Origin: Halichondria panicea
Taxonomy: Eukaryota > Porifera > Demospongiae > Suberitida > Halichondriidae
DNA length: 64,000 bases
Assembly (NCBI RefSeq): GCF_963675165.1
Contig: NC_087377.1
Coordinates: 12,076,632-12,140,631, forward strand
Direction of reading: 5' to 3'
A program made the translations under genes and the position numbers. Shown in pieces: positions 1-64,000 of this stretch. Within the stretch, counting starts at the first letter, position 1. Each line of letters begins with the position of its first letter. The notes under the pieces are model-generated. The model was given only the letters and a program-made list of their open reading frames with translations. It searched no databases and was not told the DNA's origin.

Positions 1-1337
1 GTGTCTCTAATGTCCTAACTTTGTGAGCTGCTGCTTAGCAATCAAATTGCTCAAGCAAAGGCTTGGCTGCACCGTGGGGATCGAAAAGGGTCATCACTTT
101 AGTTTGAATTTGTGGTTAGCTCAACCCACCAACTTAGCTTGATTTGATCGCCGCCCCCCCCCCCCCCCCCAATGAAGACTTGGCTTAGAAAATGGGCGTG
201 GGTCAATGGTTGTGCACACACGTACACACACTAACCAGTCGATTATGCCTTGCTGCTGCCTCGATGGAAGTATGTGTGGCCTTTAAAAGCTGTAGCTGGT
301 CTAAACTTTCAATTTGATCGATAAAGGGATACAGTAGGACACACAAAAGATGAGTGTCTGGAAAAAGTATAACGTAGCATATCTTTAAAGGTGGTGTAGA
401 TATAGGAGCAGTAGCTACAGACAATGGCTGAACAGGCTATAGGAGAATAATCACCAAGAAAGAAAAAAAGAGTACAAAGTCATATATACATGTAGCTAGT
501 GCTTCCATAGCCAATCCAGTTTCAAGTGTCAGCTCAGCAAAACTTCAAAGGATAATCGCATTCATGACACTCTCCAATCTACCACACAATCCAATATCAA
601 CATTAAAGTTGATATTTACAACAATTTAACGGTAAAGGGATAAAGAGGAGAGGGATCGGAAGTAGCGTCACGTGACATTTTACATTGGTACAAAAAGCTT
701 TGCGCAATACGCGGGAAACAATGTTTCATGAATTATGACCACTGAAGACATTCAGAGCCCCCCTAAAACATCATTATCATGTCCCCTAATAGCCCGGGTA
801 AGCATCATAATTATGGACATTGTGTACAAAACGTTCTTTAATTTGTCATCTTTACTTAAAAGTTCTATACACAAAAGTAGAAAAACCAAATAGAAGGCTA
901 ATACAAAGGTCGCCCTTACGAACTAAAGTATATAATTTTGCAAGTACGAAACACAGTAATAACAATTCATAATGACAGAGCATTAAAAATATTAATAATA
1001 ACGTTACAACATCTGAAAAAAGGAGAGGCCGATTTCTTAAGACGACTTTTAAGGAGAATGACATAATACTAGAACTTCATAAAAAGGAACTACACTTACA
1101 AAGAAAGAGAACAAGTGACCACGTGAACAGTGGACAAAAAAGTGGTTGACTGTTTGTGTACCTTAGCTGAGGGGAAGGACGGGGGGGTGACACTATTTGA
1201 GAACTACCCCTCAAAATTCGGTGGCACAGAAGGACTTTTTGTTTCTTTCGTCTCAGAGAAAGGTGCTCCCATCCCAACAATTGATTGTGGGCCATCTCTT
1301 TGATACTATACTCTTGCAGCAAATTTTTGCACAGATT
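1..1337. other. Intergenic, repeat remnants
   Basis: No gene is supported here. The open frames are short and show no family motifs. A run of 17 C lies at 154-170. Positions about 518-660 are one copy of a dispersed repeat whose sister is at about 4797-4985 (shared words include GGATAATCGCATTCATGA). The rest is AT-rich sequence without a recognisable signal. Confidence 0.6.
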
Positions 1338-1817
1338 CTAGTCGTTTGACCTGGATCTCATAGCAAGGGTCCCACAGAGTGGAACAGTATAGTCCAGAAT
1401 AGGGAATACTAATGATTTGTATACAGCTGATTTAAAGCATGCAGTGGGAGATGCCTTGTGGAACAGCCTATGGAGGAGTCTCGGCTGACTCTTCGCTTTG
1501 AGACAGACATTGTGGATGTGGACTGAAAAAGACAGGTCCTTGGAGAGTGTAACTCCCAGATATAACACAGATTGTATTATTATAATATAAGTGCCATTTG
1601 CAGATAGTTGAATTGATGGAGATTCTTTTCGACGGGTGACAACCAGGAGCTTGGTCTTACTGGCATTAAGTTCTAGACCAGCTGTAGAGAATGTTTCTAT
1701 TATAGCTAGGACTGTACTTAGCATACTCAGAACCACACAGTCATTATAGAAGAGGAGCTTATAATTAATGGAAACAGAGGTCATCTGATGGCTTGATGAA
1801 TGGATCCTTATCATCAA
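1338..1817 (-). pseudogene. Non-LTR retrotransposon reverse transcriptase fragment
   Basis: This 159-codon open frame resembles the C-terminal (end of palm plus thumb) part of LINE-type reverse transcriptases. The features seen are a degenerate catalytic box (FYNDCVVL where F/YADD is expected), then ELNASKTKLLVV, then YLGVTLSKDLSF, then a basic stretch and the typical VYKSLVFPILDY. The N-terminal RT half, endonuclease and 3' tail are absent, and the second catalytic position is Asn instead of Ala-Asp, so it should be inactive. It is most like jockey/CR1-type elements, but the clade cannot be fixed from this piece. Confidence 0.75.
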
Positions 1818-2166
1818 TTAAGGAACTTGAAGAAGCCAGAAAATAGATCTCTTCTATACAAATGTAGAGGTTTATTGCATTTCCTGTTAATGAATAATTA
1901 AAAATGGGGTGGATCTCCAATGATGTCAGAGTTCGCAAGGGCTACTAGGCAATGTAGGAGTGAGGCTAAATTAGTCTCGAGGCCAGACTCCTCCTTAGGC
2001 TCCTTAGGCTAAATACAGGAGTATTCCAATGATATAACATAGCCTGAAAACATTTAAACCTAGTTCTCCATACTCTGAATGGGTACATGCATGTAGTATT
2101 AATTGTAATGTGTGTGTTCTCACTGATGTACTGGTGCACGCAGTGCATACTGTTTTGTATTAAGAA

Positions 2167-2410
2167 AGGAGGAAATAAATCAACTTTTTCTCGTGAATGT
2201 CTTTCCCCCTCATAGGCCAAGGAATACACTTAAAGTGTTTACAGCAGAGTCTAACAACACCTATAGTTGAAGTGTTCTTAGAGAAACCTTATCACTGAAG
2301 ATAAGCTAACCCAACTACCACAAACAGACAATCCTTCTTCTTATAATAACTATCCCTGAAAAGTGACAACAACTGTTACAGGCATCATGCACTAGCAAAC
2401 AACGTGTGTG
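2167..2410. repeat. Dispersed repeat copy, shared with 10.7 and 55.1 kb
   Basis: This segment shares long words with about 10730-10910 and 55100-55300, and more weakly with 47180-47260: an AACCTTATCACT block, a run on ACTACCACAAACAGACAAT, then ATAATAACTATCC and TGACAACAACT. No open frame or terminal structure was recognised. The family is non-coding and unnamed. Confidence 0.55.
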
Positions 2411-2655
2411 TACAGTAACAGTTACACATGCATGCATGCATTTATAAACAACCAGACTACTTCACTTCATAGTCAAACGTAACATGTCATATACTAACTG
2501 CATTTGTAACAGGAACCAACATGTATTTGCCCACCTATAGAGATACATGCTACAGTACCAATTTATAATAGTATTATTATAAATTGCTCAATAACAACAA
2601 TCATTATATTGACAGTTGGCATTGTGTCAAGTGTGTTTTGCAAATAAGTGCACTA

Positions 2656-3028
2656 CAGTGGTACTAAAGAGAGTAGAACTTTTGATTTTTTACGTTTTTG
2701 TGAATATCTTCTAAACAAAATGTGATTGGATCGATTTGAGTGCAGGTACTGAAAGTTTAACTATTGGCGCTTCCATTGGACCACCACCTGTTACATCATA
2801 GGACATCATCATTCCAAAATGGCTGCTAGAATAATTATGTGTACATTGAAAATATGAAAATATGTTAGGCATGTTATATGTTTGAGTAAAGATCTGAAAT
2901 TTGTTGTGCAAGTACATCATTACCTTTCAGTGCCTATACACTCAAATTGATCCAATCACATTTAGTTTAGAAGATATTCACAAAAACGTAAAAAATCAAA
3001 AGTTCTACTCTCTTTGGTTGTTGCACTG
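2656..3028. mobile_element. MITE with long inverted repeats, TA target
   Basis: The two ends are inverted copies of about 95 bp. The left arm reads CAGTGGTAC then AAAGAGAGTAGAACTTTTG, and the right arm is its complement ending at 3028. TA dinucleotides flank both ends (2654-2655 and 3029-3030), as for Tc1/mariner-type insertion. The centre is about 150 bp with no transposase coding. It is therefore a non-autonomous element of 373 bp. Confidence 0.75.
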
Positions 3029-3702
3029 TAGATAGAAAGTTTCATTGAAGGTTTCTAGCCCCTCTGACAGTATTGTGATAGTTACCCTTAGCCTGCTATG
3101 TTAACAAAAGACCCACAGCCTGCAACAGTGTGGATGACAATCGTTAATTGAACAGAATGAAAGCTGACAAGAGCTAGCTATAGCTCTGTGTATGACTTTT
3201 AATACTTTGTCAGGATTATTTTCTCTGGTATTATAGGAAATCTACTACACCACTAATTTACCATAATTGGGCAAGGAAGGCCAATTAAAAACCAAGAGTG
3301 TGGCTTCTGCACATAACTAATTGACCATTTGGGCAAGGCCTAATTATGAGTGTGGTGGCTTCACAGAGGAGGTATGACATGCAGGAGTAATAGTCTAATT
3401 ATTATATAAGACTTGATTAAACCTATAGGCCCACTGAATGGAATGTAATTACAGCTCTCTATTACTCCTGCTTGTCCTATGTCCTCTGGTGGCTTCACCT
3501 ATTTAATGTTTGCACTCCTGATACAACTAAAAGACCTAGCTACTCTAAAGACAAGATACAAGTTTCTTAATCAAAACTATACCAGCACACTAACTTCAGC
3601 CTGACACTTTTTCTTAAAGAGGAATGGGGAAAACTTACAACTCGATTGCTATGTAGATAGGAACGGACGCACTATTATAGTACATTTAATTTGTACAACT
3701 AT

Positions 3703-4200
3703 CATGAAAGCATCGCGGGTGCTGATATCTGTGCCAAAGCTTTACGGCATGAAGCTACTAGTTATACATACACATAATTATCACATTTGATGCAGTGAAT
3801 GGCGCAAACTGAGTAGGAATTAATCGAATGATTGTTGCTAAGTGGGATACCTCGAAGTTTAAATGTTAAAGTCCATAATTAATGGCTGCTGCTCTCATGA
3901 AATGGTGCAACTTTTTGCAGCTCTTTTCTCACTTTTGTCTATAGCTACACCAATAGCTATATGTATAGCGTTCTAGTGCAAAACTAACTATAGTATATAA
4001 GTAGAGTAGCAACACTTTGATCTATGGAGAAGTTTTGCTATGCAGTATTCTGAAAAGGCTGCAATGGCATTATAATTCAAGAATAAAGCAAATCTATATA
4101 CAAATTGAAATCCAAGAAAACGTGAGGTACTTAGGTGTACTTCTTAATTTTCACTGCACTTGATTGACTATTGACAGACACACAAACACAGTCCAGCGGA
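3703..4200 (+). repeat. Dispersed repeat family, copy 1
   Basis: This is similar in order and wording to 35628-36290, and to a fragment at 48715-48865. Shared blocks include GGTGCTGAT, CCATAATTAATGG, TAGCGTTCTAGTGCA, GTAGAGTAGCAACACT, AAAAGGCTGCAATGGCAT and a tail of CACA-type microsatellite. No coding potential or terminal inverted repeats were seen. A SINE-like or degenerate element is possible. Confidence 0.6.
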
Positions 4201-4796
4201 TAACATACGTATTGCTGCATGTTGTGGGCATACGCACCGACACATAATTATTGCAATGAATCAAGCATTAATCTAAACAGACTCACTTGTTGGGCTGGCT
4301 GGAAAAGTGGCTGCTTTGGCTGCTTATTTCCTGATGGCATCAACACCCACAGAGGCGTAGGTGACCTGATGTTGGTCCACTGTGGCAGTTGTGTTGCCTT
4401 TTGTGCGGGACTGGCTGCAGGTAAGGGAAATATAGATACCAGCATGCTAATTTGGTGGGTTGGGCTCAGATGCAAACAAACTGCCAGGTGTGCAATGCTT
4501 TTAATTGTCATAGAGAGTGTGCATGTGGTTCAAATTTTAAGCTTCAATTGTATTGTCTTGGGTTTGTGTTACGATCATAATTATATTTATTAAACAGGAA
4601 ATACAATGAACTAAGACACGATGGAAGTATGTGAGACTATTTGTAAGTGCTTGTGTCCACTTGTAAAGTGCCTGTGTACACAAATGGCTTGCTGCTTCCT
4701 CTTCAAAAATATTCTATGGCTACCAAGATAGTCCAGAGGGTCTACCAATGGATACTACTCAGTCCTACATGCTGTATAGCTGGTTTTAAACCTTTT

Positions 4797-4985
4797 TTCA
4801 AGTGTCCTAATTGAACAGCTCAGCAGAACTTCGAAGGATAATCGCATTCATGATACTATCCAATCTACCACAGAATGCAACATTCACAAGTTGATAGCAC
4901 GCTCCCTCCCAGCTTGTTGTTGTATAATTTACAACAATTTGACCAGAAAAGGGATAACCACAGAGCTGGATCGAGCAGACACGTG
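4797..4985. repeat. Dispersed repeat copy (sister at 518-660)
   Basis: It is collinear with 518-660, including GATAATCGCATTCATGA, CCAATCTACCACA and TTTACAACAATTTGACC. The flanks also match weakly (GATGGAAGTATGTG at about 4620 and 263). It has no coding potential and no recognised family. Confidence 0.55.
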
Positions 4986-5140
4986 TACAGTGTGCAGTGC
5001 CAATTAAGGCAGAGTGGTGCTAAGGCTCCCGGGAACTAGCACTTGCACTGCACTAGCTCTAGCTAGCTTGAGACTCTCTTATCAAGTGCCTTGACTTTGT
5101 AGTATAGCTACAGACTGTAGTATGTCATCTACGTATTATT

Positions 5141-5299
5141 TAGAACACACCTAGCCAAGATTAAGTGTTTTAATCTGCGTGCCGAGGATGGCCTCAAGGT
5201 TAATGTAGTGCTCGAGGCGCAGCCGAGTGCATTACGTAACCGAGAGGCCATCCGAGTGCACCAGCATTAAAACACGTGACTTGGCTAGGTGTGTTTTAA
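5141..5299. mobile_element. Short inverted-repeat element (MITE-like)
   Basis: The left arm, from AACACACCTAGCCAAG through GTGTTTTAAT to GGATGGCCTC, reappears as its complement from GAGGCCATCC to CTTGGCTAGGTGTGTT at 5299. The arms are about 60 bp around a small centre rich in GAGTGCA/TGCACTC. The target duplication is not clear and it contains no gene. Confidence 0.6.
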
Positions 5300-6024
5300 A
5301 GGATTTAGTGCTGTCACGTGAGCTCTAGCCTCGTGGCAGCTAGATCTAGCTACATTTTAAATCAGTTGCTGGTGGCTAGCTAGCTAGCTAGACGTAATAG
5401 CAAGTTTTAGTAGGTTTGCAGATCCAGTAACTGATGCAAAGGAGAAGGAGATACGATCTAAAGCTATCTGGACTGACTGGGCATGTTCTGGACTTATTTC
5501 TCCTGCTGACCAACAGTCCCGATCCCACTACTGGATATGCCTCCAGCTAATCTGGCTTACTGGATGGGAAACTTTGTGCGCAAACTATATGGCAATGAGT
5601 ATCTGGTTTGCTCTTTTGGAAAGCTATGATATTCGAAGCACCTTTGATGAAACGATTATATGGATCTGGCTTAGGTACAGGTATGTACATCTTCGAAGCA
5701 AGCTGAGCCTATTTCTCCAGACGAAAAAGCGATGCTATGGTCAAGTCAGCAATTCGGTACACATGAAACAAGTCGAAACAATAACATTCAACTTTCTAAT
5801 ACTTTTCAGCTTTGCTTGTGTACATATTCAATCTGCTTGTATTATTATTATAATTATGATGACATTCAGATTCAATCTGCTTATATTATGATTGTTTGAT
5901 AAAAAGTGTGCATTAACAAACCAACTTAAAGCACACTTAAGTGTGGATTAAGTTATTTAATCCATGGTCACCTGACTACTTTCAGATAAGCTGATTGGCT
6001 GGAGATCATGTGATCAGCACTAAA

Positions 6025-6724
6025 TAATAGTTAGACACTGTTTTGGAGGTGTCTATGGGATTTAGAAGCCCAAAGGCACTGATTTAGTATCCCGAGCATA
6101 ACGAGGGTACTAAAGTGGCTGAGGGCTTCTAAATCACACGGACACCGACAAAACAGTGTCTAACTCATTTAGATACTAGTGCACATGCGCAAACCGCTTG
6201 ACTACAATACAATTATTTGACAACGGAATACTAGGTATACTAAGTAAATTTACAGGTACAGTAGAACCTCGATTATCCGGCCCTCCATTATCCGGAACCT
6301 TGATTATCCGGCTTGGCAGTTTTCTTGTTATCAGATCAGAAAATAGGCGTGTCCCTCAAACGCGCATGCGTGTTGCAGCTGTTACCATGGAGACATGCCT
6401 GCTTATCTTCTCCGCATGCGCATACAACCATGTGGCACTGCTGTTTATCAATAAAGTGGGTGGATCAAGGTGTATTCGATTATCCGGCATATTCACTTAT
6501 CCGGCCTGCTTCTGGAACCAAGGTGTCTGGATAATCGAGGTTCTACTGTATACTAAGTCCCATAGTATACCTGCTTCCCGTGTACTTCCCATGTACTTTC
6601 CATGTAGATCTTATCCACTTATAATCTTGTACCAAACATGTCTGGGGAAATATCAGAGGGAATTATCATAGTTATCCCCTTTGGGCTTCTAAATCCCATA
6701 GACACCTCCAAAACAGTGTATAAC
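6025..6724. mobile_element. Inverted-repeat element interrupted by a pogo-type MITE
   Basis: The left end (AATAATAGTTAGACACTGTT, GGAGGTGTCTATGGG, TTTAGAAGCCCAAAGG) is matched at about 6674-6724 by its complement. A second, more diverged complement at 6105-6166 shows that the left part also folds on itself. The pogo-type MITE at 6257-6551 lies inside, so it inserted later. Nothing inside is coding. Confidence 0.6.
6257..6551. mobile_element. Pogo/Tigger-type MITE, copy 1
   Basis: The ends are CAGTAGAACCTCGATTATCC on the left and the inverted TCGAGGTTCTACTG on the right, the classic pogo/Tigger terminus, next to TA. The interior has a second inverted set of TTATCCGG motifs and GCGCATGCG palindromes. 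Near-identical copies lie at 20584-20876 (opposite orientation) and 40765-41044. It encodes no transposase and must have been moved in trans. Confidence 0.85.
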
Positions 6725-6906
6725 TATTATGTAGGCCTAATGGAAGTGTTATACTGCATGGTAGTTAATATTCTTGGCATTCCATATTATAGTGTTAATA
6801 GATAGAGTCATGTAGCTAGTTTGATGTTATATGTGCAACGACAGGGGCCTATGTTGTGCTTTAGAGGAATAATGTGGGAATAATAGGCGATTTGTGAAAG
6901 TATATA

Positions 6907-7300
6907 CCGTATATCTTCTAATTTATCAGACAGCAAAAAATAAGAAAATTGTCCAGGTATAATTGGAACAGATTTTTATAGAGCATGCGAAGTGTCCGGA
7001 ATAATTAGAACAAGCAAGCAGCTGCATGCGAGCTAGCTAAGTTTAATAGACCAGTGTGCGACTGAATAGTTGCACTATAGCTATCTAAAACTAGCTACTC
7101 AAAGTTATCTAACTGCACCACTCTAAGTCTTACTTGCCGTCTATGAATGTCAACTCAACTTTTCAAGGTATTGTCCACTTTTCAAGGTATTGTCCGGATA
7201 TTTGTAATAATTATTATTAATTAATTATTAGAACAACAAAAATTTCCCAAAAGAGTGTCCGGGGTAATTAAAAGTGTCCGATCAATTAGAAGATATACGG
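6907..7300. mobile_element. MITE with CCGTATATCTTCTAATT ends
   Basis: The left end CCGTATATCTTCTAATT and right end AATTAGAAGATATACGG are exact inverted copies. They are flanked by TA at 6905-6906 and 7301-7302, as for mariner-like insertion. Internal subterminal GTGTCCGG and TGTCCGGA motifs are also inverted. The 394-bp interior carries no open frame of note. Confidence 0.75.
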
Positions 7301-7451
7301 TAATAGGCAATTTGTAATAGGCTTGTTAACTTGAGCATAAAAGAATAGCAATATCTCGAGCATAATCTACCAACCCCTACAGTCTCCACACTCTCGTGCT
7401 GTAAAGGAATAAATCTATACTAGGTAGATCTAGCTAGATCTATATCAAAGC

Positions 7452-7747
7452 TAGACTCGCAAACCATCACTGTTGCAGGCGAACAGTAGACTGGTCAAAC
7501 TCCGTGTTGAGACTCGTGTAACGTTTGCCACGATATTTGTGGCAACTAACCGCATGTGGTTACCACAAGATCAATGATAGTGACGTTTCGCTATAGAAAA
7601 TTCTACGTATCACATGCAGTATACTGACGTCACGAAAACCGCAGCCACTTAAAATACTTTCTGATATGCTGACTGTGCAACACGAGTCTCAACACGGAGT
7701 TTGACCAGTCTACTGTTCGCCTGCAACAGTGACGGCTTGCAAGTCTA
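7452..7747. mobile_element. MITE with ~68-bp inverted repeats and 9-bp target duplication
   Basis: The left arm starts TAGACTCGCAAACC and continues through CACTGTTGCAGGCGAACAG and GAGACTCGTGT. The right arm is its complement, with about three mismatches over 68 bp. The flanks carry an exact 9-bp direct repeat, TATCAAAGC, at 7443-7451 and 7748-7756. A 9-bp duplication fits Mutator-like elements, but other superfamilies cannot be excluded. It is non-coding. Confidence 0.85.
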
Positions 7748-7944
7748 TATCAAAGCTGTGTTGGTCGATAAAATAATTATAGTGCCAAGGTACATAATTA
7801 TACAGGCTACAAACAAAATACAAATGATTAATGCATGCAGTGATGCTCTTAAAGTAGCTTAGCTTACCTTGTTAGTCAAAAACAAGCCTTCTCTTTGCCA
7901 CACACGGAACCCTCAATGGCCATATATGGAGCGACTGGGGCTTA

Positions 7945-10300
7945 CTCAGTGGTATCGCCACTGCACAACTTCCTGTAAAATTAATTACAATGGGCGGAGT
8001 TCATAAATTTGCAATGCCAAAGAACGCTTTCGCTGCCCATGTTTGCTGATGTTCTACAGGAGTTTGGGCCACAGATGAGACTGAGAAGTAATGGTAAGCT
8101 AATAAAGGAGTATTATATAATGTATAACTGAAGTCAAAACAAGAAACCAACTATCCTGCGAGTAATAATGTGCTATAGTATTAGGCCAACATTTGAAGAT
8201 TCATTTATCAACTTTGGTTGGCCCTGGTAGCACTTTGAAAGTTGATACATCGCTGAAATTTGTTTTATGTGTTGTCTAGTATCTTAAGTACAGACTGTAT
8301 AAGTTTTGAAGCATAATCCCAGGGAAGCTGGAAATGGCCCCAATGTGAATGACATGTAGTATTCATTAAACATAGCTGACATACATTAATATACAAACAC
8401 ATCTTCATTATCATTGTCTGGTCCAAACACTTCGTTCATGATTTCGTTTGTTTCTTCATCTTCCTCACAGTCTGTCTCAACATAGTCATCTTCAGAATTA
8501 GAATGGCACTGCTCTGATAATACAAGATCGTGTACATCATCCTCTTCAAGTAGGTGATTACTCTGTGTATTCATACAGTTTACACACTTACAGCCAGGCC
8601 CACACCTTCTTTCCTGTTTGAAACATTTGCATCGTTTGTTTGTGCAACCAGTCTTGCACTTGCACCCGGATAATACATATTCCACTCTTTCCTTTGACTT
8701 TGTCAGGTTTTCTGGAGAATCCCATTGAATCCCCAGTTCTCCATTTTCTCGCTTCCATCCATGTGTAGTGAGAGCTGAAATAGGAATTAACAAGGTGAGC
8801 ACATGCATAAGTATCAGGGTATAATGTGTGTACCTGGAAGGTCCATGTCATTTTGTGTTGCACTGTTCCACATTTGAAGTACCCATAAGCATCTCTTCCA
8901 GTGTAACGCCAGAGCTTCGGTATATAGATGGTAAATTATGGCTTTCTGTATCTGCCCTTAGCCAGATAGTCTTTCTGATTACTTGTAACCATTCTTCATG
9001 GTGTTTAAGTGGGTTAACAATACCAATTGATTGGTACAGAGCAATTGGTGTAGGGTGTTCGAATGCCGATGTGTGTTTCTTAAAATATGCACAACCCACT
9101 AGACGTAAGAATGACAATAGTGCTGAGGAGGTCTCAAGAATTCCCATGCTGAAATGCATATAACATGAAAGGCAAAGTATGCTTTCTCTAGATAAGTCAG
9201 AGGGGTAATTGATGACTTCCCTCAAGTAGGCGTTCACTACATCTGGTGACGTACAGTGTCTGTTAAAGTGTTGTCCTTTATGTGGTTTAATTTTACAGGA
9301 CTCGCATGGTAGTCTATGAGGAGGATGCAAGGTAGTGTACAATGTGTTGTAGTGATCACGGCAGAGACCAACAGCCACCTGGTCATCCTCAACTGTAAAA
9401 CATGCTACTTTTTGTTGCAGCACTTCCTCAATCTCTTCAACTGAGGCAAGTTTTGTGGTTTTACAAAGTTTTTCGTTGCAAATATGTATACTACATTTCA
9501 ACGTCTCCTTGACAATTTTTGGTTTCCATCTCGGTTGAAAGTTGGGATTATTACTTATGCTACGTTTTATTTGCTTTGAGCAACTGTAACAAATACAAGC
9601 ACTTTTGTCTATAGACACACTTTCCACTTTTAACAGTAATGAATATTCATTCTCACTCAACTTTTGGACGTGTGTATATTTCTTTACTGTTTCCATACAG
9701 AGACGACAGGGTCCACAAGAACCTTCGTGGAACGCATTGAGTCTGGCCATATACACTGCTGATGATTCTGTATACTGTGACAAATTTGATGTGTGATGTA
9801 TGGCTTTTAAACATCATTATTATTCATTGCTCATTCTTGTGTGTGTTTACAATTGTGTGTACATAGTATTTTTATGTCATCTTTGTACATCGATATCTCG
9901 GAAAATATACAACATACATGACTGGAAATTTGCTTAAATAATTGGAAATTTCATACTGTTTCTTTTAGTAGTAATAAGTGTGGGTTACCTTGAGGAAGCT
10001 GGAAATGGTCCCAATTGAAATGACACCAAGTCAATCTTGGCTTCAGACCACACTTTTGCAATTTACAGAGAACTAAATTATCTATCTGCGTGCAATTTTC
10101 TTGTGGTTATTACATGCATGAGCAGCAACTATGATGGTGAAATTCATGTTAATAGGTCAGTGTGTGCATAAGATACAGAGCATAGTATTATGACTTAGTA
10201 TACTGAAATTAGTAAATTTCCCGTAAATTTTTTTTCTGTCAATTGCAGATAAATTTGTGTACTATTGCAGTACTTCCGGTGCAGTGGCGATACCACTGAG
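7945..10300. mobile_element. 2.36-kb element with hairpin terminal repeats carrying a CXC-protein gene
   Basis: The two ends are perfect 22-bp inverted repeats beginning CTCAGTGGTATCGCCACTG. Each repeat is itself a hairpin (CAGTGG, five-base loop, CCACTG). Outside the ends is TTA on both sides (7942-7944, 10301-10303), a probable 3-bp target duplication. Inside lies one minus-strand gene (8386-9750) for a cysteine-rich CXC protein, and two direct copies of GAAGCTGGAAATGG at about 8323 and 9994. No DDE transposase, integrase or reverse transcriptase is visible. The element is either non-autonomous or uses an unrecognised enzyme. Confidence 0.75.
8386..9750 (-). pseudogene. Cysteine-rich CXC (tesmin/TSO1-like) protein gene, frameshifted
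   Basis: Two exons are seen: 9750-8834 and 8774-8386, with a clean 59-nt intron (GTACAC...TTTCAG). The N-terminal part has CGPCRLC and CICYSC zinc-finger-like clusters and further Cys/His pairs (CNEKLC, CESCKIKPHKGQHFNRHC). The second exon encodes a CXC-type cluster, GCKCKTGCTNKRCKCF then CGPGCKCVNC, followed by an acidic tail. The frame breaks near 8922: the downstream half (EALALHWKRC, WVLQMWN) runs in the next frame, consistent with an extra ATAT. The open frame reaches 9783 only through a TTG; the first ATG is at 9750. CXC domains bind zinc and DNA, so a role as the element's DNA-binding protein is inference. Confidence 0.7.
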
Positions 10301-10689
10301 TTAATCCGGAAAATGTCATATATTTGGATGGAGTCTGGTCTCGCTCTATTCCGATTAGCGAGGGTCTATACTGTATTTATTTTGCGTGCACCTCCCCATG
10401 CACTCTCTTTATGCAATAAACGATAATTATTATCACCTCTGAGGCACTTCTCACACGTATAGATCATACGATTTGACACGGGTACATGCAGTCGTCCTAG
10501 GGATTGAGTTGTTGGCCTTAAGTCATGTAGATATTATTCAAAGCTCACATAGGTTTGTGTTGTTCTATTCTCACTCTGAGGATCATTCTCCCCAGCAGCT
10601 GACATAGTGAGGTGAGACAGTCCAGCATTAGATATTGGACCAGGCATTGTCACTGCTCTGTGTGTGTGGAGGGGGAGTACTCGTAATAT
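10301..10689. repeat. Repeat copy shared with 27.4 and 36.8 kb
   Basis: Positions about 10460-10680 match 36730-36950 and part of 27370-27520. The common words are CAGTCGTCCTAGG, GTCATGTAGATATTATTCAA, GAGGATCATTCTCCCCAGCA and GGCATTGTCACTGCTCTG. About 10340-10370 (ATTAGCGAGGGTCTATACTGTA) resembles a pogo-type end without a visible partner. No gene is seen. Confidence 0.5.
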
Positions 10690-13600
10690 TTGTGTGAAAA
10701 GCACACCTCATGTTCACTTTTAGTGTTGGCTTAAAGGATCGAGACTAAAACCACCATTTAGTTGAAATGTTAACGTTATTACAGAAACCTTATCACTTAA
10801 ACAGAAACTATAACCCTAACTACCTACCACAAACATGCAGACAATCTATCTTGAGTTCTTATAATAACTATCCCTTAGAGTGACAACAATTAACTGCATG
10901 TATAATAGACATCAACATTTCATTGCACTATAATAGTGACCATACAATGTGTGTGTACATACAGTATAAGTTAAACATAATACTGGAAACTTCCTATAGA
11001 GCTACAAACCAACCTCATCACTAACACTTGTAGCACAAAAATGTTACATGGAGCTAAGACAAAGTAGGTGACCTTATTACGCACCTCATTTTGTCTACCG
11101 CATGCACTCATCAGTCTAGAGAAATACCTTTATCACATGCACACACCCTAATTTATTATTCAAAAAATAAAAGGCACAGGCCTATAATTATAGTCACATG
11201 CACAGACCAGGTGAGTGCAAGCTGATTGAGCAGTACATTCACAGAGTGCATGGTAAGTCTATGTTTGAAACCAAATTTGGGCAAACCATGCAAATCCATG
11301 ATAATTATTTCCGCAGAAAAAATGTGTTAGTATAGTGGGATAATAGGGAGTCTTTTTACAATTTGACACATACCAGGTATAAAATGATGGCTTCTACGCA
11401 GTCTCACTAAATCCTATAGTCCATAAAATTAATAGAGTCCATGCAGGAACAGCTCGGAGGTGTCTCTTGAGCATGCACTCTCTTATTCTGTGATTTAAAA
11501 CTGTGTATACATGCAGAGAAAATACATAATAATTATTTTAGAGCAGAAAAATGTCATAATCTACATTGCTTACACATCTGTGACTAGCTAGCTGTCAATG
11601 GAGTACCACATAGCTTTGCACAATTCTGTTAGCTCCAATTTAACAAGTAAATGTTATCGTGAAACACAGATGGATGTGAACACAGCTAAACCATAAGATT
11701 GTCTAGTCAGCAATGCAATTTAATTATGAATTCTTAGGGTTCAGTTTAGACTTGGTGCATATATAGGTACAGCAGTTTTAAGCACCTTTGCAACATATGA
11801 ACACACAAGCATGAAACCACAATGTACTATTGTAGTAAATTGTGGTTACTTAAATTTGGTGCATGGGAGACCATCTGCAGTACTGTCCAGTGGTGTACTA
11901 CAGTACTAAAAGTAGGAACCAGGGCCCTAACACTGCATGCTTGCTTTTTGCCCAATGCAAGCTCAATTGAATCAAGCTTTTAATTGTACGCACATTTTAT
12001 AGTACACCAATCAATCCCAGAACATACAAAATTTTTTAGGGGACTACCCCAAAACCCCAATATGTGTGCACATGCGTATCAGCTCCCCTTCCAAACTATC
12101 CATGCTCTCTAAGTGACAACTCTCTTCCTACACCACTGCTATCACTGCTGTCAATAATTATGGTCACATTTCAAATTGCTAGCTATTTTTTCTGTGTGAT
12201 ATGAGATAGACCAAGTACACACCTCTGTCTGGTACACTGGCCATTCTCCATATCACGTCTGTGGAGTAGGCCTTATACTGCAACCTTGTATAGCTAGATC
12301 TATAGTTGTTGTGTTAGTACATTGGCCAATTTTGATTTGATACTAGTAAAGAAACCGCTCAAGTAAGTCCTTGTAGTCCATGTTTACATTGTGGGTTTAC
12401 ATTGTGGTTTACCTATTTGTGTGTGTGTGTGTTGCAAAGGTGCTTACATGTAAAACTGCTGTACACTATGCTGTTTTTTCACCCATTATGCTGTTCTTTT
12501 ATGCACTTATTTTTAAAACTTACCCAATTATGCTTTTGAAATTGACAGCAAAAATTCATCCTTTTGAAACTGACCCCAATATGATTTTGAAAGTGACATT
12601 ATACGTTCAGTAATTTCACCCTTATTGGATACAATTGTTGTAACATCACACTAGACAGCTGACTGTATACAATTATAGTTATCTATAACTAGATATTTGG
12701 CTTGACGAACTGAAAACAAGTTACAAAACTAGATCAGGCATGCATATAAGGACCTGCTACTGTACAGTAAGTCTGTAAGACATCATGTTTGAACGAAGTG
12801 CCCATGCATTGTAATTCTTAAATTATGGCATCAAAAAATTGATTATCCCTATTATCTCGACTGTCCCTATTATGCTCAAAACGGCTATATACATGCAGTG
12901 GACTCGGGACTATAATGACATTGCTCAATATTCAGTGAGTGACGTAAAACCATGTTCACTGGAAACCACTGCACTAGCTACTCCTGATTATCAGCCGATG
13001 ACAAACTGTCAGTTTTCCAAGATGGGAATCGTCTGACGTTCCTTTTGTGACTGTCTGCAATATCTCTCCTTTCAATGCACATCGTGTTACTGATCGCAAT
13101 TGCACGGCGACACTAGAATCACTAATAAATTTAACATCTATATAATAGCAATTATGCATGGTCACTGTGTCATGTGGGGATCATGCCCCTGAGTATCTTC
13201 AATAATCCGACTGGTTGGTGAGTGTTTCGTCCATTATCTATAATTATATACTCTAAACATTACATCTATAATTGGTAGAATATGATTAAAGAACTGAAAG
13301 ATCGTTGCTCTCCCACTTCCAGTATATGGTAAGCCAAAGTCAGGATTGCCTAGCACTCTTTGAAGTGCTCTTTCCAAAATCAGCAGATAATTATGTTCTG
13401 TGCCAGACTAGAAAATTTGGCCCAGACTGTGCAAAGTCAACAGTAAGATTGCGATTAAGTACTTGACATGCCTTCGAGGCATCTCGGGACACGTAGTTGT
13501 GTATGTAGACAAGGAAATCATAATTATGTAGAAACATCTTGCAGTGTAACGTTGCCAGAAGCAGTTCGTGGTTCTTCAGTAACAACACTCCAATAACCCA

Positions 13601-13935
13601 TTTCATTTTTTAGCATGGACATACTGTTCTTAACATTGTCCTTTTCAGAATTCGACAGACTATTGAAACTTCTTCGAACGACTTGTGTTCTTGTTTCACA
13701 ATTTGTTCCATTCCAACCAAATGCACACTCACTGCAATCGACTCCATAAAAGTTTTCTGAGCAAATACAAACAGGCCAAAGATATCTGCTATCAATCGTT
13801 CCTTTCATCGTGGGTGCATTTCTTAGAACTGCGACAATTTCTGGTTCTGCACGATCACGTTAACCCTCGATGCTTTTGATTTGACGTTCATACAAGCTCC
13901 TTTACCATTGCAGTTGTTAGGACAACACATTTTAC
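10690..13935. repeat. Segmental duplication, derived copy
   Basis: This stretch is collinear with 55080-57180 followed by about 58545-59200. The shared path includes GTGTGAAAAGCACACC, CTACAAACCAACCTCATCACT, AGGAACAGCTCGGAGGTGTC, the ATGCAGTGGACTCGGGACT block, and then tyrosinase sequence. Relative to the other copy, about 1.37 kb (the 3' half of the tyrosinase gene) is missing at a junction near 13280-13300. Insertions and deletions of tens to hundreds of bases are scattered through it. Apart from the tyrosinase remnant it is non-coding. Confidence 0.85.
13290..13935 (-). pseudogene. Truncated tyrosinase pseudogene
   Basis: In minus-strand order, pieces match residues about 38-240 of the intact gene at 57494-59308. 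They are the CCPNNCNG cysteine cluster, then (after frame changes) IDSRYLWP, the EGF-like ICSENFYGVDCSECAFGW, the SEMGYW-equivalent NEMGYW, FLVYIHNYVSRDAS and SGPNFLVWHRT. The signal peptide, the whole CuB site and the C-terminus are absent. The second CuA ligand region reads FAQSG in place of FAHSG, so one copper-binding His is lost. Several frameshifts separate the pieces. This is a dead partial copy created with the segmental duplication. Confidence 0.9.
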
Positions 13936-13959
13936 TCAACGTTTCATATCCACGTCAGT

Positions 13960-14610
13960 ACTGTATCATCTATGCTAGTATTATAGGCACTTATTAGGCA
14001 GCCAATCTCAGGAGAGCACCTCCCAGGAACAACAGCAAACATCACAGAAGGAGCTCGCCTAGACATTGCCGCAAATGGGCTATGGGGAGGACGCTTCAAA
14101 CGCACCTATTTTGACGTGAGGGTCTTTAATCCCCATGCCGCCTCAAACAGATAGACCAACCCCTCGCTATTCTACAGAAAACACGAAAACGTAAAGAAAC
14201 ATGCTTATGAAAGTCGAATCCAAGAAATAGAGCACTCTTCCTTCACACCACTCGTGATGTCATCAACAGGAGGCCTTGGCCCCACTTCAACATCCACTTA
14301 CAAGCGTCTTGCCTCCCTCCTGGCTGCAAAATGAGACCAACCCTATGCCTCCACAATGAATTGGCTGAGATGCCGCCTCTCATTCTCACTCCTAAGATCT
14401 TCAATCCAAGCCATCAGAGGAGCTTGTTCAACTGCAGACAAGGCAACCTCCCTCCCAATCGATTTAGTGATCAGTGAGTCACTGATAACAGGCTACTGAT
14501 CCTTGAACATTGAACTAACTAGCATAATTATATTGCACTGTACATTAAACTAACCTGCCCTATACTGAGTGTGTGTAGTCTATATGCAATAAATAAAAAA
14601 TAAAAAATAA
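13960..14610 (+). pseudogene. Retroelement ORF remnant with A-rich tail
   Basis: The + strand encodes pieces typical of a widespread invertebrate retroelement protein C-terminus: EGARLDIAANGLWGGRF, YFDVRVFNPHAAS, YRKHENVKKHAYESRIQEIE, SSFTPLVMSSTGGLG, YKRLASLLAAK and MNWLRCRLSFSLLRS. Stop codons and small shifts break the frame. The D-x-R-V and E..K spacing could belong to a PD-(D/E)XK-like nuclease fold, which is an inference. The AATAAAAAATAAAAAATAAA tract at about 14585 looks like a 3' tail. The reverse transcriptase core is not present. Confidence 0.65.
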
Positions 14611-14761
14611 AAAAAACACAGCATTAGGCACTTCCGCTCCGAAGCCCCGGCCAGTAATAGCACACGTGAATGTGGCCGACTGCAATGGATATCTGATCTA
14701 AACAGGGGCCCTTCATCTTAAAAATTGTTTGTGGAAATAGAGAAGCTTTGTTTACTGAGAA

Positions 14762-17700
14762 ATGGCTACTGAACAAGACGACTCAGAGTGAGTAAACATG
14801 TAGACTAGATCTATATAATTACTAATCATGGTAGCACCTTGTGATTGCATGCATGGAGGGAGGCTCGTAGAGTCAGAGCATGCTATGATCAGAGGTGGAA
14901 TACTGTACAGCAAAGTGACAACTGGATATGTGCATGGTGTCACTTGTATAACTATATACACATCAAGTAATTCTCTGTATGACTGACCCCAACCATCTAT
15001 TTTGTATACAGTGCTCAAAAGAAGCTAGCTGAGGACTTGTGGAAGGCTGTACACAATGATGATGTCATCAAAGTGAGGTCCCTATTGGGACAGGGGGCAG
15101 ACCCCAACCACCAACTCTACTGGAGTGACGAGTGGGCAGATAAGAGGCCTTCATTACACCATGCCTGCAGGTGGGGCTACCTTGAGATTGTGAAGACACT
15201 TGTTACTCATGGAGCTCGCACTGATAAAGGTGGTGGGAGGGCCAACAAGACTCCACTTCACTATGCATGCCGGGGAGGTCATAAAGAGATGGTCGAGTAC
15301 TTGATCCAGGAGGTTGGATGTAGCACTGGTAAGTAGTTGTTGTATTTGTGTATCGGTTTAAATACGTAGGTCTATAGCGAAAAAATTGTTCCCGAATTTT
15401 CTATTTTACATTTGTGATGTACTTACTATATATTATACTTACGCTTTTACATAAATTATGATAATTATACTATTTTACTTGAAACGTTCCGTACGTGGCT
15501 TTGTTGAATACAGTAGATGAACATTAATTGTTTTTCCTCCTGCTATAATTATGGTCGCCACAATAATATCTGTGTTAGTGCTCTGTTCCACAACATGCAG
15601 ATGTTAGGGATAAGAATAACTGGACTCCACTTCACTATGCATGCCAGAGAGGTCATAAAGAGATGGTCAAGTACTTGATCCTGGAGGTCGGATGTAGCAC
15701 TGGTAAGTAGTTATTATAATTATTTGTTGGTATATTGATAAATAATGTTTCTCCATATCAGTATAATAACTATGTAGGCCTATATATATAGTGAAAACAA
15801 TGTTTAGAGATGAATTGTTCACAAATTTGCTGCATTAACATTTGTGATGTACGTACGTTAGTACAGTATTACTTAATATGCTTTTACAGCGGTTGAAATT
15901 ATCTTGGCTTGGTACATGGTTGAAATACATTGTTCCTCCTACTGTACGTTCACTATAATAATATCTGTGTTAGTATCTATGTTAGTATCTATGTTAGTAT
16001 CTGTGTGATAGTTGATTCAGAAGTTCTATACAACAGATGTGAGGGATAAGAATAACAAAACTCCTCTTCACTATGCTTATGTGGGAGGAAGTAAAGATGT
16101 GGTACAGTATCTGGTGGAGGAACTGAAGATAGATGTTGGTGAGATCATATATAGATAAAGGAGAGAGCTATAGGGATTGGAAATGGAAGTCAATTAATTA
16201 ATGCAGGGAGTGTGCATGGCGTGTTGCCAGCCAAACGCCGGGAAAACAATGGCTGTTAAAAGAAATCCTATATTTATTAATAATTATACATGCAGCTATA
16301 GAATTAACTGTCTAACTATACATGTAAGTATAGTTAGTGTACTGTGCCTCATAAAAATTATGAAACTGCAAGTTAGCGTTTATACCGACAGTATAAGACA
16401 ATCGTTTGTCTCTTTGGCCCTTTTCCCCTGACATATAGATAGGGTAACGTGGATATTTTTCGAGTTTCAACCTCCATTGCCAATCCCTGTACTCTTTTAT
16501 TTATGTTGAGCTAGATCAGATTTTTGATAGTCTCTATAGCTAAGTTCCCATAGCCTCTCCTTACTGTTGTCTTTCCAGTTGATTAGTCACAGTCCTAGAT
16601 TCTCAGTAACTATTTTGTTTGACTGTGTATATATAATGTACAGATGTGAGGGATGATGAGGGACAGTCACCACTGGACAGAGCTCTGGAGAATGGTTGTG
16701 TGGATGTTGCCCTCTACCTGATGAGCTGTGGCTGTGGTGGTGATAAGGACAAAGCCAAGTTACTGTGTGGAGCATGTTACCAGGGCAGGCTGGGTCTGGT
16801 GAAGGAACTGGTTGAGCAAGACAAAGTTGATCCCAACAGTGAGTAAATGATTTTTAAATGGCCTCTAAATGTTCGTGGGGTAAATATTTGTGGTTGAACA
16901 CTGGACCACGAATGAAGCGACCTTGCAACCACGAAAATAATTATTATCCATGAAGTGACTCAACCACAAATGTTTTTCCCCCCGAAAATTATCAGCTATT
17001 TAGTCTCTTCGTTGCTGCTTGCACTGCAGGTAAAGGTAGGCAAGGCCGCTTAATTCGTGGGTAAAATATTTGTGGTCAGACCTTCAACCCATGAAAATCA
17101 CCAGTTATGCTGCCATACGTTACTTGCTGCTTAGCCAGCTTCCATGGTCATACATACTATAACACTCTTCTGGGTTCTATAGATCTTTATGATTATTTTA
17201 TGTCAACAGCCGAGGGTTAGCATTTCAGTGCTCTATAGTTCTTACTATCATTTGCTCAGTTAATTAAGCACTGTCTTATAATCCAACTTTGACTGTGTGT
17301 AATGTTCAGATGTGAGGAATGATGCGGGACGGTCACCATTGGACAAAGCTCTGGATCCTGAGTGTCTGTACGATAATGAAGGTTGTGTAGATGTTGCCCT
17401 CTACCTGATGAGCCGTGGTTGTGGTGGTGATGAGGACAAAGCCAAGTTACTACGAAGAGCATGTCTCTATGGCAACCTGGATCTTGTGAAGGAACTGGTT
17501 GAGCAACACAAAGTTGACCCCAATAGTGAGTGTGATAATGCATGCACTCTGATTTTTAATAGCGTAGGGTGTGTTATGTGCAGATGTGAGGGATAATGGC
17601 AACTGGACCCCTCTCCACAATGCATGCATCAGTGGATACATGTACAAAGATGTGGTGCAGTACTTGGTGGAGAAGGCCAACTGTGATATCAGTGAGTACA

Positions 17701-20700
17701 ACACAACCACCATGCAGTGTTATATACCTTTGTTTTTACACCCACTCTTGTTCAGGTGTAACTAACGATGCTGGCAGGACTCCTCTTGACTATGCTACAC
17801 AGCATGGCTACACTGAAATTGTTGATTACCTAAAGTCTCTACCACAACTATGTAAGATCATGAGTATACACAGTGTGGTCCAATACAGTACTCTCTCTAT
17901 ACAGCTGCTGTGACTGGAGACAGTGACTCCTGGAGTGAGGAGAACGGACCACCACCAACAAAGAAACAAAAAGGTGACTTGCTATAACTTGCACTTGTAC
18001 GTAACTATCTCATTCTTCCTCCAGTGACCTCTGACCCTCTCTCCGGTCAACAGACACCCAGTGCTGGCAATAAACAACCAGAAATAACTGGTAGGAGACT
18101 CTATTATAGCCCAACAATAATCTGCTATAATTAATTATCGTGCATGGTAGATATTACCTGTTTCCCATCTTATATGTACGTTACATGACCTTCAGATACT
18201 CCAAACGGTCCCAAACAACTTCCTTCCACTGACAAAACCTCATCAAGTGAGTAATATATCGATCAGTGGTCGTATACAAAGAATGTATGACTCAGAAAAA
18301 ATAATAGTACCATGATGTGCTCTGACACTAAGGAATATCCATTGAAACTCTCAGGATACTTCAGGGAACAAATCCCATGTACCCTGCTATAGGGTGTACA
18401 TTCATATACCAGGGTTTCATCTAGGATTAAATGTTTGGAGGGGAAGGTTTGGGCGCGTGGAAACACACGACGCACAATTTTGACCACACCCCCTATTACA
18501 TGCAAGTGGATGTAGTTACATATTGCACATCATAGACATTACTATAATGTGATGATGTCATTATTATACAACATTTTTGGGGGGAGCTAAGTATTTTTAG
18601 GGAAGAAGGTTCACCCCTGCCCCCCTCCCATTAGATGAAACCCTGTATGCCCTAGGGTACGTTGGCTGTGGTCAGCCTAAAGCGCCTACCCTCCGCCCTT
18701 TAAGGACCCTCTCTTTTAAAGAAGACTACCGAGACAAAATCTGTGGAAAGCACAAAAATGTGCAGGGTGTCTGAAGTTGTAAATGTGGTTTGTCAAGTGC
18801 GAGCACACGCACACAAAATATGCACAGTGCATGCATGGCAGGGATCAAAGAGTGTTTACTACTACTCAGTTATAAATGGGTTGGATAACAGCTTCTAATT
18901 GCTTCTAATCAATCGTATTCAATCCAATACACCCATTACATATACTGTCGCGACTTGCCGTTCTCGAATTTATGCTTAATATTTCGTAATTATGTATTAT
19001 AGTCATGTTAGTATGAACTATGACCCTGTGAATGAAAGGTTTTACCATAATACAGAAGACTCTCGCTATTCCGGCTCTCTGAAGTACGGCCACCTCGATA
19101 TACCGGCCATTTGGCTTGGCACGGAATGCTAGTTATAATTATGTTTACTGCACAAAACTCACCCTGAAGTACGGCCACTCACTATTCCGTTTACCGGCCA
19201 GTGCTGGCTGTCCCAAACAAGGTTTCTATGTAATTTTATACGTGTATTACGGCCGGATATGACATTTTGAGTGTGGTTTAGCAAATTACACTTAAATAGA
19301 TAAAAAAATGATTCATTATCCTTCATTATCCTCGAGACAAGAACAGCAAAATTAGTCATTAGATTCGAGGTAAGGTTGTTTTTAAGCCGCGGCTATTTCC
19401 TGAGATACAGCTACCTCGCTATTCTGGCCAAGCTGCATGGTCCCAAGCAGTGGCGGATCCAGTGCAGGGCACAAGGGGCATGTGCCCCCCCTTTCTGACC
19501 AACTCGAATAAAACTAGCTCACGAAGTGGGTGTGGCTTAGAGCAGCTAGGGCAGAATAGCAGACGATCTCTAGTTGTAGACGTTTGAAGCTGAAGAGCAA
19601 GATGATTTCATCCATTTCTGCTATCTCCTGCTACTATGTATGTCATGCTGTCATCAATCAATCCATGATCAGAAAAGCTACACTGGCTGGGCTTTAAAAA
19701 ACTGTTGACCTTTTTTTTTAGTAAAAATTTTCTTCAAACTACCCCCCCCTTTTCAAAATTCCTGGATTCGCCTCTGCCAAGGGTGACCGGATTAACGAGA
19801 GTCTAGTGCATCGCCGAGTGTACAGAGAGCAGACAGACTATCTCTGGCAAGTTCACAACTGGACATACTGGAGAAAGCAACATGAAATTTCCAGATTAAC
19901 GGATGTCATTAATTGATTATGAATATCATTAACGAAGACACTTTTGTACATGTATTATGATATTACTTATTAGGGAAGCTTCTAGCTAGAATATCATAGT
20001 GAGTCTCTTTGTTTTCTTTGCAGTGGCCATTAAAACAGCGAGATATTAAGCAGTTTAAAATTAAATGATTGCTGATTCAGCAAAGCAAGTTAGATTGTGC
20101 ATGTGAAATAGTCTATTCTACTGACAGCCCTTCCTTTTTTAAGTTTGCCATTATTTTTGTCCGGATTTGTGAGGTTTTAGAGTAAAGGGGTCCAAATTAG
20201 CGAGGTTCTACTGTAATGATTCAATTCCACGGCAATTCCTAAAAATGTTTCTGTACATCACTATGGTTAAGTAAATGAGCACAATAATTATTCTAGCAAT
20301 AATTATGTACCAACTGCTGGCACTCTAATCAGTTCAAGTGATTATTGAGAGAAAGAAAAAGGGGATTCCCCAGATTCTGGTGCATACTAATGCATGCGCA
20401 CTATTACCATGCAATAGGTACCAGGCCGTATTTTAATCGGCCTTAAATCGAGGCTAATTGTATACTAGCCTCGACCCCAGGCCGATCTGTCTCCAATTGA
20501 ACGCTAGGTCGCCTACTAGGCCTGGTATTGATTGTATTTGGGCGTGATCTGGGCGTGGTTTTTTAATAAATTGACTCTGTGGTACAGTAGAACCTCGATT
20601 ATCCGGACACCTTGGTTCCAGAAGCAGGCCGGATAAGTGAATATGCCGGATAATAAAATAGATAAACCACGCCTTGATCCACCCACTTTATTGATAAACA

Positions 20701-23700
20701 GCAGTGCCACATGGTTGTCGGCGCATGCGCAGAAGATAAGCAGGCATGTCTCCATGGTAACAGCTGCAACGCGCATGCGCGTTTGAGGGACACGCCCATT
20801 TTCTGATCTGAAAACTGCCAAGCCGGATAATCGAGGTTCCGGATAATGGAGGGCCGGATAATCGAGGTTCTACTGTACAACAAAAAATGAATCCTCCAAC
20901 AGTGGTCTTCAACAACAGCCTCTGGGGCAGTATACAGCAGGAAATACTTCCCAGAAGACACTTCTTTGGCAGTGGCAACCAAATCTTTGTCGATTCCTTT
21001 ATATTGCTACTGAGGATGGCAGCAGAAACACCTCTATTGTTTAGACTCCTGACCTGGTCAATCATGAGTCTCATGATGAGAGATACAAGTGGAGAGACAA
21101 TTAACAAGAACAACACTTTCGTCAACAGGAGGAGCCTTGGTCCTACCTAGCTTGTAGTCCATTAAAAAGGGTAGCAACTGATATAGCAGAGAGACTTGCC
21201 ATACCCCGTTGGGAACCAGATAAACACGTCCCTTCCCTCAAACAGGAGCTTGAGAGCCTGGGCCTGTTCTGCCATGAGAGTGAGTCCATCTTGCTTCAAA
21301 CAAGACAACGCGTTGCATGCCATAGCTAGCTAGCTATAAATTGAGAACATGACACGGAGCTAAATTACTGTAACTTTTACGGGAGTAAAATGCCTCTACG
21401 TACACCTTTAGTATTACAGAAAAAAAGCAGGAAACAAAGTGTGAAGAATCTCTGCTTTTGTATCCGGTTCTTCCTGCCACGCCCAGATACAATCAATACC
21501 AGGCCGTATTTTTCAACTTTGTTCTATTAAAAAAAAATCGGCCTGGGACCAAGGCTAATTGTATACATGCCTCAAAAACACTGGCTTTACAATAATATAT
21601 GTACATCTACATCGCTTCAACTTCATAATTATAGATAGATATCTTCTTTTAATTATAAAATGAAATTGAAAGTGATACAGTATATACATTTATAGTGTAC
21701 TTTTGCGCAAATCATGCAAAATATACTGTGTTTCATTCTATGCCTATACATTGTATTATTCCAGAATCAAAGGCAGTCAAGAAGTCTGAGCAAGCTCTTA
21801 ACGAAGCCATGAAGGCTGGATTTGTCCGTGTGAACATTACTAATCTACTGTTTTTCGGAATGGCGGGCACTGGTAAAACCTCCACTAAGCATCTCCTTCT
21901 GGGACTGCCTCCTCCTGTAGATCGAAATAGCACTCCATTAGCTAGCACAGCAGAGAGGATATGTATTCGACAAATTCGTGACACTACAAAGATACAAATG
22001 GAAGCTCAAGAAGATCCCTCCAGAACATGGAAACCAGTAACTAGTGATGACCTACAACGCATTGTTGCTGATGCTATTAAATCTCATGTAACCAGCTCAG
22101 ATTCTGCTATCCCACAAGAACTCAGCATTGCTCTGAAGCAACTTGAACCTATCAATGAATCAACTACGCCAGTTGATGCAACTCCTTCAACTTCAAGAGC
22201 AACTAAACCATCAGTAGCTGGAGCAAAATTAACGCAAGAAGGAAAAAAGACTAAATTCCTTAGCACTGTTTCGAATGTAATGGCGAATATTCAGCGATTT
22301 TCTGATGCTGATCGTACTGCTGTTCAAGAAAAGTTTGGATCTCATTGGATCTATATAATCGATAGCGGTGGGCAACCACACTTTCATAATCTACTGCCCC
22401 TCTTCATGCCCAAGATTTCTGTAGCTTTGTACATTCTTCGTCTCTCTGACTGCCTAGACGATCATCCACTGGTTGAATACTACAAGAACAACAAGCCAGT
22501 TGGTGAAGCTTTCAAGTCACATCTCTCAGTTTTGGATAATTTCAAGTATCTCGTGCAGTCCATTCAATCTCACAGTGAAAACTGCAAGCTGGTATGCATT
22601 GGTACTCACAAAGACCATCAATCTGAATGCAAGGAAACATTATCCGACAAGAATAAAACTTTGTTGAATTTTGTGGAGGATGATTGTCTTAAGAAGTTGA
22701 CTATGTTTTTCAATTTGGGGAAAAAAGATGTCGTATTTCCGGTGGATTGCAAGCACTGCGATTCTGACAGTACGAAAGTGGCAAAGACAATTCGTGGATG
22801 TATTCACAAAGCATCTCAAGAGCTGAATAAGAATGAAATCCTGGTCCCTTTTTGGTGGTTTGTTTTGGAAATTATTATCGAGAAGGTTTCAAACGATGAA
22901 AACAGAAAAGTCTTAAGCAAGACCGAATGTGTAGAAATTGCAAAAACACTACATAATTTTCACGAAGTTGCACTTTGTGAAGCTTTAAAATTCTTCCATG
23001 ATCATCACATATTTCACTATTATCTTGCTATTCTACCAAATGTGGTATTCTGTGATACTCAAGTACTTCTTGATAAAGTAACAGAGCTTGTCGAGTATGC
23101 TGCATATGTGCGAAAAAGTGATGATCCAGCATCTGGGTTTGGAACCTGGTTAGATTTTACCGATAAAGGAATTATTACGATTGAACTTTTATCTGAGAAT
23201 AATTTTGAAAAGCACTACGTCGATGGACTCTTTGCACCCACTCATCTCATTGAAATATTCAAGCACTTGCTGATAGCCACACCATTTCGTTTATTCTCAC
23301 AACACGTCACTCAAGATAAGCGGTTCTATATGCCATCACTTCTATCCTTGCTCCCACCAACTCAAGTCAATGCCAAACGGGTTGATTTGCTTAAAACCGG
23401 TTTAATCTCACTGGTTTTACACTTCAAAAGCAACTGGCAGTGCTGTGGAGTGTTTTGCTGTCTCCAAGTGTATTTGATCAAAGAATGTGAATGGGAAATT
23501 GAAATGGAAGATCATCAGCCGAGTAGAAACTTTGTACAATTTGTTCATCAAAACCGAAACTGTACTATCACGCTAATTGACGGGTTTTCATTTCTCGAAA
23601 TTCATTCCAGTAGTGATCGAAAAGACATGTTGTCGTTGATATATGCTAATATTCACTCTGGTCTTCGATCTGCTTACAAAGCCCTGAAATACACGTATGA

Positions 23701-25628
23701 GGATCCTGAATTTGCATTTTTGTGTCCCCATGAATTTCCCAAATCTCCAACTGAAACAAATCCCCAAGTGCCCCACCACCCAGCTCGTGTGCTCGCTGAG
23801 GATGATGTTATGAGGTGTACTCTATGCAAGAAGATGACGTATAAGTTAGGAAAATGTCATAAAAATTGGCTCTCTGTGTGTTGTCCATCTATGAGTGTAG
23901 CCAGTGAGGTATCATCACAACCATCAGTTCTGAACAATGAAACTTCTGTGGAACGTACGTGAGATTATGCTATAGCTGTAACTATTACTGTACGTCATTA
24001 TTCTAGGCCCATATTCATGTACATGCATGCATGAATGCATGTACAGGTCTCTTGTAAATATTGGACCCATAATTATTGCTAGGTCTTTCAATGCAGTGTA
24101 TCTTGTATAATTATAGTGTAAAATTCTTAATGCCTCCTCATAATTATAATAATTAGCACTGTATCTATATTCCTACAAGCACTGCATATATACATGTACA
24201 GATCCTCTAGCCTAAAAAAGTATGATTTGATAATAGTGAAAAAAAAAATGATTGTGCGTAGAACATAATATATGTTTTATCTGTACAGTTCAACCACATG
24301 AGACGATAGTGATAGCAACTGCAGCTCAGTTGAGTAGTGAGTGCTCGGATGAAGCTCTTCTCCAGTTGTCTACTGAGATTGCTGGCTATGACAGATACAA
24401 GCACAGGCTGGGCCTCAGTGATGCTGAGATAGACGCTATCGATCAGAGTCCTTCCATGGTTGATAATATCCCTCACGCTGCTCTAAAGAAGTGGAAGAGT
24501 AAAAGCATCATTTTTGACAATCCATCGAATTCAACAGCTACTTACGGTCAATTAGTGGAAATTGCTGCAAAGATTGAGGACAAAGAGGCAATTCGCAGTA
24601 TTCACAAGGCCTGTGTGGAGCATACAAGTGAGTTACTTAGTATACTTATTATACTAAGTACAGCATTAAGTGTTTGCTACTTTAATCGTACACATAATAA
24701 TACTGTACATGTCATTGGTACGGCTCTCTCCTATAATTATACTTGCTTATTTCCGTGCTTTTTGGTGCTTTCCCTGCCCAATCCTATAGTATTTTTTCAC
24801 ATGATTGATTTTAGTGTGAAGGACTAAGCTTAATAATTAAGGGAACTACTTGCATGGGAATGTATTAGTCAATCTAAATTGAAGCCACCTTTAACCTTCA
24901 GTATTATAGTCTAAAGTGGTTCGAGTAGTTTTGACAGTTGTATTGTGTATACATGTGACAGTGATGGAGTATTTGGTGTACATTTCAGAGTGTTATAATT
25001 ATTATATGCTGTTTTGCTTGTCATTGGGTAAGGTATTTTGATCTGTATGCAGCTCAACCACATGCGACGAGTATAGCGACCGCAGCTCAATTGAGTCAAG
25101 AGTGCTCAGATGAAGCTCTTCTCCAGTTGTCTACCAAGATTGCTGGATACCATAGATACAAGCACAGGCTGGGCCTCAGTGATGCTGAGATAGACGAAAT
25201 CGATAATGATCCGAGAGACTTCTACAGTACCCAGGGAAAATTTTACACTGCTCTACTGAAGTGGAAGAGTAAAAGTATCGATTATAACAATCTATCGAAA
25301 TCGTCAGCTACTTACAGTCGATTAGTGGAGATTGCTGCAAAGATTGAGGACGGAGAGGCAGTTCGCAGCATTCACAAGGCCTGTGTGGAGCATACCAGTG
25401 AGTTACCTAGTGAATCATTAACTTTGTGAGCTTGCTCGTCAGTTGTGCCATGCAATAGTGAATTGTACTGAGTACAGCAATACTATAATGTCAACTGGTA
25501 TTGTATATTAACTGTCAGTGTGCACTTGGTTTGCTAGTTGCTGACTCTTGTGTCTCCCTCCCTCTCCTCATGCAGGACTGGAGGTCATGGATCAGTCAAC
25601 ACCATCCGCATACACTACCAACACTTAG
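14762..25628 (+). CDS. Ankyrin-ROC/COR-like GTPase with two death domains
   Basis: Fifteen exons join in one frame (1424 codons): 14762-14787, 15012-15328, 15601-15702, 16037-16138, 16644-16838, 17310-17525, 17584-17691, 17756-17851, 17905-17973, 18025-18090, 18196-18246, 21765-23954, 24289-24627, 25053-25397 and 25576-25628. All introns are GT-AG; intron 1 is phase 2 and all the others are phase 1. Residues about 9-387 are ankyrin repeats (TPLHYAC, SPLDRAL types), followed by a polar linker. Exon 12 has the P-loop GMAGTGKT (481-488), DSGGQ (649-653) and THKD (730-733), typical of ROC GTPases, then a COR-like region and a CTLCKK/CC cysteine tail. Exons 13 and 14 each encode a death domain. 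The start ATG lies in GAGAAATGG. The family signals in apoptosis or innate immunity; the ligand is unknown. It is related in order to DAPK but has no kinase. Confidence 0.88.
16860..17110. repeat. Fragment of CCGTATAGC-type MITE in intron 5
   Basis: Sequence in the intron between 16839 and 17309 (TTCGTGGGGTAAATATTTGTGG, split as TTCGTGGGG and TAAATATTTGTGG, then ACCACGAA, GGTAAAGGTAGGCAAGG, TTCGTGGGTAAAATATT) is the interior of the family whose complete copy is at 53601-53810. The ends are missing or decayed. It lies entirely within the intron and leaves the splice sites intact. Confidence 0.6.
19052..19812. mobile_element. Pogo-like element remnant
   Basis: The left end, AGAAGACTCTCGCTATTCCGG (in two blocks AGAAGACTCTCG and CTATTCCGG), is matched in inverted form at the right end by CCGGATTAACGAGAGTCTAG. 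The interior has repeated GAAGTACGGCCAC and AAGCCGCGGCTATT motifs and no transposase. Its 3' part (from ATTAGATTCGAGGTAAGG to the end) is repeated at 63511-63628. A hAT-like insertion at 19448-19776 interrupts it. Confidence 0.65.
19448..19776. mobile_element. Nested hAT-like non-autonomous element
   Basis: The ends are CAGTGGCGGATCCAG and the imperfect inverse CTGGATTCGCCTCTG. It sits inside the pogo-like element, between GGTCCCAAG and CCAAGGGTGACC. The second copy of the host at 63592-63607 reads GGTCCCAAGGGTGACC without it, so the insertion and a 5-bp CCAAG duplication are seen directly against an empty site. At 329 bp it encodes nothing. Confidence 0.8.
20584..20876. mobile_element. Pogo/Tigger-type MITE, copy 2
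   Basis: This has the same family as 6257-6551 in reverse orientation, bounded by CAGTAGAACCTCGATTATCC and ATCGAGGTTCTACTG. It abuts the RecQ-helicase remnant directly, so it truncated that pseudogene or landed in it. It is non-coding. Confidence 0.85.
20890..21290 (-). pseudogene. RecQ-type helicase fragment, antisense in intron 11
   Basis: Reading the minus strand gives helicase motif I, FEGRDVFIWFPTGYGKSLCY. After frame changes and stops, motif Ia follows as LIVSPLVSLIMRLMIDQVRS with LNNRGVSAAIL, then GKYFLLYTAPEAVVE before the DEAD/H box. The order and spacing fit RecQ ATP-dependent helicases. The DEAH box and all later motifs are absent because the sequence runs into the MITE at 20876. 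At least one stop and two shifts interrupt it, so it is dead. It may derive from a multicopy RecQ-like family carried by mobile DNA. Confidence 0.8.
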
Positions 25629-25639
25629 ACACTTAGGAC

Positions 25640-26120
25640 AATGGCCTGGAGTTATCTATTTCTAAGTTTACTTGTTCTTGTTATTTATTTTGTGTGTGCA
25701 ATTTTGAATGTGAATTATTTTATTCAGGCTTTCTTCTAGACATCCTTTCCATTGTAATATTACCAGCATGTGCCAGTCCAGTGGCTGTGCTATAGGATAA
25801 GAATGGATGAATGCATGAAAGGATGGAGGTGAGGGGAGATCCTTTCTATAGACGGTACCTGTTGTAGGCTCCTAATAATAATCACGAGGTTCCACTGTTT
25901 TTGTTCATATTTCCCGATAGTATTGTTTGCCCATGTGTTAGACCTTATTTGTGGAAGGAGGTCAATATTGAGCAACCATACGCAGCTAGCTTGACAGCTT
26001 ATTATAAGTCGCTAATTACTGATAATTGTACTTCCTCAAAGCATTTCACTTTCAATATTACAGGTTGTGTGATAGAGTTGCTGACTCAGCGATTATCAGT
26101 GATCACTTGACTGAGACAAC
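25640..26120. other. Spacer after the death-domain gene
   Basis: The 3' flank of the ROC gene contains AT-rich stretches, but I did not find a canonical AATAAA close to the stop at 25628. No open frame with recognisable motifs occurs before the kinase remnant. Nothing else is seen. Confidence 0.5.
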
Positions 26121-26124
26121 GTGA

Positions 26125-26668
26125 AGTATCTTCTCTGCCGTTGCTAAGGCCGTTGCTAGGATACACCATCGCACAAAACCTATCATACATCGTGACCTCA
26201 AGGTCAGTGCAATTGTACTCTATAACAGAAGATATTTATCTTTGACTGTAGCTAGTGGTTGACTTATGTCTCCTCTAATAAGGCGAGCACACCATCGCTA
26301 CTTTGTCTTATGACGTTGGCAATGAATGGTACGGACCGTTTTGTGTTAATTAAACGTACAGAAACTGTAGAGGAACTCTCTCAATGTCTGGTGCTCTGAC
26401 AGTGACATCATTTTTTATGACCAAGTATTATGTACATTTTAATGCTCTCTCAATGATACCAATCCAATGGTATACTCGTATCATCACACCCTCACACAAC
26501 ACACACCCGCCCACACATAGGCACTGGGCGTACTACTGTTTAAGCTGTGCTTTATGGATACTGCATTTGGTGATAACCCTCTAGCCATAGTCAGTGCTCA
26601 GTACAGCATTTCTGAAGACTCTCCCCCTACACACAAGACCTGCACAACTTGATAGGTGAGACCACACC

Positions 26669-26710
<42 letters not shown>

Positions 26711-27000
26711 TCCTATAGTAAATGTAACCAGCACTACTGGGTATACATATAAAATCGAGTTTAAGCCTAAGACTATATTATAATAGTGAGTTTTTTCTTT
26801 ATGAACTGGACATGTTTTTTTCAGAGCTAATTGTATTTAAGAACACACACTAGCTACAGGTGCTATGATACTCTGCCATCCTTAAGTGTATTGCTCTAAT
26901 GATACATGTGTTCTCCCCCTCCCTTGTAGGCTACCTGTTGACCTCTGACCCTGAGCTGTGTCCCAGTATCTGGCAAGTGTGTGAGGAGGAAACTTTGGGC
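26125..27000 (+). pseudogene. NAK-family (AAK1/GAK-like) kinase exon remnants
   Basis: Three exon-like pieces lie in kinase order. The first, about 26137-26200, encodes AVAKAVARIHHRTKPIIHRD followed by LK and a GT donor: the catalytic loop of NAK kinases, where ARLH...PIIHRDLKVEN is typical. The second, about 26553-26656, encodes FGDNPLAIVSAQYSIS then, after a one-base shift, DLHNLI and a GTGAG donor, matching the late kinase lobe. The third, 26930-26999, encodes GYLLTSDPELCPSIWQVCEE, the NAK DP..RP..WQV end. The glycine-rich loop, VAIK lysine and DFG segment are missing. The frameshift and gaps indicate a pseudogene. Confidence 0.65.
26676..26707. repeat. CA microsatellite
   Basis: A pure run of alternating CA follows a CCACCCA-rich lead, between the second and third kinase-like pieces. 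It is a simple repeat with no coding role. Confidence 0.9.
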
Positions 27001-27369
27001 ACTGGAAGTAAACAAAGGATTATAGCTACAATCTAACCGGCAGGAGAGAGTAGCCACTGATTGTCTAAAGGATCTTCTTAAGACTGCATGGCGTGCATGC
27101 ATGTATATGTATGTAAGCTAGCCTGCCAGGTAGTGAGACTAGAAAAGTGAAAGAAACTCCTTGAACATGCAGAAGTCTAACCAGAATAAAACCAGTCACT
27201 GGCAGCATATAGAGTAGCTCTATCTATGCTGGCAGAAAGCTGTTTTGTGGTACACTAAAGTGTTATTTTAATATGGTACCCGCCAGCAAATTGGACCCCG
27301 CTAGGCCATGCCCATTATTTCCGGTATTTCTCTTTCAGTGTTTTTCTCTTTTAGTGGCCTAACAGGCGT

Positions 27370-27530
27370 GTATAGTCAAAGACTCACATTGGATCATGTT
27401 GTTCTATAATATTCTCCCTCTGAGGATCATTCTCCCCAGCAGATGACATAATTTATAGTGAAGTGAGACAGTCCACTTCGATCAGCAGACTGCACCAGAC
27501 ATTGTCACTGCTCTGAGGGGGATAAGTGGA
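27370..27530. repeat. Repeat copy shared with 10.5 and 36.8 kb
   Basis: It contains GACTCACATTGGATCATGTT, GAGGATCATTCTCCCCAGCA, GTGAGACAGTCCACTTCGAT and CATTGTCACTGCTCTGAGG, collinear with 36800-36940 and 10550-10680. It ends where the foldback element begins. Confidence 0.65.
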
Positions 27531-27543
27531 GTATGAGGATCTC

Positions 27544-30500
27544 GGTACTTGATATAAGACTCACGAATATAGCTGAATCAGCAATAAACTACAATATAAT
27601 TATAGTAGTTCCTATACAGTTCCACAGTTCCATGGTTCCATATAGTTCCATAGTTTGTTCCAAGCGTTCCATGGTTCCAAGCGTTCCATGGTTCCAAGCG
27701 TTCCATGGTTCCATGGTTCCATAGTTCCAAGCGTTCCATGGTTCCAAGCGTTTCATGGTTCCATGGTTCCATGATTCCATAGTTCCATAGTTTGTTCCAA
27801 GCATTCCATGGTTCCAAGTGTTCCATAGTTCCAAGCGTTCCATGGTTCCATGCATGGTTCTATGGTTCCATAGTTCCATGCATGGTTCCATGGTTCCAAG
27901 CGTTCCATGGTTCCAAGCGTTTCATGGTTCCATGGTTCCAAGCGTTCCATGGTTCCACAGTTCCATAGTTCCAAGCGTTCCATGGTTCCACAGTTCCATG
28001 GTTCCACAGTTCCATGGTTCCATAGTTCCATGATTCCATAGTTCCAAGCGTTCCATAGTTCCAAGCGTTCCATGGTGGTTCCAAGCGTTTCATGGTTCCA
28101 CCGTTCCATGGTTCCATGGTTCCATAGTTCCATGGTTCCAAGTGTTCCATAGTTCCATAGTTCCAAGCGTTCCATGGTTCAATGGTTCCATAGTTCCATG
28201 GTTCCAAGCGTTTCATGGTTCCAAGCGTTTCATGGTTCCAAGCGTTCCATGGTTCCAAAGTTCCAAGCGTTCCATAGTTCCATGGTTCCTAGTTCCAAGC
28301 GTTCCATAGTTCCATGGTTCCATAGTTCCAAGCGTTCCATAGTCCCAAGCGTTCCATAGTTCCATGGTTCCATAGTTCCATGGTTCCATAGTTCCAAGCG
28401 TTCCATAGTTCCAAGCGTTCCATAGTTCCATGGTTCCATAGTTCCATGGTTCCATAGTTCCATGGTTCCATAGTTCCAAGCGTTCCATAGTTCCAAGCGT
28501 TCCATAGTTCTAAGCGTTCCATAGTTCCAAGCGTTCCATAGTTCCATGGTTCCATAGTTCTAAGCGTTCCATAGTTCCATGGTTCCAAGCGTTCCATGGT
28601 TCCACAGTTCCATGGTTCCATAGTTCCAAGCGTTTCATGGTTCCAAGCGTTCCATGGTTCCATAGTTCCAAGCATTCCATATAGTTCCATGGTTCCATAG
28701 TTCTAAGCGTTCCATAGTTCCATGGTTCCATAGTTCCAAGCGTTCCATAGTTCCATGGTTCCATAGTTCCAAGCGTTCCATAGTTCCATGGTTCCATAGT
28801 TCCAAGCGTTCCATAGTTCCATGGTTCCATAGTTCTAAGCGTTCCATAGTTCTAAGCGTTCCATAGTTCCATAGTTTCAAGCGTTCCATGGTTCCATAGT
28901 TCCATAGTTCCAAGCGTTCTATGGTGGTTACAAGCGTTCCATGGTTCCAAGTGTTCCATGGTTCTATGGTTCCAAGCGTTCCATGGTTCCTACTGTTCCA
29001 CAGTTCCAAGCATTCCATGGTTCTTACTTTTCCATGGTTCCAAGCGTTCCATGGTTCCTACTGTTCCATGGTTCCATGCAAGCGTTCTATGGTTTACTGT
29101 TCTATGGTTCCTACTGTTCCATAGTTCCATAGTTCCTGCTGTTCCATGGTTTCAAGCGTTCCATGGTTCCTACTGTTCCTGGTTCTAAGTGTTCTATGGG
29201 TCCAACTTTTCACTTTTCTTTCATGGTTCCATGGTTCCTACTGTTTAGTGCATGGTTTCTATACTGTTCCTCGTTCCCAACGTTCCATGGTTCCCACTGT
29301 TCCTTTAAAAATGTTCAACAATCATGGAACGCTTGGAACAATGGAATGCTTGGAACTATGGAACAATGGAACACTTGGAACCATGGAACAGTAGGAACTA
29401 TGGAACGCTTGGAACCATGGAACCATGGAATGCTTGGAACCATGGAACTATGGAACCATGGAACGTTGGAACTATGGAACCATAGAACCATGGAACTATG
29501 GAACCATGGAACTATGGAACTATGGAACCATGGAACGTTGGAACTATGGAACCGTAGAACCATGGAACTATGGAACCATAGAACCATGGAACTATGGAAC
29601 CATGGTACTGTGGAACTATGGAACCATGGAACTATGGAACCATGGAACGCTTGGAACTATGGAACCATGAAACTATGGAACCATGAAACCAAGGAACTGT
29701 GGAACCATGGAACTGTGGAACCATGGAACTGTGGAACCATAGAACCATGGAACTATGGAACTGTGACCCCATGGAACCATGGAACGGTGGAACCATGGAT
29801 CTGTGGAACTATGGAACCATGGAACTGTGGAACCATGGAACGTTGGAACTATGGAACCATAGAACCATGGAACCATGGAACTGTGGAACTATGGAACCAT
29901 GGAACGCTTGGAACCATAGAACCATGGAACTATGGAACCATGGTACTGTGGAACTATGGAACCATGGAACTATGGAACTATGGAACCATGGAACGCTTGG
30001 AACTATGGAACCATGAAACTATGGAACCATGAAACCAAGGAACTGTGGAACCATGGAACTGTGGAACCATGGAACTGTGGAACCATGGAACTATGGAACT
30101 GTGACCCCATGGAACCATGGAACGGTGGAACCATGGAGCTGTGGAACTATGGAACCATGGAACTGTGGACCCATGGAACGTTGGAACTATGGAACCATAG
30201 AACCATGGAACCATGGTACTGTGGAACTATGGAACCATGGAACGCTTGGAACCATAGAACCATGGAACTATGGAACCATGGTACTGTGGAACTATGGAAC
30301 CATGGAACTATGGAACTATGGAACCATGGAACGCTTGGAACTATGGAACCATGAAACTATGGAACCATGAAACCAAGGAACTGTGGAACCATGGAACTGT
30401 GGAACCATGGAACTGTGGAACCATGGAACTATGGAACTGTGACCCCATGGAACCATGGAACGGTGGAACCATGGAGCTGTGGAACTATGGAACCATGGAA

Positions 30501-30967
30501 CTGTGGACCCATGGAACGTTGGAACTATGGAACCATAGAACCATGGAACCATGGTACTGTGGAACTATATGGAACCATGGAACTATAGAACCATGGAACT
30601 ATGGAACTATGGAACCATGGAACGCTTGGAACTATGGAACCATGAAACTATGGAACCATGAAACCATGGAACTGTGGAACCATGGAACTGTGGAACCATG
30701 GAACTATGGAACCGTGGCCCCATGGAATCATGGAACGGTGGAACCATGGAACTGTGGAACCGTGGAACCATGGAACCGTGGAACCATGGAACCATGGAAC
30801 GGTGGAACCATGGAACTGTGGAACTATGGAACCATGGAACTGTGGAACCATGGAACTGTGGAACCGTGGAACCATGGAACCATGGAACTGTGGAACCATG
30901 GAACTGTAGGAACTACTATAATTATATTGCTGATTCAGCTATATTTGTGAGTCTTATATCAAGTACC
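27544..30967. mobile_element. Foldback-like element: inverted termini around two opposed 8-nt satellite arrays
   Basis: The termini are inverted repeats of about 65-75 bp (left GGTACTTGATATAAGACTCA, right ending GAGTCTTATATCAAGTACC), differing by a few bases and a short gap. Inside, 27610-29306 is a tandem array of GTTCCATR-type octamers, with a CGTTCCAAG variant. From 29323 to 30910 the same satellite runs on the opposite strand (ATGGAACY), meeting at a 16-bp spacer. The right array shows higher-order repeats of about 340 bp. AGGATCTC flanks both sides (27536-27543, 30972-30979), a likely 8-bp target duplication, although four bases intervene on the right. This architecture resembles Drosophila FB elements. 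Long open frames on both strands follow from the octamer and are not taken as genes. Confidence 0.8.
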
Positions 30968-30999
30968 AACCAGGATCTCACTATATTGAAATAGCTTAA

Positions 31000-33790
31000 A
31001 TGTAGGAAACAAGGACAGAGCAACATTGAACACACTCAAAGAAGTTAGATACATTAGTCACAGTACAATTACTCATTTTTGAGAAAAAATAATGTTATGT
31101 GGAAAATCTACTCGATCTGAGCAGTGTCTCCAGGAGGTTGATGTGTTGAGGGTAGTGTCTGTGTTGTAGTGTCTCAGCACAGAGGGGGGGGGGGGAGGGA
31201 GGACTTGGAAGGGGTGTTAGATTGTGCTTATAATTAATATGGTTGTTGCAGACAGTAATGGTTAATTTGACTTCAAAGTTGGAGGATGCATGTGTTAGTG
31301 ATTTAATAAGGACACTTAAGTTTAGTTCTACAGAACTACATAATGGGCGGCCGGGTCTTAAATTTAGATCATTACCACACGCAACAATGTGAAACACCTC
31401 AACATTATAATACACATAGCAAGGTTGCACTGCAGTGTATTTATCCCTGGTTACAGCCTGCAAGGACAACCTCTCATATATACCGTCGTGAAAAACCTAT
31501 ACTCGTACATGTATAAAGAAAAAAACATAGAAGGCAATAAACTACAAAGGAGTTGCAAGTGGTATGCATCAGTCAACACAATCTTAGCTAGACTTGTTAA
31601 AGATGTCAGAATGGATTTATGAGCCCAAACAATGGTAATAACATTATTTAAGTGAGACAACAATTATAAGGGTTGAACTGCATGCATGCATATAGTGTGT
31701 GTGTGTGGGAGGGAGGGAGGGGTTAGTAATATTAACTCAGTCAGTAGATACATTAAGAATTAAGAGGGGAATAAGAACTTAAACTGAAACAGGAAGATTC
31801 ATGTAGACTATGCATGCAAATGAACTACTGTGGTTGCTTTACGAAGATGTTGCTAGAATGAGCATGGCTTAATTGTATACAGCCCAGACTCCAGTCCCAC
31901 GTCACGTACTTACTCATTACCACTAGATCTACCACATGCCAATATCTAATGTACTGATGCATATACTCAGTCATTCCGCCAGCGTGACTGGATCGATGCC
32001 TATCAACTAAATGTATTTTATTTGCAACGGAAGATGAACTCCCTGTCTTGTTTGTGGTTTTGCTCATTATATATTCATGATCTTTTTTTCTACACTTGTG
32101 TATGTCATGCAATGCTATGTTTTTGATTTGATGTTAAACGAAGTATCAAACTATTGTTTTGTGAGCTCAAAGGAGAAAAAAGCGCTTAATACAGTCTCAG
32201 TACATAGAAGTGCAAGTGCATGGTAGTGTATGTACGGTAGTGCAGCAAAAAAATGCGTAAACATTTTTTATGACAGCGCCCTGCAAAAAGTTTTTTTATT
32301 GAGATGGGTAGGCCAATGATAAAGTAGGTTATAACACAATTTGGTGCTGTTACATTAAAAATTGTGAGAGATACAGGCGTGAAAAAACTCCCCCACAAAT
32401 TAATCTCAACCATGTGGAATGTAAACGCATCACTGCACAATACATAATTATTACTCTTAGTAAAACAGTAGGTAGAAGTATAGAAGTATAATAATTATGT
32501 AACACACATAAAATTATTATATAATTATAGTTTATTATGAGCAGCAAAAGAAAATTGTCGTTTGTTCTCTAACTCCGACAGCAGTTTGCAATCGCGTGAA
32601 CAATGCGAGCTGTACAATGGTAGCGATACCAAATTCACAAAACCACAGCAGTAGAGAAATAAGTCAGCATGCTCAATCGCCAAATCTCTATACTGATAGC
32701 TCCAGATGCACCCGTTTGCCAGGCATGTAGACGAGACATCGGACGAGTTGGATATGACCCCGATTTCACACCTGGATGGGAGAAAGTGAAGGTAAAAGGG
32801 GAGAATGTGTAATACATGAATGCACAGCTGAAGTATTTGCGTCAAGCAAACCCATATCAATGGAAATGTTTCAATCAGCACTAGCTGCAACTAGACTCAA
32901 TGCCGTTAACAATCCTATACCACTCTGCAAGCACCTATTATATCACCCTGGCCATTACTTCATGCTCTATCACACTACTCTTCACCAGCGCAAGTCTCAA
33001 TGAAGAAGTTCAAAAGTTATCAAGCTACTCAGACACAGAGCTAAGATTTTCTATTCTAATAGCTAGTGGTATATTAAACCACTAAGCTAATGCACATTCC
33101 TATTCGTACAAGTGTAAACTTTTTTCTGACAACATTCACCTATTCAAACTTTGCATACTAGCACAACAATACTACAACATGGAGTTGTTCCAGATCATGG
33201 TTATCGCTCAGTGTTGGGTCAAAGTAAGACAATAGCCAACACGAATTTTACCATTTAGACTTCAAATTTATGTTTTTTATGATAGATAGAACATTTCAAC
33301 AACAGACAGCAAGTAAAAAAGTTAAAATTAGTGAGAAAAAGACTTTAGCTACTATCGTTCGTTGTCTCTGCCCAGATTTTTCATAACAAATGATGTCATT
33401 GTGCAAATAAATTTCACGTGAGCTGCACCCTGGCGGAATGACTGTACTTGCGAAGACAACCTGGCTATAGGACTATCGTAGACGTAGATGAGAGCCTCTT
33501 CTGTCTTTAGACTAGTGTTCAAGACTTCTACATGCACCAACGCAATAGATTGCGTAAGCCTGCAGCTTCATGGAACTCAGCCATGGAGATAAAGTATTAC
33601 GGAACATATTCTTAGTAAACGCACTAATTTCCGGTATAATTTACTAAGGTTTTACGTTCGTAGTACAATTACCCATATTCTGGGTAATTTAAAGTGCATG
33701 CGCACTATTATATCATCCTTGCAATAGGTACCAGGCCGTATTTTAATCGGCCTTGAATCGAGGCTAGTCCATTACATACATACATACATA
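31000..33790. other. Intergenic, no supported gene
   Basis: A G-run lies at about 31183-31195, and a GTGT/GGGA-rich tract at 31695-31720. About 31920-31970 (CCACATGCCAATATCTAATG) matches 44725-44745. Minus-strand frames around 32525-32780 have a possible splice acceptor (CATCCAG) and several Cys, but no recognisable domain. About 33700-33770 carries the GGCCGTATTTTAATCGGCC palindrome family. Nothing else can be supported. Confidence 0.5.
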
Positions 33791-33792
33791 CA

Positions 33793-34016
33793 TCCGACTA
33801 GAAAACATTTGCAATGTGAAAAATTGCTAGGATTGGCCGGGAGAACCACTAAAAAGCGTGGAAACAAGAATCAGACGAGAGCAATTATAACTCCAATTTG
33901 TTACAACGTCATTCACATGTACTGCATGGTAGTTTTCCATGTTTTCCCGGCCAATCCAAGCAATTTTTACTGGTGGGGTTTTTTTTTTCACATTGCAAAT
34001 GTTTTTCTAGTCGGAC
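33793..34016. mobile_element. MITE with GACTAGAAAAACATTTGCAA-type ends
   Basis: The left arm (GACTAGAAAACATTTGCAAT, GTGAAAAATTGCTAGGATTGG, CCGGGA) recurs as its complement at about 33946-34016. The central 100 bp is unrelated. Single arms of the same family occur near 52210 and 60550 (CCAATCCTAGC). No gene is present. Confidence 0.65.
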
Positions 34017-34547
34017 TCCCTTTCTTTTTCAGTACAGAAGTATAAATTTACGTATCATGACATGCATAAGGAACGTCAAGAAGCAGTACAGAAGTTCAAG
34101 AAGAGAAGACACGACTATTATTCCATTAATTTATATGTTGAATTTGTGAGTCAGCCGGTATATGACAGCCATTTTAATACTGTAAATCTACTTTAAGTGC
34201 AAAGAATGGAGGCCTATGATTGCCAAGCAAAATACTGGCCATGCAAGTTTCCGTGGTGATAATGTGATTCAGTAGTGTATGTATACATGCACGCTTTTAG
34301 GCGGAACACTATAGATGATGTTGGCTAAAAAGGATTGGGATTGGTCCGTGATGCATCTGTCTGAGTACGTAGTGGGTGTGGTGGCGAATACCTGGGGGGG
34401 GGGGAGAACAGTGCCAGCCAAATGACCAGTCATGACCTTGTCCTAGTGGTTACCATGACTGCTAATTCATGTTCAATCTTCTATGTTTGCTAACAAGTGT
34501 AATAATTCTCCCCTTCCCCACAAACACATGCCCCATGCATGCAGGGC

Positions 34548-34554
34548 TATAAAA
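34548..34554 (+). promoter_or_regulatory. TATA box for the Ig-type gene
   Basis: TATAAAA occurs 66 bp before the ATG at 34620, within a GC-richer GCAGGGCTATAAAACTGAGG context. This spacing allows a start site near 34580 and a short 5' leader. Confidence 0.55.
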
Positions 34555-34619
34555 CTGAGGCCCTCAATTGCTCTGACAGTTGCAAGAAGTTCTTCCAGCA
34601 CTACAACAGAAGACCGAAA

Positions 34620-35435
34620 ATGATCAGGGGACTGTGTTTTTCAGTGTTCCTAGCAGCAACTTGTGCAGGTAATACACTATACAACTAATTTCCTATAGAG
34701 GATGCATGTCATTCATATGCATCGCCTTCTCTCTCACACACACACAGTTACTACTGGCCAAACGGTGGAGTGTTTTAATACGTGTGGAGCGGCTGCCCTT
34801 AGTCTTGGAATCTGTACCTCACCTGCCGTATGCTGTAATGGAGGTGGTACTGGATTCATCGACCTGAGCAATGAGGCGGATGGCTGTTTGGAATGCAGTG
34901 ATTTGCCGAAAAGTAAGCCCTGTTTAGTTATCTATTCCCCACCCCACCCCTCCGGTACTACTCTTTCTCATTTCTTTCTCACTCTCTATTATGATAATCC
35001 CTATAATATAATATAATTATATATAGCTCTCGTAACTATTAATTTGTACGTATTATATAGTTGTTCTGTTATCCCCTCCCTTATTACACAGGCTCCACAG
35101 TAGCTCTAGGATTTTCTACCTCACAGCTGGCTGTTGGCATGGACGGCTCCATCACTTGCTCAGTCACATCCAACGATACAAATAATCTAGTGGCAAATAT
35201 TCAACTAGTGGGCCCTGATCGAAACATCATCATGGAAGTTAATGATACCGACAGTCTCACGTTTAATTTTGAGCCGCTCCAAGTGTCGGATATGGGAGAA
35301 TACGAGTGTTTAGCGACTGTGACGTCATCTGACTTTCCCAACGTGCCCCCTGCTTCCGTCACCAGGACCGTCAACCTGAACATACCCAGTGAGTCATGTC
35401 ATTCATTAGTGCAGTGCAGTATACATACTGCATAA
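34620..35435 (+). CDS. Secreted cysteine-rich plus Ig-domain protein (possibly truncated)
   Basis: Three exons are supported: 34620-34668, 34748-34912 and 35092-35388, with GT-AG introns all in phase 1. Exon 1 encodes a signal peptide (MIRGLCFSVFLAATCAG). Exon 2 encodes a small module with seven Cys (CFNTCG, ICTSPAVCCNGG, CLEC). Exon 3 encodes one Ig-like domain with SITCSV and DMGEYECLA as the paired cysteines. The end is uncertain. Reading through the donor at 35389 stops at 35435 (about 185 residues), whereas splicing to AG at 35640 would add a short tail from a repeat. No membrane exon follows. The product could be a secreted lectin- or receptor-like protein, or the 5' fragment of a longer receptor. 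Confidence 0.65.
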
Positions 35436-35627
35436 CTGCATGCATGGTGGTGTATTAGTGCATGTGCATTGTGCAGCTAGTACATAATTATACTGAAGTA
35501 TAGTGTACACAGAAAATTGCATTGTTGCGCATGTAATTGTATTTCATATCTATATTGCCTCGTTCAATTGGTGCATGCATGTACTGCATATCATGTGCAT
35601 GCTTGTTATAGACTCAGTATTATTATA

Positions 35628-36290
<663 letters not shown>

Positions 36291-36729
36291 AATGAGTCAA
36301 AATAAATGAAATATTGTTAACACAGGCAAACCCACTGCCAATCCTATGTAAAACCTTCTGGTTTTACTAATACAGACAGAATTGCAATGTTGAAGACTAG
36401 GTAGGGACTTGCTTCGCTCGCCCCAATTATGACTAAATAATATGACATTTTGGGTGTGGTTTGGCAGATGAAAAAATTTCACACAAAACAGTGTCTAATT
36501 CGCGTGCGCAATCTCTCTTTTTTTTGTCCTCATCTCATGGTTTCTAGAAACTGTGACTACGATACATGTAAAAGCAAGCATTTTAGCTGAAAAAGTTGTG
36601 AACGCTGTTTTAAACCTTCAACGTTTGTTTGGAAGAAAATCCACCCAATCTCACTCTTAGGCTGCTTCCTCCACTTATAGTATGCAACTATTAAAATAGC
36701 CACTCCCACTCTCTATAATTATGTAGTAC

Positions 36730-36960
36730 ACGATTACCACCTTGCACAGGTACATGCAATCGTCCTAGGCTTTGAGTTGTTGGCCTATAAGTCATGTAGA
36801 TATTATTCAAAGACTCACATTGGATTGTGTTGTTCTACGTATTCTCCCTCTGAGGATCATTCTCCCCAGCAGCTGACAGAGTGAGGTGAGACAGTCCACT
36901 CCAGCAGACTGTACCAGGCATTGTCACTGCTCTGTGGTGATGGGGGGGGGGTACATTTAA
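36730..36960. repeat. Repeat copy shared with 10.5 and 27.4 kb
   Basis: It holds GCAATCGTCCTAGG, GTCATGTAGATATTATTCAA, GAGGATCATTCTCCCCAGCA and GGCATTGTCACTGCTCTG in the same order as 10480-10680. The reverse strand could encode a short exon-like peptide (GENDPQRE), but no splice context supports it. Confidence 0.55.
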
Positions 36961-37718
36961 ATAACTGGAGTACATTATCAATATTGAAATTGCAACAAAG
37001 TACACAAACAGAAAGTGTTTTAGAGCAAACTTGTATGATATTGTAAATAATGGCTTCTACAGTCACAATAACTCACCGGTCAGTAGAAGATGGAGTCCAG
37101 GAACAGCTCGAGGTGTCTCTTGAACTCTCTTACCCAGCAACTTGGTAAATACTGGCAACTGTGGACAGAGAGCGAGAGAGAAAGTATTAGAGCAACATTG
37201 AACACATGCATTCAAGATAGCGTAGTCACAGTACAACACAAAATATTTTGTAATGTTCTATTGAAAGTTTCTTACAGTGTCAGCTTTTGAGGACATTAAT
37301 TAATTACTCTGTTTCAGTGAAGCACTGCATGGTGTCTAAGAAATGTTAACCCATACACTATCACTAAAGCAACTGGAGAGCTACTTTCATATCATCACCC
37401 ACACTTGGATTGGTCAGTGTGCATGAAAGATACAGGAAGTAGTCACGTTACTCTCCGCATACATCTGATGCACAGTATGCCTACGTTCGATACTCTCTCT
37501 CTCTTGATTATGCTTTAATTGCCTCAATTTACATCACACAACATATTCACAAGCTGTACTCAACACTTGGACACTTGGATCCTTGTGTGTCACTAGTGAT
37601 CACTACATTTATACCACATGCACATCTACAAAGTACCCTTATCAAACACATCTTTGTACATGATCAGTACACCTAATCAAATTCTATACAACATCAACAT
37701 ACCTTTATCCCATACCCC

Positions 37719-37951
37719 CAGAGGACGTCCGACAACCGTGCGCCTAAACATTAATGTTTGCTGAATCAGCATTTTCATAAAACTTGCCTTTAGAGGTAGG
37801 TGTTGCACTCTTCTTAGACTTAGCCCTCTGTCTTGTATTGTTAGGTCTAGTTTTAGTAATAGGAGCTCTAACTCTCCTGTAAAGGCAAGTTTTATTAAAT
37901 GCTGATTCAGCAAATATTAATTCCAGGCGCACGGTTGTCGGACCTCCTCTG
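37719..37951. mobile_element. MITE with 9-bp target duplication and visible empty site
   Basis: The inverted termini of about 70 bp start CAGAGGACGTCCGACAACCG and end CGGTTGTCGGACCTCCTCTG, with CTGAATCAGCA and AACTTGCCTTTA conserved further in. CCATACCCC flanks both sides (37710-37718 and 37952-37960). The sister tandem copy at about 38546-38560 reads CCCATACCCCACTACACCC without the element. It is non-coding, and the superfamily is not certain (8-9 bp duplication). Confidence 0.85.
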
Positions 37952-37990
37952 CCATACCCCACTTACACCCTCAATCAATCATATAGCATA

Positions 37991-38175
37991 CCGTATAGCG
38001 CAACATTTTCGAGGGGCTTAATTTTCGCAGATTTCGTGGGTCAATCCTACACAAAAATTAAATACACGAACATTTTTCTTTAATTAGAATTATCTGCTAT
38101 AACGTTGCAGGCGTGGCTTCCGGTAAGCAGTCCTTCCACGAACATTATGCAACAAGAAAAATTCGCACTATACGG
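37991..38175. mobile_element. MITE with CCGTATAGC ends, copy in tandem unit
   Basis: CCGTATAGCGC on the left and its partial inverse TATACGG on the right are flanked by TA (37989-37990, 38176-38177). Internal ATTTTCG and CGAACATT motifs match 53601-53810. It is absent from the second tandem copy near 38590, so it inserted after or was lost since the duplication. Confidence 0.7.
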
Positions 38176-39360
38176 TATCCACACACATCACACACCCTCA
38201 CTCCTTATTCTCTCCCACGGCTCTCCTGGCTTGTGATAATGTGAGTCCATACATCCTCCCCTCCTCATTTTGGGGGCAAGTGAACCACACGAGTACATCT
38301 GCTGGTTTGTGTGGGCCGGGTCGTCATGGATACGATACATGCACCACCCCAAATACAGCCGGTCCAGTATCAATACCAGAGGAGCTGAGGAAGGGGGAGG
38401 AAGAACAGTAGTAAACTAATTCATGTAAGTTGCTTCTTAAAACACAATATCTAATTACATTTATACCACATGCACATCTAAAAGTACCCTTATCACACAC
38501 ATCTTTGTCATGATCAGTACACCTCATCTAACACAACATACCTTTATCCCATACCCCACTACACCCTCAATCACATAGCATATCCACACACATCACACAC
38601 CCTCACTCTTCTCCTACAGCTCTCCTGGCTTGTGATAGTGTGAGTCCATAGATCCTCTCCTCCTCATTTTGGGGGCCAGTGAACCACACGAGTACATCTG
38701 CTAATCAGTGCGGTCCAGGTCGTCATGGATACGATGCACCATCCCAAATACAGACGGTCCAGGATCAATACCAGAGGACCTAAGAAAGGAGGAGGAAAAA
38801 CAATTCATCTGATTTGCTGCTTACGACACAACATCAAAGAATATTACACAATCTTTCAAACAGCTGTTCAGGTAGTAGTAACACAGTCAAAAGAGCTTTA
38901 AGTGCATGCTCAATGTACAACAATATTGATTGCCAAGCAGCAGCTCACAAGCTAGGTTAGAGAAAGAGATAGAGAAACTTTGAGTGCTGTACAAGTGAAG
39001 AAGTACAAGGTGGAGATAAGACAAGGAATGTAGTGGTCACCCACAACTTGGTGATCTGTTACAGAACACAAAGGATTCGGAAGGTGATACACTCCATACT
39101 AGTTAAACTGTAACAGGATTACAAAATACAACCACAGCCAGTTAGGTCCCATAATACAGTGCAGCTAGTATCTTCAAAAGTTCTTAATGGGGCTTTCATA
39201 CTTGTAGTGTTGTTTACACACGGTCAGCTAGTGAACAAATTTAATTAGAACATGACTATTCTCCACACACAATGAATGAGCTGAGCAAACAATACAATCT
39301 TGACAGTACACGTCAAATTATCAGCACAGCCTATAGTCTAGCTAGCTGTACAGTACAGTG

Positions 39361-39480
39361 TCTAACCATAGGCCTTGGTGACGCTGGTGAGAGCAGCGGC
39401 TGCCCCTTGTCTAACTGAGGGTATGCTGTCCTCAAGGTTGACAAAGAACGTGGGAACAGCTCATCCAGCCATGATCTGAG
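39361..39480 (-). pseudogene. HEAT-repeat-like exon remnant
   Basis: The minus strand encodes FFVNLEDSIPSVRQGAAAAL then TSVTKAYG followed by a GTTAGA donor-like site. VRQGAA-AL is the helix signature of HEAT repeats. An in-frame TGA lies just upstream (AG*AVPTFF). Other minus-strand exon-like scraps at 39660-39850 and 40030-40117 probably belong to the same lost gene. Confidence 0.55.
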
Positions 39481-40030
39481 GAGACCAGCAGTCACTCAGT
39501 TACAAGTCACTAATTAACAAAGCTTCAAATCAAAAACAATTGATGCAATATATAGTGTAGTGATATCGTACAGACAAAGGAAGTGAGAGCACAGTGCCAT
39601 ACACTTAATTGAATAAAAGTTAGACAGATAGCTTTTTGAAAAAATGTATTGTCACTAATCAATTAAAATTAGTTACAGTGTTTTTCTCACCTTCACTCTT
39701 CTTGGAAGCATCCCAGGAAGTTACCACAGGCGACTAAAGAAGGGGGCGGGATATTAAACAATGGTACACTAACAGTCACCTCTCACTGGCCAGCTATCGT
39801 TATGGAAACACTTCAACAGTACGCTCACCAGTCATCCCACGTACGGTCTCAGACAATCCTTGTTCACCTGTGTGCTGAGCTGTAATATGTAAAAATGTGT
39901 GCTACTCAAGAAATAGTCATACGTAGTACCAAATAAAAATGTGTGCTACTCAAGAAATAGAATGATGTAACGCTTCAGTAGGTTACAAGTACAGGCACCA
40001 GTATCACATGACCACTGTGACCCACTCACC

Positions 40031-40117
40031 TTATTGCCCAGCTCTGCAGTACAGATGCAGGCTGCCTCTCTCACTGCATGGTTGGCCGCCTGGATCTAGG
40101 AGATGTAGAAGTCCACC
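40031..40117 (-). pseudogene. HEAT-repeat-like exon with in-frame stop
   Basis: The exon is bounded by a GTGTGTGCAG acceptor and a GTGAGT donor. It encodes VDFYIS, a TAG stop, then IQAANHAVREAACICTAELG and NK. NHAVREAAC is HEAT-like. The splice sites are intact but the stop breaks the frame, so this is a pseudogene exon unless the stop is a sequencing error. Confidence 0.55.
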
Positions 40118-40764
40118 TGCACACACGTCAACATCACAGCAAGATTGAGATTGCTTCAATTAATAGGATAACGTAAATGTATCTTAAGCTAGTCCATATA
40201 TTGCATAAGATTATTAGTCTAAGCACATCATCTTTATTAGGCATTCAAGTCAAAAATCTACACTTTAATGACCAAAGATTAATTTCACTGCATGCAAAAA
40301 TCATATCACCCACTCACCACTTTGTGGATGCGGTGCACTCCCCTGGTCTGTGTGACCACCCTCCAGAGTAGAGCCTCACACCCATCAGCCACATAGTACC
40401 TGAGGGGGAGGGAGAGATAGTGAAATACAGTGGAACAATAAACAAAGAACCTTCAGAGAAAAGGGACACTGTAATAATAAGGACAGTGCTCCTGTCCCCG
40501 AAATTTCCTATATCCTCCAAACAAAGGGAAACCTCTCTCTCTATCATATCAAGTGCCGTAAATATCAATAACAATAGACAGTACGTAACGTTTGTAAATG
40601 GTAAGCAATAGGACTTGCAAGACTTGCAAATGGTAAGCATCAGTCAACCAAAAAACACATTCTGTACTAGGGTGGGTAGATTTGGTAAAGACTTCAGAAT
40701 GAATAAGCAATAAACACTCTGATCCAAACAGACGGTAAAGACCCACTATACAATAAGTGATATT

Positions 40765-41044
40765 AGAACCTCGATTATCCGGCTTGGCAATTTTCTTTTT
40801 AATCAGATTTAATAATTCAGAAAATGAGAGTGTCTCTTAAATGCGCATGTGCGTTGCAGCTGTTACTATGGAGACAGGCCTGCTTATCTTCTGCGCATGT
40901 GCAGACAACCATGTGGCACTGCTGTTTATCAAATAAAGTGGGTGGATCAAGGCGTGGTTTATCGATTCAATTATCCGGAATATTCAGTTATCCGGCCTGC
41001 CCCTGCCCTGGAACCAAGGTGTCCGGATAATCGAGGTTGTACTG
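40765..41044. mobile_element. Pogo/Tigger-type MITE, copy 3
   Basis: This is a diverged third copy: the left end AGAACCTCGATTATCCGG lacks the first inner repeat, and the right end is ATCGAGGTTGTACTGTA. The interior (GCTGTTACTATGGAGACAG, CCATGTGGCACTGCTGTTTA) matches copies 1 and 2. It is non-coding. Confidence 0.8.
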
Positions 41045-41133
41045 TATAGTTTTGGTAAAGGTCATATAACCTATAACCATGATGAACATAATGTAGGTGA
41101 CTCTTTTTAAAGCACTACGACATGCACTGATTG

Positions 41134-41299
41134 CATACTCACCTGCAATCCTTTGCCAGTTACTCCTCTCTGATCTTACTGAGATGAGCAGCCAGCTCCC
41201 TCCAGGTTGGTCGTCCAGAATAACTCTTCATCCATTGGTCAATCACTTTAGTCAAGCAGCCAGTATTGTCATTGCAACACGAATCTTCAATCTAGTGGA
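41134..41299 (-). pseudogene. Death-domain exon remnant A
   Basis: The minus strand encodes CLTKVIDQWMKSYSGRPTWR then ELAAHLSKIREE, a TAA stop and LAKDC, ending at a GTGAGTATGC donor. The W-x7-PTWxxL pattern is that of the death domain helices 3 to 5. The in-frame stop kills it. A paralogous remnant is at 44760-44880. Confidence 0.6.
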
Positions 41300-41518
41300 G
41301 ATATAATTGAGTGGGTGGTAGTATGATTAAACTAACAACATAACTATATCACCAAGTATAAAGTTTAATGTACGTGTGACAAAAGAATGATAATTACATG
41401 CAGATACAATGTCACAGGATTGCAAAATAAACCCACAGCCAGTTACCTATCAAGAGTTTTCTTACTGGGTATACAAATGTATGTGTAGTGTAAATTGTTT
41501 TTTGCAAGGTCACAATAG

Positions 41519-44087
41519 GGTCATTCCATATCAATTCAACGAAATTTAAAATGTGACGTCTTCAGAATTCCACGAAACTTGGTACATGTGTGAGGAATGG
41601 TATGGTAACATATCAGAAAAAATTTTGGGTTTGTAAACAATAATTATGGCTTCTGAGATTGAGTTAATTAAAAAATGCAGAAATTCTCCACTTTTAGAAA
41701 CTGGCTGCTGTTAGTTAAACTGTAACTTTCTAACCATTAACATTCAAGACTAAGAATGTATATCATGTTGTTGCCTAATAAATTCTGCATCATTTGGTAT
41801 GTTGTACGGCTTCACTTAATAAATTTAGGTATTGCATCTAATTAGTATCCTTCGAACTCTGACTTCTCGAAAAGCGCTGTTTTTTTCCCTGTAATTTTTG
41901 TGTATCATGTTCCTCATACCATTCTCTTGAAGTGTGACAAGTTTGGTTTTGGGATTCCAATGGGATCATGAGATATGTTGTGGGATGTAGTGTGATTTGG
42001 GCAATATTTGTGGTTTCAGAGAATAAACAGTCCTTCTTTGTTGTGTAATGTACCTAAAACATGTGTGCTAACTTTCCTGAACTTATGTTATCACAAGGAA
42101 GAATTCGAACTTTTGGCCGAGTGACATTTTCAGCCGGGGAACTGTAAAACGACTGATAGCTAACAGGGGCGAATCAGGGGCGTAGCCAGACTTTTGAGAC
42201 AGGGGTTTCTGCAGAAAAATCAGCGGCGCAATAGCGCCGCGAAATTTTTGTGGCCACGCCCACTTCCGGTACCACACCCTCTTGATTGACTATTGTTCAT
42301 GACTTTTTTACATGTTTGTGAGAAGCTAGCTAGCTATAGACGTAACATACTAGGCATGCAGGTGCCAATTGTGTATTGCTAGTCTAGCTGAGCAACAATT
42401 AAATGTCATTTACCTGAGAGGTTTCATGTGGCTGAGATTGTTCTAAACTCCTGAATAAAGTTGTGCTTAGAGCTGAGTCTGAGAATACTGGAGCATTCAG
42501 GATTGATACTAGATCTAGAACTTAAGTCTTGGTCTTCTTTGTTTGAGGTAGCTAGCTAGCTGAGACTAACTAGCTGAGACAAAGCCAAAGTGAAACGCTT
42601 CACGGTGCTGCTCTGATTATTGATTTGCAGCCACGTGTGAAAAGATGGGCAGGGCTGCATGATTTTTCAATTATAGGGAGCCCTGCCCAATTTTCTCAGC
42701 AGCTCCTGGGGGGGTTTCTGGGCCAGGAAACAATGGTAGCTACGCCCCTGGCTAAAACAAGTTTACAGCGACCATACAAGCAGCAAAATAATACTGACAC
42801 CACGCCAGCTATTTGATTGAGCGGCGACAAGCATATCAGCCATTTGAGTACTGCACTACACTACAGAGGACTATGAGAGAGAGCAGCATCATCTTGAACA
42901 ATAATTTCTTGTTTTCTCAAACGATTTCAGACACATGCAAACTACACCCATCATAAATTATTTGAACCATCTCTAGCTACTGATACAGTATAGTACTGCA
43001 GTCAGAAGATGGACACTGAGTAATCTCAGTAGAAACTGAAATGCCACCAGAGAATATTTCGTGATTGGTTTGCACAAAAAAATGGGTGGTTAGCTAGGGT
43101 GTTTTCCAAGTAAAACCACACAACTCACTAGTGTGTGTACAATTTCTTTACCCTCACGGGCCATAATGCAGCTTATTCAAGTATCCCAGCCTCAGAAATA
43201 GATAATTTTATACGTTGCCTACATGATTTTATTTTTTTAAACAATTGATCATCAAATCAGAACAGGTCGAATTTATCCAAAAAGGAGATTAAACTGCATC
43301 AGAAATACTGACCAAACATTTGAGCTAGGCTTGTTAATGTTTTTAAATGTTAATGCTAATGTTTTATACTGCTCAACTTTTATGAAATCACCATTGCTAA
43401 AACTAAAACGTACAATTGTTAGCTTGAACGTAGGTAATGTCGCTCATCAACTTAAAACCTACGATATATTGCTAATTGCAATATTGCCACAACAAAGGGC
43501 CTCACACACAGCTTACTTACTAAGGAAAAGTGCACAGTAACAATTGGGAATGCAGAAAGGCTTTGCAAATTTTTTTAAGGACTGTTTATTCTCTAAAACC
43601 ACAAATATTGCCCAAATCACACTACATCCCACAACATATCTCATGATCCCATTGGAATCCCAGAATCGAACTTGTCACACTTCAAGAGAATTGTATAAGG
43701 AACATGATACTCAAAAAAGTACAGGAAAAAAACAGCTTTTTTTGAGAAGCCAGACTTCAAAGAACACTAATTAGATGGAATACCCAAACTTTATCGAGTG
43801 AAGCCATACAACATGCCAAATGATGCGGAATTTCTTAGGCAACAAGATGATATACATTCTTAGTCTTGAATGTTAATGGTTAGAAAGTTACAGTTTAACT
43901 AACAGCAGCCAGTTTCTAAAAGTGGGGAAATTCTGCATTTTTTAATTAACTTAATCTCAGAAGCCTTATTGTTTACAAACCCAACATTTTTTCTGGGATG
44001 TTATCATAGCATTCCTCACACAAGTTTCGTGCAATTCTGAAGACGTCACCTTTTAAATTTCGTTGAATTGATATGGAATGACCCAAT
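41519..44087. mobile_element. 2.57-kb element with ~560-bp inverted termini
   Basis: The left arm 41519-42085 begins GGGTCATTCCATATCAATTC. It recurs inverted at about 43520-44087, which ends GAATTGATATGGAATGACCC. Matching landmarks inside the arms include TTAGTTAAACTGTAACTTTC, GGGATTCCAATGGGATCATG and its inverse CATGATCCCATTGGAATCCC. The interior holds a nested hAT-like element (42175-42750) and non-coding sequence. A solo left terminus with the same outer flank (TTTTTGCAAGGTCACAATA) occurs at 46931-46980. No transposase was recognised. Long inverted arms are usual for Mutator-like and foldback elements. Confidence 0.8.
42175..42750. mobile_element. Nested hAT-like non-autonomous element
   Basis: The ends are CAGGGGCGTAGCCAGA and TAGCTACGCCCCTG, close inverted copies typical of hAT termini. 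It lies between the arms of the larger element. The interior has AGCGGCGCAATAGCGCCGC and GGGCAGGGCTGCATGA segments but no open transposase frame. The flanking 8 bp do not match clearly. Confidence 0.65.
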
Positions 44088-44759
44088 AATGAGTACCAAC
44101 TATTCTCCACATACAGAAAAAAAAATGAGCAAACAAGTAACAGTCTCGACAACATCAACAGCTAGTACACGTTAAATTATCAGTACAGGTTGGGGGGGTT
44201 GAATTACTGAGCTGTGCACTAATCATAGCAGTGCTGTTAGTCAGGAGACTCTATGATGAGGAATTGGTCAGTTTAGAGGATAAGACAATCTATCTTCCTA
44301 ATAACTAAAACAATCACATGCTATAGCTATTCCTATAACAGCCAGGAAGGTGGAAGGTCGATCTAAAAACTTAACAGGACTTTATAACCGAAATTTTTCA
44401 CTTAACTTAAAAACAACAATTTCCTTCACACTACATGTATACTCTTACCCACAAATGATGAAAAATGATTGACCCTTACATATAGCTAATATACCTATGC
44501 GTGTGTGACAGTGTGGTGGGTGGGTGAGTTTGAGTGTAGCCTTGCGTGGTAAAGACCTTTTATATTGATGTGAGCAACTGCTTGAGGCTCAAAAAACTCT
44601 TGTGTTGACTGGGGGTACGTAATAGAGGGATTTGAAAACAGAATCCTCCTACACCCCATGTTAATCCGACCCCTCCCGGGGGGGGGTAGTTGGGCAACAC
44701 ATTGATAGGTGCATTATCTTACTACCACATGCCAATATCTAATGTACTGACTGCATACT

Positions 44760-44880
44760 CACCAGCCTCAGGAGTTCCTTTACCAGTTGCTTCTCTCCAA
44801 CTCACTGAGATGGTCCTCCAGCTCTCTCCATATATTAGTCGTCCAGAGCAACTCATCATTGGTCACACTATTTTTAAACT
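44760..44880 (-). pseudogene. Death-domain exon remnant B
   Basis: The minus strand gives WRELEDHLSEL, then in the next frame VGEKQLVKELLRL before a GTGAGTATGC donor. It is the same exon type as 41134-41299. At least one frameshift and loss of the N-terminal half are evident. Confidence 0.5.
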
Positions 44881-45280
44881 CACTTCCAGCTTTGTCAACA
44901 TTAACAGCTGATAAACCAGGGTACTAGGTAAAGGGTCATAATTATTATCTACAACCATTATTTGATAAAGGGACACAGCACATGTACAGTGAGAAAAAAA
45001 GACCATTAATCATGCAGCTTGCAGAGTATACTACTTTTCTTATATGAACCAAGTATGTCACCATTACTTCAGCAAGACATCCATTAATGCTGACAAATAG
45101 AGGTCCTAATGTATTGAGGGTAACAACATAATTATGATATACATCGTGAGTTATGGGATGCTACCAATAACTTGAGTATAGCTATCACACTATGCATACT
45201 CACATGCAGTTACAGCTGGCACACACACATATGGCCAGCTTTACAGTATTCCTCTGTGGTTACGCCCCAAGGCATAATAT

Positions 45281-45434
45281 AATTATCTGTCACCTAATAG
45301 TATTAACACTCTCATTTTGCTTATACCCAGTCGAAGAAAGTGGCACATAGACTATATAATTATCTGTCACCTAATAGTATTAACACTCTCATTTTGCTTA
45401 TACCCAGTCGAAGAAAGTGGCACATAGACTATAT
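45281..45434. repeat. 77-bp tandem duplication
   Basis: Two head-to-tail copies of a 77-bp unit (containing CACCTAATAGTATTAACACT and CCCAGTCGAAGAAAGTGGCA) are nearly identical, indicating a recent event. They are non-coding. Confidence 0.85.
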
Positions 45435-47296
45435 ATAGTGAATATTAGTAAGTAACCATAATTATTATCTGGACAAGGGTATCCATAAAACCATTATACT
45501 TGCAGTTTTGTGGCAACAGAGAGATTTAGACCTTAATCTGGTAAAGAGTGTTAACGAAAAACAAGCATGAACTTTTAGACATTTTACCACATAGCAAAAC
45601 ATATTCTACTCTATATAATTATGCAGGCACTGGTCTAGCTAACAAAGATTAGCATTACACCTACAACCAGTAGCACATGATAATATTATGATATGTAATG
45701 TAAGTAATTCGTTGCATGGAAAGGAGGAACTATACAAGTTACTCGGCCAATAAAAATAGCCAGTGGCATGATGTTAATTGTCATGTGCTTAATTGTCACA
45801 TATAATCCGTTAAAGGACAATCAAGGGCCATATATAGCGTCAGGAGTACATAATAATTATGCACTCCTGATAACATTAATATTCATAAATTTCGATGTTG
45901 CTGCATTATGGTATAAGAATCAATCCAGAGGATCAATGATGAGCTATAAACTAACCTCATCAGATACCCACAGTGTACACAATGTTATATACCGTATAGC
46001 GGGTAATTTTTGTGAGGTAAATATTCGTTATATTTGTGGGGCAAGCTGACCTCCACGAAATTTTCCCCACCAAAACTAAGGCGTGGTTTACCCAAACGCA
46101 TGCAATGTAGTGCATGCATGTAATTAATAAGATAAAAGTGATTGAGTCAACAGCAAATGAATATGGAGAAGCCCTAATTATACTGAATAAACTCTCTTGA
46201 CATAATATGCTAAACTGACAAGTGATTACAATTAAACTCATATCAAAAGACAGGAACAGACTGAATTCATGCATTGAGTTGATTTCGTTAATACCTATAA
46301 CCAACAATAAAACACGCATGTTCTGGTGGAGCCTTAGTCTGATAACAGCTAGATTAAAGGGGTAACATATATATTGCACCAGAGGATTGAGGCTATAATT
46401 ATAGAAACTTCTCTTGTATAATTATAGATGACTATACTGACGTAGTTTTTGGTGTTGGTGGACACAAAATGTTATTTTAAGGATAGGTCAAACTGTTTTT
46501 TAGCAAATTTTACTCAGAATCAGAAATACAAATCGACTGCCATTCATCATAATATAAGACTACTATGCACTCGTAACACCAGGCAGAGTACAGGTGAAGG
46601 CAACAGTGTCACCAGGACAGGCCCGGCCACAGTGGAGGTGGATGTCAAAGTGGCTGAATGAAATTTGTCATATCTAAGCAAACATTTCCTACAATTAATC
46701 TGGACAAGGGTGACCACATCTCATCATCACACACAATTACATTGCTGTATAAGCTAGTGATTACTTACCACAAGCAGAAAAACCGTATTTGAGTAATTAA
46801 TTACTGAACCAACAAACTAGACTATACACTTAACGTGTTTACTGCATGTTGACGCTAACCACTGGCACTGTTATTGCACTAGCTGTTATTACCCTGTTAT
46901 GATTTTAATCTTGTACAACTATCAACAATGACTTTTTTGCAAGGTCACAATAGGGTCATTCCATATCAATTCAACGAAATTTTAATTTTTGGAAATGTTA
47001 TTGTAGAAACGTTCAGATTGAGAGATAAACTATAACCTACTATCATAAACCAGAGGGTTCGACATGCGTGCACTAATACTATACAAATGCTATACATGTA
47101 GTGCATTGGCCTGGATGTTATCACTTGACTGCAATTGTATAGTGATATGTGCAGTCACGCATTTCGGACCTCTTCTGACCATAAACAGACAATCCATATT
47201 CCTATATCCCAGAAAAGGGACAACAATTCAACTATAGACATCAACAATTATGGGGTGCCGGTTGTTTCAAAATGCTAATTTTATCCACTTAATATG

Positions 47297-47394
47297 CAGA
47301 AGTACACTGACTTATGCAGAAGTACACTGACTTATACACAAAGTGCACTGACTTATACAAGTACACTGACTTATGCAGAAGTGCACTGACATAT
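47297..47394. repeat. Minisatellite, ~22-bp unit
   Basis: Five imperfect copies of GCAGAAGTACACTGACTTAT occur head to tail. It is a simple tandem repeat without a gene. Confidence 0.85.
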
Positions 47395-47639
47395 TAGGCC
47401 TGGAAAATATCAAGAGGTTAATTGTCGACAAAGCATATACCTTCAGAATAATTATAGAACACTCATTGAATTACCAACTACAAAAGAGAGAACTCATGCA
47501 TGCATAGTTGCATGGGTTAGGACAACATGTGAAGTGAATAGATCTAAATTTCCCAGCTATGTTTAGATCATGGTACACACTCAGAGTCACTGGCTCAAAG
47601 AAAAGAGCTCGTAAAATAGTAGCACCTTCATCATAATCA

Positions 47640-47760
47640 GCGAGTACCCTCAATGAATGAAAACACACCTTCATAAGATCAGCAATGATCACCCTCACTG
47701 GCAGAAAATATACCCTCATAAGATTAGAAAGCAACCTCATTGGTAGAAAATTGACACCGT
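47640..47760. repeat. Short degenerate tandem repeat
   Basis: Two to three units resemble CTTCATAAGATCAGCAATGATC, each followed by ACCCTCA and GGCAGAAAAT. A single further unit is at 47967-48010. The minus-strand frame across it is repetitive and is not taken as a gene. Confidence 0.6.
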
Positions 47761-49341
47761 CCCTCATTGCAATATTGCAATCACCCTAATTTTGACCCTA
47801 ATATCACACCATAATTTTATATCCCGTTTGGAATGGCTCTTAGCTGAAGCTTTTATCTTCCCTAAGCTTAGAAAACATAGAAGGCAGAACAATTAAGTGA
47901 AGACTGAGGCTATATAAAGCTTTGTCAAGCTTGTCAAGGTCAGATATTTTTGTGTGGTTTTGAAAACACACCTTCATAAGATCAGCAATGATCATGCACC
48001 CTCACTGACAAAAAATACATGATGGTGGATCAAGTGAAGAGTGTGAGTAGAGGACTTGGTGCTACCACCATCAGCTCAAACAGAGGGATCGATAATAACA
48101 CTATATAAACCTGTTTAATACGAAAAATTTAATATGGCTGTATACACGTATAACTATACTTCTCTGCACAGGAGCAATCCATGCAACAGTGCTCCTCTTG
48201 GCTAGTATACTAACAAACGAGACTGGACAGTGTGAGGTAAGGGCTTAAATCCTCTTTTTGTCTTTGGTTTCTTTTTAATCTTGTCCTATACTCATAGAAC
48301 TGGAGTGTATATCTGCTCGTTTGAGCGTTGTTTAGAGGCATCAAGAGAATCTACGTTTCTCAGCAAGATTTAACTGAGTAATAAATAGGGGCCTAAATCA
48401 GAGAGGTCCAGCAGCCTGCTAAACCTTCTTGAAAAGAAATTTGGAGCATTCAATCATCCTGAAGTTTGCCTGGGTCACTATAATCGTGCTGCAGCACAAC
48501 CGGCAACTCCCCTAGGCCTTGTGAAGCACCTTCCTATGTGTAATACTCCACTCAGGGAATTTTCTATGTTAATTATTGGTTTATTAAATATTTTTACCGA
48601 CCACAAATACATGAAAATTTGACGCATGCGCAGACTACTAGTACCAGGCCTAGTTGTGTTCGCCTAACCGTTATAAAAGCGAAAAACTCGGCCTGGGGGA
48701 TCGAGGCTAGTGCAGAGCTATTATAACTACTATAGCAACACTCCATGGACAAGTTTTTCTACGCACTCAGTGACTACTCTATAGAAACCTACAGAAACTC
48801 TTACTTGACACACACACACACACACAACTGTATATCTCGCTTACGCATGCGCACTGCATGGGTTTTTCACTTACTAAATTCCTCAGTTGTACGTCTATGC
48901 TATAGTCAGAGCCCCAATATAATTAGTTCGTGTTGACAAGATCCAATATTTATTATTTTTATTTATAGCTTTTCCACATTAATACCAAATTATTGCAGCC
49001 TATCCCTTGATTAACTGCATAGATCACATCCACTGTTTCCATTATTTGTTTATTTAGTTTCTATTACTTGAATATATACAAGTGCGTAATTACCTCAATG
49101 ACATTTAAGTGCCAAGTTTTCTGCTGATTGTTTTACAAATGTTTTCCCTTGCAGTAATCAATTATAATTATGGTAGTTGCTTTTCACCATCTACTTCCAC
49201 TAAACAACATATATAATCATTGCTTTGTATATTGATAAAAAATGAAACCAGAAAGCATGCAATGCATGTATAAATTTGCAATACTGAATAACACATTACA
49301 ATGTTAGTACCTACAATTATTGGGAATTGTCTTGTAATGAT

Positions 49342-51654
49342 CTACTGACTTAAAGGATCCACGTAGTCGTACTCGTGTAGTAGTTCACATCCCCCTATCT
49401 GACCCACAACACCTGTTAGCTGACCATACGACTGGTTAGACTTCAGCAATATCTGCTTCTGCTCAATATTTATTAGCTCAGGATGCTCACTCTTTCTCTT
49501 TGCTTTCGGTTTCACTTTGATTTTGCTGTACTGGTGACTCAATGATAAATCTTTTTGGCTGTTGCATTCTGGAGTAGCATATGTTGAGCAAGCAGTCGTA
49601 ATACTCTTGTCTGTGTGCCCGTAAGACTTGTTAGCTTTCAACTCAACTTCTATCATATCCGAGACATTGCCTTTGACTTTTGCTAGATCAACCTCATCGT
49701 ACAAAACACTGTTGGAATGCTGACCTGATTTACTTTGTTTGGGAAGTGTGGAGGGTGAACTTTTTCTGCTAGGTGTTGTAACTATGCTGTTGAGGAAAGC
49801 CTTGTGATTTAATTATATTCAAATGACCAACATTGTATGAAAGAAGTAAATCTTTATATAATGTATCACATGGGGCTTACCAAGTATCTTTGTTTTCAAA
49901 TCGCAATGTGAATTCTGAACAACACATGTACAAAGTGTAGTGTTCAAGACAAAGTTGCAACATGATATTTAATGAAGCTTTAATGAAAGTGAAACTTACT
50001 ACGATGGTTGTACACTCCGTGTCCAATAAAGCTCCAAATAGTAATCAAAATTGTTATTCCCAAACATGAAATGACTAACATTGTATCAAGCATACTGTCG
50101 TGAAGTGTCATCCTAACTGGACTGCATTGTGTACCTATGGGGAATTTTTAAGAATAACTTTACTAGTACTTAATGAACATTGTTTACCATAGAAAATGAT
50201 CCCAAAGACAAATAGTGAAGAAATGCAAATGAAAAGCAGTACGAGTAGGATCACCATAGAAACAACAAGAGATTTCTTTCTAGAGACAAATACCTTCACC
50301 TTACAAAAAGCTACATTTCCAATTTTCAAAGCTATTATTTTTAGTTAATGGTAACTCACCTCCTATAAGTAGTAATAAGAAATGAATGACCATCAAGAAA
50401 AGGTACAGTGAAGTTGTGCTAAGAATGGCAGTTGATTTAAACTCAACAGGGATTCCATCTATTTACAACACTATAGTTATATAGAGGCATTATTGACTGA
50501 AAACTTGAACCTAACCTGTAACAGACATATTTTGTTTGATAAGTAAATTTTTGTTTGCCTTCACTGAAAACGCAAATGTGTGGCCTGTACCAGGACTTGA
50601 ATGTGGAATTTTCAACATTCCCGTGCTATTAATAGGAGGCTGATTACTCAGTGTTGTGTGTTGTATAGTACAAGTAGAGTCGTTTTGAATGACTGCACAA
50701 CTGACTGAATAGAGACAGTTAGTTGAATTAACTTGAGTACGAAAGTAATCTTCACTTTTGAGTCCTATAGAATTAATAACTGCACTATAAGAAAGCACGA
50801 TGTAATATATTCATGTCTCACCTATTACGTATACAGATGCGTACATTTTTGTATTAATCCTAGACGATCTAGTAGTAAACAAACTCAGTTCAATGTTGTG
50901 CTCTCCCATAATGGTTCTTATGGAGGAAAATCTGGCTTCGCAGAACAGACCAACACAAGTTTTCATAATTTTGACCTCATCTGATCCATTAATTGTCACG
51001 GTGTACATGAGAATTGAAGAGCATATCAGCTAAAGAGGTTCCATAGCAATTTGTAAATTTTATTACACTAAAACTTACTAAATTCCTTATTATAGTTGTA
51101 CTTTTACGCTAGTCAAAACACCAAACTGGTAGATGGCAATAATTATCGTATTGACAGGATCCCAGACTATAATATCAGATACCAGTATCCTCATATAGGT
51201 AACGATATCGCCACATGTTATGCTAGTAATGTTCTGCTTTTCTAGCGCCAACAGATCAACCGTTAGTATGGATGACCAATTTGCCATGTATGACTCAGGA
51301 CAGCGAGAAATAGTGACCAATTGAACGCTCAAGAATGCAGGATTTTTTTTATTAGTGATGTTGCTAGGAAAAGTTTGTGGAGAAGCATCCACGAGGAATT
51401 TGAAGATGTTCACATATTCGGTAGAGTTAGGGCTGCTGTAACGCCAACGTAATCCTTCAAGATCCACTCCTTCACAGATCAGCTTCACCCTAGCCCTCTC
51501 CGAGCAAGCCTCACTTTTAACATTTAGGTATGCTTCTGCTGCTGTACCACATTTAATACGTGCGGTAAATAAACTAGCTGGCTGCACAAATCTACTCACC
51601 TTCAACAAAAAGAACAGTAGAAATTACTAAGAGAGAAGTAAAAAACATTGTCAT
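49342..51654 (-). CDS. Three-helix membrane receptor with tyrosine-rich cytoplasmic tail
   Basis: Nine exons (minus) keep one frame of 575 codons: 51654-51600, 51541-51183, 51029-50822, 50764-50516, 50458-50360, 50331-50188, 50134-50000, 49914-49881 and 49786-49342. Exon 1 is a signal peptide (MTMFFTSLLVISTVLFV). Residues about 20-300 are extracellular, with N-glycosylation sequons and Cys pairs (ICEG, SRCPES, ITCGD, CVGLFC). Membrane helices are at about 302-322, 344-369 and 386-408. The tail has YDEV, KSYGH, STYAT, QSYGQL and EYDYVDPL, i.e. possible SH2-binding or ITAM/ITIM-like tyrosines. With N outside and three helices, the tail faces the cytosol. The family is not recognised. The extracellular fold may be Ig-like, which is inference. 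Exon 2's 5' end has tandem CAG acceptors, and its donor (GTATCT) is the least certain joint. Confidence 0.75.
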
Positions 51655-51659
51655 GGCAG

Positions 51660-52740
51660 TAGATTTTGCTTAAGAATGTTGATAGAATTTGGACTTATTA
51701 TTAAGGTTATATATTTATATAGGCCGTATAGCAAGAATGGCTTTGTTATTTGTTGCCTCTAAAATAATTATGCCAACATTACTAATACTTCATGCATATG
51801 CTGAGTATAGATCGATGTAATTTATAGATCATGTCCAATGAAACAGCAATGGACGTGTACAGTCTTAATTCGCAGCAGATCAACAAATTAAACGGTATAC
51901 GAGTATGCTCGAGATAATTACTTTTATGCTCAAGTTAACAGCCTATATATTATTCTTTTCACATTGACTATAATTATTTTTCCTCCAAAGCACAACATAG
52001 ACCGGTCTATTAGACCCCATGTCCTTGCACATATTAACATCAAACTATAAATAATAGCCACATGACTCTATCTAGAACACCAAGGAGATACTTAACGACC
52101 CGCAAGTATTTCCAAAACCTGCCTGCCTGTTATTCTCATAATTGTTATAATTGTATGTGCTTATTATGCTCAAAATTATGCCAACATAATCTACCAACCC
52201 CTCTATTAAGTTAAAATTGCTAGGATTGGCTGAAAGAAACACCAAAAAGCGCAGAGCGAGAGCATATAACTTATATAGCCCTGACACATTAAATTTGGTC
52301 GTAACATGAAATGCAAAAATATGAAGATAGCAATTATTATTCAGTCATTATAGTATTACACATAATTATTCAATTACAACTCATAAGCAGATTTCAACAA
52401 AAAGTATTGTCTCTTTATCCATAAGTGATTTTGAATTACCCAAAAAACACCCTATACTAATGAAATAGCTAGGGAACTTTTGAGGAAGCTGATGTAACAG
52501 GAATTCCAATCTGCGGCTTTCAGTTAAGGAAGGAGATAATGCAATCTCAGTACTTCCCAAAAACCTAACTGCAGTCACATGACTCCCAGCCTCTAGCGTG
52601 ACAGAGATAAGTAATGGGCATGTGACATCCGCTTAGATCGGTACTGCCAAATGATAGTAATATCTTCGCGTAGGATCTGACGCATTATCTAGATCACAAT
52701 CATCTATACGATCACACAGTTAAAAGTTAAATTGAGTTAC
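51660..52740. other. Upstream region of the receptor gene
   Basis: TATATTTATATA lies about 50-60 bp upstream of the receptor start (51710-51721) and could serve as its TATA element. About 52205-52250 is one arm of the CTAGGATTGGCC MITE family. The remaining frames (for example 52381-52578) show no motif. Confidence 0.4.
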
Positions 52741-52744
52741 TCAC

Positions 52745-52801
52745 CTTTTCTCATGGCTATGCAAGCAATTATTACAGCAACGATTACGACAGTAAAAACC
52801 A
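52745..52801 (-). other. Orphan transmembrane exon
   Basis: A 57-nt segment with acceptor TTGCAG and donor GTGAGT encodes VFTVVIVAVIIACIAMRK in phase 1-1, a perfect single-pass membrane segment followed by a basic stop-transfer. No neighbouring exons were identified upstream or downstream on the minus strand. It may be the remnant of another receptor or a distant exon of an unseen gene. Confidence 0.5.
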
Positions 52802-52970
52802 CTGCAATTAATTACAATAAGGGCGACCCCCCAGCCTGCATGGTAGCCTAGTGCCTATATAATTATAGTATACACAATATAAAATTAGCATATTTATCAA
52901 GATGAAGACATTACTTACTAGCTTGAGCACTGAAACTGATACAGTCAACAACTTGGAGACTGTTATTGAC

Positions 52971-53017
52971 TAGCCTCGATTCAAGGCCGATTAAAATCGG
53001 CCTTGAATCGAGGCTAG
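52971..53017. mobile_element. 47-bp palindromic micro-element with 8-bp target duplication
   Basis: TAGCCTCGATTCAAGGCCG is followed by ATTAAAAT and its exact inverse CGGCCTTGAATCGAGGCTA, ending in G. TTATTGAC flanks it directly on both sides (52963-52970, 53018-53025). Related palindromes occur at about 20420-20464, 33731-33768, 48636-48712 and 63747-63790. The whole element is nothing but terminal repeats. Confidence 0.8.
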
Positions 53018-53600
53018 TTATTGACCAGCGGAGAGAGCTCAAAGTAGTACATTGCATCAGCACTAAGTTCTGGTATGCTAAATGGTTTGAATAATAGGCA
53101 CTGTGAAATTGAGTTGCACATGCGCAGTAGCTCAGAACATGCCCACATTTTACATGGCAGTAAATCACAGATTGGTCCAATCAATGTTGAAACCACATTT
53201 TGTGTGCTAAAGTTTATTATTTCGCTGTTGAAATTAAAAAGTAATGACTTACTCCCATTTTTTAGTGCTATATAATTTATAGGTTTTTTATTTCACTGCG
53301 TTGAATAATTTGAATAATAGCTAGGTGAAAAATGTGTGACCACCTTATAGGTCTCCTGAGAGTATATAGACCACCCTCAACACCATCCGCCATGCATGCA
53401 TGCACGCACATAATTATAGTATCTGAGGAAGAAGGAGAGGGGACTAAAACAGACATTGGTTCCACCTCAATACTTCAGTCAAGTTTGAGACAAACAGCGG
53501 GTAAAGATCCACTACACAATAAACATCAACTGAGACAGAGGATTATAGCTCTGATAAAGGGTCATACAATCTACAACCATTATAATTGATGGACATACTA

Positions 53601-53810
53601 CCGTATAGCGGGTAATTTTCGGGGGACAAAATATTCGTGGTTCAGCAATATTGAGACATTTCGTGGATAATATTTTCGTGGTTGCTGCTTGGATAAAGGT
53701 TAGGTAAAGGTAGGCAAGGTCGCTTCATTCGTGGGTAAAATATTCGTGGTCAGACCTCCAACCACGAAAACCACGAATATTTTGCCCCACAAAAATTACC
53801 AGCTATACGG
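53601..53810. mobile_element. MITE with CCGTATAGC ends, complete copy
   Basis: CCGTATAGCGGGTAATTTTC on the left and AAAATTACCAGCTATACGG on the right are flanked by TA at 53599-53600 and 53811-53812. The interior is internally repetitive (TATTCGTGGT and its inverse). Relatives lie at 37991-38175, 16860-17110 and 45992. It is non-coding. Confidence 0.8.
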
Positions 53811-53819
53811 TATTACCAC

Positions 53820-54820
53820 ATCGTTGGTATAGCAGTGTGGTCAGGTGTAGTTGTCTCCTCTGGGGGAGGTGGACCAGGACTCTCTCATAACCACGGAGGC
53901 TGAAATATGCACAATTGAAAGGGAAAGGAGTTAGGACAGAAAATGATATGTCTCATGGTTAATACAGCTAGGGGAACCTGAGTCGATTCCAAGATTTTGT
54001 ATTGGTGTATTGCTACCTAAAATCAAGGCTAAAGAACCTCTAGATTGCATGTAAGAAAGAGGTGCATGGTTGATGCATAATGATATTTTGGAGGCTTGGG
54101 TTATCTGCATGGCTGTATGATAATAGTGACCGCAAGAGTCAAATTAATGTTATAGAACCTCAGGAGATTGCATGCTACTGTCATTATAGGTAAATAAACA
54201 TAATTATAAATACACTCTGGACAAGGGGAGTGTCTGGAATCAAAGATGTCATCATTTGGTTTTAAGTTACCTGGGAAATTGTCATTTCTGTTGCACTGTA
54301 TAAGCCTTCTACTATAAAAACAATTTGAAACTATTTAATTATACAGGGAATACCCATGCACCACAGTGGCATAGGAAGCAATTTCTCAATGAGGGGGCTC
54401 TATAGTGTCTTAAATGGAAAAAAGTACGGCTATCTACCACACACACTTATTGTGTATATAATAATTATACATCAGTCTCTTATAATAACTTGTATTTGTT
54501 GTTATGGTACATGACTTATAATTATAGGTAACAGTTTTGGAGTGTATAATTATTGCAATAGTATATAATTATATGCTAGTAGTTGAATGTACAATAAATG
54601 TATTATATGCACTATTGAGAGGCTCCATATATATACGTACTATGACAGGAGCGACTATATAGTCCTGCTTTTCCTGTTCTACTCAATTAATTTACTTTGC
54701 TAAAATCATCTTTTAATTGGTTATTAAGCATAGGAAAGATTTGTGCGGGACATCTGCAGAGCTGACCTGCTCCTGAATTACAATCATTATGATAATTCTG
54801 GACAAAAGAAGCAATCTATA
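53820..54820. other. Intergenic, nothing recognised
   Basis: This is AT-rich sequence with many ATAATTAT words. No splice-bounded open frame, terminal repeat or known family was recognised. Confidence 0.5.
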
Positions 54821-54949
54821 CACTGTAAAAAAAAAAGTGCGGTGAGCACACTAAAACCGTCGCATATAGCACACTTTTTCAAAAAAGCGTGCTATATGCG
54901 ACGGTTTTAGTGTGTCCACCGCACTTTTTTTCAATCATTTTTTACAGTG
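54821..54949. mobile_element. Near-perfect hairpin MITE (129 bp)
   Basis: Arms of about 58 bp (CACTGTAAAAA, AGTGCGGTG, ACTAAAACCGTCGCATATAG, CACAC) fold on each other with only a few mismatches and a tiny loop near 54879-54886. TA lies on both sides (54819-54820, 54950-54951), as for mariner-type elements. A transcript would form a long hairpin. Confidence 0.85.
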
Positions 54950-55079
54950 TAGCAATTACATAGAAAGGAGGAACTAAATCTCGTGAATGTCCTTATACTC
55001 CCCTCCAGCATTGAAAAAATGAATGTGTGGTTGTCACGCAAGTATAATGTGGCAATATCAGGCAAACAGCTGGGAATTT

Positions 55080-58000
55080 GTGTGAAAAGCACACCCCACT
55101 TTTAGTGTTGGCTTGAAGTGTTTACAGCCAGATGATGATCGAGACTAAAACCACCATTAGTTGAAATGTTATTACAGAAACCTTATCACTTAAACAGAAA
55201 CTATAGCCCTAACTACCACAAACAGACAAGGTATCTTCTTATAATAACTATCCGGCCCTTAGAGTGACAACAACTGCATGTATAATAGACATCAACATTT
55301 CATTGCACTATATATAATTATAGTGACCATACAATGTTTGCATGTGCACTGTGGAGAACTTACGGATATGTACTGATAGAACTGCATATTTATACTTTTT
55401 GTGAATGTTCTAGAATAGTGATGTATTGCCGGTTTTTGTGAATGTTCTAGAGAATGTTCTAGATTTACCATGTGTTGTTGTGCAATACCCGGATATAGTT
55501 ATTGTTTTTGTAAGTGGGTGTGTTTATTGCTGTGATAAATTATTGAGAACTTGACAATTAGCGCAAGCAGGCGCTGACATGCACATACAGTAAGTTAAAT
55601 ATAATACTGGAAACTTCCTATAGAGCTACAAACCAACCTCATCACTAACACTTGTAGCACAAAAATGTTACATGGAGCTAAGACAAAGTAGGTGACCTTT
55701 TACCCACCTCATTTTGTCTACCGCATGCACTCATCAGTCTAGAGAAATACCTTTATCACACACACCCTAATTCACACACAATTAAGCATCCCTATTATCA
55801 AGGAATATTTGGCACAGGCCTATATATATATAGTCACATGCATAGACTAGGTGAGTGCAAGCTGATTGAACAGTATACATTCACGGAGTTCATGGTATAT
55901 AAGTCTTGTTCGAAACCAAATTTGGGCAAACCAAATCCATGATAATTATTTCCGCAGAAATAATGCATGTGTTAGTATAGTGGGATAATATGTATAGGGA
56001 GTCTTTTACATGGTTTCTACACAGTCTCACTAAATCCTAGTCCATAAAATTAATAGAGTCCATGCAGGAACAGCTCGGAGGTGTCTCTTGAGCATGCACT
56101 CTCCTATTCAGTGATTTGAAACTGTTTATACATGCAGAGAAAATACATAATAATTATTTTAGAGCAGAAAAATGTCATAATCTACATTGCTTACACATCT
56201 AGCTAGCTGTCAATGGAGTACCACATGGCTTTGCACGATTCTGCTAGCTCCTAACAAGTAAAATGTTATCGTGAAACACAGATCGATGTCAAAACAGCTA
56301 AACCATGAGATTGTCTAGTCAGCAATGCAATTAACCTTCTAACCGTCGAGACTAAAATCCTTAGGGTTCAGTTTAGACTTGGTGCATAGGTACACTATAC
56401 TGCATGTTTTTCACCCATTATGCTGTTCTTTTATTATATGCTTTTGAAAGTGACAGCAAAAATTTGAAACTGACCCCAATAATTATGATTTTGAAAGTGA
56501 CATTACGTTCAGTAATTTCACCTTTATTGGATACAATTGTTGTAACATTACACTAGACAGCTGACTGTGTATAATTATAACTAGATATTGGCTTGACGAT
56601 CTGAAAACAAGTTACTAAACTAGATCAGATCCCTCATCAGGCATGTATATAATTATAAGGACCTGCTACTGTACAGTAAGTCTGTAAGACATCATGTTTG
56701 CAGTGCTGTTGAACAAAGTGCCCATTGTAATTCTCAAATTATGGCATCAAAATTGATTATGCTCGACTGTCCCTATTATGCTCAAAACGGCTATATACAT
56801 GCAGTGGACTCGGGACTATAATGACATTGCATAAACCTCAATATTCAGTGAGTGACGTAAAACCATGTTCACTGGAAACCACTGATGACGAACTGCCAGT
56901 TTCAGTATCTGCCGATGACAAACTGTCAGTTTTCCAAGATGGGAATTGTCTGACGTTCCTTTTGTGACTGTCTGCAACACCTCTCCTTTCAATGCACATC
57001 GTGTTACTGATCGCAATTGCACGGCGACACTAGATTTACTAATAAATTTAACATCTATACAATAGCAATTATGGTCACTGTGTCGTGTGGGGATCATGCC
57101 CCTGAGTATCCGACTGGTTGGTGAGTGTCTCGTCCATTATCTATAATTATATACTCTACATCTATCATTGGTAGAATATGTTTATACCTTTGCCATGCAT
57201 ATACTGTCACAGCCCAGCAGATGGAGTTAATGTTAGTTGGGATCTATAGCTTTATTATGTTTTTTTTTAATCAGTTCAGTTATGTGTTCAAGTTGCAAAT
57301 ATTCAAGGTGTGTGATCAATAAAACTCAAAGGGCTCTAGCTAGGGATCAATGACAAATTTACAGAACTAGATCTATACGTACAGCAAAAGAGACTATAGC
57401 TGGCTATTCTATTGTAAGAACAAGTCATTGTTAAACTTTTTATTTGGGTTTGGGTTTTCAGTTCAGCACATAATTATAAAAAGTTGCCTTTCGCTAATCT
57501 TCGAGTACCAACGTGAGGAAGGCAATGAGCAGGAACAGTAGCAAGCTGGCATTAATTCTCTTGGAACTTGAGCCCGAAGGAGGCCTCAGAGTAGGCCTCA
57601 CTGTTGGCTCAATTGCCGAGCATACCCTCATATCTTCGCTCGAAAGCAAGCAATTTTGCCGATACATTCCAGTATTGGTCGTCAAATCAAATTCAAATCG
57701 ATTGCATTGAGTAGGGCTATCACTGCTATGAGCAGTACATATACGGCATTCTCGGATATTTTCTTTAGTATAGGTACAGTCTGGTATATCTGGTTTGTCA
57801 TTCAGAGTGGCTACAATAAGAGTATCGTACATATACCCCCAGTTCTCACTTGTACTATATTGCTGATTCGGTGTTATAAGAGGAAAAAATGGTACCATGT
57901 AGTCATTCAAATTATGTCCAATATGACCCCCACTGTCAGGTACGTATGGAGGTATTTCACCAGATGGAAAGCCGCGTTGCATCCAACTTTCAAGGATTCG

Positions 58001-59200
58001 ATCAATGTTGCTATGATGCAAGCTAAATACAGGATCATTTACAGCAGATGGTGGAACGCTCATGTGCCCATTTATCCAATCATGAACATTATTATGTAAT
58101 CGTTGAGAACCTGACAATACCTGAGGTCCAACACACAAGTCAGAATTCGAAGTTGAGCATATCAAACTCCAACCTTCCAGTCTACTTCTAAAACTATCTC
58201 GTGGACTGTCCTGACGATACTTGCCTTCAGCATTTGATTTATCATATTCTGGGGCAGCTATCGCTATTTCAATCTCACGTACATTCGGTAGATATGTTTC
58301 AGCATTTCCTCTCTGAAGCCGATTACCATACCTTAAATCAGCGTTCGGGTTACAAGGAACCCAAAATGCCATACAATAACTCGAATTGTCATCCTCCCAA
58401 TAAGCAATTGTGTTATCAACAGTCTTCTGTCTATATGTGATATCGCAAACCGTGTTCCAATTTAATCCACCTTCAATATCTTGTATTATTCCATGTGTTG
58501 ATGACAATTTTCCAAAATATCGCTTATCAAATACCGAAAGGTCATTGTCCTCCCACTTCCAGTACGGTAAGCCAAAACTAGTATTGTCTAGCACTCTTTG
58601 AAGTGCTCTTTCCAAAATCAGCAGATATGTTCTGTGCCAGACTAGAAAATTTGGCCCAGAATGTGCAAAGTCAACATTTATACCGCCATTAAGTGTTTGA
58701 CATGACTTCGAGGCATCTCGGGACACGTAGTTGTGTATGTAGACAAGGAAATCATACGTAGAAACATCTTGCAGTGTAACTGTGCCAGATACAGTTAGTG
58801 GCTCTTCAATAACAACACTCCAATAACCCATTTCACTCTTTAGCATGAGCATACCATTCTTAACGTTTTGCTTTTCAGAATCCGATAGACTGCCAAAACT
58901 TCTTCTTTGAACGACTTGTTTTTTCGTTCCACAATTTTCTCCTGACCAGCCAAACGCACATTCATTGCAATCGACTCCATAGAATTTCCCCGAGCAAATA
59001 CAAACATTTTCAAACACCATCGTCGGCCAAAGATATCTGCTATCAATCCTATTTCCTTTTTCCGAAACATTGGATGTATTTTTTAGAACTGCGACAATTT
59101 CTGGATCAGCATCAACAGATTGACGCTCTGCGTTTGATTTAACGTTCACACAATCTCCTCTACCATTACAGTTGTTCGGACAACATACTTTACTCTGGAG
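55080..59200. repeat. Segmental duplication, parent copy
   Basis: This is the partner of 10690-13935. It contains the non-coding flank 55080-57180 and the intact tyrosinase gene. An insertion of about 220 bp at 55345-55580 (with a TGTGAATGTTCTAGA direct repeat) is missing from the other copy. Completeness of the gene here argues that this copy is ancestral. Confidence 0.8.
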
Positions 59201-59308
59201 GTTTTCTGGAGTGTTGCAAACTGCCGGAAACTGTGCAAAAGTGCACCTTAGAAGGCACAACAAAATAATTAGTGCCCAAAGCACTTGAAGGGGGCTTAGA
59301 GATGCCAT
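57494..59308 (-). CDS. Tyrosinase-family copper oxidase with EGF-like module
   Basis: This is a single-exon gene of 604 codons. Residues 1-25 are a signal peptide. Cysteine clusters CCPNNCNGRGDC (about 42-53) and CICSGKFYGVDCNECAFGWS (103-122) form the EGF-like part seen in animal tyrosinase/TYRP proteins. CuA ligands are H192 (YIHNY), H216 (FAHSG) and H225 (VWHRT). CuB ligands are H405, H409 (LHNNVHDW) and the HH pair 431-432 (SLHHSNIDR). The end (about 585-602) is a hydrophobic helix with a four-residue tail, fitting a GPI signal or membrane anchor. Tyrosinases oxidise phenols to quinones for melanin, hardening or defence. All copper ligands are present, so it should be active. Lack of introns suggests a retrogene or loss; a truncated copy is at 13290-13935. 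Confidence 0.93.
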   Translation of the reverse strand: MASLSPLQVLWALIILLCLLRCTFAQFPAVCNTPENLQSKVCCPNNCNGRGDCVNVKSNAERQSVDADPEIVAVLKNTSNVSEKGNRIDSRYLWPTMVFENVCICSGKFYGVDCNECAFGWSGENCGTKKQVVQRRSFGSLSDSEKQNVKNGMLMLKSEMGYWSVVIEEPLTVSGTVTLQDVSTYDFLVYIHNYVSRDASKSCQTLNGGINVDFAHSGPNFLVWHRTYLLILERALQRVLDNTSFGLPYWKWEDNDLSVFDKRYFGKLSSTHGIIQDIEGGLNWNTVCDITYRQKTVDNTIAYWEDDNSSYCMAFWVPCNPNADLRYGNRLQRGNAETYLPNVREIEIAIAAPEYDKSNAEGKYRQDSPRDSFRSRLEGWSLICSTSNSDLCVGPQVLSGSQRLHNNVHDWINGHMSVPPSAVNDPVFSLHHSNIDRILESWMQRGFPSGEIPPYVPDSGGHIGHNLNDYMVPFFPLITPNQQYSTSENWGYMYDTLIVATLNDKPDIPDCTYTKENIRECRICTAHSSDSPTQCNRFEFDLTTNTGMYRQNCLLSSEDMRVCSAIEPTVRPTLRPPSGSSSKRINASLLLFLLIAFLTLVLED

Positions 59309-59505
59309 TTGCCTCCTATAGCACTTACTCTAGTTATAATAAATGTAACACTTTTGTCTAACTATATATGCAAGCTTATGTGTAATGAATATTCTTACCA
59401 AAAGTTGAATGGGTGTGGTGTGGTGATGACTCAATAGCTTAATTGCATGTATACCACGGTATACATTTCGCACATTGCATATGCATACAAATGCACTATT
59501 GATTG

Positions 59506-59619
59506 CTGTAAAAAAATGGGTTGAAATAACCATTTTTGGTTTACCTGAATTGCAAAATTGCACACAAAATGCAATTCAGGTAACCAAAAATGGGTCGTTT
59601 CAACCCATTTTTTTTACAG
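59506..59619. mobile_element. Hairpin MITE upstream of tyrosinase
   Basis: Arms CTGTAAAAAAATGGGTTGAA, CCATTTTTGGTT and ACCTGAATTGCA meet their inverse across a short loop, ending TTTTTACAG. The CTGTAAAAA terminus resembles that of 54821-54949. It lies about 200 bp upstream of the tyrosinase ATG and so within its likely promoter region. Confidence 0.8.
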
Positions 59620-61620
59620 TATATAATAATTATTATTATAATCAGTTTACTCAAATCTATATAATTATTTTTATTACAGTTAGAAATGTATTTAGAAGGT
59701 AAGAAACCAATAAATTGTATCTTATGAATGTCATTATAATTATGTGTGAGTTACTCCCCCATTCACAGGCCAATAAATATACACTGTGTATGCTCAGATA
59801 ATTGTGAATTGTTTAGGTTTCCTATACATTGTATATCCTCAAGACAATTTAACAGTAGATGTGGAAATAGGAGAGCAGCCTAGGGTTGGTGTAGGGCTCC
59901 AGACACAAGAGATGTATTCCACTATTAAGTTAAGTGTGTGGTTAATTAAAGCGGGATTGGTTTGTGGTTAGCAGCTGTGATGCCATCAAAACGGTAGAAA
60001 ATAGTAGAATGTGCCAGTAGTTTTTGGGTGTTATCTCAACAGAGAATGTTCTTGGCATCAAAATGTAGTCCGTTTATAAGCTAACTAAAATAAAGCTTAG
60101 CTTTAATTCAATTTCTGAACAATAAAAAAACTCATAATTATAATCACCTAAATACTGGTAAATTAGATTGTCAGGAAATCTAAATCATTCAACACAAAGT
60201 CTGAGACTTTCCTTAGCTGTTTAATGTTTAGTGTTTCACTACTCTAACTATAACATTCTATTGATCACCACAAAACCACCATAATTATGATGTTTTCACG
60301 GAAACATTTTTTTACAATTGAGTACATTTTATAACTACCCACATCTTTGTGGTTATCTACTCTCAAGGCTGCAAGCACTGTACATCATGTAAACATTTAG
60401 ACCGTGTTTGTCAGTGACATCATTTGCATTGTTAAATTGGCCTTTGTACATTTGCATATCTATGACGTTGTGACAGAGATTAATGTATGGCTCTCTCCCT
60501 CCTGCTTTCTTGTTTCCATGCATGCACGCTTATAATTTTCAGTGCTTTCTTTGGCCAATCCTAGCCATTTTCACATTGCAAATCATAAATGTGCCTGTTT
60601 TTTGGAAATCTAAAACAGATCTATCTTCCTACACCACATGCATGCACGGACCAACTGTCTGCATGGGTTGATGTTGACTTTACCGGCATTAATTTTATAT
60701 ATCTAGCTTCATCCAACATGCACATGCATGTATACCATAATTATGCATGGGTTGTTGTTGAACTTCCTGTGTAATTATCTGCATATAGATCAGTAACCAT
60801 AATTCAATCCTGAAAGTAAATCCTACAGCTTCCCCAACCATCTGGGATGACCAAGGATGTTGTTGAACTTCCACATAGTTACTCCTATCTGATTTAGATC
60901 TACCCATAATTCAATCATATAATTATAGGTAAATCCTACAGCTTCGCCCATGCACGATGCACATGGACCATCTGCAATAATGCCTGCATGGGCTGTTGTT
61001 GGTGACTCTTATCCAAGAGATGGCCAACTTTAAAACTGTCAAAATGAATTAAAGTTTCTCGGTAGACACAACGTCGTTGCTGTAGTATAGCCACGCCTGC
61101 GACGCCAAATAAAAAACACCAAGTCGATTCAAATGGCTCATTCGCTAAATATAATACCCCCCAATATTATAGGCTGTGAGTTACACAATTAACCTGGTGC
61201 TAGATCTAATAGTAACATTCCTCAGTGCATGATTAGCAATACTATAATTATTATAATATTATTATAGGCAAGTGCATAATTATAAAAAGCACTCATATAA
61301 TTATGGATTATAAGTTATACATTATACTGGTAGTGTTTGATTAGCAACATCTATATAGTGCATGTGGGTATAGTACATACTATAGTGATTTTCGGTTTAG
61401 TTTCATTATAAACATCAGGTACAACTAATTATATGCTCATTGTGGTCAGGCATCTGTGACGTATAGGTTTGGAGGAATGCTTTTTGTGTACAGTCTATTG
61501 GAGTTGTGTACTCTTCCTAATGAACTCTTGATGTTACCCAGAATTAGGGTGTGGTCGTCACAGCCCAGTAATTATACTGCTTCCATGGACTACAAAAGAG
61601 ATCTATACTTCTGAAGAAAA
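59620..61620. other. Intergenic, nothing firmly recognised
   Basis: It includes one arm of the CCAATCCTAGC repeat (about 60555) and two related stretches near 60660 and 60970 (GCATGGGTTGTTGTTG, GCATGGGCTGTTGTTGG). No open frame has domain features. Confidence 0.5.
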
Positions 61621-61623
61621 TTA

Positions 61624-63129
61624 ATGGATAGATCTACTTATGTTGAAAGAGACTGTCATACACAAAGTCAGACATTCGAACCTTGTAGGCCAACCGAAGC
61701 TGATGTTGGAGGAGAAACAGGCCATTTTGCAAACAAATTCAGGGCTAGATCTATATCCAGCACAAGTAGTGATGATGTCGAGAGAGACTGCTCTAGATCT
61801 ATTAAGAGAACCAGGCCCCAGAGTGATGTTGAGGGAGACTCTCCAATAAAAATACCTCGTGTTTTCAACAGTGTTCACGATCAGTTGCTCTACTTAGCTA
61901 CTTCAAAGGATAAGATTGAAGAAGCTATATTTCTCTTAGCCCAAGGAGCTAATCCAAACTATATCTTTCCAGAACCACCTAGGTATAGCATACTTCACAA
62001 AGCTTGCTACAATAACAACTCACAATTAATAAAGGAACTACCAATCTAAAGACGATCAATGGCTATACTCCCTTGCACATAGCATGCGTGTTTGGACACA
62101 TACAATGCATAAAGCTTCTTCTCGAAAGTTGTATCTGCAATACAGGTAATTTTGTATGAAAAAGGTTGTTTTATCTACAAAAGAGACCTCCATTATCCTG
62201 CATGCATGCTTGGAAAATGCGTTGACCATGCAAAGGCCTAACTCCATTGACTCGTGCACTCACTGCGTTTCTGAATCTGATTCACTATTATACTTGGCTA
62301 TATATATAATTGCTGTTGAAATTCTAGTAATGCCATGCATGTTTGTGGTAAAATTAATGTTGCATGCATGCATGTACATTGTATATTTGTCATTTGCATC
62401 GTATAAATTATCCACTTATTTCACTGCCAGAAGTGAAAAATAACGAAGATAAAACACCCTTGGATCTGGTAAAAGCAAAAGCAAAAGGTGAACTAAAATT
62501 AATGGAAAATTCAACAAAATCCAGAAGTACATGGAATGTTTTCTTGCTAACAGCCCACCTAGCAATACCTTTATGACAAGTAAGCTCGTCCATGCATGTT
62601 TTTATACTCATGCAGTCTGCTGCATACATGAATGATATAATTGGCTACATGTCATGAGTTCATGCATGCATGTGTATATAATTATATACAGTCTGCTGCA
62701 AGCTATGCTCAAAATTAACAGTGTCTTCATTGTATATACCAGTATAACTGCTTATACATGCAGGTTCTGACGTGTTTTCCCATCTTATTGATATTGGCAA
62801 GCACCTGCGTTCACTTTTGGAGGTCTTATCTGAAGTGTTTTGTAAATGGTTTGAATTTGGAGTTGAACTTCAAATTGAAGGCTCTGAGCTAGAGGTATAT
62901 ATAAGATAATTTATTATCAATCAATGTATATAACAATGTATACGATTCAGCGATTCAGTATGGAAAATCAAGGAGTCCAACAGTGTTTCACAGCTATGCT
63001 GGTACATTTTTTCTCTCATGATACAACTTCTACTTGGTCAAGCATCATTAGGGTAGTGCAGTCACGTACTGTTAACTGTCCACATTTAGTGAAGCAACTT
63101 ATCAATTTGGCCGAAAAATTTGCTAAGTA
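61624..63129 (+). pseudogene. Ankyrin/death-like protein gene with frameshifts
   Basis: Exon 1 starts at ATG 61624 with a polar Ser/Arg-rich lead, then ankyrin-like DQLLYLATSKDKIEEAIFLL and YSILHKACYNNNSQLIKEL. At about 62044 the frame ends and the next repeat (INGYTPLHIACVFGHIQCIK) continues in another frame, with residues missing. The following exon, 62432-62578, carries KTPLDLVKAKAKGEL, then shifts again to IQKYMECFLANSPPSNTFMT before GTAAGC. Later exons at 62765-62895 and 62950-63129 encode FSHLIDIGKHLRSLLEVLSE and a C-terminal CFTAMLVHFFSHDTTSTWSS with an IIRVVQS helix, death-domain-like. Splice sites remain but two shifts make it a likely pseudogene. It is probably kin to the gene at 14762. 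Confidence 0.6.
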
Positions 63130-63244
63130 ATTTCTTTATTATTTTCATTCCGTTAAAATTACTACATGTACTATTTCCTCATGCAGCACAATACTCAAGC
63201 GCACCTATTTTACCTATAATTATGCTAGCCTATAATTATATATA

Positions 63245-63628
63245 CAGTGGAATCTCCATTAACGACCACCTCCGAAGAGCAACCACACGCTATATAACCG
63301 CCAAGAGCTCAGGTCCGGATTGAAACACAATGACTTCAATGTAAAGCAACCTCTCAGGAGTGACCACCTCTCTACTCCGTATAACGAGCAGTTTTCTAGT
63401 CTCTGATCAGCTTTAGTAATGGAAAATAAACCTCCCAGAATGGACAGCCACACTCAGCTATACTCATCTATCTATAGGTGCGCTTGAGCATATCTGCAAA
63501 ATTATATAGTCATTAGATTCGAGGTAAGGTCGTTTTTAAGCCGCGGCTATTCCCGAAATATAGCCACCTCGCTATTCCGGCCAAGCTGCATGGTCCCAAG
63601 GGTGACCGGATTAACAAGAGTCTACTGA
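63245..63628. mobile_element. Pogo-like element remnants
   Basis: ACAGTGGAATCTCCATTAACG at 63245 is a pogo-type left end. About 63511-63628 (TTAGATTCGAGGTAAGG to CCGGATTAACAAGAGTCTAC) matches the 3' part of 19052-19812 and lacks the nested hAT-like insertion. It is not clear whether this is one element or two abutting fragments. It is non-coding. Confidence 0.6.
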
Positions 63629-63746
63629 ACCAATGAAATACTGCGTTCTCTCTGATAATGATTTGTGTTGACTATAATAGTTATGTTAGCAACATAATAA
63701 GTGCTTAGATTCAGACAGCGTGGTTGACAGCTTATAATTATTAGCC

Positions 63747-63793
63747 TCGATCCCATGCCGCACTATCTATAAGGCCTGTGAAGGAGGCTATAA
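63747..63793. repeat. Degenerate palindromic TCGAGGCTA-family copy
   Basis: TAGCCTCGATCCCATGCCG and the partial inverse GGCCTGTGAAGGAGGCTA form an imperfect hairpin related to the 47-bp element at 52971-53017. The remaining sequence to 64000 is AT-rich with no recognised feature. Confidence 0.45.
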
Positions 63794-64000
63794 TCATAGA
63801 TAATAGAAATTTCCTATTATAATTATGCCCTATTATATCTATGATTCCATGCATACATAAATACTCCATTGTATATAGTACGAGAGGAGACCGCATAGAA
63901 TAATTTTATTATGAGGTGTGTCTGAGTTGGCATGTGCTGCCACACCGGCGTCCATTAGCTGCCGCCATTTGTCTAGTATGTTAATTATAATAAAGTCTTC

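Follow-up and report, generated by a model that had tools for sequence, protein, structure and literature searches.

The FB elements of Drosophila (with NOF) have long inverted ends that are made of short tandem repeats and vary in length, and their non-autonomous copies occur beside a coding copy. The locus described here lies in a 64,000-nucleotide stretch of the sponge Halichondria panicea (NC_087377.1; hereafter the window) and, compared by description, has in common with FB its repeat-built long inverted ends, their variable length and the existence of both non-autonomous and coding copies. It is unlike the FB description in its strict 8-nt unit and in having only ~ 70 bp of unique terminal inverted repeat (TIR) outside the array, while its coding block, also set against FB/NOF by description, includes OTU-like and CXC-like regions and a partner gene.

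In Tetris, a foldback element of Drosophila virilis, internal tandem repeats expand into satellite-like arrays; its target duplications measure 8-10 bp, its unit is ~ 220 bp, and no autonomous copy was found (PMC4079207). Our element differs from Tetris in its shorter unit, of 8 nt, and in having a candidate autonomous copy. The Tm1 element of root-knot nematodes has composite TIRs with a repeated motif of ~ 14 bp, a coding copy in the family, a Phantom-type transposase with a FLYWCH domain, and 9-bp duplications (PMC3169594). Our element is like Tm1 in its short repeated motif and coding copy, and unlike it in giving no FLYWCH match in the frames scanned and in its 8-bp duplications. Rehavkus and aphid Phantom elements have a minisatellite next to the transposase; in Rehavkus it precedes the 3' TIR and in Phantom it follows the ORF. 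The same source lists an 'Ovarian Tumour Gene' for the cnidarian MuDR-6_HM group and, for MULE-Co, a second ORF of unknown nature (PMC6446971). In contrast to Rehavkus and Phantom, the arrays here are two-sided and opposed, and no PHD finger, FLYWCH or Pfam MULE match is seen in the frames scanned. For Galileo of Drosophila, a member of the P superfamily, multiple transposase-binding sites in the TIRs are reported (PMC3688188); the likeness lies in the long, internally repetitive, foldback-resembling TIRs and the difference in the THAP/P-type transposase, no THAP match being found here. Among the top-ranked results of literature searches, with subscription papers and Repbase outside their range, none was seen to describe this family, or a transposase clade in which every family has a short satellite of its own. 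Foldback elements with internal repeats are an already known kind, and the novelty of the family is not established.

Results

The full element occupies positions 27544-30971 of the window, with ~ 1.7 kb of GTTCCATR octamers followed by ~ 1.6 kb of opposed octamers, and the 8-bp sequence AGGATCTC abuts it on either side (Table 1). Inverted termini of ~ 70 bp, opposed octamer arrays, a short spacer and flanking 8-bp AGGATCTC had all been described in a first-pass annotation, and all are present. The bounds given there, 27544-30967, hold at the left start but end 4 bases short on the right, since the AACC at 30968-30971 belongs to the TIR. Strand order in this copy is strict, GTTCCA (n = 151) preceding TGGAAC (n = 157) with 0 misplaced, and in an alignment of the two arms 89% of the paired columns are identical, with gaps in 13% of columns. 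Higher-order units of ~ 340 bp had also been proposed for the right array, and they are real, with a length of 338 bp (660 bases at 94.8% identity, 29571-30230 against the same stretch at a lag of 338). Growth of the array by unequal exchange, as suggested earlier, is compatible with this repeat and with arm lengths that differ between copies, although slippage fits too. Folded as single-stranded DNA, the 271 nt round the centre gave z = -8.6, with 0 of 200 shuffles as good, and an Rfam search of the window returned no match. The long ORFs inside the arrays were considered as genes and rejected, since the 8-nt unit appears to have no stop codon in any frame and long ORFs are therefore expected in such arrays.

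Table 1. Features of the foldback element and its flanks, in window coordinates
Feature	Position	Strand	Remarks
Target-site duplication, left copy, AGGATCTC	27536..27543	.	
Left TIR, without outer GGTT	27544..27615	+	
Left array, GTTCCATR octamers and 9-nt variants, e.g. GTTCCAAGC	27616..29303	+	TRF row 27619-29204, period 8
Unique centre TTTAAAAATGTTCAACAATCATGGAAC, marking the strand switch	29304..29330	.	5 genomic places, no mismatch
Right opposed array	29323..30904	-	TRF period 8, CATGGAAC
338-bp higher-order repeat in right array, ~ 3 copies	29571..30568	.	
Right TIR, including outer AACC (30968-30971)	30905..30971	-	
Target-site duplication, right copy, AGGATCTC	30972..30979	.	

The window holds other repeats and reading frames. 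A dispersed repeat of ~ 0.3 kb, perhaps a MITE, lies at 6256-6550, 20583-20878 and 40766-41048 (83-91% identity) and contains a 15-16-bp tandem motif resembling GAACCTCGATTATCCGG; minus-strand open frames at 8386-9813 match Tesmin/TSO1 CXC (PF03638, E 1e-5) and perhaps belong to another mobile element. There is a segmental duplication (10954-13937 and 55580-59195, 81-86%) that overlaps a tyrosinase-domain ORF at 57494-59329, an almost uninterrupted (CACG)n tract of 123 bases at 36121-36243, and an inverted repeat whose ~ 0.5-kb arms are 90% identical and separated by 1.5 kb (41515-42035 / 43577-44087). Death-domain, tyrosinase and Ig-like ORFs are also found.

Copies of the element were sought in the 131-Mb assembly of 39 contigs that includes the window. 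The first-pass annotation had taken the satellite to be part of a foldback-type mobile unit, with termini that should recur elsewhere beside arrays of other lengths and 8-bp duplications. The genome bears this out: the termini are not unique to one locus, the left and right TIR queries having 24 matches each, and dispersed copies with TIRs, arrays and target duplications are found. Among the left-TIR matches, 13 of 24 span at least 70 of the 72 bases at 97% identity or above, which suggests a fairly recent spread. Besides the window, 16 stretches were examined, amounting to 15 loci because L032 and L033, which overlap, belong to a single element. GTTCCA arrays of varied length are present at nine of these loci (L025-L031, L032/L033 and L034; ten in all with the window), and in six stretches (L035-L040) the ends are TIR-like but no array is present, so that arrays may be dispensable for movement.

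Eight copies have both ends. Their flanking 8-mers are identical in three (the window, L030 and a 14-kb copy), the chance of an 8/8 match being 1.5e-5 each, and match at 7 of 8 positions in another three (L031, L034 and L027); in two of the latter the mismatch is the last base, which allows the reading of a 7-bp duplication. In L025 the flanking 8-mers do not match and GGTT is missing from both ends. Elsewhere this outer GGTT, absent from the left end of the window copy, is the rule: among the 16 array-bearing ends tabulated for other copies, 13 have it, although 4 of those 16 ends come from L027/L028, probably one duplicated locus. L028 contains 200 N and its flanks are inverted copies of each other; being palindromic about the N run, with duplicated inverted flanks, it was treated as a likely artefact of assembly. 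The region around L027 and L028 (C13:2045386-2064389) shows duplicated, partly inverted flanks around the 200-N gap and is probably an uncollapsed haplotype or a mis-scaffold.

The opposed order of the arrays is strict in all eight two-ended copies, with arm lengths ranging from 127 to 3742. The genome contains 226 perfect triple octamers (reversed control, 0), and 214 of them, including 16 in the set-aside L028, fall inside the ten loci with TIRs and arrays, which argues that the octamer is not a host satellite. The asymmetric 27-base centre motif was found at five loci with 0 mismatches where 3 were allowed (control, 0). When these five copies were oriented by the centre, like arms had more 24-mers in common than unlike arms in all 10 pairs; the excess drops with longer words, to 7/10 pairs at 32 nt (6/10 with the TIRs trimmed) and 5/10 at 48 nt. 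From this sharing between like arms, the copies appear to descend from one two-armed ancestor, their arrays having been altered later.

The 14-kb copy (C1:4676580-4690570) has the same TIRs and a perfect 8-bp duplication, and its arrays measure ~ 2.2 and ~ 3.4 kb. The arrays enclose a 903-aa open frame and, on the opposite strand, a second gene, the partner gene; we regard this copy as the candidate autonomous source of the family; it is the only family-1 copy with an open transposase frame. The frame has no start methionine, the first in-frame methionine standing ~ 120 residues in, so that an upstream exon is needed. With E values of up to 10 allowed, the 903-aa protein matched none of the transposase models in Pfam. 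Nor did NCBIfam, PDB or IMG/VR yield a confident relative: a single-sequence query of PDB gave none, a profile query matched no PDB sequence, and IMG/VR had no match. The protein has a sub-threshold OTU match (PF10275, E 0.002; 18.1 bits, cut-off 24.3) and, as judged by eye, a cysteine-rich CXC-like stretch, while the partner gene carries a P-loop, GPSETGKST; the names P-loop, CXC and SANT-like, and the DDE residues given below, were all assigned by eye.

Used as a query, the transposase gave 28 genome matches that merge into 15 loci. Its best relative, 38% identical (C1:5248812-5251336), sits in an element of ~ 29 kb (family 2, C1:5224683-5253707) bounded by an inverted pair of a different TIR. 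This element has opposed 9-nt arrays (C1, 5225015-5235637 and ~ 5251800 to 5253600) and between them also holds a relative of the partner gene, at C1:5241980. No family-2 target duplication was found, the 28 + 41 nt outside showing that the TIR reaches further out than first placed. Opposed arrays of the family-2 9-nt unit occur as well at C15:3486237-3489552, C3:1126574-1131374 and C2 from 8618657, and a third unit, GTAGCACTG, is opposed on both sides of a transposase fragment at C1:5096335. The opposed arrangement is thereby seen for three units and a one-sided arrangement for two (27/30 nt; GTTGCTCTG); of the 35 genome matches to the GTTGCTCTG 18-mer, 23 are on C23, every one of these in the same orientation, and the other 12 are scattered singly, a distribution that lends no support to an opposed pair.

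Short-unit arrays adjoin 9 of the 15 transposase-related loci, two of the nine being near-identical copies 52 kb apart. At the remaining six no short-unit array was found in the DNA examined; one of these is C17:4103299, where a 65-bp repeat, probably coding, was left out of the count. Control DNA of ~ 120 kb (~ 36 windows) held five tandem arrays with a score of at least 150, none of period 8 or 9, and the comparison of 9/15 with 5/~ 36 gives a binomial value of 4e-5, which is rough given hand counts and unequal window sizes. The inner edge of the family-1 TIR contains GTTCC, from which the family-1 octamers could have arisen, and the family-2 TIR contains ATTACATCAT, similar by eye to the unit ATTACCTAC.

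With long inverted ends made of internal tandem repeats, dispersed copies, variable array length and target duplications, the element is of the foldback kind. As to its superfamily, the 8-bp duplication fits the Mutator-like range, MULE target duplications being given as 8-11 bp (PMC6446971). NCBIfam IS256 matches weakly in the same region of both foldback transposases (E 0.010 and 0.0068; 14.9 and 15.4 bits, cut-off 150), and both keep the candidate acidic residues D221, D290, D312 and E418, chosen by eye. Pfam MULE (PF10551) gave no match to either at E up to 10; scored on the best candidates, it matches 31 other genome places and neither foldback transposase. In the frames scanned there was likewise no match to THAP, to the PHD finger, with arrays standing on both sides unlike in Rehavkus, or to FLYWCH, where the frames may lack an upstream exon. 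For the partner gene there are 18 genome matches, of which 4 lie within 8 kb of a foldback transposase and 9 within 8 kb of a Pfam-MULE match, the latter all divergent, against 0.07 expected. Such pairs of partner gene and Pfam-MULE match are at C2:976674, C2:7740954, C7:2259929, C8:3140267, C9:2870663, C10:5845324 and others. Six of the nine MULE-adjacent partner genes have an identical score, hence they are probably copies of one element, and the six equal-scoring pairs are probably a recently multiplied two-gene MULE. Taken together, the weak IS256 matches and the 8-bp duplication point towards Mutator-like elements. As Pfam MULE is unmatched in both transposases, the foldback element is not filed as a MULE; it would seem to work like one, as far as the evidence goes, without being classed as one.

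Discussion

The TIRs, the arrays of other lengths elsewhere and the target duplications together argue that the satellite is part of the mobile unit. We are therefore fairly confident, on sequence grounds, that 27544-30971 is a non-autonomous foldback DNA transposon supplied by a related two-gene element. A DDE-type transposase from such an element, for which the 14-kb copy is the candidate, likely acts in trans; it would likely recognise the GGTTGGTACTTG ends, excise the unit in a cut-and-paste manner and join it to an 8-bp staggered target, both arrays travelling along. The arrays would later lengthen or shorten by unequal exchange or slippage, giving the 338-bp repeat and the differing arm lengths. 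It can be speculated further that the octamers, which start at the GTTCC of the TIR inner edge, serve as extra subterminal transposase-binding sites, and that each related family amplified its own motif. A broader proposal, which we put forward tentatively and regard as rather doubtful at present, is that these elements form a DDE-type clade sharing a divergent OTU/CXC-type transposase, often with a partner gene beside it, and that the opposed satellite proper to each family, of 8-9 nt (or 27-30 nt), would represent the repeated binding sites of its own transposase, unit and transposase changing together.

Whether the satellite has such a role is where the alternatives weigh most. The ends alone may suffice for movement, the arrays being passive by-products that grow by slippage or unequal exchange within a palindrome; the higher-order repeat of 338 bp, the spread of arm lengths from 127 to 3742 and the TIR-like stretches that lack arrays all sit well with this. 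Set against it are the short-unit arrays of different units at 9/15 transposase loci, compared with 5 (score at least 150) in ~ 36 control windows, and the strict opposed order in 8/8 two-ended copies, and we see the matter as evenly balanced. The source of mobility is a separate question. Were the unit moved by another transposase, the two genes of the 14-kb copy would be captured cargo, which would agree with there being a single family-1 copy with an open transposase frame, and with a transposase that is above the cut-off of no curated transposase model in a genome where 31 places match Pfam MULE. However, the second family, with other TIRs and another satellite, has the same two genes between its arrays, so that capture would have had to happen independently twice, and both proteins keep the four candidate acids picked out by eye; cargo capture thus seems improbable to us.

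Two further readings would remove the transposon altogether. An array with a higher-order repeat is satellite-like in itself and could be an ordinary host satellite inverted by rearrangement, but the TIRs, target duplications, dispersed copies, common centre and near-absence of the octamer array elsewhere make an immobile satellite hardly credible. Equally far-fetched, in our judgement, is a chimera in which the assembly joined an array to its own reverse complement. L028, on C13, palindromic about 200 N with duplicated flanks, is what such an error would look like, yet 7 of the 8 two-ended copies, the window included, have no N in the element and have distinct left and right flanks, six two-ended copies have matching duplications (8/8 or 7/8), and the unique centre recurs in five loci without mismatch.

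The preferred reading, a non-autonomous foldback transposon served by a two-gene relative, bears on where satellites come from. Foldback elements have been suspected as satellite sources, as in the case of Tetris, whose autonomous partner was not found (PMC4079207). In the present genome, non-autonomous copies occur together with a candidate autonomous one and with related families whose short satellites differ. Our findings suggest that elements of this kind are able both to generate and to transport satellite DNA of their own, and two questions become testable: whether the satellite has a function, as a set of binding sites, or is a by-product, and whether satellites are created by transposons or only carried by them.
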